Below are positions 1 through 46,116 of a DNA stretch of 46,116 nucleotides, piece by piece (within the stretch, counting starts at the first letter, position 1; each line of letters begins with the position of its first letter). A program made the translations under genes and the position numbers. The notes under the pieces were generated by a model. The model made no database searches. It worked only from the letters and a program-made list of their open reading frames with translations, and had not been told where the DNA came from. The DNA is from an uncultured Bacilli bacterium. Lineage in GTDB: Bacteria > Bacillota_I > Bacilli_A > RF39 > UBA660. The stretch is from assembly GCA_944363915.1 (NCBI GenBank), contig CALVVR010000007.1, positions 1 through 46,116 on the forward strand, in the 5' to 3' direction.

Positions 1-102
1 TACGGTTATATAAAGAGAAGCACTAGGAAACAAGTTTTATTCCCAAGGTGATTGCCTTAAAATATTAGTATTTTTCAACCAGAATAAAAACGGTCTAGTA
101 GA

Positions 103-156
103 GTAAAATCGAAAAATCGTTTTTTCTTTGTAAAATCGAAAAACTGTTTTTTTGTT
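103..156. repeat. Two-unit 27-bp tandem repeat
   Basis: Two adjacent 27-bp units (103-129 and 130-156) share the core GTAAAATCGAAAAA followed by a run of T. They differ at only a few positions. The A-run and T-run character is terminator-like for an upstream gene outside the window. The sequence just before it (82-120) also resembles 3930-3985, next to one copy of the hairpin repeat downstream of the DGR. Nothing coding is visible in 1-276 apart from this repeat and the promoter of the next gene. Confidence 0.6.
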
Positions 157-194
157 AGTCAATATAATTAAAAATTTTAATTAGACTTTTTTTG

Positions 195-223
195 TTGACT
201 TTCACAATATTTTAAGCTAAAAT
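195..223 (+). promoter_or_regulatory. Sigma-A type promoter of the prepilin-like gene
   Basis: TTGACT at 195-200 and TAAAAT at 218-223 are separated by 17 bp. The predicted start is near 230, giving a leader of about 45 nt before the AGGAGATGAT ribosome site (261-270) and the ATG at 277. No operator-like symmetry is obvious. Confidence 0.7.
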
Positions 224-276
224 TAAAGTTAGATAGCAATACTAAAATATGTAATAATATAGGAGATGATAGATTA

Positions 277-3117
277 ATGTTAAATTCAAAAAATAAAGAA
301 CTAATGAACAAAGGTTTTACTTTAATTGAATTATTGGGAGTACTAATAATACTAGCAGTAATTGCTTTAATAACATTTCCTATCATAGATAATGCCATAA
401 AAAATAGTCGGGAGAAATCATTAGAAAGAACGATAGATGCAATAGAAGAAGCAGCGTATCGCTATAGTATCGAAAATGATATAGGTTATCCAACTGAAAA
501 ACAAGCCCTTTATCTAAGTGACATTCAAAGAAAGGGATTTTTAGAGTCACCAATTATAAATCCGGTGACTAATGAAGAATTATCGGGTTGTGTTTGGTAT
601 TATTGGGACACAAATTATAATCAATATATATTTGAATATGATGGTGAATGTGTAGATATGGATACCGAACCAGTCATAAATATAAGTTATAATGAAAGTT
701 TAATCAATAGTAATGGTTGGGCAAAAGAAAATATCACTGTAACATTAAGTGGAAATGGTGAGATAAAATACTGTCTAGCAGATAGTGAATGTGAACCAAA
801 TGAAATAGTAGAAACAGGAAATAATACCAAATTTATTACAAGTGAAGGAACAAATTATATATGTGCATTAACTACTAATAGTTTAGGAAGTAGCGACACA
901 TTATGTCAAAGTTTTAAATTAGATAAAACATTACCAAATATTAAAGGGGTGCCAGATTTAAAAGTTAATAAAAATGAAGTAGTTAATTTAAGTGATGGAG
1001 TAACATATAATGATGCTTTATCAGGGATAGATGGAAAATTAACAATAGAACCAAGTAGCGTAAATACATCATCAGTTGGAATAAAGGAAGTAAAATACAG
1101 TATAAAAGATAAAGCTGGAAATGTAAGAGAGATAACAAGAAGAATAACAGTAGAAATGTTAGCACCAACTATAACTTATAATTTAGTAGATGAAAGTAGT
1201 ATAAATAGTAATGGCTGGGCAAAAGAAAACTTCTATGTAAAAGCAACAATAGCAGATAATGGTGGCGGAATAAAGAGTGCAAAAAGTTGTGTAAGCAATA
1301 CAAGCAGTGAATGTGAACCAATAGCAGAAATAAGTGGAACAACAAAAGATTTCTATATTGAAGTAGAAGGAAACAATAGATTGTGTATAGAAGTTATAGA
1401 TAACCAAGAAAATACAGTTTTAGTATGTAGTGATACATACAAATTAGATAAAACAGCTCCAACTGTAGGAAGTATCAATATAAATGGAACAAAAGGAAGC
1501 AATGATTGGTATACTTCCAATGTAAGTATAAGTGTCAATAATGGTAGTGATAGTTTATCAGGTCATGATAGTACAAAAACTAATGTAAATAGTATAACAA
1601 GCAATACTGCAGGAACCACTGTAACAGTAACAACAAAAGATTTGGCAGGAAATACAGCTACTCAAGATTACACAATTAAAGTAGATAAAGATAGTCCTGT
1701 TATAACTGCAAAGAGCGGAACTGTAGAAATAACAGAAGGAGATAGTAATCCGGTAAGTAATTATTTTAATTATAGTTACAGTACTAGTGGAGGAAGTATA
1801 AGTTGTACACCAACTAACACTAGTGGTTTATCAGTTGGAAATCAAACAGTAAGTTGTACAGTAACAGGTAAAAATGGAAAAAGTACTAGTGCAAGTAGAA
1901 ATATAAACGTTAAAATTTTATATAAAGATGGTAGTGGAGCAAATAAGCCAGAATTATTAAATAATATGATACCAATCAAATATAATGGAACAAATTGGGT
2001 ATATGCTGATATAAGTGAAGAATGGTATAATTATAATAGTAAAGAATGGGCTAATGCAGTTGTTTTAAATAATGGAGTAAGTAAAAGTGTTGGCCAAACA
2101 ATTAGCGAAAGTGAAATAGCATTATGGTATGTATGGATACCAAGATATAAATATAAATTATTTAATGCTAATAATGGAAGTGTTGATAGACAATTAATTA
2201 ACGTAACTTTTGAACCAGGAACAGCAAGTACTGGAATAGTAAGGTGTACAGATGCAGTAAGTGGATCAGGAAATAGTAGTGAAACATGTACGAATGCTAC
2301 AAATGGCAATTGGTATACGCATCCAGCCTTTACCTTTGGCGGTGAACAATTAACAGGATTTTGGGTAGGAAAATTTGAAGTAAGTACAAGTGATAGTACA
2401 TGTAATAGCAATTCAAATACTACTAATTGTGATAAAGTATCAACGGTAATAATCAAACCGGGAATAAGTAGCTGGAGATATGCTACAGTATCAAACTTTT
2501 ATACATCAATTCAAAACATAAGTACTAATTATAATTTAAATGGAGACTCACATATGATGAAGAACATGGAATGGGGAGCAGTAGCATATTTAAAGCAAAG
2601 CACATATGGCTTGGGAATTGAAGATATAATATATAATAGTAACATCAATTATTATACAGGAGGCGGAAGTAGTACATCATATAAAAGTAATATTGGACAG
2701 TCAACAACAAGAAATATTTATGGTGTATATGATATGAGTGGTGGAGCATCGGAATATGTGATGGGAAATATGGTCAAAGCTAGTCGCGAATTTTATTCAA
2801 GTTATGCTGGATTTAGTAGTGCTCCAGATGCTAAATATTATGATAAGTATACATATAGCACAAGTACTACAACACATGGAAGAGGAAAACTAGGAGATGC
2901 CACAAAAGAAACATTATCAAGTTTTGGAAGTACTAGTGGTGGATGGTATAGTGATTTTGCGTATTTCCCTTATTCCGGCAATTCCTGGTTCACTCGGGGC
3001 CGCTACTATAGCTACCATAGCTTTGGTAGTGCTGACGGCGTGTTTAACTTCGATAGGGACAATGGTCGTGCACTTTCCAGCATTTCTGCCCGTGCTGTTG
3101 TTTGTATTCGCGAGTAG
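277..3117 (+). CDS. Prepilin-like surface adhesin with Ig-like repeats and DGR-variable C-type-lectin/FGE-like C-terminus
   Basis: 946 aa. The N-terminus carries a type IV prepilin signature, NKGFTLIELL, with predicted cleavage G13/F14, Glu+5 at E18 and a hydrophobic helix to about residue 38. Residues about 130-540 hold several bacterial Ig-like modules marked by recurring LDKT(A/L)P joins and SNGWAKEN repeats. Residues about 560-946 resemble the formylglycine-generating-enzyme/C-type-lectin fold: VWIPRYKYK, GFWVGKFEVS, YDMSGGASEYV and a terminal ARAVVCIRE. This fold is the usual scaffold of DGR targets, and residues 893-946 match a template repeat 285 nt downstream. The likely role is a surface or pilus-tip adhesin with a hypervariable ligand face. 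Start is the ATG at 277, 6 nt after AGGAGATGAT. No pilus assembly genes are in the window. The ligand is unknown. Confidence 0.85.
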   Translation: MLNSKNKELMNKGFTLIELLGVLIILAVIALITFPIIDNAIKNSREKSLERTIDAIEEAAYRYSIENDIGYPTEKQALYLSDIQRKGFLESPIINPVTNEELSGCVWYYWDTNYNQYIFEYDGECVDMDTEPVINISYNESLINSNGWAKENITVTLSGNGEIKYCLADSECEPNEIVETGNNTKFITSEGTNYICALTTNSLGSSDTLCQSFKLDKTLPNIKGVPDLKVNKNEVVNLSDGVTYNDALSGIDGKLTIEPSSVNTSSVGIKEVKYSIKDKAGNVREITRRITVEMLAPTITYNLVDESSINSNGWAKENFYVKATIADNGGGIKSAKSCVSNTSSECEPIAEISGTTKDFYIEVEGNNRLCIEVIDNQENTVLVCSDTYKLDKTAPTVGSININGTKGSNDWYTSNVSISVNNGSDSLSGHDSTKTNVNSITSNTAGTTVTVTTKDLAGNTATQDYTIKVDKDSPVITAKSGTVEITEGDSNPVSNYFNYSYSTSGGSISCTPTNTSGLSVGNQTVSCTVTGKNGKSTSASRNINVKILYKDGSGANKPELLNNMIPIKYNGTNWVYADISEEWYNYNSKEWANAVVLNNGVSKSVGQTISESEIALWYVWIPRYKYKLFNANNGSVDRQLINVTFEPGTASTGIVRCTDAVSGSGNSSETCTNATNGNWYTHPAFTFGGEQLTGFWVGKFEVSTSDSTCNSNSNTTNCDKVSTVIIKPGISSWRYATVSNFYTSIQNISTNYNLNGDSHMMKNMEWGAVAYLKQSTYGLGIEDIIYNSNINYYTGGGSSTSYKSNIGQSTTRNIYGVYDMSGGASEYVMGNMVKASREFYSSYAGFSSAPDAKYYDKYTYSTSTTTHGRGKLGDATKETLSSFGSTSGGWYSDFAYFPYSGNSWFTRGRYYSYHSFGSADGVFNFDRDNGRALSSISARAVVCIRE
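2953..3114 (+). other. DGR variable repeat (VR) in the 3' end of the adhesin gene
   Basis: 54 codons at the extreme 3' end of the adhesin, clearly richer in G and C than the flanking DNA. Aligned by codon with 3399-3548, frame and landmarks are kept: FP, NSWF, YS, GVFNF, VVC.R. Variable residues here (F894, Y896, Y898, G900, T905, R906, Y909, D/R/D, R, L, S, I) sit where the template encodes Asn or another adenine-containing codon (AAC, AAT, AGC, AAA, CAG). I count about 19 substitutions at template adenines and about 16 at other bases, mostly third-position C/T, plus two in-frame length differences of 3 and 1 codons. The end (TTCGCGAG versus TTCGCTGG) looks like an IMH/IMH* pair. Confidence 0.82.
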
Positions 3118-3289
3118 CAAACTAAAGCTTGCCACTATAGGACAAACCAAAGTAAAAGGAACGAGTATAAATGTATAAAATAAAACGAGCGAAATTCTCA
3201 CCTATTCTATTCAAGGGGGAATGAGGGAGAACACAAAAATTACAAATAACAAAAAAAAGCAATAATAGAAAAAGTAAGAATAACTGATT

Positions 3290-3344
3290 CCACGTACAAA
3301 GTGTGTGGAGCCATGCACGGCTTTTAAGCGGTGCGTTGTTATGG
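3290..3344 (+). other. GC-rich structured segment between VR and TR
   Basis: A GC-rich island in AT-rich DNA that folds strongly by eye. CCACGTAC (3290-3297) pairs with GTGTGTGG (3301-3308) across AAA, with two G-T wobbles. GCAC-G-GCTT then pairs with AAGC-G-GTGC (about 3315-3334) in an adjacent hairpin. It lies just upstream of the template-repeat promoter. It might be the terminator or stem-loop of the adhesin transcript, a homing-associated structure, or a relic of a deleted element. I cannot assign it. Confidence 0.45.
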
Positions 3345-3358
3345 TGTGTTTTAAAAAA

Positions 3359-3367
3359 TGGTATAAT
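3359..3367 (+). promoter_or_regulatory. Extended -10 promoter of the template-repeat RNA
   Basis: TGGTATAAT, an extended -10 (TG-N-TATAAT), lies about 30 nt before the template repeat. There is no good -35; TTGTTA at 3336-3341 is 20 bp away. The predicted start is near 3374, so the transcript would begin just upstream of the repeat. Confidence 0.55.
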
Positions 3368-3373
3368 TTGTTA

Positions 3374-3628
3374 ATATAAATTATACAAGGTGAAAGGTCA
3401 TAACGCGAACTTCCCTAATTCCAGCAATTCCTGGTTCAAACAGGGTGGCAACTATAGCAATGGTGCTAATGCAGGCGTGTTCAACTTCAACAACAATGGC
3501 AATGCGAATTCCAACAATTCCGTCCGTACCGTCGTCTGTGTTCGCTGGACTATACTATTCGAGTGCTTTAAGATATGATTCAAGGATTATATAAAAGTTT
3601 ATAATATAGAGACCTGAATCCTTTTATA
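3374..3628 (+). ncRNA. Putative DGR template-repeat RNA (TR at 3399-3548)
   Basis: The 150-nt TR (3399-3548) reads, in the VR frame, as an Asn-rich peptide with AAC/AAT codons at the positions that vary in the VR, and landmarks FPNS, NSWFKQGG, GVFNFNNN and VVCVR. This adenine-loaded pattern is the hallmark of DGR templates, where adenines are mutagenised during reverse transcription. A promoter at 3359 and a hairpin with a T-rich tail at 3577-3627 would give an RNA of about 250 nt. A short reading frame through it (3390-3578) lacks a convincing start and is best seen as template, not gene. No RT or Avd gene lies within the window, so the partner enzyme must act in trans, lie just outside, or be lost. 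Confidence 0.78.
3577..3627 (+). terminator. Terminator-like hairpin after the TR
   Basis: GATTCAAGG (3577-3585) pairs with CCTGAATC (3613-3620) with one bulged A. An alternative pairing joins ATAAAAG (3591-3597) and CTTTTAT (3621-3627). A T-rich stretch follows. Confidence 0.5.
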
Positions 3629-3715
3629 CAATATGTATAAAAAAATATAAATAGATAATTTTTGATGAGTAGCAAAATGGTGAAAATCAGAAATTATATT
3701 TGCAGTATCTTATGG

Positions 3716-3817
3716 CTCTTTGTCAAATAGTGTTGGTGGAACCAAAAACTAATGATGGTAATGAATAAGGATGGTCAAATCGAAAGATTTGACCTTTCTT
3801 TAATTATATTTATAAAT
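3716..3817. repeat. Dispersed ~100-bp hairpin repeat, copy 1
   Basis: Begins CTCTTTGT, then ATAGTGTTGGTGGA and AAAAACTAA, then a perfect hairpin GGTCAAATC-GAAA-GATTTGACC (3773-3794) followed by a T-rich tail and TTTATAAATA. The same order of blocks recurs at 3979-4085 and 14621-14724. The 9-bp stem with a GAAA loop and following T's could act as a terminator. Confidence 0.6.
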
Positions 3818-3978
3818 ACCGAAATATAGGCAAGGTGTATTTTGCATTTGCATAAAACTATAATGGTTATTTTAATAATAACTACATCAAATTAGAACGA
3901 TACTTGGCATATTTCTTTTAAACTTAATTTAAAATAAAAATGGGCTTAGTAAAGCAAAAGTGAAAAAATCTTTTTTAT

Positions 3979-4085
3979 CTCTTTGTTCAATAGGGTTGAT
4001 GAATCTAAAAACTAGTTATAATAAATAATTACTAAAAGAGGACAAAATGAAATGTTTTATCTCTTTTAATTATCTTTATGAATAT
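3979..4085. repeat. Dispersed ~100-bp hairpin repeat, copy 2
   Basis: Shares CTCTTTGTTCAATAGGGTTG, AAAAACTA and the distal TTTAAT..TTTATGAATA with copy 1. The hairpin sequence has changed, but pairing is kept: AAAAGAG..ACAAAA opposes TGTTTT..CTCTTTT around a TGAAA loop. The upstream flank (3930-3985) resembles 82-130 at the window start. Confidence 0.5.
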
Positions 4086-4330
4086 AAGCAATAAATATAA
4101 TTTTAGTGTTAAATGATAAAATCACGATAACCAAAAGTGATTCTTTTGATACATTTAATGAGATTATTAAATTTTCAGTTACATCATTATTTAAATTATA
4201 TTAATTAGGTTAAAGAAGAACTTGTTGAAAGTTCTTTCATATTTACAGGAATAGATTTTTACCTAAAAATAATAATTTTAGTAAATAAAAATACATTTTA
4301 TCTTTAACATAAAAAATTTTGTTAACAAAA

Positions 4331-4352
4331 AAGATACTTTTTCAAGTATCTT
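4331..4352 (-). terminator. Rho-independent terminator of prsA
   Basis: A perfect 9-bp stem, AAGATACTT/AAGTATCTT, with a 4-nt loop. On the minus strand it is followed by a T run. It overlaps the prsA stop codon. Confidence 0.85.
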
Positions 4353-5325
4353 ATTGAATTTGATTTAATGTAGCTTCATAGTTGTTTTTAATAATATCAT
4401 CGTGAATAACCATGTTATATTTTTCTCTTAAACCGGCCCAATAAATGATTGTAGCATCATTCTCACTTAATATTTCATCAACTAAATTATCCAAGATAGT
4501 TTCTTTTACTTCTTCTAATGCTGGTTTTTCTTTTTGGCTAACTTTATAAATTATATGATAACCAAATTCAGTTTCAACTGGTTCAGTTGTGAATTTTCCG
4601 ACTTCTAAATCACGAGCAGCTTCCCAAAATTCTTCAGCTAAGTTACTATCACTATTGATATTTTCCAATAAGCCACCTTCACTAGCAGTTCCAGTGTCAT
4701 CTGATTGTTCTTTAGCAATGTTGATAAATTCTTCTTCTAAATTATCACTATTTTGTAATGTTTCAATTATTTTAGTAGCTTCTTCTAAAGCTTTTTGTTT
4801 AGCTTCTGCTTTTTCAGTAGAGTTCATGTCATCATCAACATCTGGAATAATTAAAATATGTCTTACAGAACTATCACCAAAAATATTATTATCATAATAT
4901 TCTTGAATTTCTTCATCAGTAACAACATCAGTTCTTATATATTGTTCTAAAACTAAATTTTGACGATAACTATTTTCAAAATCTCTTAATAGTTGTTCAC
5001 CTGTATAATTATTGCTTGCTAAAAATTGATTCCAACTACTTCCATAATAAGCAGCCATTGAATTATATTCACTTTGTGCTCTTTCTTTCGCTTCCTCAGC
5101 TAACTCATCAGTAATTTCTTGATCGGTAATATAATTACTAACTAAATTAATTAAGGCGCTAGTCCCATAATTTTCTTTTAATTCATCAAAAAATTCTTCA
5201 GCGGTAAATTGTTTACCATTTAATTCAACCACAATTTGTTGCCCATTTTGTAGTTCTGGCACTTTACCACAACCGGAAACTAAAAGTGGTACACACAATA
5301 GAAGTAATAAATATTTCTTTTTCAT
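4351..5325 (-). CDS. prsA: PrsA-like foldase lipoprotein (parvulin peptidyl-prolyl isomerase)
   Basis: 324 aa. A lipoprotein signal peptide with lipobox LVSGC places Cys19 at the mature N-terminus, anchored on the outer face of the membrane. A SurA/PrsA-like N-terminal helical region runs to about 150. A parvulin domain (about 155-275) opens with VRHILI and contains the conserved GGLLENINSDSNLAEEF and FGYHIIYK blocks. PrsA catalyses prolyl isomerisation and folding of secreted proteins after Sec translocation, including penicillin-binding proteins. That fits the PBP gene downstream and the many secreted proteins here. It stands alone with its own promoter and terminator. Length is close to the roughly 290-320 aa usual for PrsA. 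Confidence 0.9.
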   Translation of the reverse strand: MKKKYLLLLLCVPLLVSGCGKVPELQNGQQIVVELNGKQFTAEEFFDELKENYGTSALINLVSNYITDQEITDELAEEAKERAQSEYNSMAAYYGSSWNQFLASNNYTGEQLLRDFENSYRQNLVLEQYIRTDVVTDEEIQEYYDNNIFGDSSVRHILIIPDVDDDMNSTEKAEAKQKALEEATKIIETLQNSDNLEEEFINIAKEQSDDTGTASEGGLLENINSDSNLAEEFWEAARDLEVGKFTTEPVETEFGYHIIYKVSQKEKPALEEVKETILDNLVDEILSENDATIIYWAGLREKYNMVIHDDIIKNNYEATLNQIQ

Positions 5326-5361
5326 AAATCTTTAATCCTTTCCTTTATTACACGCAATCTA

Positions 5362-5390
5362 ATTATAACAAAAAAGCTTAAAAAAAACAA
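5362..5390 (-). promoter_or_regulatory. Promoter of prsA
   Basis: On the minus strand TTGTTT (5385-5390) and TATAAT (5362-5367) are 17 bp apart, about 37 nt before the ATG. Confidence 0.6.
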
Positions 5391-5467
5391 TATTTTTTCA
5401 TTATCTATCACAAAACTTTCAAATTTCCATACAATAATGTGAAAAGACAAAAAGGAGGATGATTTAT

Positions 5468-5554
5468 ATGTGTTGTAACAATGGTATATCTGGAGCTGCT
5501 ATCGTTTTAGTGCTTTTTATTCTTTTAATAATTATACTTGGAGCTTATATTTAA
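5468..5554 (+). CDS. 28-aa Cys-containing single-span membrane micro-protein
   Basis: Starts MCCNNG, then a hydrophobic span of about 20 residues (AAIVLVLFILLIIILGAY) to the end. Layout resembles the YjcZ/SscA-type tiny proteins of Bacillota: short polar Cys/Gly head and one transmembrane helix. The ATG at 5468 is chosen because the strong AGGAGG (5453-5458) sits 9 nt upstream; the in-frame ATG at 5459 abuts the ribosome site. It is followed 18 nt later by a similar gene. Function is unknown. The strong ribosome site and paired paralogue-like layout argue that it is real. Confidence 0.6.
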   Translation: MCCNNGISGAAIVLVLFILLIIILGAYI

Positions 5555-5572
5555 GTTAAAGGAGTAATAAAT

Positions 5573-5683
5573 ATGAATTGTGAAACATGTAATAAGACAT
5601 GTGACCGTGGCAATATTAATTATCTTATCATAATTGTTTTGTACATTTTATTAGCTATTATTTTAGGGGCATGTCTATTTTAA
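5573..5683 (+). CDS. 36-aa Cys-rich single-span membrane micro-protein
   Basis: Begins MNCETCNKTCDRGN with three cysteines in the head, followed by a hydrophobic span from about residue 17 to the end containing another Cys (ILGACLF). Ribosome site AAAGGAG lies 8 nt upstream of the ATG. It ends in a terminator whose stem starts inside the stop codon. It has the same layout as the gene before it, suggesting a pair acting together, perhaps as a metal-binding or redox membrane peptide. This is inference; no function is recognised. Confidence 0.6.
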   Translation: MNCETCNKTCDRGNINYLIIIVLYILLAIILGACLF

Positions 5684-5706
5684 AGAGGAAGTTTCCTCTT
5701 TTTATT
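5682..5706 (+). terminator. Terminator of the micro-protein pair
   Basis: AAAGAGG / CCTCTTT stem, loop AAGTTT, followed by a T-rich tail. Confidence 0.85.
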
Positions 5707-5729
5707 TTATGAAAGTTTACAAAAATATC

Positions 5730-5758
5730 TTTACAAAAAAAAAGAAAAATAGTAAAAT
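5730..5758 (+). promoter_or_regulatory. Promoter of the mraZ operon
   Basis: TTTACA (5730-5735) and TAAAAT (5753-5758) are exactly 17 bp apart. The start would fall near 5765, immediately before the MraZ operator. Confidence 0.75.
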
Positions 5759-5768
5759 TATGGTATGT

Positions 5769-5793
5769 AGTGGTAATAAGTGGTTAAAAGTGG
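5769..5793 (+). promoter_or_regulatory. MraZ operator: three AGTGG boxes at 10-bp spacing
   Basis: AGTGG occurs at 5769-5773, 5779-5783 and 5789-5793, one helical turn apart, directly between the promoter and the mraZ start. MraZ is known to bind such direct GTGG repeats and control its own operon. The last box also serves as the ribosome site region (AGTGGGTGA) of mraZ. Confidence 0.85.
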
Positions 5794-5801
5794 GTGATTT
5801 T

Positions 5802-6233
5802 ATGTTTATGGGTGAATATCATCATACAATTGATGATAAAGGAAGGATTATTATTCCATCTAAATTAAGATATGAATTAGGTGAACAATTTATTGTAACT
5901 AAAGGATTGGATGGATGTTTATTTGTCTATCCAAAAGAAGAGTGGAATAATATAACTTTAAAATATAAACAATTACCTAACACCAAAGATGCCCGTAATT
6001 ATTTAAGATTTTTCTTATCAGGTGCCACAATATGTGAATTTGATAAGCAAGGAAGATTAAATATCAGTCAACCACTAATTAAATATGCTGATCTAAAAAA
6101 AGAATGCATTATTATCGGTGTTAATGACCGATTAGAAATTTGGTCAAAAAATCGTTGGGAAGAATTTTTAACGCAAAATGAAGATTCTATTTCTGATATA
6201 GCAGATAGTTTATTTGCTCCAAATATTAATTAA
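5802..6233 (+). CDS. mraZ: Transcriptional regulator MraZ
   Basis: 143 aa from the chosen ATG at 5802. It opens MFMGEYHHTIDDKGRIIIP, the conserved first half of the SpoVT/AbrB-like fold. The second half repeats the pattern at about 78-100 (TICEFDKQGRLNI). Upstream in-frame codons run back through the operator and promoter, so they are not used. MraZ is a ring-forming DNA-binding protein at the head of the dcw cluster; here it heads rsmH, ftsL-like and PBP genes. It very likely represses or tunes this operon through the three boxes in front of it. Confidence 0.95.
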   Translation: MFMGEYHHTIDDKGRIIIPSKLRYELGEQFIVTKGLDGCLFVYPKEEWNNITLKYKQLPNTKDARNYLRFFLSGATICEFDKQGRLNISQPLIKYADLKKECIIIGVNDRLEIWSKNRWEEFLTQNEDSISDIADSLFAPNIN

Positions 6234-6242
6234 GGTGAAGTT

Positions 6243-7151
6243 ATGCATGTTAGTGTCTTATTAAAAGAAAGTATTGATAGTTTAAATTTAAAAGAAAATA
6301 GTATTATTGTCGATTGTACATTAGGTTATGCAGGACACAGTAGCGAAATACTAAAAAGAATAAAAAAAGGGTATTTATATGCATTTGATCAAGATAGTGA
6401 AGCAATCAAAGAATCTGATAAAAAATTAAGTAAAATTAATTCCAATTATAAAATAATTAATAGTAATTTTGTAAATTTAAAAAGTGAATTAGATAAATTA
6501 AATGTTAGTGAAGTAGATGGAATATTATATGATTTAGGTGTCTCTAGCCCTCAGTTAGATGAAAAAGAAAGAGGATTTAGTTTTCATCAAGATGCTAAAT
6601 TAGACATGCGCATGAATCAAAATCAAGAGTTAGATGCTTATTATGTTGTTAACAATTATGAAGAAAAAGAATTAATCAATATATTTAGAAAATATGGTGA
6701 AGAAAAATATGCTACTAGTATTGCTAAAGGGATAATTAAAAATAGACCTATTACAACAACTTTAGAATTAGTTGAAGTAATAAAAAATAATGTTCCGTTT
6801 AGTTATAAAAAAGAAAAACATCCAGCAAGAAAAGTATTTCAAGCAATTAGAATTGAAGTTAATGATGAATTAAATATTTTGGAAAGTAGTTTAAAACAAG
6901 CTTTGAATTTGATAAAAGTTGGCGGAAGAGTTAGTGTGATTACCTTTCATTCATTAGAAGATCGTATTTGTAAAAGAATATTTGATGAAGCAAGTAAAGT
7001 AGATAGCAGTTTAAAAAAATTGCCAATTATTCCTTTAGAATATCAACCTAAATATAAAATAATTGGTAGTGTTACCCCTAAGAAGGAAGAATTAAATAAT
7101 AATAATCGTGCTAGAAGCGCTAAATTAAGAATAATTGAAAGGGTTAGATAA
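6243..7151 (+). CDS. rsmH: 16S rRNA (cytosine1402-N4)-methyltransferase RsmH
   Basis: 302 aa, close to the usual 310. It has the SAM-binding start DCTLGYAGHSSEIL (family DxTxGxGGHS), the strongly conserved LYDLGVSSPQLDEKERGFSF (about 95-115), RMNQ, HPARKVFQAIRIEVNDEL and VITFHSLEDRICK. It methylates N4 of C1402 in the ribosomal P site. It lies 9 nt after mraZ, its standard neighbour, with ribosome site AAGGTG. Confidence 0.97.
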   Translation: MHVSVLLKESIDSLNLKENSIIVDCTLGYAGHSSEILKRIKKGYLYAFDQDSEAIKESDKKLSKINSNYKIINSNFVNLKSELDKLNVSEVDGILYDLGVSSPQLDEKERGFSFHQDAKLDMRMNQNQELDAYYVVNNYEEKELINIFRKYGEEKYATSIAKGIIKNRPITTTLELVEVIKNNVPFSYKKEKHPARKVFQAIRIEVNDELNILESSLKQALNLIKVGGRVSVITFHSLEDRICKRIFDEASKVDSSLKKLPIIPLEYQPKYKIIGSVTPKKEELNNNNRARSAKLRIIERVR

Positions 7152-7152
7152 A

Positions 7153-7440
7153 ATGGCAAGAAGAAAAAAGGGATTAAGCAAAGGAGAAAAATTATTATAT
7201 TTTAGTGGTATTTTATGTTTTACATTAGCCATTGTAATTAAAATCTTTTTTGGTGCTAGTATTGGTAATTATAAAATGAGCAATGAAAAAATAAGATATG
7301 AGATAGCTAGTGAGAAAAAAACGGTAGAAAGTCTAACAATGCAAGTTAGTGAACTAACTTCTTTTGATAATGTTTCAAAAGTTGTCAAAGATTTAGGTTT
7401 AGCGTATAATAATGATAATATTGTTGTTATCGAAGATTAA
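7153..7440 (+). CDS. ftsL: FtsL-like cell-division protein
   Basis: 95 aa. A short basic cytoplasmic tail (MARRKKG) is followed by one membrane helix (about 15-36) and an extracellular coiled-coil-like stretch ending in a leucine/valine-rich segment. The start at 7153 is 1 nt after the rsmH stop; an earlier in-frame codon inside rsmH lacks a ribosome site. FtsL proteins are poorly conserved in sequence. The call rests on size, topology and the canonical slot between rsmH and the division PBP. It would join DivIC/FtsB to recruit and activate the septal synthase. Confidence 0.7.
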   Translation: MARRKKGLSKGEKLLYFSGILCFTLAIVIKIFFGASIGNYKMSNEKIRYEIASEKKTVESLTMQVSELTSFDNVSKVVKDLGLAYNNDNIVVIED

Positions 7441-7451
7441 GAGGTGATAAT

Positions 7452-9626
7452 GTGAAAACAAGAAGTATGAAATGGAAAACCCCAATGGTTGTTTTTTGTG
7501 TATTTCTTGTTTTTATTTTGATCTTATTTTTACAGTACATTTATTTAGCCATTTCTCCTAATGTTTACGGGATTAATATGCAAGAATTTGCATCTAACCG
7601 AAATACTTACTCTTCTTTATTACATGCTCAAAGAGGAACTATTTATGACAGCCAGGGCGATATTTTAGCGCAAGATGTTTCCAGCTATACAGTAATTGCA
7701 TATTTGGATGAGAGTCGAACTGGTTCTTCAAAAACTTTATACCATGTGGCTGATAAACAAATGACAGCTGAAGCTCTAGCGCCTTTATTAAATATGGAAG
7801 TAGATGAAATATTAGAATTATTAAATCGAGATGTTTATCAAGTTGAATTGGGTCCGGGTGGAAGAGGTATTACTGAAATATTAAAGAAAAAGATCGAAGA
7901 ATTAAATTTACCAGGTATTGATTTTATTGAAAGTTATAAAAGGTATTACCCTAACGGTGATTTTGCTTCTTATATTGTTGGATATGCCAAAAAACAAAAT
8001 GTTGATGTTACATTAGACAATACAACTAAAAAAGAAGAAATGTTAGTAGGAGAATTAGGAATTGAAGTAGAGTATAATGAATTATTGCAAGGGCAAAATG
8101 GTTATATTAGTTACCAACAAGATCGTTATGGTTATAAAATACCTGATACTCCTGAGATAAATGAACCGGCGGTTGACGGTAGTGATATTTATTTAACTAT
8201 CGATGCAAATATTCAAAGAATTTTAGAATCAGTAGTTGATGAAAATGTTGAATTATATGATCCAGAATGGGTAACAATTAATGTTATGGATGCTAAAACA
8301 GGCGATATTTTGGGTTCAGCTTCTAGTCCATCTTTTGATCCTAACAAATTAAATTTAACTAATTATGAAAATCCATTAACTTCCTTTGTTTATGAACCTG
8401 GTAGTGTCATGAAAACATATACTTATATGTGTGCCATTGAAAAAGGAACATATAAAGGTGATCAACTATATCATTCTGGTCATATTACAATCGAAGATAC
8501 AAATATTTATGATTGGAATAATGTCGGTTGGGGAGATATTACTTACGATCGGGGGTTTATTTTATCTAGTAATGTAGCAACTTCTAATATTATGCAGAAT
8601 TTTTTGACTAAAGATGAGTTGAAAGATTGTTTGGAAAGTTATGGATTTGGTGAAACCACAGGAATAGAATTACCAAGAGAATTATCTGGAAGTGTGGTAT
8701 TTAATTATCCTGTTGAAGTGGCTGCTGCTTCTTATGGTCAAGGTATTACCACTACTCCTATCCAACACTTACAAGCATTGAGCATTATTGCTAACAATGG
8801 CTATATGGTTAAACCTCATATTGTAAGCAAAATTGTCCAAAACGGCGAAGTTACTTACGAAAGAAAAGTTGCTAAAAGTGATAGAATTGTTAGCCAAACA
8901 ACTATTGATAAAATAAAAGAATTAATGTATGGCGCTGTTAATGATGAAGAAGGGGGAGCTATTGGTTTAGCTTATCGTGTTGATGGGTTAGATATAATTG
9001 GTAAAACCGGAACAGCTGAGATATATGATGAAGAACACGGTGGTTATTTGACTGGTTGGTTAGATTATATATATTCATTTTCGGGAATGTTTCCGGCTGA
9101 CGATCCTGAAATAATTATCTTTGTTTCAGTTAAAAGACCGAATAACGGATCTAACATTGGTATAAAAACAATGACTCAATCAGCAATTGAATCAATTGCT
9201 AAATATAAAGGTTATATCAGTAATGATACTAATGATGATACAATTAACGATGTTACTATTGAAAACTATGTTAATTTAAGTTCAGAAGAAGTTGAAAAAG
9301 ATTTAGAAAATAAAGGCTTAGATGTTGTTTTACTAGGCGATGGTGATAGAATTATAAGACAGTATCCAGCGTCTGGTACAACTTTATTAACTGGTGATAA
9401 AGTATTTTTACTAACAAATACTAAAGAAATTCTAATACCAGATTTAGTTGGTTATTCTAGAATTGAGGCAATTGCTTTACTAGAATTGCTCGATGTTGAA
9501 TACGAATTAGATGGATATGGATTTGTTACTGAACAAAGTATTAAAGCAGGAGAACAAATAACAGATAAGATAAAACTTACTTTAAAACAAAAATATGAAG
9601 AAGAGGAAGAAGATGCGGAGGATTAA
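7452..9626 (+). CDS. ftsI: Class B penicillin-binding protein (FtsI/PBP2B-SpoVD type) with C-terminal PASTA domains
   Basis: 724 aa. One N-terminal membrane helix (about 13-34), a PBP dimerisation domain with RGTIYDSQGDILA, then a transpeptidase domain with catalytic S318-V-M-K321, S372-S-N374 and K518-T-G. Two PASTA modules (about 590-710) precede an acidic tail of E/D residues. It cross-links septal peptidoglycan on the outer face of the membrane; PASTA modules bind wall fragments. Start is the GTG at 7452, 5 nt after GAGGTG; the ATG two bases earlier is followed at once by a stop. The next dcw genes (mraY, murD and others) are absent, so the cluster is split in this genome. Confidence 0.92.
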   Translation: MKTRSMKWKTPMVVFCVFLVFILILFLQYIYLAISPNVYGINMQEFASNRNTYSSLLHAQRGTIYDSQGDILAQDVSSYTVIAYLDESRTGSSKTLYHVADKQMTAEALAPLLNMEVDEILELLNRDVYQVELGPGGRGITEILKKKIEELNLPGIDFIESYKRYYPNGDFASYIVGYAKKQNVDVTLDNTTKKEEMLVGELGIEVEYNELLQGQNGYISYQQDRYGYKIPDTPEINEPAVDGSDIYLTIDANIQRILESVVDENVELYDPEWVTINVMDAKTGDILGSASSPSFDPNKLNLTNYENPLTSFVYEPGSVMKTYTYMCAIEKGTYKGDQLYHSGHITIEDTNIYDWNNVGWGDITYDRGFILSSNVATSNIMQNFLTKDELKDCLESYGFGETTGIELPRELSGSVVFNYPVEVAAASYGQGITTTPIQHLQALSIIANNGYMVKPHIVSKIVQNGEVTYERKVAKSDRIVSQTTIDKIKELMYGAVNDEEGGAIGLAYRVDGLDIIGKTGTAEIYDEEHGGYLTGWLDYIYSFSGMFPADDPEIIIFVSVKRPNNGSNIGIKTMTQSAIESIAKYKGYISNDTNDDTINDVTIENYVNLSSEEVEKDLENKGLDVVLLGDGDRIIRQYPASGTTLLTGDKVFLLTNTKEILIPDLVGYSRIEAIALLELLDVEYELDGYGFVTEQSIKAGEQITDKIKLTLKQKYEEEEEDAED

Positions 9627-9640
9627 CTTCGCATTTTTTG
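9613..9640 (+). terminator. Terminator of the mraZ operon
   Basis: ATGCGGAG (9613-9620) pairs with CTTCGCAT (9627-9634) with one G-T pair. The loop contains the PBP stop codon, and a T run follows. Confidence 0.85.
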
Positions 9641-9662
9641 TTGTATAAAAAATATAAAATAT

Positions 9663-9693
9663 CCTCAATATTATCATAGAATAATATTGGAGG
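9663..9693 (+). promoter_or_regulatory. Leader hairpin covering the clpC ribosome site
   Basis: CCTCAATATTAT (9663-9674) pairs with ATAATATTG-AGG (9681-9693) across a 6-nt loop, with one bulged G at 9690. This gives a 12-bp, AU-rich stem. The pairing includes most of the GGAGGAG ribosome site (9689-9695) of clpC. A long AU stem that hides a ribosome site of a heat-shock gene suggests a thermosensor-like switch. This is inference from pairing only. Confidence 0.5.
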
Positions 9694-9701
9694 AGATAAT
9701 T

Positions 9702-11990
9702 ATGTTTGGACAATTTACGGAAGAAGCAAGAAAAATATTAATTAATGCGAAAGTAGAAATGACAGAACTAAAACATCCTTATGTTGGTAGTGAACATTTT
9801 TTATTAGCTGTTTTAAAGGGTAAAAATAATGTTTCTAAAAGATTAAAACAATATAATTTAGATTATGATAAATTCAAAGAAAAATTAATTGAAACAGTTG
9901 GAATTGGAAGTAAATCAAGCCAGTGGTTTTTATATACGCCATTACTTAAAAGAGTGATGGAAAATGCTATGCTTGATTGTAAAGAGAATAATACAGATGT
10001 AACGATTGAATCATTATTTTCTAATCTTTTAGAAGAGGGTGAAGGAGTAGCTATTAGAATATTAATCAGTTTAAATATTGACCTAGATAGTCTATATAAT
10101 GAATTTAGTTACAAAATATTTAAAAAGAAAAAAAATAAAAAACTTTTATTAGAGGAATTAGGAACAGATTTAACCAAAAAAGCTAGTGAATTAGATCCTG
10201 TTATTGGAAGAGACGATGAAATTAAAAGAATGATTGAAATACTATCTAGAAGAACTAAGAACAACCCGTTATTAATTGGTGAAGCAGGAGTTGGTAAGAC
10301 CGCTATTGTCGAACAATTAAGTAAAATGATAGCTGAAGGAAATGTTCCTAATACCTTAAAAAACAAACGAATCATTAGTCTAGACATGGCTACTTTAGTA
10401 GCTGGTACTAAATACCGTGGTGAATTTGAAGAACGAGTAAAAAAAGTTTTAAATGAAGTCGAAGAAGATGATGAAATAATTTTATTTATTGATGAAATAC
10501 ATACTTTAGTCGGAGCTGGAGGAGCTGAAGGAGCAATTGATGCTTCTAATATTTTTAAACCAGCTTTAGCAAGAAATAAATTAAGATGCATTGGTGCAAC
10601 TACCATTAGCGAATATAAAAAATTTATTGAAACTGATAAAGCATTAGAAAGAAGATTTCAAAAAGTTAAGGTTGATATACCTAATCAAGAAGTAGTTAAA
10701 AAAATATTATTAAGGCTTAAACCAATTTATGAGGATTATCACCATGTTTTAATTAATGATAATATTATTGATAAAATAATAGAATTAAGCGATAAATATA
10801 TTTATGATCGTAACCAGCCAGATAAAGCAATCGACATTTTAGACGAAGTATGTGCGAAAGCTAGTTTAAAAGAGAGTAAAGAATTAACTTTATATAATGA
10901 TTTAAATAGAAAATTACAAAATTTAATAAAAAATAAAAATGAAGCAGTTAGCAAAAATGATTTTAAAAAAGCTAGTAATTATAAAAAAAATGAATTTGAA
11001 TTAATGGATAAAATTAACAATTTAGAACTTATCTTATGCAATAAAAAAAGAAATGAAGTTACCATTAATGATGTAGCCCATGTTATTCATGATAAAACGC
11101 AAATTCCAATTTATGAAATATTAAATGAAAATGACAAAGTGATTGCTAAGATGAATAATGAAATAGCAAGTAAAATTATCGGTCAGGATGAAGCTATCAA
11201 AGAAGTTATCAATATAGCTAAAAAAATAAAATTAGGTTTTAAAGATGATAAATGTTATTCTTTAATGTTTGTAGGTCCTACTGGAGTTGGAAAAACGGAA
11301 TTAGCTTTAAATTTTGGCTTTTGTTTAGCCAATAAGAATGTGATTAGATTAGATATGAGTGAATTTAGTGAGGCTCATAGTGTTAGTAGATTTATAGGAG
11401 CTCCTCCAGGATATATCGGATATAGCGATAATAAAACAATTTTAGAAGAAATAAAAAATAAACCTTTTTCTGTTCTGATTTTAGATGAAATAGAAAGAGC
11501 TAACAATAGTATTATTAATCTTTTATTTCAAATTTTAGATAATGGAAAAATAAAAGATGCCAAAGGAAATGAAATTTATTTTAATAATATTGTTATCGTG
11601 ATGACTTCTAATGTTGGCTTTGATGAAATTAATGTTGGTTTTAATAAAAATAACAATAATATCTCTAGATTAAAAGAATATTTTAGCTTACCATTTATCA
11701 ATCGAATTGATAATATTATTAGTTTTAATTCTTTAAAAGAAGAAGATATAATTAAATTAGTTGAATTTAAATTAAGAAAACTAATTAATAAATATAAAAA
11801 TAGGATTAAAGTTAAAATTGATAAAAATATAATTAACGAAATATTAAAATTAACTAATTATCGAGAATTTGGTGCTAGAAAGATTGATAAAATCATTAAA
11901 AATAAATTAGAAAATATTATTTTGGATAAAATTATTTTAGGAAGAAAATCAGTTAACATTAAAAGCATTGAACAAACAATAAAAGTTTAA
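9702..11990 (+). CDS. clpC: ClpC-type AAA+ unfoldase
   Basis: 762 aa, somewhat shorter than the roughly 810-820 typical of ClpC. An N-terminal Clp repeat domain (MFGQFTEEARKIL..HPYVGSEH) is followed by AAA-1 with Walker A GEAGVGKT at 193-200 and LFIDEIHTLVGAG. A middle segment has a UVR-like stretch (FKKASNYKKNE). AAA-2 has GPTGVGKT at 525-532, LDEIERA and APPGYIGY. A VGF tripeptide after AAA-2 fits a ClpP-docking loop. It unfolds proteins for ClpP. The start at 9702 has GGAGGAG 6 nt upstream. No mcsA/mcsB/ctsR neighbours and no CtsR tandem repeat are seen; regulation may instead lie in the leader hairpin. Confidence 0.9.
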   Translation: MFGQFTEEARKILINAKVEMTELKHPYVGSEHFLLAVLKGKNNVSKRLKQYNLDYDKFKEKLIETVGIGSKSSQWFLYTPLLKRVMENAMLDCKENNTDVTIESLFSNLLEEGEGVAIRILISLNIDLDSLYNEFSYKIFKKKKNKKLLLEELGTDLTKKASELDPVIGRDDEIKRMIEILSRRTKNNPLLIGEAGVGKTAIVEQLSKMIAEGNVPNTLKNKRIISLDMATLVAGTKYRGEFEERVKKVLNEVEEDDEIILFIDEIHTLVGAGGAEGAIDASNIFKPALARNKLRCIGATTISEYKKFIETDKALERRFQKVKVDIPNQEVVKKILLRLKPIYEDYHHVLINDNIIDKIIELSDKYIYDRNQPDKAIDILDEVCAKASLKESKELTLYNDLNRKLQNLIKNKNEAVSKNDFKKASNYKKNEFELMDKINNLELILCNKKRNEVTINDVAHVIHDKTQIPIYEILNENDKVIAKMNNEIASKIIGQDEAIKEVINIAKKIKLGFKDDKCYSLMFVGPTGVGKTELALNFGFCLANKNVIRLDMSEFSEAHSVSRFIGAPPGYIGYSDNKTILEEIKNKPFSVLILDEIERANNSIINLLFQILDNGKIKDAKGNEIYFNNIVIVMTSNVGFDEINVGFNKNNNNISRLKEYFSLPFINRIDNIISFNSLKEEDIIKLVEFKLRKLINKYKNRIKVKIDKNIINEILKLTNYREFGARKIDKIIKNKLENIILDKIILGRKSVNIKSIEQTIKV

Positions 11991-12000
11991 AAAAATAATA

Positions 12001-12034
12001 AAAAATCAGAAAACAAACTTTTTGATTTTTTTTT
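12001..12034 (+). terminator. Terminator of clpC
   Basis: AAAAATCA..AAAA pairs with TTTTTGATTTTT around a short loop, followed by more T. Confidence 0.7.
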
Positions 12035-12085
12035 ATGAGAAAATATTTTTCTTAAATCATTTATTTTGTTCTAAAAATATGTTAC

Positions 12086-12091
12086 TATAAT
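12086..12091 (+). promoter_or_regulatory. -10 box of the PII-like/antiporter operon
   Basis: A consensus TATAAT lies 15 nt before the ATG at 12106 and just ahead of GGAGGT. TTGTTC (12066-12071) is only 14 bp upstream, so the -35 is uncertain and the leader is very short. Confidence 0.5.
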
Positions 12092-12105
12092 AGTGGAGGT
12101 AGAAC

Positions 12106-12423
12106 ATGAAATTAGCAATACTTATTTTAAAAGAAGATGAATTATTAGATAAATTAATTAAGAAATTAAATGAAAATAATTTTCATAATTTAACTACTAT
12201 TAATAGTGAGTGTGTATCACCTAGCGGTAATAATAAAAGTGTGCAAGTTTTTAGTTCATTACGTTATATTATGAATTATTTTTACGACGATAGTAGAGTT
12301 ATATTTATTCCAATTGAAGAAGAAAAAGTTGATGATTTATTTAAGGTGACATCTAATATTCTAACTAAAGATAAATATATGTTCTTAATTTTACCAGTTG
12401 ATAGAATTGAAGGTAAATTATAA
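12106..12423 (+). CDS. Small PII-like (ferredoxin-fold) protein, putative antiporter regulator
   Basis: 105 aa. It opens MKLAILILKEDELLDKLIKKL, a beta strand then helix, and ends LPVDRIEGKL, like the IxPVxxxxG ends of PII/CutA/DarA-type proteins. No T-loop motif of classical GlnB is seen. Its stop overlaps the antiporter start by one base (TAATG), implying coupled translation. PII-like proteins that bind nucleotides are known beside transporters, so a sensor that gates the antiporter is plausible. No close family is recognised. Confidence 0.45.
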   Translation: MKLAILILKEDELLDKLIKKLNENNFHNLTTINSECVSPSGNNKSVQVFSSLRYIMNYFYDDSRVIFIPIEEEKVDDLFKVTSNILTKDKYMFLILPVDRIEGKL

Positions 12424-13571
12424 TGGAAGTTTTAGTTAGTATTGCAGCTATTTTATTTTTTGGAATTATTTGTGGGAAGTTAATAAAATTATTTAAACTA
12501 CCAGAAGTTACTGGCTATTTATTAACTGGTTTATTGATTGGACCCTATGTTTTAAATTTAGTTAGTTTAGATGACATTTATATTTTAGAGCCTTTTACAA
12601 CCATCGCTTTAACTTTTATTTCGTTTTTAGTCGGAGCAGAATTAAAATGGAAATACGTCAAAAGATTAGGTAGTAAACCTTTTGTTATTGGAATTACTAC
12701 TTCTATTTGTGCTTTAATTTTAGTTACTGTTGGGTGTATATTAATTGGCTATGACTTTAAGATTAGTTTATTGTTAGGAGCTATCGCCACATCTGCAGCT
12801 CCTGCTAGTGTTTTAATGATTGTCAAAGAATATAAAGCTAATGGTGATTTTACTAAAACAATGTTAAGTGTTATCGCAATAAGTGATATTGTATCGGTAA
12901 TTTTGTTTGGTATTTCTTTAGCTTTGGTAAAAGACAACTCTTCTATTTTACTTTCTTTAATCGAACCTTTAAAAGAAATAATTCTTTCTTTATTAATTGG
13001 TGGTGTTTTAGGTTATACAATTGGCTATTTATCACGTTTCTTAAACAAACATGGTGATATTATTACTTTAATAATTGTAGCTATTTTTGCTGATATTTTA
13101 GTATGTCATTTAATTGGTATTTCACAATTATTATCAGCGATGATTATGGGTATTACTTTTATTAATTCTTTTAATAATCATATAACTGATAAGGTTTTAG
13201 ATGTTATTGATGATATTTCAACTCCAATTTTAATGATATTTTTTGTCTTATCAGGTGCAAGTTTTGATTTTATTACCTTACCATCAATTTGGTTAATCGG
13301 ATTAACTTATATAATATTACGAATTGGCGGTAAAGTAATTGGTAATTTTATAGGTTCAAAAATAATGAAAGAGACTAAAAACATTACAAAATACTTAGGA
13401 TTTACTTTACTTTTTCAAACAGGTATAGCAATTGGCCTTGCGACTTTAGCTTCAACTGTTATTGGAAATGGCGAATTATTAATTGCTGTAGTTGTTGCTT
13501 CTAGTTTTATCTTTGACGTTATTTGTCCGTTATTGACAAAATATGTTTTAAAAAAATCTAAAGAAATATAG
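12423..13571 (+). CDS. CPA2-family cation:proton antiporter
   Basis: 382 aa, all membrane, with about 12-13 hydrophobic segments. Typical CPA2 features are an N-terminal GKLIKLFKLPEVTGYLLTG (inner-core helix), TSAAPASVLMIVKE followed by AISDIVSV (unwound helix and the DIV aspartate region) and the later QLLSAMIMG. It lacks a C-terminal TrkA-N domain, which is common in Bacillota GerN/NapA-like members. It exchanges Na+ or K+ for H+ across the cytoplasmic membrane. It is translationally coupled to the small protein before it. Confidence 0.88.
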   Translation: MEVLVSIAAILFFGIICGKLIKLFKLPEVTGYLLTGLLIGPYVLNLVSLDDIYILEPFTTIALTFISFLVGAELKWKYVKRLGSKPFVIGITTSICALILVTVGCILIGYDFKISLLLGAIATSAAPASVLMIVKEYKANGDFTKTMLSVIAISDIVSVILFGISLALVKDNSSILLSLIEPLKEIILSLLIGGVLGYTIGYLSRFLNKHGDIITLIIVAIFADILVCHLIGISQLLSAMIMGITFINSFNNHITDKVLDVIDDISTPILMIFFVLSGASFDFITLPSIWLIGLTYIILRIGGKVIGNFIGSKIMKETKNITKYLGFTLLFQTGIAIGLATLASTVIGNGELLIAVVVASSFIFDVICPLLTKYVLKKSKEI

Positions 13572-13579
13572 GTGATCAA

Positions 13580-14614
13580 ATGTTTGAAAATTACTTTAAA
13601 AGGTTAGTTAAACTTAATGTTTTTCCAGGATGTAATTATGCCATTATTCATAATGATAAATTAGAAATAGGTAGTGTTGGTGCCAAAGCTTTGGTCCCTG
13701 AAATAGAAAAAAATGATATTAATACTTTATATGATCTTGCTTCACTTACTAAAGTGTTAGTTACTAATGTTTTAATTACTAAACTATTAGAAGAAAATAA
13801 AATTAAACTGGGTGATAAAATAAAAACATATTTGCCTAAATTTAAATATGATAATATCACAATATTTCATCTATTAACTCACTCATCAGGGTTAATTGCT
13901 GATGTGAATTGGGAAAAAGTTAATAGTAAAGATGAATTAATTGAATTTTTCTATAATAAAAAACTATATTATGAAACAGGAACAGATGTTATTTATTCAG
14001 ATTTAAACTTTATGTTTTTAGGTTTTATTGTTGAAAAATTATATGGTAAACCATTAGACGTTTTAGCTTATGAAAAAATATTTAAACCACTTCATATGAA
14101 CAATACTTGTTTTAATCCAAATAACAAAAAATTATGTGCACCAACGGAAGTGACAAAAAAAAGAGGAGTTGTAAGAGGCATAGTTCATGATGAAAAAACG
14201 TGGATGATGAATGGTGTAAGTGGTGCAGCTGGTGTTTTTTCTAATATTTTTGATTTAGTTAAATTTGTTATAATGATTTTAAACGATGGAATGATAGGTG
14301 ATAAGAAATATATTGATAAAAAATATATTGATTTATGGGCTAAACCATTTGTTAAAGGAAAAGAAAAAAATGTAAGAGGATTAGGTTGGGGAGTTGGCAA
14401 AAGTAAAATAACAGGATCTCTTTGTAGTAACAATACAATTTATCATACTGGCTTTACTGGCAATACTTTAATTATTGATCGTGAAAATAAAATAGCTTTT
14501 ATTTTATTATCTAATCGAATTCATCCGACTAGAGATAATAAATTATTAGCTAACAAAAGAAAATACATAGTTAATTATATTTATAAAAATATTGGTAAAA
14601 TACATAATTCTTGA
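13580..14614 (+). CDS. Serine hydrolase of the beta-lactamase/transpeptidase-like family (PF00144)
   Basis: 344 aa. Catalytic S-L-T-K in DLASLTKVLVTN (about residues 57-60), a Tyr motif YSDLNF (about 137, YxN-like as in EstB-type esterases) and HTGFTGN (about 289) in place of KTG. GAAGVFSN and LLTHSSGL are also typical. No signal peptide is seen, so it is probably cytoplasmic. Substrate is unknown: D-amino-acyl peptide, ester or cell-wall fragment. It sits 8 nt after the antiporter with GGTGATC as ribosome site and ends with TGA, showing that TGA is a stop here. Confidence 0.85.
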   Translation: MFENYFKRLVKLNVFPGCNYAIIHNDKLEIGSVGAKALVPEIEKNDINTLYDLASLTKVLVTNVLITKLLEENKIKLGDKIKTYLPKFKYDNITIFHLLTHSSGLIADVNWEKVNSKDELIEFFYNKKLYYETGTDVIYSDLNFMFLGFIVEKLYGKPLDVLAYEKIFKPLHMNNTCFNPNNKKLCAPTEVTKKRGVVRGIVHDEKTWMMNGVSGAAGVFSNIFDLVKFVIMILNDGMIGDKKYIDKKYIDLWAKPFVKGKEKNVRGLGWGVGKSKITGSLCSNNTIYHTGFTGNTLIIDRENKIAFILLSNRIHPTRDNKLLANKRKYIVNYIYKNIGKIHNS

Positions 14615-14620
14615 AAAATG

Positions 14621-14724
14621 ATTCTTTGTTGAATAGCGTTGGTGAAAATAAAAAACTAACGATAATTTAGTGGTTAATAATAATGGTCAAGTCGAAATGT
14701 TTTACCCTTATTTATAAATAAAAG
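14621..14724. repeat. Dispersed ~100-bp hairpin repeat, copy 3
   Basis: ATTCTTTGTTGAATAGCGTT and AAAAACTAACGAT, then GGTCAAGTC-GAAA-TGTTTTACC and TTTATAAATA, follow the order of the copies at 3716 and 3979. The hairpin here is imperfect but keeps the GAAA loop. The copy lies directly after a gene end and next to insertion-sequence remains. Confidence 0.55.
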
Positions 14725-14748
14725 TCAGACTATTAACAATTTTATTTG

Positions 14749-14865
14749 TCAACAGTCTACATATTCCTTTATTATTTTACTTCTACCTTTTCAGTTATTA
14801 TATAAACTTACTACCTGTTGTTTAAATTCATCTGTAAATTCTAGTCTTTCTCTTCTTTGTGACAT
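14749..14865 (-). pseudogene. IS3-family OrfA remnant
   Basis: From ATG 14865 on the minus strand the reading begins MSQRRERLEFTDEFKQQVV. This matches the start of IS3/IS150-type OrfA helix-turn-helix proteins. A strong AGGAGG-type ribosome site lies upstream. A TGA interrupts it after LYNN, where relatives usually have Gly; reading continues KGRSKIIKEYV and stops again. No OrfB follows. It is a dead fragment of about 40 codons. Confidence 0.75.
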
Positions 14866-14959
14866 GTGTTATTTCCTCCTATAATTTTATTACTTCTATT
14901 TTAACATATCCTTAATGAAGCTGCTTAATTTATTGTAACCTATTCAATATAAATGAGTT

Positions 14960-15239
14960 AAGATAATTGAAGGACATCTTATGGCAGATCATGTTCATAT
15001 GCTTGTCGCAATATCTCCTAAAATGAGGGTTTCAAAAAAATACGATGATGTTATTTGAACGACATGCAGAATTAAAATATAAATTAGGAAATAGAAATTT
15101 TTGGGCAAAAGGATATTATATAAGTATAGTAGGATTAAATGAAACAACGATAAGAAAATATATACAAGACCAAGAAAAATAAGATCAAATAGAAGATAAG
15201 ATGATGAAAAAAGAATATAAAAACCCTTTTAAAGGGTAG
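14960..15239 (+). pseudogene. tnpA: IS200/IS605 TnpA remnant
   Basis: Frame one reads KIIEGHLMADHVHMLVAISPK, containing the HUH motif (HVH) of Y1 transposases. After a frame change and a missing segment it reads RHAELKYKLGNRNFWAKGYY, then KYIQDQEK, a stop, and finally NPFKG. All are recognisable TnpA blocks. The N-terminus is missing. The catalytic Tyr region (Y..DQ) is broken by a stop. It cannot encode an active transposase. Confidence 0.85.
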
Positions 15240-15329
15240 TTAGAAAAAAAGGCAATGAGGCTTGAACAAAGAGAAAGTCAGCTGTTTTAAAATGGTTGGC
15301 CAATAATTTGCCTTTTTAGGGTTTGTGTA

Positions 15330-15352
15330 AACCACGTCTTTTAGGCGTGGTT
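15330..15352. mobile_element. IS200/IS605-type end hairpin
   Basis: AACCACG (15330-15336) pairs with CGTGGTT (15346-15352) just after the TnpA remnant. This is the stem type used at the right end of IS200 elements. With the TnpA remnant it marks the right edge of a decayed insertion at about 15355. The matching left end is not evident. Confidence 0.6.
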
Positions 15353-15380
15353 ATGATTACAACTTCACAAAAATTAAATC

Positions 15381-16352
15381 TTATTTTTTTATTAAAAATT
15401 CTTTAATTTCATTAGGGTTTTTATCATTAAATATAATATCGTAAATTAGATTTATAATTGGAATATTTACTTTTTTATTATCTAGTAATTTATAAATTGA
15501 TTTTAAAGTATATAATCCTTCAATTGTAGTATTATTTTTAAATTCTTCAATTAATTCTTTAGGAGTATTTTCGCCAATCATTTTACCAAATCTAAAATTT
15601 CTACTTTTAATACTTGTAGCCGTTAATAATAAATCACCAAATCCAGCAAATGAAAGGATAGTGTTTTTATTACCATCTAAAGCTTTTATTAATTCTTTTA
15701 TATCATGTAATGATTCAGTAATAAACATTGCTTGAGTTGATTCTGGTAATCCCATACCATCAATTATTCCTGCTGCTATAGCTATAATGTTTTTTACTGA
15801 CCCACATATTTCAATACCGATAATATCATCTGTTGTTCTTAATTTTAAATAATTGTTTTGTAATGCTTTTATAATTATATCTTCAGTATATTCATCTTTA
15901 GTTGCTAATGACAATCCAATTGGCACTTTTCTTATTATATCAATGGCAAAGCTAGGACCTGATATAATAGCTATTCTATCGGTTTTAATATACTTTTTAA
16001 TAACATCATCGACAAATAAACATGTATCTTGTTCGATTCCTTTACTCGCAATGCAAATTGGTTGATTTTGGTAATAGTTACTTAATTCTTTAGAAACTGA
16101 ATCAACAAAACCAGCTGGAACAGCAATAATAATTAAATCACTATTTTTAATAGCTTGTTTTAAATTGTTAGTATATTTAAAATTATTTGGTAAAATAAAA
16201 TTGGGTAAAACTCTATTATTGGTATGATTCTCTTTTAATTCTTTTAATTCATTATCTAATTTAGTCCATATAGTTATATCATGATTATTTTCATTAACCA
16301 TTATAGCTAGAGCAAGTCCATATGCTCCAGCACCTAAAATTGTTACTTTCAT
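15381..16352 (-). CDS. gpsA: NAD(P)+-dependent glycerol-3-phosphate dehydrogenase
   Basis: 323 aa. The Rossmann start ILGAGAYGLALAIM has Tyr where many have Trp. IIAVPAGF, GPSFAIDI, the catalytic-lysine region GSVKNIIAIAAGI and SRNFRFG are family hallmarks. It reduces dihydroxyacetone phosphate to sn-glycerol-3-phosphate in the cytosol, for phospholipids and for CDP-glycerol. Ribosome site GAGGTG is 7 nt before the ATG. It is divergent from the phosphonate/teichoic acid operon by about 130 bp, which suggests it helps supply glycerol phosphate to that polymer. Confidence 0.95.
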   Translation of the reverse strand: MKVTILGAGAYGLALAIMVNENNHDITIWTKLDNELKELKENHTNNRVLPNFILPNNFKYTNNLKQAIKNSDLIIIAVPAGFVDSVSKELSNYYQNQPICIASKGIEQDTCLFVDDVIKKYIKTDRIAIISGPSFAIDIIRKVPIGLSLATKDEYTEDIIIKALQNNYLKLRTTDDIIGIEICGSVKNIIAIAAGIIDGMGLPESTQAMFITESLHDIKELIKALDGNKNTILSFAGFGDLLLTATSIKSRNFRFGKMIGENTPKELIEEFKNNTTIEGLYTLKSIYKLLDNKKVNIPIINLIYDIIFNDKNPNEIKEFLIKK

Positions 16353-16448
16353 AAATGCACCTCATCATTATTTTAACATAAACATTGACATTTTTCTTTT
16401 AAATATAATGTTTTTTTGTCAAAACACTATGAAAATATAGTTGAATTA

Positions 16449-16457
16449 TGATATACT
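16449..16457 (+). promoter_or_regulatory. Extended -10 promoter of the phosphonate operon
   Basis: TGATATACT (TG-N-TATACT) lies about 24 nt before the ATG at 16482, with no good -35. The same nonamer precedes glyA (35684-35692). The divergent gpsA promoter shares this 130-bp gap but I could not place it firmly. Confidence 0.5.
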
Positions 16458-16481
16458 ATTAAAAGAAAGAAGGTATTATTG

Positions 16482-17798
16482 ATGAAAAAAAATAAAACAG
16501 TTTATATAGCAATGTCTGCTGATGTCATTCACAGTGGACATATTAATGTCATTGAAGAAGGAGCAAAATATGGTGATGTAATAATTGGTTTATTGACTGA
16601 TGAAGCTATTGCTACTTATAAAAGATTGCCAATTTTAGATTATGAAACACGGAAAAAAATATTTGAAAATATTAAAAATGTTAGTAAAGTAGTAGAACAA
16701 AATACATTGGATTATACAGATAACTTAAAGAAATTAAAGCCAGATTATGTTGTTCATGGTGATGATTGGAAACAAGGCGTTCAGACTTTAATTAGAGAAA
16801 AAGTAATTGAAGTTTTAAAAGAATGGGGTGGCAAATTGATCGAAGTTCCATACACTAAAGGAATTTCTAGTACTGATTTAGCTAGTCAATATCGCTTTTT
16901 GGAAAATACCCCAGACAATAGACGATCAAAATTAAAAAGATTATTAAAAGTAAAACCATATATTAGATTAATTGATACATCAAATGGTTTGACAGGTTTA
17001 ATTGCTGAAAATGTTAAAATGGAAGATGAAAAAACCGCAACTACTAAAGAATTCGATGCAATGTGGGTTAGTAGTTTATGTGATTCCACTTTTAAAGGCA
17101 AACCAGATATTGAATTAGTAGATTTGACTAGTAGATTAAATACAATTAATGAAATCATGGAAGTAACTACTAAGCCAATCATTTTAGATGGTGATACAGG
17201 GGGTAAGATTGAACACTTTGCTTATAATGTTAAAACATTAGAAAGAATGGGTGTGTCAGCTATTATTATCGAAGATAAAACGGGATTGAAGAAAAATTCT
17301 TTATTTGGAACAGAAGTAAAACAAGAGTTAGATGATCCAGAGCATTTTGCTGCTAAAATCAGAGCTGGAAAACAAGCACAAGTTACTAGAGATTTTATGA
17401 TTTTTGCTCGTCTTGAAAGCTTAATTGCTGGCAAAGGGATTGATGATGCTTTAATGCGTGCTAAAATTTATATCGAAGCTGGTGCTGATGGCATTATGAT
17501 TCATAGTAAAGAAAAAGATGGACAAGAGATCTTTGAATTTATGAAAGAATTTAGAAAGTTTTCTAAAGATATTCCTATAGTTGTTGTACCTACTACGTAT
17601 AATCAATTTACAGAAGAAGAATTATATGAAAAAGGAGCTAACATTATAATCCACGCTAATCACTTATTAAGAAGTGCTTATCCGGCAATGGTTGATACTG
17701 CCAAAAGCATTTTAGAACATGGCCGTAGCAAAGAAGCTAGTGAAAAAAATTGTTTACCAATTAAAGAAATTCTTACTTTGATTCCTGGAGGTAAATAA
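16482..17798 (+). CDS. aepX: Bifunctional cytidylyltransferase / phosphoenolpyruvate mutase (Fom1-like)
   Basis: 438 aa. Residues 1-135 form a nucleotidyltransferase domain with H17-S-G-H20 and ISSTD at 128-132, as in glycerol-3-phosphate/TagD-type enzymes. Residues about 150-438 are PEP mutase with the diagnostic EDKx5NS motif (E264-D-K..N272-S273), DGDTGG and an isocitrate-lyase-like barrel. It isomerises PEP to phosphonopyruvate, forming the C-P bond. This domain order is that of Fom1, whose N-terminal half puts CMP on 2-hydroxyethylphosphonate; here it could do that or make CDP-glycerol. ATG 16482 has AAGAAGG upstream; an adjacent TTG in front is not needed. It is the first gene of the operon, 1 nt before the decarboxylase. 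Confidence 0.9.
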
Positions 17799-17799
17799 A

Positions 17800-18909
17800 A
17801 TGATTAATACTAAAGAATTTTATGACTATTTAGTAAAAAAAGGATTAGACTTCTTTGTAGGAGTTCCTGATTCACTTTTAAAAAATTTATGTGCTTGTAT
17901 TAAAGAAAATAGCGATTCTAAACATAATATTATTACTGCTAATGAAGGTAACGCTGTTGCTATAGCATGTGGTTATCACATGTCAAGCAATAAATATGGT
18001 GTAGTTTATATGCAAAATTCAGGATTAGGTAATACCGTTAATCCACTACTATCATTAGCTGACGAAGAAGTATACAATATACCAATGTTGTTAATAATCG
18101 GATGGCGTGGTGAACCTGGTAAAAAGGATGAACCGCAACATGTAAAACAGGGAAAATTAACTTTGCCATTATTAGAGACAATGGGAATTGAATATATGAT
18201 TTTAAATAGCAATTATCAAGAACAAATTGATAAATGTTATAATTATATGAAAGAAACTAATAAACCAATTGCTGTTGTTGTTAAAAAAGATACTTTTGAT
18301 AATTATACAATAACTAAAGAAAAGAACAACTATACATTAACAAGAGAAGAAGCTTTGGATACAGTTTTAAAAGAACTTAACGATGATGATTTTATTGTAT
18401 CTACTACTGGTAAAACTTCAAGAGAAATTTTTGAATTAAGAGAAAAAAATCATCAAGGACATGCTAATGATTTTTTAACTGTTGGTTCTATGGGTCATAC
18501 AGCATCGATTGCTTTTGGTATGTGTTTAAATACTGATAAAAATATCTATTGCATTGATGGTGATGGATCATTTATTATGCATATGGGTAGTTTTGCTGTA
18601 ATTGCCCAAAATCAATGCGATAATTTTAAATATATTTTGATTAACAATGGAGCCCACGAATCAGTTGGTGGACAACCAACTGTTGGATTTAATATTAAAA
18701 TTGATGAAATTTTAAAAGCTGTTGGCTTTAAAAATGTTTATTTAGCAACTGATAAAGAAGAGATTAAAAAGGCTATTTCTAAAATGAAAAACAATAGTAT
18801 GGAAGCTTTAGTAATCTACACTAAACAAGGTTCAAGAGAAGATTTAGGTAGACCTACTACAACACCAGTTGAAAATAAAGTTGCCTTAATGGAAAAAATT
18901 AGTAAATAG
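17800..18909 (+). CDS. aepY: Phosphonopyruvate decarboxylase (TPP-dependent)
   Basis: 369 aa, normal for the family. The first half binds the pyrimidine of thiamine diphosphate (TANEGNAVAIACGYH with the activating Glu). The second half has the TPP/Mg motif G254-D-G-S257 ending in the NN of ILINNGAHESVGG. It converts phosphonopyruvate to phosphonoacetaldehyde and CO2, pulling the unfavourable PEP mutase step forward. The gene is spaced 1 nt after aepX and 9 nt before the fused reductase gene, so all three are co-translated or nearly so. The pyrimidine/pyrophosphate half order distinguishes it from sulfopyruvate decarboxylase subunits, which are split. Confidence 0.93.
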   Translation: MINTKEFYDYLVKKGLDFFVGVPDSLLKNLCACIKENSDSKHNIITANEGNAVAIACGYHMSSNKYGVVYMQNSGLGNTVNPLLSLADEEVYNIPMLLIIGWRGEPGKKDEPQHVKQGKLTLPLLETMGIEYMILNSNYQEQIDKCYNYMKETNKPIAVVVKKDTFDNYTITKEKNNYTLTREEALDTVLKELNDDDFIVSTTGKTSREIFELREKNHQGHANDFLTVGSMGHTASIAFGMCLNTDKNIYCIDGDGSFIMHMGSFAVIAQNQCDNFKYILINNGAHESVGGQPTVGFNIKIDEILKAVGFKNVYLATDKEEIKKAISKMKNNSMEALVIYTKQGSREDLGRPTTTPVENKVALMEKISK

Positions 18910-18918
18910 GGGGTATTT

Positions 18919-20736
18919 ATGAAAGCTGTTATATTTAATTCCGGTTTAGGAAAGAGAATGGGCGATTTGACCAAAAACAACCATAAGTCAATGGTTAGAT
19001 TAAGTAATAATGAGACGATTTTTGAAAGACAAATTCGTCTTTTAAGTGAATGTGGAATTAAAGATTTTTTAATTACTACTGGTCCTTTTGAGGAACAATT
19101 AAAAGCAGTTGCAAGTCTTTTCCCGGATTTAAATTTTACATTTGTTAGAAATCCAATTTATGATAAAACAAATTATATCTATTCTATGTATTTAGCAAGA
19201 CAATATTTTGATGATGATGTAATTATGCTTCATGGTGATTTGGTTTTTGATCGTAAGTTAATGCATGATATTCTAGCTGATCCAAGAAGTAATTTGGCTA
19301 CAGTTAATCATAATAAATCTTTACCAGAAAAAGATTTTAAAGCAAGGATAATTAACGGTAAAATAGTTGAGGTTGGCATTAATATTTTTGATAATAATTG
19401 CTTTGCTTTTCAGCCTTGTTACAAGTTAAGTAAAGAAAATATTCAAAAATGGTTAGCTAATGTTTCTTCTTTTATCGATAGAGGAATTGATGGTGTTTAT
19501 GCCGAAAATGCTTTTAACGAAATATCGGATAGTATACCAATCGAAGAATTTTCCTATGAAAATTATTATATAGATGAAGTAGATACGCCTGAAGATTTAA
19601 AAAGAGTTAGTGAAGAAATAAGACCATTTGATTTTAGAGAACAAAATATTATTTTTTCAAATGAAGAGATGGATATTGTTGATTTTGTAAAAAAAAACGC
19701 TACTAAGCCGTTGATTGTATCAACAGAAATATTTAATCAAAGTAATTTAAAAAAATTATTAGATGATAATAATATTAATTATGTATTGTTTAGTGATTTT
19801 TCACCTAATCCTAAGTATGAAGAATTGGTTTTAGGTATATCTAAATTTAAAAAAAATAATTGTGATTATGTTGTCTCTTATGGGGGAGGAAGTGCTATTG
19901 ATATTGCTAAATGTATTAAATTATATGGAAAAGCAGAAGAATGTGATAATTATTTAGAAAGTGAAAAGAAATTTAATTTAATTAAACATTTAGCTATTCC
20001 AACGACAGCTGGAACTGGTAGTGAATCAACCAGATTTGCTGTTGTTTATAAAGATGGTATTAAAAATTCAATTACTCATGATAGTATTATTCCTAATGAT
20101 GTTATTTTAAATTCTTCTTTATTAAAAACATTACCTGATTATCAAAAAAAATCAACGATGCTAGATGCTTTGTGTCAAGCTATTGAATCATATTGGTCAG
20201 TCAACTCAACTGTAGAAAGTAAAAAATACGCTAAAGAAGCAATGATGCTTATTTTGGAAAACATGTTTAAATATTTAGAAAATGATGAGATGGCTATGCG
20301 AGAAATTATGAAAGCTTCTAATTTAGCAGGGCGTGCAATCAATATCTCACAAACAACAGCAGCTCATGCGATGAGTTATAAAATAACTTCTTTATATGGA
20401 ACAAGCCATGGTCATGCTGTTGCTTTATGTCTACCTTATATTTGGGAGTATATGATCAATAATTTAGATAGATGTATTGATCCAAGAGGAAAAGATTATA
20501 TTGTTGATGTTATGCATGATTTAGCTGACATATTTGAATGTGAAAATGTAAAAGAAGCAATAGATAAATTAAAGAACATAATAAATGAACTAAATTTATC
20601 AATTCCACAAGTAAACGCTGTCGAATTAGATAAATTAGTTAATTCTATTAATCAAGAAAGATTAAAAAACAATCCAATTAAATTAAACAAGGAAAATATT
20701 GAAGAAATTTATTTGAAATCGTTAAAAAGTAAGTAG
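18919..20736 (+). CDS. Fusion: nucleotidyltransferase + phosphonoacetaldehyde reductase (Fe-ADH type)
   Basis: 605 aa. Residues 1 to about 235 are an NTP-transferase (LicC/PntC-like) with GLGKRMGDLTKNNHKSM at 9-25, LHGDLVFD and a C-terminal DEVDTPEDL. Residues about 250-605 are an iron-type alcohol dehydrogenase with GGGSAIDIAK, PTTAGTGSES, LDALCQAIESYWS and SHGHAVAL. The Asp and two distal His metal ligands appear present, but the usual His after DAL is Gln. In this operon the reductase should turn phosphonoacetaldehyde into 2-hydroxyethylphosphonate, and the cytidylyltransferase should activate it to CMP-HEP. PntC, by comparison, fuses a cytidylyltransferase to a transaminase. Exact nucleotide and substrate are inferred. 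Confidence 0.82.
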   Translation: MKAVIFNSGLGKRMGDLTKNNHKSMVRLSNNETIFERQIRLLSECGIKDFLITTGPFEEQLKAVASLFPDLNFTFVRNPIYDKTNYIYSMYLARQYFDDDVIMLHGDLVFDRKLMHDILADPRSNLATVNHNKSLPEKDFKARIINGKIVEVGINIFDNNCFAFQPCYKLSKENIQKWLANVSSFIDRGIDGVYAENAFNEISDSIPIEEFSYENYYIDEVDTPEDLKRVSEEIRPFDFREQNIIFSNEEMDIVDFVKKNATKPLIVSTEIFNQSNLKKLLDDNNINYVLFSDFSPNPKYEELVLGISKFKKNNCDYVVSYGGGSAIDIAKCIKLYGKAEECDNYLESEKKFNLIKHLAIPTTAGTGSESTRFAVVYKDGIKNSITHDSIIPNDVILNSSLLKTLPDYQKKSTMLDALCQAIESYWSVNSTVESKKYAKEAMMLILENMFKYLENDEMAMREIMKASNLAGRAINISQTTAAHAMSYKITSLYGTSHGHAVALCLPYIWEYMINNLDRCIDPRGKDYIVDVMHDLADIFECENVKEAIDKLKNIINELNLSIPQVNAVELDKLVNSINQERLKNNPIKLNKENIEEIYLKSLKSK

Positions 20737-20751
20737 AAAGTAGGGAGTATT

Positions 20752-23700
20752 ATGGCAGCCAAGAAATATGCCGTTTCGGTAATTGTGCCAGTATATAATG
20801 TTGAAAAATATATTAAGGAGTGCTTAGATTCTTTAGTTAATCAAACTTTAAAAAATATTGAAATAATAGTTGTTAATGATGGTAGTCCTGATAATTCACA
20901 AGTTATAATCGATGAATATGTTAAAAAATATCCTGATAAAGTTAAATCGTTTATTAAAAAAAATGGTGGATTATCGGACGCTAGAAATTACGGCATTAAC
21001 AAAGCTAGTGGTGAATATGTAGCATTTGTTGATAGTGATGATTTTGTTGATAAAAATATGTGCAAATTAATGTATAGACGAGCTAAGGCTTATGATTGTG
21101 ATATAGTTGTTTCTCCATATTATAGATACACAATTGGTAGTTTGAAGAAAACAATTGGTGGTAAAATGAATATCAATGCTAATGTTTTTCACGGAAAAGA
21201 ATACATGATTCGTAATGATATTATGATTGTTTGTAATAAAATTTATCGTTTAGATTTTATTAAATCTTTTCCTTTTAAAACAAATACATGGTATGAAGAT
21301 GTGGCATGGACCCCAATTGTTATGTCCTATGCTACAAAAGTTAGTTATATTAGTAAAGTGTTCTATCATTACATTATTAGAGAAAATTCAATCACTCAAA
21401 GTAAAACTGATGTAAGAACAATTCAGGGAATAGATTCTGTTTTTCATTCAATTAATAATTGTAATCCCAAAGAAAAAGATGTAATTGAATATTTTGGTTT
21501 TAGAAGATTATTATTTGAAACTAGAATGCGACTACCGTATCGAGAAAAATATATCGAAGCAATTAAAAAATTGTTGCCAACTTTAGAAAAAAATAAATAT
21601 TTAATTGAAAATCAATTTTATTATGATAAATTTAAAGAATTAAAAAAAGGTATATATATAATTCCTAGAAATTATTATTATGCTAATTTTGAAGATTCCA
21701 AAGAATATAATAGTGAAATTATTGAACAATGGGAACAATTTCTTTCTTGTGGCATTGGTAAGTTTGAATGTTTAAATATTAGCAATTCCAAAATTAATAA
21801 TAAATTAATTAATAAAGCTTATAAAGAAAAAAAATATAAAATAGTAAATGATTACTTTTTGTTAAATAGAATTTATGAAACAGGTGGTATAGCTTTAAAC
21901 TATAATGTTAAGTTTGAAAAGTTTATTTCGGAATGTTTGATAAATGAATGCTTTTTTTGTTATGATGAAAATGGAGACATTAGCACCGATATTTGGGGAG
22001 CCGTGGCAAATTCTTCCGTAATAAAAGATATAATTAATATTTTCGAGGCAAAACTACAAAATGGGTATATGGAAGATGATTTACTTAAAATAAGCATTAT
22101 TAGTTATTTTGAAGATAAAAAGAAATACAAATTAGATGGATATACTAAAAAAATGGATTATAATATTTCATTTTATAAATATAGTTATTTTTATTCAATA
22201 AAATCTTTAAAAAAGGAATCAAAGCTAAAAAAATTATTAAAATTATTTCTGCATAAAGCTATTCAAATTAAATTTATCAAAAATATATTATTATTTTTGA
22301 TATCGACAAAAAAACTATTAATGTCGAAAAATTTTAAATGTTTTAAATATGCTAAATATTATGAAAAAAAAGAACTTGTTGATAATTTGTTTCTTTTTGA
22401 ATCTTTTTATGGTCGTGGATTATTATCTAATCCTTACGCTTTATTTATTGAACTTACTAAACGAAAAGATTTCAGTAATAAACAAATAGTTTGGGTTTTG
22501 GACAAAAAGAAAAATCATAAAGAATTAATAAGGAAATTCAAGAAGAAATATTCTAATGTTTCTTTTGTTGAGCGAGGAACACTAGCTTATTACAAATATT
22601 TAGCCACTGCTAAATATTTGATAAATGATGTTACTTTTTCATTTGAATATATAAAAAAAGAAAGTCAAGTTTATATAAATACTTGGCATAGTATAACTGT
22701 TAAAACTTTAGGATATGATATTCCAGGCAATCCGCTTAATGCTAAAAATGTTATAAGGAACTTTTTCGCGACAGATTATTTTTTATCACCTAATGATTTT
22801 ATGGGAAAAGAAATTTTTGGTGAATCACATAAAATGAATAATATTTATCCAGGTACAGTGATTCAAGAAGGATTTCCAAGAGATGATTTAACTTATCTAT
22901 ATACTAGAAACGAAGTTATTAGTATAATGAAAGATGCTGGGGTAAGTGTCGATGAAAATAAAAAAATTATTATTTATGCCCCAACTTGGCGAGGAGATAA
23001 ACTTGGAAAACCTTCTGATGATATTAATGAGTATAATCGTTTATTAGAGGAAATCACTAAAAATATTGATAATAAAAAATATCAAGTTTTATTAAGAGTT
23101 CATCAGTTAGTATATCAACATATTGATAAAAAAAATGGTTTATTAAAAAAAATTGTACCTAGCACAATTGATGCAAATATAATGTTTGCAGCAACTGATT
23201 TGCTCATTACTGATTATTCGAGTATCTTTTTTGATTATTTACCAACTGGTAAACCAATTTTATTTTATTCGCCTGATGTTGAAGAATATAATAAATATCG
23301 TGGTAATTATTTCTATGCTGACGATTTGCCTTCTCATACTTCAACTACTGTTGAAGAATTGTGTTATGATATTAATCATATTGACGAAATAACAAAACAA
23401 TATAAGAAGAAATATCAATATTTTGTTAAAACTTATTGCGGGTATGAAAACGGTAAGGACAGTAAAAGAATAGTTGATGGTATATTTTATAATAAGAAAA
23501 TGAATTCTTATCAGTTGTCTCATAACAAGAAAAAAGTTCTTTTATATATTAAAAATGTTGAATCAATTGATAATTATGCGGAAAGATTAATTAGAATTTT
23601 GGATCCTAATAAATATGATATTACTTTCTTTGTAGATGATAAGCACAAAGAAGATTATTATAAATTGTTAAGTAAATATTTAGATTATAATGTTAGAGTT

Positions 23701-24090
23701 TTTGGTATGAGTCATTCAAAATATTATAGTTTTACGCTTTCAGAGTTCTATCTTATTAAATCGTTAAATTATTATAATGGATTAACAGACAAAAAACGAA
23801 ATATTATTAACAATCATTTCAAAAGAGAATGGATTAGAAATTTTGGTGATTGTCAATTCGATTTGATTATTAATTTATCAGGTGATGAATTATATTTTAA
23901 TTATTTGTTTTTAAGTGGTAATAAAAATGCAATAAAAATTATTAGAAATGCTTATTCGAATAATAAAAACAAAAGACAACCTAAAGTTTGTCATTCGATG
24001 AAAGTTTATTGTGAATATGATAAGACTTTTATTACTTTTTCATCTTTATTAGATGTTTTAATTGAAATTGGTGAATCATTGGATGAATAA
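20752..24090 (+). CDS. Multidomain GT2 glycosyltransferase / CDP-glycerol glycerophosphotransferase
   Basis: 1112 aa. Residues 1 to about 230 are a GT2 domain (VSVIVPVYNVEKYI, VNDGSPDNS, VDSDDF, WYEDV). Residues about 320-440 resemble GT32 capsular transferases (RIYETGGIALNYN at 373-385), but the DxD after GG is replaced by NYN, so this part is probably inactive. Residues about 530-920 are a Glyphos_transf domain (TagB/TagF type) with W645-H646, YAPTWRG and D821-Y-S-S824. A GT-B-like tail of about 180 residues follows. It would add sugars and polymerise glycerol phosphate on lipid-linked teichoic acid at the inner membrane face. No membrane helix is evident. It overlaps licD by 8 nt. Confidence 0.85.
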   Translation: MAAKKYAVSVIVPVYNVEKYIKECLDSLVNQTLKNIEIIVVNDGSPDNSQVIIDEYVKKYPDKVKSFIKKNGGLSDARNYGINKASGEYVAFVDSDDFVDKNMCKLMYRRAKAYDCDIVVSPYYRYTIGSLKKTIGGKMNINANVFHGKEYMIRNDIMIVCNKIYRLDFIKSFPFKTNTWYEDVAWTPIVMSYATKVSYISKVFYHYIIRENSITQSKTDVRTIQGIDSVFHSINNCNPKEKDVIEYFGFRRLLFETRMRLPYREKYIEAIKKLLPTLEKNKYLIENQFYYDKFKELKKGIYIIPRNYYYANFEDSKEYNSEIIEQWEQFLSCGIGKFECLNISNSKINNKLINKAYKEKKYKIVNDYFLLNRIYETGGIALNYNVKFEKFISECLINECFFCYDENGDISTDIWGAVANSSVIKDIINIFEAKLQNGYMEDDLLKISIISYFEDKKKYKLDGYTKKMDYNISFYKYSYFYSIKSLKKESKLKKLLKLFLHKAIQIKFIKNILLFLISTKKLLMSKNFKCFKYAKYYEKKELVDNLFLFESFYGRGLLSNPYALFIELTKRKDFSNKQIVWVLDKKKNHKELIRKFKKKYSNVSFVERGTLAYYKYLATAKYLINDVTFSFEYIKKESQVYINTWHSITVKTLGYDIPGNPLNAKNVIRNFFATDYFLSPNDFMGKEIFGESHKMNNIYPGTVIQEGFPRDDLTYLYTRNEVISIMKDAGVSVDENKKIIIYAPTWRGDKLGKPSDDINEYNRLLEEITKNIDNKKYQVLLRVHQLVYQHIDKKNGLLKKIVPSTIDANIMFAATDLLITDYSSIFFDYLPTGKPILFYSPDVEEYNKYRGNYFYADDLPSHTSTTVEELCYDINHIDEITKQYKKKYQYFVKTYCGYENGKDSKRIVDGIFYNKKMNSYQLSHNKKKVLLYIKNVESIDNYAERLIRILDPNKYDITFFVDDKHKEDYYKLLSKYLDYNVRVFGMSHSKYYSFTLSEFYLIKSLNYYNGLTDKKRNIINNHFKREWIRNFGDCQFDLIINLSGDELYFNYLFLSGNKNAIKIIRNAYSNNKNKRQPKVCHSMKVYCEYDKTFITFSSLLDVLIEIGESLDE

Positions 24091-24868
24091 AGAATTAAGA
24101 AAATTACAACTAATTGAATTAGGTATTTTAAAAGAAGTAGATCGAATTTGTAAAAAGTATCATATTACTTATTATATGGCTGAAGGGAGTTTATTAGGGG
24201 CAATGCGTCACAATGGTTTTATTCCTTGGGATGATGATTTAGATATTGCAATGTTAAGAAAAGATTACGAAAGATTTCTTCAAGTTGCTCCTAAAGAAAT
24301 AAGTAAAGATTATGAGATACAATATTCTACAACTATAACTAAATACTGGTCACCGTTTATCAAGGTTAGATATTTAGATAATCGTGAATTTGCTCAAACT
24401 CATATTGCTCATTTAACTGATCATAATGGTCCTTTATTAGATATTTTCCCGATCGATAATGTTCCTAGAATGGATAGTTTTAGGCAAAAAATACAAGCCA
24501 AAAAAATTAAATTATATCGTGGCATGTTAGGTTTTAAGTTATATCGTAAGCCAAAAAACATTAAAACTTTTATAGTTTTTCTTATGTCTAAATTTTATTC
24601 AATTAAAGGATTACATAAAAGATTGGATAAAACATTTAAAAAATATAATAATAAAAATAACAAATATTTAGTCAATTTAGCTAGTTATTATAACTATAAA
24701 AAACAAACTTTTCCAGTTAAATATTATGGTAAACCAAGATATGTTAAATTTGAGGATATGATGGTTCCAGTACCAAAAGAAGCTGAAAAAGTTTTAAATA
24801 AAATCTATGGTGATTATACTGTTTTACCGCCAGTAGAAAAAAGGGTTATCAAACATCATTTTGATTAG
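24083..24868 (+). CDS. licD: LicD-family phospho(no)transferase
   Basis: 261 aa. The LicD core YYMAEGSLLGAMRHNGFIPWDDDLDIAM is present, with the metal-binding D50-D-D-L-D54. LicD transfers a phospho-group from a CMP/CDP-activated donor onto a teichoic acid or glycan sugar: phosphocholine in pneumococcus. Here no choline genes are nearby, while a CMP-phosphonate pathway lies immediately upstream, so hydroxyethylphosphonate is the expected donor group. The ATG at 24083 overlaps the previous stop by 8 nt, with GGTG 9 nt upstream. An earlier TTG (24062) is possible. Confidence 0.88.
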   Translation: MNKELRKLQLIELGILKEVDRICKKYHITYYMAEGSLLGAMRHNGFIPWDDDLDIAMLRKDYERFLQVAPKEISKDYEIQYSTTITKYWSPFIKVRYLDNREFAQTHIAHLTDHNGPLLDIFPIDNVPRMDSFRQKIQAKKIKLYRGMLGFKLYRKPKNIKTFIVFLMSKFYSIKGLHKRLDKTFKKYNNKNNKYLVNLASYYNYKKQTFPVKYYGKPRYVKFEDMMVPVPKEAEKVLNKIYGDYTVLPPVEKRVIKHHFD

Positions 24869-24879
24869 TAGGTGATAAT

Positions 24880-25980
24880 ATGTTTTTAATCGATATATTT
24901 AAATTTTTATTAAATATATTATATTTTCCTTTTAAGTTATTAAAAAGACAAAATAAAATTTTATTTTTAAGTAGACAGACTAATTCTTTATCACTTGAAT
25001 ATAAAATGATTATTGATGCTTTAAAAGAAAAAGATAATCAGGTTAAAATAAAAGTAATTACTAAAAAACTAGAAAAAAATTTAGCTAGTTTAATTAGTAA
25101 TTTCTTTTTGTTGTTTGAACAGATGTATCATTTAGCTACATCTAAAATAGCAATTACTGATGGCTATTCTATTCCAATAAGTATATTAAAACATGATAAA
25201 AAATTAATAATTATTCAAATGTGGCATGCGAATGGAATTATAAAGAAAATAGGCTTACAAACTTTAGATAGTCGTGGTAAAAAAGGTAAAAAATTAGCAT
25301 TGAAGATGAATATGCACCAAAATTATGATTATGTAATTTCATCTTCAAACGAAACATCAAAAGTTTTTATGAAAGCTTTTAAAGTTAGTAAAAAGCAAAT
25401 ATTAAATTATGGAACTCCTATGCTAGATTATATTTATGATAAAAAAAATGATAAGAGTGAAATAATTAAGGAAAAATATAATCTTGGTAATAAAAAAATA
25501 GTTTTATATTTACCAACTTATCGTAAATCACAAATAAATTATGATGAAATTGTTAATAATTTTGATTTTAATAAGTATCAATTGGTTATTAAAAATCATC
25601 CGGTTGATCATAATAGAATAGAAAATGGTAATATTATTATTATTGATAAATATATAGCAGAAGATTTAATATCGATTGCTGATTATGTTATAAGTGATTA
25701 TTCTAATGTCGTTTTCGAATCGTTATTATGTCATAAAAAAACATATTGTTACATATATGATTATGACTTATATAAAAAACAATTTGGTTTTAATATTGAT
25801 TTAAAAAAAGAATTTAGTAAATATTCGTTTACTAAATTTGCTGATTTATTAAAAGCAATTGAAGAAAATAAATATGATTTTGCTTTTGCTAATAGTTTCT
25901 TAAATAAATATGTTTTTAATTTTAATGGTAAAAGTACTGACAAAATTGTCGATTTTATCATAAGAAAAATAAATGTATAA
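24880..25980 (+). CDS. CDP-glycerol glycerophosphotransferase family protein (TagB/TagF-like)
   Basis: 366 aa. An amphipathic N-terminal segment (FKFLLNILYFPFKLL) for membrane association precedes a Glyphos_transf domain: IIIQMWHANG (catalytic His region), YLPTYRKS, NHPVD and DYVISDYSNVVFE. Such enzymes prime (TagB) or polymerise (TagF) glycerol phosphate from CDP-glycerol onto the undecaprenyl-linked disaccharide. With the larger enzyme upstream, one may be primase and the other polymerase; which is which cannot be read from sequence. It follows licD by 11 nt with AGGTGATAAT. Confidence 0.85.
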   Translation: MFLIDIFKFLLNILYFPFKLLKRQNKILFLSRQTNSLSLEYKMIIDALKEKDNQVKIKVITKKLEKNLASLISNFFLLFEQMYHLATSKIAITDGYSIPISILKHDKKLIIIQMWHANGIIKKIGLQTLDSRGKKGKKLALKMNMHQNYDYVISSSNETSKVFMKAFKVSKKQILNYGTPMLDYIYDKKNDKSEIIKEKYNLGNKKIVLYLPTYRKSQINYDEIVNNFDFNKYQLVIKNHPVDHNRIENGNIIIIDKYIAEDLISIADYVISDYSNVVFESLLCHKKTYCYIYDYDLYKKQFGFNIDLKKEFSKYSFTKFADLLKAIEENKYDFAFANSFLNKYVFNFNGKSTDKIVDFIIRKINV

Positions 25981-26002
25981 TTTTCCAATATTTAGAAAAG
26001 TA

Positions 26003-26011
26003 TGATAAAAT
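26003..26011 (+). promoter_or_regulatory. Extended -10 promoter before the exporter genes
   Basis: TGATAAAAT (TG-N-TAAAAT) lies in the 49-bp gap before tagG, followed by GGAGGT. It may give the exporter an internal promoter in addition to read-through from the phosphonate operon. Confidence 0.45.
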
Positions 26012-26029
26012 AGTATTGCGGAGGTAATA

Positions 26030-26815
26030 ATGAAAAAATTCTTTCAAGATATAAAAAAATATTTTAAATATATATTGTATTCAACGAAATCTAATTTAAA
26101 AACTGAAGTGGCCAATTCTTATTTAAATTGGTTGTGGTGGATATTAGATCCTTTATGTTTTATGTTAGTATATACTTTTATTGTTCAAATTGTATTTAAA
26201 ACGAATGAACAATATTTTCCGGTTTTTGTTTTAATTGGGTTAACTGCTTGGAATTTTTTTAATACCAACACTAATTCTAGTGTGAAATTAATTGCTAATA
26301 ATAAATCTATTGTAACTAAGGTATATATTCCTAAATATGTTTTAACTTTAGTCAAAATGTTTACAAATTTATTTAAAATGATGATTTCCTGGGGATTGAT
26401 ATTAATCATGATGTTGATATTTAAAGTGCCGTATACTTTATATATGTTACAATTTTTCCCTGTTTTAATTGTTTTATTTGTTTTATCATTTGGTATTTCA
26501 ACAATACTTATGCATTTTGGTGTGTTTGTCGAAGATTTAAGTAATGTTATGAATATTTTCTTGAAATTAGTATTTTATATGTCGGGAGTTTTTTATGCCA
26601 TATCGACAAGAGTTCCTGCTCCTTTCAATCGCATTTTAGTAAATTTAAATCCAATTGCTCTAATAATAGATTCTTTTAGAAAAGCTTTTTTAGGAGCTGA
26701 TTTAGTTAATTATCGAATGTTAAGTATTTGGTTAGTTATTGGGCTAATTTTATCATTTATTGGTATAAAAACAATTCAAAAATATGAAAATAGTTATGCG
26801 AAGGTGACAAAATGA
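26030..26815 (+). CDS. tagG: Teichoic acid ABC exporter, permease (TagG-like)
   Basis: 261 aa, six predicted membrane segments, ABC-2 family. NSYLNWLWWILDPL is the typical beginning of TagG/Wzm permeases, followed by VFVLIGLTAWNFF and YMSGVFY. It forms the channel that flips lipid-linked teichoic acid across the membrane. Its last codons overlap tagH by 4 nt (ATGA), the usual arrangement for the pair. Confidence 0.9.
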   Translation: MKKFFQDIKKYFKYILYSTKSNLKTEVANSYLNWLWWILDPLCFMLVYTFIVQIVFKTNEQYFPVFVLIGLTAWNFFNTNTNSSVKLIANNKSIVTKVYIPKYVLTLVKMFTNLFKMMISWGLILIMMLIFKVPYTLYMLQFFPVLIVLFVLSFGISTILMHFGVFVEDLSNVMNIFLKLVFYMSGVFYAISTRVPAPFNRILVNLNPIALIIDSFRKAFLGADLVNYRMLSIWLVIGLILSFIGIKTIQKYENSYAKVTK

Positions 26816-27546
26816 GTAAATATGCAATTACAATTAAAGATTTACATATAAGTTATCGAACTTTAAAAGGCTTTTCGATAAAAAAATCATTATTAAAGTT
26901 AAAAATGAGTAAATCTGAAGTGTTTGAAGCGGTTAGAGGAGTTTCTTTTAATGTTGAAAAAGGTAAAATTTTAGGTATTATTGGAAAAAATGGTTCTGGT
27001 AAATCAACATTACTTAGAAGTATTGCAGGAATATTCTCACCAGATTCTGGGACGATAGACCTACACGGCAACTCAGTATCTTTATTATCGATTGGTGTTG
27101 GGTTTCAAAACAAATTATCTGGTTATGAAAATATTTTCTTATCAGGTATGTTGTTAGGCTTTAGTAAGGAACAGATTGAAGCAAAAATAAATGATATTAT
27201 CGAATTTTCTGAATTAGGGGAGTTTATTTATAAACCTGTTTCTAGTTATTCTAGTGGTATGTATTCTAAATTAGCTTTTTCTATTACCGCTATATTAGAA
27301 ACTGACATTATGTTAATCGATGAAGTTTTTAGTGTTGGTGATATTAAATTTAAACAAAAAAGTTATAACAAAATGAAAGAATTAATTTCTGATGAAAATA
27401 GAACAGTTATAATAGTATCGCATAGTTTGGGAACATTAAAAGAATTATGTGATGAAGTGTTATGGTTGCACGATGGAAAAATTAAACAAATTGGAGATCC
27501 TGAAGAAGTTATCAAAGCTTATGAAGAGTTTATGAAAACTGATTAA
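26812..27546 (+). CDS. tagH: Teichoic acid ABC exporter, ATP-binding protein (TagH-like)
   Basis: 244 aa. Walker A GKNGSGKST (about 62-70), a GVGFQNKLSGYENI region typical of polysaccharide/teichoic exporters, signature YSSGMYSKLAF, Walker B IMLIDEVFSVGD and switch His (VSHSL). It lacks the long extracytoplasmic extension of B. subtilis TagH, being a minimal ATPase as in Wzt without a carbohydrate-binding domain. It powers export by TagG. It shares a two-way terminator with tagO. Confidence 0.9.
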   Translation: MSKYAITIKDLHISYRTLKGFSIKKSLLKLKMSKSEVFEAVRGVSFNVEKGKILGIIGKNGSGKSTLLRSIAGIFSPDSGTIDLHGNSVSLLSIGVGFQNKLSGYENIFLSGMLLGFSKEQIEAKINDIIEFSELGEFIYKPVSSYSSGMYSKLAFSITAILETDIMLIDEVFSVGDIKFKQKSYNKMKELISDENRTVIIVSHSLGTLKELCDEVLWLHDGKIKQIGDPEEVIKAYEEFMKTD

Positions 27547-27583
27547 AAAACTGATAAATAGAATTAACTATTAATCAGTTTTT
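27546..27583. terminator. Bidirectional terminator between tagH and tagO
   Basis: Perfect 10-bp inverted repeat AAAAACTGAT (27546-27555) and ATCAGTTTTT (27574-27583). A and T runs on the two sides let it serve both converging genes. Confidence 0.85.
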
Positions 27584-28614
27584 GTTTTTTTATGTTCAAT
27601 TATTACATCAGTTTTAACAATAAAAATAATTACAATTAACAACAATATTCCATATAATAGGTAACCTAACTGTCTATCAATTAAAACATAAACAATAGAA
27701 GTGAAAGCAAACAAGGCATCGATTAAACAAATAATAATAACCGTTTTTTTATGTGAAAAGTTCATTTTTAATAATTGATGATGAATATGAAATTTATCTG
27801 GTTTAGTAATACTTTCATTTTTTAAAGTTCTTCTAATGATGGCAAAGATTGTATCTAAAACTGGTATTGCGATAATCATAAAAGGTATTACTAAAGATGT
27901 CATAGTGACATTTTTAAATCCTAATAAAGCTATTATACTAATGATAAACCCTAGAAACATCGAACCAGAATCACCCATGAATATTTTAGCAGGATATTTA
28001 TTATGCATTAAAAATCCTAAACAAGATCCTAGCATGATGAAACATAACATAAAATCTAATCCGTGAGAGTTTCTAAATATAGCAATTGTACCAACTGTTA
28101 AAAAGAAGATACTACTTATTCCAGTAGCTAATCCATCTAATCCATCAATTAGATTCATACAATTAATAAAGATTAATATAAACAAAATAGTTATAGGATA
28201 GGCAAATATTCCAAAATTGACATAAAAACCGAAAGCACTAATACTAGATAATAATATTTGACCGTGGAATACAACTACTAAAGTAGCCGCTAATTGTCCT
28301 AATAATTTAATTTTAGCATTTAATGGTTTAATATCATCAATCATTCCTGTTATAACAATTATAAAACTACCAATTAAAATTGATGTTATTAAATCATTTT
28401 GCTTGCCAAATACTAGATAACCAAATAAGAATCCGGCAAATATTGCTAAGCCACCTAACCGAGGAATAGGGACTTTATGAACTTTTCTAGCATTTGGTAT
28501 ATCCATTGCTCCGACGTGATTAGCTATTTTTTTAACTAATGGTACTAAAATATAGACAAATAGAAAACAAGTAACAATAACTAAAATGATTTTAATAAAT
28601 AATTCTGTTGACAT
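27571..28614 (-). CDS. tagO: TagO/WecA-type undecaprenyl-phosphate GlcNAc-1-phosphate transferase
   Basis: 347 aa with about 10-11 membrane helices. Conserved MraY/WecA motifs are HKVPIPRLGG, GMIDDIKPL (Asp pair), NLIDGLDGLATG, MGDSGSMFLGF and the cytosolic loop with KFHIHHQLL. It transfers GlcNAc-1-phosphate from UDP-GlcNAc to undecaprenyl phosphate, the committed step of wall teichoic acid synthesis. It converges on tagGH and supplies the lipid primer for the operon. Ribosome site GAGGTG precedes the ATG on the minus strand. Confidence 0.93.
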   Translation of the reverse strand: MSTELFIKIILVIVTCFLFVYILVPLVKKIANHVGAMDIPNARKVHKVPIPRLGGLAIFAGFLFGYLVFGKQNDLITSILIGSFIIVITGMIDDIKPLNAKIKLLGQLAATLVVVFHGQILLSSISAFGFYVNFGIFAYPITILFILIFINCMNLIDGLDGLATGISSIFFLTVGTIAIFRNSHGLDFMLCFIMLGSCLGFLMHNKYPAKIFMGDSGSMFLGFIISIIALLGFKNVTMTSLVIPFMIIAIPVLDTIFAIIRRTLKNESITKPDKFHIHHQLLKMNFSHKKTVIIICLIDALFAFTSIVYVLIDRQLGYLLYGILLLIVIIFIVKTDVIIEHKKTKTD

Positions 28615-28780
28615 AACAGCACCTCTTGATATAATTTTATCAAAATTTTAACTATTAGTCTATAATTTAGTATCTATAGTAAATATTTTACATTGCTATT
28701 AATACCATATTTTCCCATTTTTCTAACACATATTTTCTATATTTTTATTTTATACTTAAATATAGAAATGAGGTGAGAAT

Positions 28781-29011
28781 ATAAATATAAAAATTATTGG
28801 TACAAATTGTAGTAATGGTATGAAATTATCTAAAATGGTTGATAAAGCAGTCGAGGAAATTAATTGTCCAGCTGTTATCGATAAATTAGATGATTCATCG
28901 AAAAATAAATATGGCATTAAAAATGTTCCTGGCCTTGTTATTAATGGACAAATTGTTAGCCAAGGTAAAGTGTTGTCTATAAGAGAAATTAAAAAATTAT
29001 TGTTAGCTTAA
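28781..29011 (+). CDS. Thioredoxin-like redox mini-protein with apparent ATA start
   Basis: 76 aa if begun at ATA 28781; no ATG, GTG or TTG gives the family N-terminus. From ATA the product reads (M)NIKIIGTNCSNGMKL, matching the small thioredoxin-fold family usually starting MxIxILGxGCxxCxxL. GAGGTG (28770-28775) is 5 nt upstream of the ATA. The first in-frame ATG (28820) would remove the first strand and the active-site Cys and has no ribosome site. The CxxC is reduced to CSNG (C10 only); VPGLVINGQIVSQGKV is typical cis-Pro and the following strand. Redox activity is doubtful. Confidence 0.65.
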   Translation: MNIKIIGTNCSNGMKLSKMVDKAVEEINCPAVIDKLDDSSKNKYGIKNVPGLVINGQIVSQGKVLSIREIKKLLLA

Positions 29012-29016
29012 AATTT

Positions 29017-29045
29017 TAAAAGATTCAAAAAAATGGATCTTTTTT
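29017..29045 (+). terminator. Terminator of the thioredoxin-like gene
   Basis: AAAAGATTC (29017-29025) pairs with GGATCTTTT (29034-29042) with one wobble, loop of A's, then T's. Confidence 0.75.
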
Positions 29046-29046
29046 C

Positions 29047-29075
29047 TTGTCTTTTTATGTACATTAAAGTATAAT
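29047..29075 (+). promoter_or_regulatory. Promoter of the DUF1003 gene
   Basis: TTGTCT (29047-29052) and TATAAT (29070-29075), 17 bp apart. The -10 overlaps an upstream in-frame ATG, excluding that start. Confidence 0.7.
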
Positions 29076-29100
29076 GATTAATGTAGAAAGGTTGATAGTT

Positions 29101-29625
29101 ATGGATAAAAATAAGAAAAAAGAAATAGTTAAAATGTTACTTAAAAATAAAGAAGATATTGATGAAGAAGAATTAATGGAATTATTATTTGATCAACCTA
29201 TTGCTGTCGATGTTGATAAACTTGATCAAAATAACTTGAAATTTTCTGATAAAGTTGCTGATAAAATTACCCAAATAGCAGGTAGTTGGTATTTTATTAT
29301 TGGTTTTAGTTTGTTTTTAATCATTTGGATTTTATTAAATTTATATTTATGGGATAACGTTGATCCCTATCCGTTTATTTTACTGAATTTATTATTATCT
29401 TGTATTGCAGCTTTACAAGCACCAATTATTATGATGAGCCAAAATAGACAAGCTAAAAAAGATAGCTTAAGAAACCAAAATGATTATCGAACTGATTTAA
29501 AAAGTGAGCTTATTTTGGAACAATTACATGATCAAATTGAGCGATTAGCTGCAAATCAAAGAAAAATCTTGAAATTTTTAGAGGAAAAAGAAAAGACGAA
29601 AAATGACTTGACTAAGCAATTTTAA
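29101..29625 (+). CDS. DUF1003 membrane protein
   Basis: 174 aa. A charged cytosolic N-terminus (about 1-55) precedes two membrane helices (about 65-85 and 93-113). The DUF1003 hallmarks are IAGSWYFIIGF, DPYPFILLNL, LSCIAALQAPIIMMSQNRQ and DRxDxxxD-like NDYRTDLKSE, followed by a coiled C-terminus. The start at 29101 has AAAGG upstream and lies downstream of the promoter. Function of the family is not established. It precedes perR by 52 nt but perR has its own promoter. Confidence 0.88.
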   Translation: MDKNKKKEIVKMLLKNKEDIDEEELMELLFDQPIAVDVDKLDQNNLKFSDKVADKITQIAGSWYFIIGFSLFLIIWILLNLYLWDNVDPYPFILLNLLLSCIAALQAPIIMMSQNRQAKKDSLRNQNDYRTDLKSELILEQLHDQIERLAANQRKILKFLEEKEKTKNDLTKQF

Positions 29626-29637
29626 ATGATGTATAAT
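29608..29637 (+). promoter_or_regulatory. Promoter of perR-rbr
   Basis: TTGACT (29608-29613) and TATAAT (29632-29637), spacer 18 bp, inside the end of the DUF1003 gene. The -10 lies in the palindrome TATAATTATA (29632-29641), which looks like a half of a Fur/PerR box. Autoregulation is possible but unproven. Confidence 0.6.
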
Positions 29638-29677
29638 TATATTGAAGTAGGAATGATTACTACTTTTGAGGTGATTC

Positions 29678-30073
29678 GTGAAATATTCTAAACAGCGAGA
29701 ACAAATCTTAAATATAATTAATAACAGTTATGATCATCCAACCGCTTATATGATATATGAAAAGGTCAGAAAAGATATACCTAATATAAGTTTAGGCACT
29801 GTTTATCGTAACCTAAATAGTTTATGTACTAATAAGCAAATTAGAAGATTGGCAATTCCAAATGATAATGATCGATTTGATAAAATAAATAATCATTTTC
29901 ACTTATATTGTGTTAGTTGTCATAACGTTATTGATTTAAATAATGGTTTGTTGCTTGAATTTGATAAAATAATTAAAGATAATTTTGATTTTGAAGTTTT
30001 ATCGAATGATTTAGTTTTTTCAGGAATTTGTCATGATTGTAAAGAAGGGAAGGAAGAAAAATTATGGAATTAA
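29678..30073 (+). CDS. perR: Fur-family peroxide regulator (PerR-like)
   Basis: 131 aa. Winged-helix domain ([42 protein letters not shown]) then a metal domain with NHFHLYC and two Cys pairs, CVSC and CHDC, for structural zinc. It overlaps rubrerythrin by 10 nt, so the assignment to peroxide rather than iron or zinc sensing rests mainly on this partner. Start is GTG 29678 with GAGGTG 3-8 nt upstream; it matches the usual family N-terminus. Confidence 0.85.
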
Positions 30074-30603
30074 AAGGAAGTAAAACAGAGCAAAATTTAA
30101 TGGCTGCTTTTGCTGGTGAATCACAAGCAAGAAACAAGTATACTTATTATGCTTCTAAAGCTAAAAAAGAAGGTTTTGAACAAATTGCTGCTATTTTTGA
30201 AGAAACAGCAGGCAATGAAAAAGAACATGCGAAAATGTGGTTTAAATTATTACACGGTGGGGAAATTCCAAGTACATTAGAAAACCTAGAAGATGCTGCA
30301 AATGGTGAAAACTATGAATGGACTGATATGTATAAAGAATTTGCCGAAACAGCTAAAGAAGAAGGCTTTGACCATATTGCATTTCTATTTGAAGGTGTAG
30401 CTAAAATTGAAAAAGAACACGAAAATAGATATCGTACTTTAATCGATAATGTTAAAAATGAAATGGTATTTAATAAACCTGCAGAAAATATGTGGATCTG
30501 TCGTAATTGTGGTCATGTTCATTTTGGTACATCAGCTCCTAAAGTATGTCCAGTATGTTCACATCCACAAAGTTATTTTGAATTGAGAAAAGAAAATTAT
30601 TAA
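30064..30603 (+). CDS. rbr: Rubrerythrin (NADH peroxidase)
   Basis: 179 aa. Di-iron ferritin-like domain with [29 protein letters not shown] and IEKEHENRY supplying Glu/His ligands. A C-terminal rubredoxin-like domain has CRNCGH and CPVCSHPQ binding one iron. It reduces hydrogen peroxide in the cytosol of anaerobes. It is translationally coupled to perR and closed by a terminator. Confidence 0.95.
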
Positions 30604-30606
30604 GAA

Positions 30607-30652
30607 AAAAACTCCATTCTTATGAATATAATGAAAAGAAAGGAGTTTTTTA
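30607..30652 (+). terminator. Terminator of perR-rbr
   Basis: AAAAACTCC (30607-30615) and GGAGTTTTT (30642-30650) form a perfect stem with a T tail. Confidence 0.85.
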
Positions 30653-30904
30653 ATTTTTATGTTATATAAAATGTATAAAGATTTAAGTGTTATATAATTA
30701 ATGGTTGAAAAATTAAGATGACATATTGAACAATTATAGTTTAACTAGTTTTGGAGTGATGTCATCCGATAGTTGCTAGAGAAAATAAAGTTTTAGCTAA
30801 GTATAAAATGTTTACTGTGAAGTAAATATATTTAAATTTTGTTTTTGGTTTAATTTAGATATACGAAATATATTAAATAATTTTAAATTTTTGTCAAATA
30901 TTTA

Positions 30905-30933
30905 TTGTCAAAAAAAATAAATAATGCTATAAT
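30905..30933 (+). promoter_or_regulatory. Promoter of the surface-protein operon
   Basis: TTGTCA (30905-30910) and TATAAT (30928-30933), exactly 17 bp apart. It gives a leader of about 115 nt. The preceding 30653-30904 holds no gene that I can see. Confidence 0.8.
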
Positions 30934-30955
30934 TACAATGTAGACATTATATGAC

Positions 30956-31027
30956 TTATCACTAAAACCAATAATTGGTAAATAAATTGTTTAAAATCCT
31001 TCATTTAAACAATTTATGATGTGATAA
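30956..31027 (+). promoter_or_regulatory. Nested hairpin in the surface-protein leader
   Basis: Outer stem TTATCAC (30956-30962) / GTGATAA (31021-31027) encloses a perfect 12-bp stem AAATTGTTTAAA (30984-30995) / TTTAAACAATTT (31004-31015). It ends 12 nt before the GAGGAG ribosome site. No known riboswitch consensus is recognised. It may be an RNA control element or mRNA stabiliser. Confidence 0.5.
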
Positions 31028-31053
31028 ATTATTTTTAGCGAGGAGTTGAGAGT

Positions 31054-32217
31054 TTGAAAAAGTTTATAATGTTGTTAATGGGGGTCTTTTTAGCAACGTC
31101 ATTAGTTGGCTGTAGTTGTGGCAAAAAAGAATTTACAGTCACATTTGATTCTAATGGTGGTAGTTCAGTTGCTAGTCAGGTAGTTGAAAAAGATGATACG
31201 GCTGTTAAACCGACTGATCCAACTAGAGATGGTTTCATTTTTGATGAATGGCTATTAAACGGTGAACCATTTGATTTCACAACGCCAATAACAGCGGATA
31301 TTACTTTAGAGGCATCTTGGGTTGATTCAACAACAGCAGAGGTTTATAAAGTAACATTTAATGTTGATGGTGAAATTACTACTATAGATGTTCTATCAGG
31401 AAATCAAGCAACTAAACCAGCTAATCCAACTAAAGAAGGATACACATTTTTAGGTTGGTATTTAGATGATGAGGCTTTCGATTTCACGACACCTATTACT
31501 AGTGATATAACATTAGTAGCTAGATTTAGTGAAAACGAAGAACAACCAGATGAACCAGAAGTAGAAAGATTTACAGTTACATTTAATAGTAATGGTGGAA
31601 GCAAGGTTGCAAGTAAAACTGTAAACGAAGGAAGTACAGTTAGTAAACCAGCTAACCCAACAAGAAGTGGATATACTTTTGTTGGATGGCAATTAAATGG
31701 TAAGGATTACAACTTTAGTACAAAAGTTACATCTAATATTACTTTAGTTGCTAAATGGGAAAAGAATCCAGAAGTAAAAAAATACACAGTTACATTTGAT
31801 AGTAATGGTGGAAGTAAGGTTGCAAGTAAAACTGTAAATGAAGGAAGTACAGTTAGCAAACCATCTAATCCAACAAAAAAAGGATATACTTTTGTTGGAT
31901 GGCAATTAAATGGTAAGGATTACAACTTTAGTACAAAAGTTACATCTAATATTACTTTAGTTGCTAAATGGGAAAAGAATCCATCTATTTATACGATGAC
32001 TTATACACCATATGATGCATTCTCACCATTTGGTATTATTCAGATTTATGAAGATGGCAAAGTGATTGCTTTTGATGTTTTACTAAATTCAGAAGAAGAT
32101 ACTGTAGCTGAATATAGTTCTAAAGCCAATGGTGCTAACAATGCTAATGAGTATATATATAGTCAAGTAGCTAAAGTTAAATTAACAGATGGAACTATTG
32201 TAAATATTACTAAGTAA
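31054..32217 (+). CDS. Lipoprotein with InlB-type (Flg_new) repeats
   Basis: 387 aa. Lipoprotein signal with LVGC, mature Cys at about 20. Four tandem modules of about 70 residues, each TVTFDSNGGS..(K)P..PT..GYTFVGW..F.T.ITLVAKW, the Listeria-Bacteroides InlB B-repeat pattern; modules 3 and 4 are nearly identical. A roughly 70-residue C-terminal domain (YTMTYTPYDAFSPFG..) of unknown fold follows. It is an exposed membrane-anchored protein, probably adhesive. Start is TTG 31054, 8 nt after GAGGAG; the first ATG would cut into the signal peptide. The giant secreted protein follows 11 nt later, implying a joint function. Confidence 0.85.
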   Translation: MKKFIMLLMGVFLATSLVGCSCGKKEFTVTFDSNGGSSVASQVVEKDDTAVKPTDPTRDGFIFDEWLLNGEPFDFTTPITADITLEASWVDSTTAEVYKVTFNVDGEITTIDVLSGNQATKPANPTKEGYTFLGWYLDDEAFDFTTPITSDITLVARFSENEEQPDEPEVERFTVTFNSNGGSKVASKTVNEGSTVSKPANPTRSGYTFVGWQLNGKDYNFSTKVTSNITLVAKWEKNPEVKKYTVTFDSNGGSKVASKTVNEGSTVSKPSNPTKKGYTFVGWQLNGKDYNFSTKVTSNITLVAKWEKNPSIYTMTYTPYDAFSPFGIIQIYEDGKVIAFDVLLNSEEDTVAEYSSKANGANNANEYIYSQVAKVKLTDGTIVNITK

Positions 32218-32228
32218 AGGAGAAAGGT

Positions 32229-35200
32229 ATGAAGAAATTTAAGTATTTAGTCTTTTGTACAATGTCATTTTTGATGTTGGGCACAGCTGTTAATGCAGAA
32301 GAACCAGTTGATGTTGATTTAGAAAATGCCTATATAATTGGTACTCATATTTTCACGTCAGATGGTGCTAATCTAACAACTCAAAACATTATGTTGGCAG
32401 CTAAAACAATCGAAAGTGATAATATTGAAGATATGGTTATTTATTTTAAACCTTATGGTAGTGACACTTGGTTAAGTGCTTTAGAAAACTTTGAAGAAGT
32501 AGAAACTCCACAAGGTATTACTGAAGAGGGAACAATTGAAAAAAATTATTTCACTTATATTGATTTAGAGCCTCAAGAAGAAGCTATCGAAGCTCAAAAA
32601 AAATTCGAATTAAATTCAGTTTTTAATATTAAAACTGAAGAAATAGTTAATGACCAATATGGTCAAGATATCAAATTTAATCAAGAATCTATTTCTATCA
32701 GTAGTAATGGAAATGTTATCAATGTTTTTGAAAATAGAGGTATGAAACATTGGAATAATGGTGCTGCTGATGAACAATGGTATGGTTTATTAGTTGATTT
32801 AGGTGTTAATCCTGCTAATCTAAGTTCTGATGACTATACAATTGATACAGTTGATTACGAAGAAGCTAATCGTGTTGGTGCAACTAGTGATACGCAATTT
32901 GTTTTATGGCTAAGAGGATCTGATGAGGTAACTACAAGAGTTATTACATTCATTAATGAAGAAAATGGTGAGGCAGTTTCTTTAACTATAAAATTTAATG
33001 GTATAACATATTTCACTTATGAAACAGATAAAGATATAGTAGTTAATACTACTGGTGTAACTTATGCTGATGGACAATTTAATGTTCCAAGTGCAATTAC
33101 CGAAATTAAATTTACAGAAGATGGAGTAGCAAAAACTTTTGTTAAAAATGATGATACTTGGGTATTAGCTTTAACTATGAACAATGTAAGTAATTTAACT
33201 TTACCTGAATTTGGTGCTGATGAGCCTTATAAGGATGAAATGACTTACAATATTCCAAAAGTAAATGTTACCAATGAAGGAACAACTATCAATGTTGTTG
33301 AAAACGAGTTATTAAAAGCTTATAATAACGGTTATGCTAATGGTGAATGGTTCGGATTTATTGTTGATTTAGGCGTTAATCCAGCTAATTTAACTTCTGA
33401 TAGTTATACTATTTTACCAGCTGACATAACTGATGCTAAAAGATTTGGTGCAACTAGTGAGACGGCATTTATTATGTGGCTAACTGAAGAAGATTTTAAA
33501 GATGGCAATTTAGAATTTACATTTAATAATGATTCTGATGCTATCACTTTAACTATTACTTTTGATGGTATTACTGGTCTTGATTATGAAGCTAAAGGTG
33601 AAATTACTGATATTAGTAATGATGTAACATTTGAAGATAATACATTTGTGGTTGGACTAGATGTTACTGAATTTACATTTAAAGATAATGGAAGTTTGAT
33701 AACAGCTAAAAAAGATACAACTTGGACTTTTGTTAGTAATTTTGAATTTGTAAATGCTAGTGAAATTGACACTACTAATATAGTTGATAGTGAACCATAT
33801 TATGAAAATATCGTTAACAATCAAGAAGCAATTAGTGTAGTTGTTGATGGTAAGGTAATTACTGTTACTAAAAACAAAGTATTAGATTATTATACTAATG
33901 GTTCAGGATTACAAAAAGAATGGTATGGCTTAATTTTAGATTTTGGAATTGATCCAACTTTATTAACAGTTGACGGTTATACAATTGAGCCAATTGATAT
34001 AACTGATGCTAAAAGATTAGGTGCTACTAGTGATACAGCTTTTGTTGTTTGGTTAAATGGCTTAGATGAAACAAGAGAATTAGTATTTAGACATAAAAAC
34101 AATAATGACGTAACTGATACAATTACTGTAAATGTAGTTACTAATTATCCAACCTTAATTTTAAATGGTGTTACCGCATTAGATTTTACTAATATTCCAG
34201 ATACTGAAGAATATTATGACAATATGGTATACAATAATGAAAGAGTATCATTTGCGGTTGATGGGAATAAAATTATTATCACTGAATTAAAACCACTAAT
34301 TAAATATTTTAATGGATATGCCGAAAGAGAATGGTTTGGTTTCTTAATCGATTTAGGTATTAATTCAGAATATGTAAGTACTACTGGTGGTTACGGTATT
34401 GAAGATATTGATAAAACAGATGCCGAGAGATTTGGTGCAACTAGTGATACAGCATTCATTATTTGGTTAAGTCAAGAAGATTTGACTAATGATATGACTA
34501 TTACTTTCACCAATAGTAATGATGTTAATGATACATTAGCTATTACATTTACATTTGATGGTGTAGTTGGTGTAGAATATGAAGCAAAAGGTGAAGTTAC
34601 AGAAATTAGTAATGATGTAACATTTGAAGATAATACATTTGTGGTTGGATTAGATGTTACTGAATTTACATTTAAAGATAATGGCAAATTAGTAACTGCT
34701 AACAAAGTTGAAGATGTATGGAAATTTGCTAGTGAATTTAACTTTGTAAGTGCAAGTGAAATTAGCCTTGATAATTTGGATGATAGTGAACCATATTATG
34801 AAAATATTGTAAAAAATCAAGAAGCTATTGATGTAACATTTGAAGGAAATGTTATATTTGTTATTAAAAATCAATCATTAGTTAGTTATGATAATAGTGT
34901 TGCTACAAAAGAATGGTATGGTTTAATTGTTGATTTTGGAATTGACCCAACATTATTAACAGTTGACGGTTATACAATTGAGCCAATTGATATAACTGAT
35001 GCTAAAAGATTAGGAGCAACTACTGATACTGCGTTTGTTGTATGGTTAGATGGCGCAACTGAAACAAGAGAATTAGTATTTAGACATATTAATGACAATG
35101 ATGTAATTGTAACAATTGCAGTAAATGTTGAAAGAGCTTATCCACTTTTAACTTTTAATGGTGTTACGGGATTAGATTTTACTAACATTCCTGCTGAAGA

Positions 35201-35576
35201 ACCATACCGTGATGATATGGTATATAACAATGAAAGAGTATCATTTGATGTTGAGGGCAATGTAGTTACAATTACTGAATTAGATCCATTAAAATCTTAT
35301 AATAATGGATATGATAATAGAGAATGGTATGGTTTCTTAATTGATTTAGGCATTGGTTCAGAATATGTGGGGACAACTGGTGGCTATGGAATTGAAGATA
35401 TTGATGTGACAGATGCTTATCGTTTTGGAGGAACTGGTGATCAATTTATTATCTGGTTAAATGGCAACAATACTGATGAAATAAAAACTATTACATTTAC
35501 TAATGCTAAAGATGCTAGTGATACTTTAACAGTTGAATTTAAGTTCGTTAATTTTGTAATGGTTGGGGACCTATAG
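32229..35576 (+). CDS. Giant secreted protein of six ~160-aa repeats, apparent 3' frameshift
   Basis: 1115 aa. Signal peptide MKKFKYLVF..TAVNA, no lipobox, no LPxTG or other anchor seen. Six repeats each hold W(Y/F)G(L/F)..DLG or DFG, then a Y(T/G)I block and ATSDTAF(I/V).WL; they start near 32750, 33340, 33910, 34320, 34905 and 35315. Repeats 3+4 and 5+6 form a recent roughly 990-nt duplication. The frame stops at 35574, but the -1 frame continues without a break as PIEGFPVEVGYNATST.. to a TAA at 35642-35644 before the terminator. One base seems missing in the GGGG at 35565-35568. Family not recognised; likely a surface or matrix protein acting with the upstream lipoprotein. Confidence 0.8.
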   Translation: MKKFKYLVFCTMSFLMLGTAVNAEEPVDVDLENAYIIGTHIFTSDGANLTTQNIMLAAKTIESDNIEDMVIYFKPYGSDTWLSALENFEEVETPQGITEEGTIEKNYFTYIDLEPQEEAIEAQKKFELNSVFNIKTEEIVNDQYGQDIKFNQESISISSNGNVINVFENRGMKHWNNGAADEQWYGLLVDLGVNPANLSSDDYTIDTVDYEEANRVGATSDTQFVLWLRGSDEVTTRVITFINEENGEAVSLTIKFNGITYFTYETDKDIVVNTTGVTYADGQFNVPSAITEIKFTEDGVAKTFVKNDDTWVLALTMNNVSNLTLPEFGADEPYKDEMTYNIPKVNVTNEGTTINVVENELLKAYNNGYANGEWFGFIVDLGVNPANLTSDSYTILPADITDAKRFGATSETAFIMWLTEEDFKDGNLEFTFNNDSDAITLTITFDGITGLDYEAKGEITDISNDVTFEDNTFVVGLDVTEFTFKDNGSLITAKKDTTWTFVSNFEFVNASEIDTTNIVDSEPYYENIVNNQEAISVVVDGKVITVTKNKVLDYYTNGSGLQKEWYGLILDFGIDPTLLTVDGYTIEPIDITDAKRLGATSDTAFVVWLNGLDETRELVFRHKNNNDVTDTITVNVVTNYPTLILNGVTALDFTNIPDTEEYYDNMVYNNERVSFAVDGNKIIITELKPLIKYFNGYAEREWFGFLIDLGINSEYVSTTGGYGIEDIDKTDAERFGATSDTAFIIWLSQEDLTNDMTITFTNSNDVNDTLAITFTFDGVVGVEYEAKGEVTEISNDVTFEDNTFVVGLDVTEFTFKDNGKLVTANKVEDVWKFASEFNFVSASEISLDNLDDSEPYYENIVKNQEAIDVTFEGNVIFVIKNQSLVSYDNSVATKEWYGLIVDFGIDPTLLTVDGYTIEPIDITDAKRLGATTDTAFVVWLDGATETRELVFRHINDNDVIVTIAVNVERAYPLLTFNGVTGLDFTNIPAEEPYRDDMVYNNERVSFDVEGNVVTITELDPLKSYNNGYDNREWYGFLIDLGIGSEYVGTTGGYGIEDIDVTDAYRFGGTGDQFIIWLNGNNTDEIKTITFTNAKDASDTLTVEFKFVNFVMVGDL

Positions 35577-35655
35577 AAGGTTTTCCTGTAGAAGTTGGTT
35601 ATAATGCAACTTCAACTATTAGTTTTACAGTTATTGCTCAATAATAAAAAAAACT

Positions 35656-35682
35656 AAAAACTCTTTTATAGAGTTTTTTTTT
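35656..35682 (+). terminator. Terminator of the surface-protein operon
   Basis: AAAAACTC (35656-35663) / GAGTTTTT (35671-35678), 7-nt loop, then T's. Confidence 0.85.
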
Positions 35683-35683
35683 A

Positions 35684-35692
35684 TGATATACT
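35684..35692 (+). promoter_or_regulatory. Extended -10 promoter of glyA-folD
   Basis: TGATATACT, identical to the nonamer before the phosphonate operon, 22 nt before the glyA ATG with GGAGATGATG between. No good -35. Confidence 0.55.
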
Positions 35693-35713
35693 TATTTATG
35701 GAGATGATGATTA

Positions 35714-36916
35714 ATGGATATAAGAATAAAAGAAGCTTTAGAAAAAGAAGAAATAAGACAACAAAACAATATTGAATTAATTGCATCCGAAAACTATGCC
35801 TCAAAAGATGTAATGGCTTTACAAGGAAGTATTTTTACCAATAAATATGCCGAAGGATATTCTGGTAAAAGATATTATGGTGGCTGTGTCAATGTTGATA
35901 CTGTTGAAGATTTAGCAATCGAATATGTAACTAAATTATTTAATTGTAAATATGCCAATGTCCAACCACATTCAGGTAGTAGTGCTAATATGGCAGTATA
36001 TAAAGCCTTACTTAATGTTGGTGATAAAGTAATGGGAATGAATTTATCTCATGGCGGTCATTTAACTCATGGTCATCCAATTAATTTTAGTGGATTAGAA
36101 TACGAAATAATTAGTTATGACGTTGATCCTAAAACGGAAATGATCGATTATGATAAACTAGAACAATTAGCTATAGATACTAAACCAAAAATGATTATTG
36201 CTGGAGGTTCTGCTTATTCGAGAATAATCGATTTTAAAAGGTTTAGAGAGATAGCTGATAAAGTAGGTGCCTATTTAATGGTGGATATGGCACATATTGC
36301 AGGATTAGTAGCAACTGGTCTACATCCATCGCCGATTCCTTATGCTGATGTTGTAACTTCAACTACTCATAAAACTTTAAGAGGACCTAGAGGAGGAATT
36401 ATTTTAACAAACGATGAAGAAATAGCTAAAAAAATCAACAAAATTGTTTTTCCTGGTATTCAAGGTGGTCCTTTAATGCATGTCATTGCTGCTAAAGCTG
36501 AATGCTTTTATGAAGCTTTACAACCGGAATTTAAAACTTATCAAGAACAAGTTTTAAAAAATATTAAAGCTTTAGCTAAAATATTAAGTGATAATGGATT
36601 AAGAATTATATCAGGTGGAACTGATAACCATTTAATTTTAGTTGATGTCACATCTCTCGGTATCAATGGTAAAGAAGCTGAAAAATTATTAGATGACGTC
36701 AATATTACCGTTAATAAAAATACTATTCCTTTTGATAAAGAATCTCCTTTTAAAACTAGCGGTATTAGATTAGGAAGTCCAGCAATGACTACACGTGGAC
36801 TAAAAGAAGAAGATTTTGAAGAAATAGGTCATATTATTATCGATACATTCCATAATAAAGATAAAGAAGAATTAAAATTAAGAGTTAAAAAAATAACTGA
36901 TAAGTATCCGTTATAA
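35714..36916 (+). CDS. glyA: Serine hydroxymethyltransferase
   Basis: 400 aa. [53 protein letters not shown] and the PLP-lysine motif [12 protein letters not shown] are all intact. It interconverts serine plus tetrahydrofolate with glycine plus 5,10-methylene-tetrahydrofolate in the cytosol. It is slightly shorter than the roughly 415-aa norm at the C-terminus. It is followed 14 nt later by folD, the next step of one-carbon metabolism. Confidence 0.97.
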
Positions 36917-36930
36917 AGGAGATGATTAAT

Positions 36931-37758
36931 TTGCTACTAGATGGTAAAGCTTTAAGTGATAAAATAAAAGAAGAGTTAGCAAAAAAAGTTAAAGGTTATT
37001 TAGTAAAACCATGTTTGGCTGTTATTCAAATAGGTAATGATGAAGCTAGTAATATTTATATCAAGGCTAAAGAAAAAGCTTGTGATAGAATAGGAATTAA
37101 TTTTATTCATGTCAAGTTTGAAAGCGATGTTAACGAACAAGAAGTAATTAATAAGATAGTCGAATTAAATAACGATAATTATGTTAATGGGATATTATTA
37201 CAATTGCCAATACCTCCTAAATTTAATCAATATAAATTACTTAATTTAATTAATAAAAATAAAGATGTCGATGGACTTACTGATATTAATGCAGGATTAT
37301 TATTTAAGGGAAATAATAATTTAGTTCCTTGTACACCTTTAGGGATTATTAATTTATTAAAAGAGTATAATATTGAAATAAGTGGTAAACATGCAGTAGT
37401 AATAGGAAGGTCTAATCTAGTTGGTAAACCACTTGCTATGTTATTATTACAAAATGGAGCAACTGTAACCATTTGTCATTCTAAAACTGTTAATTTAAAA
37501 GAATTTACTAAACAAGCTGATATTTTAATTAGTGCAGTTGGTAAAAAAGATTTAGTAACTAAAGATATGGTTAAAGAAGGGGTAGTAGTTGTCGATGTTG
37601 GCATGAATAGGGTTGATGGTAAACTATATGGTGATGTTGATTTTGAAAACATTAAAGATATTGCGTCATATATTACGCCTGTTCCCGGCGGAGTAGGACC
37701 GATGACTGTAGCAATGTTGCTTTCTAATGTCGTCAAAAATTATGAAAAAAATTTATAA
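36931..37758 (+). CDS. folD: Methylenetetrahydrofolate dehydrogenase / cyclohydrolase
   Basis: 275 aa. It starts at TTG 36931, 9 nt after AAGGAG; the ATG at 36922 overlaps the ribosome site. LLDGKALSDKIKEEL is the usual N-terminus. Y and K of NIYIKAKEKACDRIGI are the catalytic pair; QLPIP, DVDG, PCTPLGI, GRSNLVGKP (NADP fold) and TPVPGGVGPMTVAML complete the family. It oxidises methylene-THF to methenyl-THF and hydrolyses that to 10-formyl-THF. Confidence 0.96.
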   Translation: MLLDGKALSDKIKEELAKKVKGYLVKPCLAVIQIGNDEASNIYIKAKEKACDRIGINFIHVKFESDVNEQEVINKIVELNNDNYVNGILLQLPIPPKFNQYKLLNLINKNKDVDGLTDINAGLLFKGNNNLVPCTPLGIINLLKEYNIEISGKHAVVIGRSNLVGKPLAMLLLQNGATVTICHSKTVNLKEFTKQADILISAVGKKDLVTKDMVKEGVVVVDVGMNRVDGKLYGDVDFENIKDIASYITPVPGGVGPMTVAMLLSNVVKNYEKNL

Positions 37759-37763
37759 AACTA

Positions 37764-37792
37764 TTGTCAAATGTTAGCAATTATGTTATTAT
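37764..37792 (+). promoter_or_regulatory. Promoter of tRNA-Met
   Basis: TTGTCA (37764-37769) and TATTAT (37787-37792), 17 bp apart, about 20 nt before the tRNA 5' end. Confidence 0.65.
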
Positions 37793-37811
37793 TATATTGC
37801 TTAACTTTTTT

Positions 37812-37888
37812 GGCGACGTAGCTCAGTTGGCTAGAGCACCTGGTTCATACCCAGTAGGTCGAGAGTTCGAATCTCCCCGTCGCTACCA
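37812..37888 (+). tRNA. tRNA-Met (CAT), elongator type
   Basis: 77 nt cloverleaf with CCA encoded. Acceptor GGCGACG/CGTCGCT (G1-T72 wobble), D arm GCTC..GAGC, anticodon stem CTGG/CCAG with loop TTCATAC, variable loop, TPsiC arm with GTTCGAATC. The anticodon stem lacks the three G-C pairs of initiator tRNA, and the loop fits elongator Met rather than Ile2, though modification by TilS cannot be excluded from sequence. Confidence 0.93.
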
Positions 37889-37899
37889 TTTTATATATT

Positions 37900-37923
37900 A
37901 CTAGATAGAAATATCTAGTTTTT
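37900..37923 (+). terminator. Terminator of tRNA-Met
   Basis: ACTAGATA-GAAA-TATCTAGT, perfect 8-bp stem with GAAA loop, then T's. Confidence 0.85.
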
Positions 37924-38231
37924 ATTTTATAAACATTTATACTAAAATGTTTACAAAAAAGTATATTCTTCTCAAATTTTATTATAAAATTTAATTATCA
38001 GAAAAACTTTTTTTAAATTAACCTAATTACTTGTTTCAAAAGATTTAAAATATAAAGATGAAAAAATACTAAAGTAAAATTAGCTGATAAATTATTAGCT
38101 TATTTTATTAATTAAAATTAACATATTTTTAAATAATGTAATTTGCAATAGGGACAAAATCTAGTTCTTATGTTATAATTAATATAACTAAACAAAATAT
38201 ATAAAATTAGTAAATGAGAAGGAGGAAACTC
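37924..38231. other. Intergenic, promoter only
   Basis: Just over 300 bp without a gene. It has a small inverted repeat AAACATTT/AAATGTTT near 37931-37952 and an extended -10, TGTTATAAT (38171-38179), that probably drives the next lipoprotein gene. Nothing else is recognised. Confidence 0.6.
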
Positions 38232-38780
38232 ATGAAAAAAATATTATTAATTTTATTAGCAGGAGTTTTATGTTTTAGTGTTGGGTGTGGTAATGATAGT
38301 GTTGAGGAAGAACAACCACAAGATCAAGTGCAGGAATATGGTCATGTTGAAGAAGAAACTGCCGAAGTCTTAGTTGCTAAATTTAATACGCAAGTTGTCG
38401 ACAATAGTTCATTGAATCCAGCATCTGATGATTATTTGACTACTCATGAAGATGCATATTGGTATGGTTTAATAACAGGTATTTATTTAATTGTTTATCC
38501 AGTAGAATATACTGGTGATATGAGTAGTGAAATTGTCGACTATATGGTTTTATATGTTGAAAAAAATAGTGAAAATGAATCTATGGTATCAGAGTATATG
38601 AAATATTTAATTAAAGCAAATAATCCTGATATTACCGATGAAGAAATTACTAGTTTATTAACTGAAGCTAAAAATGCCGCTGATTCTGGTAAAACTGTCA
38701 ACAATGGCAAAGGTATTGATATTGGCTATGTTGATAATGAAGATAATTATCAATATCAAGTTATAAGACTTTACGAATAA
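38232..38780 (+). CDS. Putative lipoprotein of unknown function
   Basis: 182 aa from ATG 38232, which has AAGGAGG 7 nt upstream; earlier in-frame codons read through that site. Signal peptide MKKILLILLAGVLC with lipobox FSVGC, then an acidic linker (EEEQPQDQ) and a globular, acidic domain with HEDAYWYGLITGIYL and a C-terminal IDIGYVDNEDNYQYQV. No family recognised. Anchored outside the membrane. It sits before a small DUF5661-like gene. Confidence 0.75.
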   Translation: MKKILLILLAGVLCFSVGCGNDSVEEEQPQDQVQEYGHVEEETAEVLVAKFNTQVVDNSSLNPASDDYLTTHEDAYWYGLITGIYLIVYPVEYTGDMSSEIVDYMVLYVEKNSENESMVSEYMKYLIKANNPDITDEEITSLLTEAKNAADSGKTVNNGKGIDIGYVDNEDNYQYQVIRLYE

Positions 38781-38818
38781 ACTAACAAAGTAAAAACATA
38801 TAATATATTGGTGATTAT

Positions 38819-39091
38819 ATGTTTAAGATGCAAGATGCTTTATATGCCGCTTCTGTTTTAGGAATTTCATTTGACAAATTTACTGAAGAAGAGTTTTTAG
38901 ATGGAATTAATATTGAACTTGAACATGGAACTGTTAGTCCAAAAACTAATGTAACAAATAATGATTTAATAATAACATCTAAAATCGCTTTAGCGCATCT
39001 AAATGAATTTCCTAATTATTATAATAAAGAATATGGATTAAAAAATTTTGAAAAATTTCTTCAAAGCAAACTTATGAAACAAATTGATTAA
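38819..39091 (+). CDS. DUF5661-like small protein
   Basis: 90 aa. It has the pattern ELEHGTVSPKTNVTNNDL.. KIALAHLNEFPNYYNKEYGL, which resembles DUF5661 proteins (HG..DP.TNVT.., KIALAHL.E.PDYY). No signal peptide or membrane helix. Family role is unknown. The assignment is from memory of the motif and should be treated as moderate. Confidence 0.6.
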   Translation: MFKMQDALYAASVLGISFDKFTEEEFLDGINIELEHGTVSPKTNVTNNDLIITSKIALAHLNEFPNYYNKEYGLKNFEKFLQSKLMKQID

Positions 39092-39122
39092 TAATTTTTT
39101 ATTAAAAAGATATTTAAATTTT

Positions 39123-39152
39123 AAAGCTATTGACATAATTGTCGATAGCTTT
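39123..39152 (+). terminator. Hairpin: terminator of DUF5661 gene and possible operator of the helicase
   Basis: AAAGCTAT-T-GACA (39123-39135) opposes TGTC-G-ATAGCTTT (39140-39152) around TAAT, followed by TAT. It contains a TTGACA (39130-39135) 17 bp from TATAGT (39153-39158). The hairpin therefore overlaps a possible promoter. Confidence 0.6.
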
Positions 39153-39165
39153 TATAGTGAAAAAA

Positions 39166-39174
39166 TGATATAAT
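39166..39174 (+). promoter_or_regulatory. Extended -10 promoter of the helicase gene
   Basis: TGATATAAT lies 39 nt before the GTG start at 39214, with no clear -35. A second candidate overlaps the hairpin just upstream. Confidence 0.5.
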
Positions 39175-39213
39175 TAAATAGGATTTCAATAGGTGAAAGA
39201 GGAGTGGGAGTTT

Positions 39214-41865
39214 GTGTTTTTAGAAAATTGTAAATTCAAAGGTAAATTTAGAAAATATCAAGCTGATGTGTTGGAAGAATTTTATAAACATATAGAGGAT
39301 AAAAAAATAAATATAGTAGCAGCACCTGGTAGTGGAAAAACTATTTTAGGACTACAAATAATTTGTAATCTTAATCAGCCAGTATTAGTTTTAGCGCCAA
39401 CAATAACAATTAGAGATCAATGGAAGGAACGTTTTATAAATTTCTATGCTTATGAAGGAATGAAATTAGATTTTATAAGCAATGATATATATAAACTTAA
39501 TAAATTCAATGTTGTAACTTATCAAGCTCTACACTATGCCTTAAATAAAAAAAAGATAAAAGATGAAGGTGAATTAGAAGAAGAGGAAACAACGACAAGA
39601 GTCAAAACAGAAAGTATCGAATATGATCTAATCCAAGCTTTAAAAGCTAATAATATAAAAACAATCGTACTTGATGAAGCGCATCATTTAAGAGCAGAAT
39701 GGTGGAAGAGTTTATGTAAAGTCTTAAATAGTTTAGAAGATATAAAAGTAATTTCTTTAACTGCGACTCCTCCTTATGATGTTGAAGAAAGTGAATGGCG
39801 AAAATACGAAGAAGTTTGTGGAAGAATAGACGCTGAAATTTCCGTTCCAGAATTAGTCGCGACTGGCGATTTGTGTCCTCACCAAGATTATGTAATTTTT
39901 AACATGGTTACCAAAAATGAACTATCTGAAATAAAAAAAATAAGAAATGGAATTGATGATTTTTTAGAAAGTTTAAAACAAAATAATGAATTTATTGAAA
40001 TGATAAAGTCGAATAAAATTATTAATTCATGGAAGGAATATGAAGAAACAATATTAACTGATACAATGTATTACGGAAGTATGATAATATTTTTGAATTC
40101 TATTGGTTTAACTATAGATAAAAATTTAGTAAAGTTAATTTCAGATGGTTATTTAATACCAAGCTTTAATAAAAAGTGGGCTGAAATATTATTAGAAAAT
40201 GTGATTTATGAACATAAGGAAGATTATCTAGAACATGAAGAATTAATCAAAAAAATAAAAAAAGAATTAGAAATATTAGGTTGTGTTGAAAAAAGAAAAA
40301 TTTATTTAGAGAATGTTAATAATATAAAGAAAATAATGGCTAGTAGTATTGCTAAAATAGACAGTATAGAAGAAATTGCTAAAAAAGAGTATGAATCATT
40401 AGGCAATGATTTAAGCATGGTTGTGTTAGCTGATTATGTAAGAAGTGATTTTATAGATTGTGATATAGAAAAAATAAATAAGTTGGGAGTTGTTCCAATA
40501 TTTAGAAGATTACAAGAAAAACATATTTGTGATAATTTGGCTATTTTAACCGGAAAACTTAAAATAGTACCTAAAAATGTGGTACCTTACATAAAAGAAC
40601 AATTACAATTATTAGAGCTTGATAATAAGGCTATATTTAAAGATTTAAAAATCGATAATAATTATGTCGTCATTACAGGCGGTAAAAAGGTAAATAGCGC
40701 GATTGTAAAAATTGTAACTGATTGTATAAATTTAAAAAAGATAAATATCGTTATAGGGACAGTTGCTTTATTAGGTGAAGGTTGGGATGCTCCAGCTATT
40801 AATAGTTTAATTTTGGCTAGTTATGTAGGTTCTTTTATGTTATCTAATCAAATGCGAGGACGAGCAATTAGAAAAAGCAAAAATATAAATAAAACAGCTA
40901 ATATTTGGCACTTAGCCAGTTTAGCGGAATTAGGATATAATAACTTTGATTTCAGTGATTTGGAATTATTACAAAGAAGATTTAAATGTTTTGTCGGAAT
41001 CGCTTATTATGAGGATTTAATTCAAGATGGAATCGAAAGATTAAATATAATTGATATTGGTAAATTAAAAAGAGATTATCAATCTATTAACGAAGAAACA
41101 TATAAAATAGCTAGTGATAGAAAATTAATGGCATCTCGCTGGAAAAAGATACTAGACTTATTTGGGGGTAAAAGTATAAAAATTGTAAATAAATTAAATA
41201 GTGATTTTAAAATTAGTCGTAAAACATTTGTCACTATGGATTTTAGAAGAATGTTATTATCTTTGTTAATTTTAAATGCTATAATAGCAATAATAGTTAT
41301 GAATATTGGGGTTGTAACAAACAAATTAATAGAGTTTATTATCAATATAATAATATTACTATATTATTTAATAAAAATAGTTCGTCATTTAAATCCAATA
41401 AACTACATAAAAGAAATTAGTAAAACGATTTTAAACAGTATGATAATAACTAAAAAAATAGCTACAGAAAAACAACTTATAAGTTGTGAAATAGAAAAGT
41501 TAGATATCGATGACAGTATAATTTATAAAGTATATTTAAAAGGGGCAACAGTATATGAAAACAACTTGTTTATTCAAAGTTTTGAAGAAGTATATGATAA
41601 AGTAATAGATACAAGGTATCTTATTCAAATAAAAAGAACAAATAAATTAAGTAAGGATTCATATTTTAATGTTCCAAGTATTTTAGATAATGATAAAAAA
41701 GATGCAACTGTTTTTTTAGATGAGTGGAATTCTAATGTATGTAAAGCTAGACTTATCTATACAAGAAGTAAAGAAGGTAGAAAGATCTTACTTAGAGCAA
41801 GAAAAAATAGTATTGCTCATAATAAAAATTTCTTTGTTAAAAAAGAAGTTTCCAAGTGGAGTTAA
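39214..41865 (+). CDS. SF2 DEAD/DEAH helicase with C-terminal membrane segments
   Basis: 883 aa from GTG 39214, about 8 nt after GAGGAG; an earlier GTG (39193) lacks a ribosome site. N-terminal ATPase: Q-like RKYQADVLEEF, Walker A A37-P-G-S-G-K-T43, D154-E-A-H157, SLTATPP. A long helical insert (about 215-440) separates it from the C-terminal helicase domain with GTVALLGEGWDAPAIN and QMRGRAIRK. Unusually, two hydrophobic spans follow (about 680-699 and 703-722), then a basic C-terminal domain of about 160 aa. The first half resembles type III/UvrB-like restriction helicases. A membrane-tethered nucleic-acid motor is implied. No nuclease or methylase is nearby; role unknown, possibly defence. 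Confidence 0.8.
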   Translation: MFLENCKFKGKFRKYQADVLEEFYKHIEDKKINIVAAPGSGKTILGLQIICNLNQPVLVLAPTITIRDQWKERFINFYAYEGMKLDFISNDIYKLNKFNVVTYQALHYALNKKKIKDEGELEEEETTTRVKTESIEYDLIQALKANNIKTIVLDEAHHLRAEWWKSLCKVLNSLEDIKVISLTATPPYDVEESEWRKYEEVCGRIDAEISVPELVATGDLCPHQDYVIFNMVTKNELSEIKKIRNGIDDFLESLKQNNEFIEMIKSNKIINSWKEYEETILTDTMYYGSMIIFLNSIGLTIDKNLVKLISDGYLIPSFNKKWAEILLENVIYEHKEDYLEHEELIKKIKKELEILGCVEKRKIYLENVNNIKKIMASSIAKIDSIEEIAKKEYESLGNDLSMVVLADYVRSDFIDCDIEKINKLGVVPIFRRLQEKHICDNLAILTGKLKIVPKNVVPYIKEQLQLLELDNKAIFKDLKIDNNYVVITGGKKVNSAIVKIVTDCINLKKINIVIGTVALLGEGWDAPAINSLILASYVGSFMLSNQMRGRAIRKSKNINKTANIWHLASLAELGYNNFDFSDLELLQRRFKCFVGIAYYEDLIQDGIERLNIIDIGKLKRDYQSINEETYKIASDRKLMASRWKKILDLFGGKSIKIVNKLNSDFKISRKTFVTMDFRRMLLSLLILNAIIAIIVMNIGVVTNKLIEFIINIIILLYYLIKIVRHLNPINYIKEISKTILNSMIITKKIATEKQLISCEIEKLDIDDSIIYKVYLKGATVYENNLFIQSFEEVYDKVIDTRYLIQIKRTNKLSKDSYFNVPSILDNDKKDATVFLDEWNSNVCKARLIYTRSKEGRKILLRARKNSIAHNKNFFVKKEVSKWS

Positions 41866-41892
41866 TTTTGTTATAATTATAAGGGTGAGAAT

Positions 41893-42087
41893 ATGTTAAA
41901 AAGATTAAAAACAAGTTTAATTTTAATAGTTTTAGGAGAGATTTTATCATGGTTTCTAGATTTAAGTAGTGGAAGTGATTTTTCAGAGTTTACTTCTGGA
42001 TTATTATTAGGATTATCGGTTGGAATGAAATTAATCGGAATAATTTTATTGGTAATTTCAGTTGTTAAATATAAAGAAAAGAATTAG
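41893..42087 (+). CDS. Small two-helix membrane protein
   Basis: 64 aa with two hydrophobic spans (about 7-21 and 35-59) and basic ends. Ribosome site GGGTGAG 5 nt before the ATG, TATAAT-like box at 41872-41877. It sits 11 nt before the ABC ATPase and may be an accessory of the exporter. Family not recognised. Confidence 0.6.
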   Translation: MLKRLKTSLILIVLGEILSWFLDLSSGSDFSEFTSGLLLGLSVGMKLIGIILLVISVVKYKEKN

Positions 42088-42098
42088 AAAGGAAACCT

Positions 42099-43037
42099 AT
42101 GAAAAAAGTTATAGAAGTAAAAAATTTAAGTAAATATTATAAAGAGTTAAAAGCAATTGACGATTTATCTTTTGACGTTTATAAGGGAGAAATCTTAGGT
42201 TTGTTAGGGCCCAATGGTAGCGGAAAATCGACGACAATCAATTGCTTATTATCACTATTAAATTATCAAAATGGTAGTATCAAAATATTTGGTAAAGAAA
42301 TGAAACCGGATTCTTATGATTTAAAAAGAAAAATTGGCGTTATATTTCAAGAAGTGGCGGTATTTGAAGAATTAACTGTTTATGAAAATATCGATTATTT
42401 TTGTGGATTATATATCAAAGACAAAAATATGCGAAAAAAATATGTTGAAGAAGTAATCAATTTAGTCGAAATAAAAGAATTTAAAAAGTTTTATCCGAAA
42501 CAATTATCTGGTGGATTACTTAGAAGATTAAATATTGCTTGTGGTATTGCCCATAAACCAGAATTAATCTTTTTAGATGAACCAACAGTAGCTGTTGATC
42601 CGCAAAGTCGTAATAATATTTTAAGTGGGATAAAAAAGTTAAGAGATAATGGTGCAACTATTATTTATACAACGCATTACATGGAAGAAGCAGAAATCTT
42701 GTGTGATCGTATTATCATATTAGATAAAGGAAAAATATTAGCTCAAGGAACTAGTGATGAATTGAAAAAATTGGCTAATATTGAAGAGAAAATTACTGTT
42801 GAAGTAAAAGATTTAAGTGATAAAGTATTAGAAGATATTAAAAATATTGATGAAGTAGATAGTGTAGTATTAAGTCAAAACTTATTAGTAATAACTTATC
42901 GTAAGGGGAAAAATAATTTAGAAAATTTAATTGACTATTTAAAGAAAAACAAAGTAACTTATAGTAAGATTTTCTCTGAAAGACCAACTTTAAATGACGT
43001 GTTTCTAGAACTAACAGGAAAGGAATTAAGGGACTAA
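42099..43037 (+). CDS. ABC-2 type exporter, ATP-binding protein
   Basis: 312 aa. Walker A GPNGSGKST, Q-loop IFQEVAVFEELTVYENI, signature LSGGLLRRL, Walker B LIFLDEPTVAVDPQSR and switch His (YTTHYMEEAE). A C-terminal region of about 90 aa (EEKITVEVKDL.. PTLNDVFLELTGKEL) is typical of DrrA/NodI-type drug or lipid exporters. Its stop overlaps the next ATG by one base. Substrate unknown. Confidence 0.93.
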   Translation: MKKVIEVKNLSKYYKELKAIDDLSFDVYKGEILGLLGPNGSGKSTTINCLLSLLNYQNGSIKIFGKEMKPDSYDLKRKIGVIFQEVAVFEELTVYENIDYFCGLYIKDKNMRKKYVEEVINLVEIKEFKKFYPKQLSGGLLRRLNIACGIAHKPELIFLDEPTVAVDPQSRNNILSGIKKLRDNGATIIYTTHYMEEAEILCDRIIILDKGKILAQGTSDELKKLANIEEKITVEVKDLSDKVLEDIKNIDEVDSVVLSQNLLVITYRKGKNNLENLIDYLKKNKVTYSKIFSERPTLNDVFLELTGKELRD

Positions 43038-44218
43038 TGTTTTGGCATAATTTTAAATATTCAATTAAAACTTTAGCCCGAAACAAAATGCTACTATTTT
43101 GGACATTTGCTTTTCCGATAATTTTAGGAACTCTTTTCAGTATGGCTTTTAGTGGTGTGGAAAATGGTGAAAAATTAGACATTATAAATATTGCTATTGT
43201 CGAAAGTGAATATTTTAACGATGATGAAATATTTAATGAAACATTTAAAAATCTTTCTGATGAAAATAATGAAAGTAGATTATTCAATATTACTTATACT
43301 GATTTAGATAATTCTAAGCAAATGTTAGAAGATGAGAAAATAGTAGGGTATTTAGAGTTTAAAGAAAATGATGTTGATATTACTGTAAAATCAAGTGGTG
43401 TTAATGAAACGATTCTTAAACTAGTTGTCGATGAAGTAATTAGTCAGAAAAAAATGATTGAAACTTTGATTACTAAAGAAATTGAAAATACGATAAGTAG
43501 TGGCAATTTTAATGTTGATTATGATCAAATATATAATAATGTTATCAATGTCATTGCAAGTAGTGAAGCTAATTTAAATAATATTTCAAGTGATAACTTA
43601 AGTTATATTATGATTGAATTTTATACTTTAATTGCGATGGCAGCATTATACGGTGGGGTTATTTCGATGTTTATTACGAATTATAAATTAGCTAACATGA
43701 GTGCTGTTGGGAAAAGAACTTCTATTACGCCTATTCATAAAGGTTCGATGCTATTAGGTAGCTTACTGGCGAGTTATTTTGTTCAATTAATTGGTATGGG
43801 TTTATTATTTTTATATACGATATTTGTTTTAAATGTCGATTATGGTTCTAATTTATTACTTGTTATTTTGCTTGCTTTAGTAGGATCTTTAGCAGGTCTT
43901 GCTTTAGGGGTATTTGTTGCTACTATTTTTAAGACAAATGAAAACACCAAAATGGGGATTTTAATAGCCTTTACAATGCTTTGTTCTTTCTTATCGGGAA
44001 TGATGGGCATTACGATGAAATATGTAGTTGATAAAAATATCCCGATTTTAAATATAATAAATCCTGCTAGTATGATTACTGATGGCTTTTATTCTCTTTA
44101 TTATTATGATACTTTAGATAGGTTTTATTTTAATTTAATTAGTCTAATTATATTTTCTGCCTTGATGATATTTATATCGTATAGTGGACTAAGGAGGCAA
44201 AAATATGACAGTATTTAA
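43037..44218 (+). CDS. ABC-2 type exporter, permease 1
   Basis: 393 aa. One N-terminal helix (about 19-38), a large extracytoplasmic domain (about 45-190), then five helices: typical ABC-2/YhgE-like membrane topology (LYGGVISMFITNYKLANMS, GSLAGLALGVFVA, NPASMITDGFYSLYYY). Overlaps the ATPase gene by 1 nt and permease 2 by 14 nt. It forms half of a heterodimeric channel with the following protein. Confidence 0.88.
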   Translation: MFWHNFKYSIKTLARNKMLLFWTFAFPIILGTLFSMAFSGVENGEKLDIINIAIVESEYFNDDEIFNETFKNLSDENNESRLFNITYTDLDNSKQMLEDEKIVGYLEFKENDVDITVKSSGVNETILKLVVDEVISQKKMIETLITKEIENTISSGNFNVDYDQIYNNVINVIASSEANLNNISSDNLSYIMIEFYTLIAMAALYGGVISMFITNYKLANMSAVGKRTSITPIHKGSMLLGSLLASYFVQLIGMGLLFLYTIFVLNVDYGSNLLLVILLALVGSLAGLALGVFVATIFKTNENTKMGILIAFTMLCSFLSGMMGITMKYVVDKNIPILNIINPASMITDGFYSLYYYDTLDRFYFNLISLIIFSALMIFISYSGLRRQKYDSI

Positions 44219-45353
44219 GACTTTTTGGAAAGTAATAATTAAATATAAAGGAACTATTCTTCTTTATACTATTTTACTTGTTGTTTTTGGTACTCTTAAC
44301 ATGGCTAGTAATGATACTAGTACGGTATTTGTCGATAGTAAACCAAATATTTTAATTGTCAATAATGATGTTTATGAAGGGGTAACTAAAAATTTAATCG
44401 ATTATCTTCAAAATAATACTAATATAGTCGAAGTAGAAGATAATGAAGAAGCAAGAGATGATGCTTTATTTTATCGCGATGTAAATTACATTATCTATAT
44501 CAATGAAGGTTATCGCGATGACGTTTTAAATGGATTAAATCCCGTAATTGATATTAAAACTACTGGTGATTATCAAGCTAGTTTAGCGCAAATGATTTTA
44601 GAAAAATATATTAAAGTTCAAAATAGTTATCTTGCTGATATCACTGATGAAAATGAATTAATAGCAGCTATTAATAACAATTTAGAAGAAGAATCAAAAA
44701 TTCAAATTAACTCAACTGTCGATACGGCTACAACTTCAAGGTTAGCTCGTTATTTCAACTTTGCTAGTTATAGTATTATGGCAGCTGTAATATTCATTAT
44801 TTGTTTAGTTTTATCTAGCTTTCATGAAAAAACAGTTAATAAAAGAATAATTATCAGTAGTATGAATTATAGAAAACATAATCAATTAATATTAACTTCT
44901 AGTTTTTTATATTCGGTTATTGTCTGGATATTATATGTTGTTTTAGGAGTTATTCTATTTGGTGATGCTTTATTTAATTTAAGAGGTTTTATCTATATTT
45001 TAAATACCTTTGTTTTTACTTTCTGTGCGTTAACAATTGCCATTTTAATATCAACTTTAGTTAAAAATAAAGATACGGTTAGTGGAATCGTTAATGTTGT
45101 AGCATTAGGTTCGGCTTTCTTATGTGGAGCTTTTGTACCGACTGAATTATTGCCAGATACTGTTTTAAATATCGCTCATGTTTTACCGGCTTATTGGTAT
45201 ATAAACTCTAATGAATTACTTGCTAATATCGAAGCTATTAATTTTAATACTTTACAACCCATTTTTATTAATTCATTAGTAATAATCGGATTTGCTATTT
45301 TATTTATTGTTATTAATAATATTATTTTAAAGAAAAAACAGATAGTAGGGTAA
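44205..45353 (+). CDS. ABC-2 type exporter, permease 2
   Basis: 382 aa, same topology as permease 1: helix 1 (about 15-33), outer domain with SKPNILIVNNDVYEGV and YIIYINEGY, then five helices ending in LCGAFVPTELLP and HVLPAYWYINSNEL. AAGGAGG lies 7 nt upstream inside permease 1. The pair plus ATPase make a complete exporter; antibiotic, peptide or lipid cargo cannot be told. Confidence 0.88.
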   Translation: MTVFKTFWKVIIKYKGTILLYTILLVVFGTLNMASNDTSTVFVDSKPNILIVNNDVYEGVTKNLIDYLQNNTNIVEVEDNEEARDDALFYRDVNYIIYINEGYRDDVLNGLNPVIDIKTTGDYQASLAQMILEKYIKVQNSYLADITDENELIAAINNNLEEESKIQINSTVDTATTSRLARYFNFASYSIMAAVIFIICLVLSSFHEKTVNKRIIISSMNYRKHNQLILTSSFLYSVIVWILYVVLGVILFGDALFNLRGFIYILNTFVFTFCALTIAILISTLVKNKDTVSGIVNVVALGSAFLCGAFVPTELLPDTVLNIAHVLPAYWYINSNELLANIEAINFNTLQPIFINSLVIIGFAILFIVINNIILKKKQIVG

Positions 45354-45356
45354 TAT

Positions 45357-45947
45357 ATGGCTAATTTTGTATCTAATCGTGTTATATGTAAAAGAAGTTT
45401 TTATGAAAAATATTTTTATGATACCAATCCTTTTGGCATGGAAAAATCAAACGAATATGTAAAAGAGAAGTCTTATATAACTTTCAATAAATTATATAAG
45501 GTTAAAAGTTTAAATGAATATATGGAAAAATATGGGGAATATATTTACTATGGTTATGGATATAATGTGAAACAACTAGATAATGATTTAGTCGAAATAA
45601 AATTTCAAACAAAATGGTTTTATCCTATTTGTGCCATTGTAAAAGCAATTGAACTTAATCATAGTATTATATGGTATGCGATTGAAGAAAATATAATTTA
45701 CTATTCTAAATTTAGCTGGAAAGATAACAAAGTGATTGAAGAGACTCTTTACATTGAAAATGATAAGTGTTTTGAAGCATGGTATGATCAAAATACATTT
45801 AATAATTTAAAAAGTTATGATGATTCTTTATGGTATTATAATTATGAGAATAATCCTAATTGGAAAAGATGGGATACTGATGATTTAGTAAAAAGATATA
45901 AAGATATCTATCCACCTAATAATTATCAAGAACGGTTTAAAGAATAA
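45357..45947 (+). CDS. YubB/DUF1281-like ferredoxin-fold protein
   Basis: 196 aa. It opens MANFVSNRVICKRSFYEKYF, like the MANWxxNRV start of YubB/Api92-type ferredoxin-like proteins that occur on plasmids and in accessory DNA. It is very rich in Tyr, Trp and Asn, with DLVEIKFQTKWFYPICAIVKAIEL as core. No signal or membrane helix. It follows the exporter by 3 nt but probably is not part of the transporter. Function unknown; identification from the N-terminal motif only. Confidence 0.5.
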   Translation: MANFVSNRVICKRSFYEKYFYDTNPFGMEKSNEYVKEKSYITFNKLYKVKSLNEYMEKYGEYIYYGYGYNVKQLDNDLVEIKFQTKWFYPICAIVKAIELNHSIIWYAIEENIIYYSKFSWKDNKVIEETLYIENDKCFEAWYDQNTFNNLKSYDDSLWYYNYENNPNWKRWDTDDLVKRYKDIYPPNNYQERFKE

Positions 45948-46018
45948 TGATCAAACTATGTATTAAAATATAGTACTAATTGGACAAATAGTAATTTGTA
46001 GAGATGATAGGAGTATTT

Positions 46019-46116
46019 ATGAATAAAAAGTTAGTTAAGGAATTTTTAATAATAACATTTGTTATAATGCTAATATTTTGGGGTGGTTGTGCTTTAATTA
46101 GTCAAATATTTAACTT
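46019..46116 (+). CDS. Start of a membrane protein, cut by window end
   Basis: ATG 46019 with GATAGGAG 7 nt upstream. The 32 visible codons read MNKKLVKEFLIITFVIMLIF.. and form a first membrane helix. The LIITFxIMLIFWG pattern resembles the beginning of CPBP-family intramembrane proteins, but too little is visible to decide. Confidence 0.45.
   Translation, partial: MNKKLVKEFLIITFVIMLIFWGGCALISQIFN

Follow-up and report, generated by a model that had tools for sequence, protein, structure and literature searches.

Introduction

Among the systems closest to the enzyme considered here is PntC-AEPT of Treponema denticola (Tde1415; PDB 6PD1/6PD2), in which an N-terminal cytidylyltransferase (CTase) of family PF12804 is fused to a phosphonate-finishing enzyme of the PEP mutase pathway, a PLP transaminase making the amine AEP. 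Glu104 and Glu196 of this PntC are located near the amine of AEP (PMC6697681). The same paper, an inventory of phosphonate CTases, names PEP mutase and AEP transaminase as fusion partners, and its text does not contain the term "dehydrogenase". Fom1 of Streptomyces wedmorensis, a 2-hydroxyethylphosphonate (HEP) cytidylyltransferase of family PF01467 joined to PEP mutase, belongs to fosfomycin synthesis, and the phosphocholine CTase LicC (PDB 1JYL) feeds LicD. The phosphonoacetaldehyde reductases PhpC and FomC (cd08182) are stand-alone enzymes from antibiotic clusters. BkTauF (PDB 6JKO) is a stand-alone group III alcohol dehydrogenase (ADH) that processes a two-carbon oxyanion aldehyde, a sulfonate. 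Its zinc ligands are Asp192, Gln196, His261 and His275, of which Gln196 was determined crystallographically, and 85% of the activity was regained with zinc versus 15% with iron (PMC6616044).

Here, a gene of an uncultured Bacilli bacterium from the gut is analyzed that combines a CTase with an Fe-type ADH. The window, i.e. the whole stretch of DNA under study, comprises 46,116 nucleotides. A previous sequence-only reading had compared the protein to PntC, described as a CTase coupled to an AEP transaminase in agreement with PMC6697681 and PDB 6PD2, and had proposed that HEP is made and activated on one polypeptide.

Results

One reading frame codes for a CTase and an ADH

The fusion is encoded by a single uninterrupted reading frame (Table 1), which has its own ribosome-binding site (AGGGGG) and begins 9 nt after the preceding stop codon. 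Three Pfam domains were detected above their cut-offs, namely NTP_transf_3 (residues 3-122, E 1e-9), Fe-ADH (residues 245-398, E 3e-33) and ADH_Fe_C (residues 412-601, E 4e-27). AlphaFold2, supplied with 18 homologues, yielded a model of the whole fusion with a mean pLDDT of 91. Because a structure search with this model gave only ADH chains among the matches listed, the CTase half was folded alone (pLDDT 91) and searched separately. That a CTase is fused to an Fe-type ADH, as the sequence-only reading had stated, is confirmed by the uninterrupted frame, the Pfam domains and the occurrence of the same fusion in 11 further genomes. An assembly or sequencing artefact or a chance join can be ruled out, since 12 genomes carry the fusion. 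A literature search covering few subscription papers retrieved no prior report of a CTase-ADH fusion.

The fusion is the third gene of a tight operon, the first three genes of which are separated by only 1 and 9 nt. The two upstream genes, coding for PEP mutase and phosphonopyruvate decarboxylase, both exceed their NCBIfam cut-offs, which suggests that phosphonoacetaldehyde would be made next door. No transaminase was found at the locus; two class V aminotransferases are encoded on other contigs of the same genome, and it is possible that an AEP transaminase exists elsewhere in it. At positions 277-3114 (+) of the window, a 945-aa reading frame is located that has no Pfam match at E 1e-8.

Table 1. 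Features of the locus, with positions in the window.
Feature	Position	Strand	Basis
Fom1-type CTase domain (residues 1-140) fused to PEP mutase (151-439)	16479..17798	+	TIGR02320 above cut-off; Fom1 CyTase 5x3d E 1.5e-52
Phosphonopyruvate decarboxylase, makes phosphonoacetaldehyde	17800..18909	+	TIGR03297, 460 bits vs cut-off 312.5
CTase-ADH fusion, 605 aa	18919..20736	+	Uninterrupted ORF; Pfam; 11 homologous fusions elsewhere; AlphaFold2
LicC/PntC-type CTase half, residues 1-238	18919..19632	+	NTP_transf_3; 6pd2 PntC best fold match; conserved residues
Codon of His105, aligned with PntC Glu104	19231..19233	+	Alignment; invariant in clade
Fe-type (group III) ADH half, residues 245-605, proposed phosphonoacetaldehyde reductase	19651..20733	+	Fe-ADH and ADH_Fe_C; BkTauF fold match
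D416-A-L-C-Q420, first two predicted metal ligands, Gln for usual His	20164..20178	+	Alignment
His483 and His497, predicted metal ligands flanking the clade signature Tyr487-Lys488	20365..20409	+	Alignment
Protein with GT2 and CDP-glycerol glycerophosphotransferase-type domain	20752..24090	+	Pfam
LicD phosphotransferase, candidate CMP-HEP user	24062..24868	+	LicD E 5e-46; fused to CTase-ADH in L005, L006, L112, L114
TarB-like glycerophosphotransferase-type protein	24880..25980	+	Profile matches incl. Pfam
ABC exporter pair (TagGH-like), for surface polymer	26030..27546	+	ABC2_membrane, ABC_tran
TagO/WecA-like transferase for the lipid carrier (glycosyl transferase family 4)	27571..28614	-	PF00953 E 1e-39

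The CTase half resembles PntC in its predicted fold and has a histidine in place of Glu104

The best fold match of the CTase half is PntC of T. denticola (6pd2; Z 30.1, 236 residues, 1.9 A), although the sequence identity of the two is only about 22%. Inositol-1-phosphate CTase (Z 25.6) and LicC (Z 25.3) also match; LicC has the same fold and logic but differs in its substrate, phosphocholine, and in its pocket motif, which reads DADN versus LHGD in the fusion. As in PntC, the nucleotidyltransferase domain PF12804 is accompanied by a GxGxR...K motif and metal-binding acids, and PEP mutase and surface-glycan transferases are encoded nearby. Arg13, Lys23, Asp107, Glu220 and Asp222 are conserved in fused-type CTases; in the fusion of the window, the residue preceding the motif Lys is a His, where a Pro is expected. 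Of the AEP-contacting pair of PntC, Glu196 is kept, whereas Glu104 corresponds to His105, which is invariant among all members examined except for one decayed copy. The CTase half is therefore not classed as an AEP-specific PntC. Judged from the alignment, His105 would agree with an alcohol, not an amine, as product of this locus.

The CTase half also gives weak matches to models of sugar nucleotidyltransferases. Neither the ranking of folds nor the context, however, favours the use of a sugar phosphate, which the sequence-only reading had named as evidence against its own proposal: PntC, inositol-1-phosphate CTase and LicC all outrank the sugar nucleotidyltransferases (Z <=24.1), and no sugar-phosphate genes are fused to the CTase in the 12 fusions. 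We regard a function as sugar-1-phosphate nucleotidyltransferase as extremely improbable.

The ADH half possesses a BkTauF-like metal site

The Fe-ADH and ADH_Fe_C domains, an Asp-(His/Gln)-His-His site and a GGGS nucleotide loop identify the ADH half as a group III ADH. The structure search matched it to group III ADHs, and the BkTauF sulfoacetaldehyde reductase (6jko) was one of the tied top matches with a Z-score of 44.9. Both proteins share a Trp, a Thr-Thr pair and a Phe/Tyr at matching places as well as the Asp-Gln-His-His site, for which the alignment gives Asp416, Gln420, His483 and His497 in the fusion. As far as their descriptions go, PhpC and FomC share the proposed reaction and the superfamily with the ADH half.

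The motif DALCQAIESYW, which the sequence-only reading had quoted because of the Gln at the usual His position, is present (D416, Q420). The detail, which in its view may affect the choice of metal, is real, and zinc is probably the metal of the ADH half, since the Gln-containing site of BkTauF prefers zinc over iron. The residue itself is ordinary, as it occurs in BkTauF and in 21 of the 34 ADHs of the clade, the other 13 having His; among the 12 fusions, 11 contain Gln and that of L007 contains His. A novel metal site or a defect can be ruled out on the basis of the zinc-binding Gln of BkTauF and the swapping of Gln and His in the clade. A better mark of the clade than Gln420 is Tyr487-Lys488 (Tyr in 34/34 and Lys in 30/34 sequences); His-Pro occupies this place in ordinary ADHs from the same genus, and BkTauF has a Pro instead of Lys488. 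As a guess, Lys488 may hold the phosphonate. Two ADHs of the clade (L105, L110) have a metal ligand replaced, a His by Ser and an Asp by Gly, and are perhaps inactive copies.

No second Fe-ADH match was found in the genome, so that the fusion contains the only one. Fe-ADHs are promiscuous, and the closest curated models, those of ErcA, PsrA and lactaldehyde reductase, all score below their own cut-offs (NCBIfam PsrA TIGR03405: 147 bits versus 423.7). The ADH half might thus be oxidative or process another aldehyde, in which case the locus would not end in HEP. This is very unlikely, because the ADH directly follows PEP mutase and decarboxylase, no catabolic gene is located downstream, the ADH occupies the place of the transaminase in AEP loci, and the Fom1-type domain of ADH loci contains the residues of the HEP enzyme (see below).

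The fusion occurs in three classes and its domains are re-sorted

A pattern scan of the genomes of 84,980 species and sampled whole-genome searches detected the fusion in 12 genomes (the window, L002-L007 and L111-L115), which belong to Bacilli, Clostridia and Coriobacteriia according to record titles and searched groups. L007 stems from a cultured organism, Adlercreutzia sp. ZJ304. The 11 other fusions are between 86 and under 50% identical to the one in the window. PEP mutase adjoins the fusion in all 12 genomes, and the decarboxylase was detected nearby in ten of them, the exceptions being L114 and L115. A quick ADH tree, several forks of which are poorly supported, requires two changes of fusion state.

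In several relatives, a feature missed in the sequence-only reading, the chain is extended further: CTase-ADH-GT2 (L111), CTase-ADH-LicD (L112), CTase-ADH-LicD-LicD (L114), CTase-ADH-LicD-GT2 (L005) and CTase-ADH-LicD-GT2-glycerophosphotransferase (L006; 1849 aa). The CTase of L043, and similarly that of L117, is located beside an ADH-glycerophosphotransferase, while in L044, L045, L118-L120 and L142 the CTase is joined to a Fom1-type CTase domain and PEP mutase (CTase-Fom1CT-PEP mutase), with ADH and decarboxylase as separate genes. L063-L065 contain an HEP-type operon without a fused-type CTase; the same genomes possess one elsewhere, beside a transporter. This exchange of partners among CTase, ADH, LicD, GT2, glycerophosphotransferase and PEP mutase argues that all of them are tied to one pathway. 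The extensions by LicD and glycerophosphotransferase additionally suggest attachment to the surface, and CMP-HEP may be handed over directly to the surface-glycan transferases.

In one order of Clostridia (345 genomes), 16 genomes contain both the CTase clade and PEP mutase, four only the CTase, five only PEP mutase and 320 neither (Fisher p 7e-20, a value that overstates independence because the genomes are related).

Several variants were observed besides. Adjoining the intact fusion of L114, a 1290-aa protein (1863-5732, -) comprises a decayed CTase-ADH copy, a glycerophosphotransferase and an MptE-like domain. In L122 (6276-7394, -) and L127 (3091-4209, -), the CTase is fused to a Fom1-type CTase without a PEP mutase domain; no PEP mutase was found in these two genomes, and the L122 gene adjoins a UDP-GlcNAc 2-epimerase and an APH-type kinase. 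In L134, a short-chain dehydrogenase (4974-5696, -) next to CTase-Fom1CT-PEP mutase takes the expected place of the Fe-ADH and is a possible alternative phosphonoacetaldehyde reductase. L126 (4496-6673, +) contains an AEP transaminase-like gene followed by an ADH of the clade, with no PEP mutase at the locus; this pair could convert AEP to HEP.

Two CTases are candidates for the synthesis of CMP-HEP

The sequence-only reading, which assigned the activation of HEP to a single polypeptide, had missed a second CTase next door, and there are consequently two candidate HEP-CTases. The neighbouring PEP mutase has the two-domain layout of Fom1, its CTase domain is 62% identical to the Fom1 CyTase, and HxGH (as HSGH), GISST and K48/D96 are all present. 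Both CTases of the window look intact; they belong to different families (PF01467 for Fom1, PF12804 for the fused CTase).

The PEP mutase of the window and 31 related ones were compared at positions 48 and 96 of the Fom1-type domain. K48 and D96, as in Fom1, were found in 26/26 ADH loci, versus D/N48 and N96 in 6/6 transaminase loci; the latter stem from few lineages, mainly one family, and the residue switch may partly reflect ancestry. It is possible that these residues switch the specificity between HEP and AEP, and K48/D96 in ADH loci would agree with an alcohol, not an amine, as product.

In Coriobacteriia (L007, L113, L115), the HxGH motif of the Fom1-type domain has turned into HEGI, and GISST is gone in many other loci. 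Domains without HxGH or GISST, which may be inactive, occur in L007, L113, L115, L044, L045, L063-L065, L118-L120, L133, L141 and L142. In contrast, the motifs of the fused-type CTase stay intact throughout, including the loci with a decayed Fom1-type domain. For this reason, we favour the fused-type CTase with moderate confidence as the constant CMP-HEP maker.

The nearest stand-alone relatives of the CTase half (L008-L022, 15 Clostridia and related loci) are 61-65% identical to it. The gene after them codes for a GlpT/PgtP-like MFS protein (organophosphate transporter) in 14/14 readable loci, and in 12 of the 15 genomes a PEP mutase above cut-off is absent. The CTase family may hence accept another substrate, and these loci may import phosphonates that are already complete and use them at the surface, or else handle a different phosphate.

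Could the two CTases of the window share the work, with the Fom1-type domain making CMP-HEP and the fused CTase activating another small phosphate (e.g. glycerol phosphate to CDP-glycerol), the ADH being fused only to keep the pathway together? Besides the intact, Fom1-like neighbour and the transporters adjoining the stand-alone CTases, the gene content of the genomes is in line with this division. No TagD was found in the genome of the window, which has only two PF01467 proteins (one with the Fom1-type domain, the other of the HIGH_NTase1 kind), or, besides the Fom1-type domain, in three genus mates (G002, G005, G011). Likewise, no IspD/TarI-type match was obtained in these four incomplete assemblies (72-92%), despite the two glycerophosphotransferase-type domains encoded at the locus of the window. 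On the other hand, true TagD above cut-off exists in genomes with a stand-alone CTase (G452, G454, G462, G465) and with the fusion (G469, G470, G616), which weakens the idea of the CTase as a simple TagD substitute. Moreover, in loci whose Fom1-type domain no longer has HxGH or GISST, the fused-type CTase is the sole intact one. The presence of this CTase also tracks PEP mutase. We consider a division of labour rather unlikely.

Discussion

The CTase-ADH fusion is probably a bifunctional enzyme of the phosphonyl-tailoring (Pnt) pathway, belonging to an alcohol branch in which it makes HEP and activates it to CMP-HEP. In this pathway, PEP mutase would generate phosphonopyruvate and the decarboxylase phosphonoacetaldehyde, two steps backed by curated family scores. 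The ADH half would then reduce phosphonoacetaldehyde with NAD(P)H to HEP, using a metal bound to Asp416, Gln420, His483 and His497, and the CTase half would convert HEP and CTP to CMP-HEP in the manner of PntC, with Mg2+ and with Lys23 and Arg13 in the chemistry. Enzymes of the LicD or glycerophosphotransferase type encoded in the operon may then pass the HEP of CMP-HEP to a surface glycan resembling teichoic acid, and the ABC pair would export this glycan. The fusion would thus couple the alcohol-making to the activating step, as PntC-AEPT does for the amine. The proposal that HEP is made and activated on one polypeptide, which we infer as did the sequence-only reading, is supported by the PntC-like fold, the upstream genes and the missing transaminase at the locus.

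CMP-HEP may also be the donor that the glycerophosphotransferase-type enzymes use, given that no TagD or IspD-type match was obtained in the incomplete assemblies of the window's genome and three genus mates. HEP has a free hydroxyl, which AEP lacks, and CMP-HEP could therefore be polymerised. In that case, HEP (C-P) units may be part of the backbone of a teichoic-acid-like polymer made by the locus, instead of forming its side groups. The missing TagD, IspD and TarI, the two glycerophosphotransferase-type domains and the relatives that fuse such a domain to ADH or CTase-ADH point in this direction; even so, we deem a HEP backbone improbable.

Our findings support reading the fusion as the HEP counterpart of PntC-AEPT, with both activities and the surface use predicted. 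If this holds true, PntC-AEPT would have an alcohol-making twin in the CTase-reductase fusion, whose gene could mark gut bacteria coated with HEP. The CTase-ADH-LicD-GT2 chains would identify, on one polypeptide, the enzymes that probably carry out the unsolved step of attachment. K48/D96 versus D/N48/N96 in the Fom1-type domain can be tested as a sequence criterion that would separate HEP from AEP loci.
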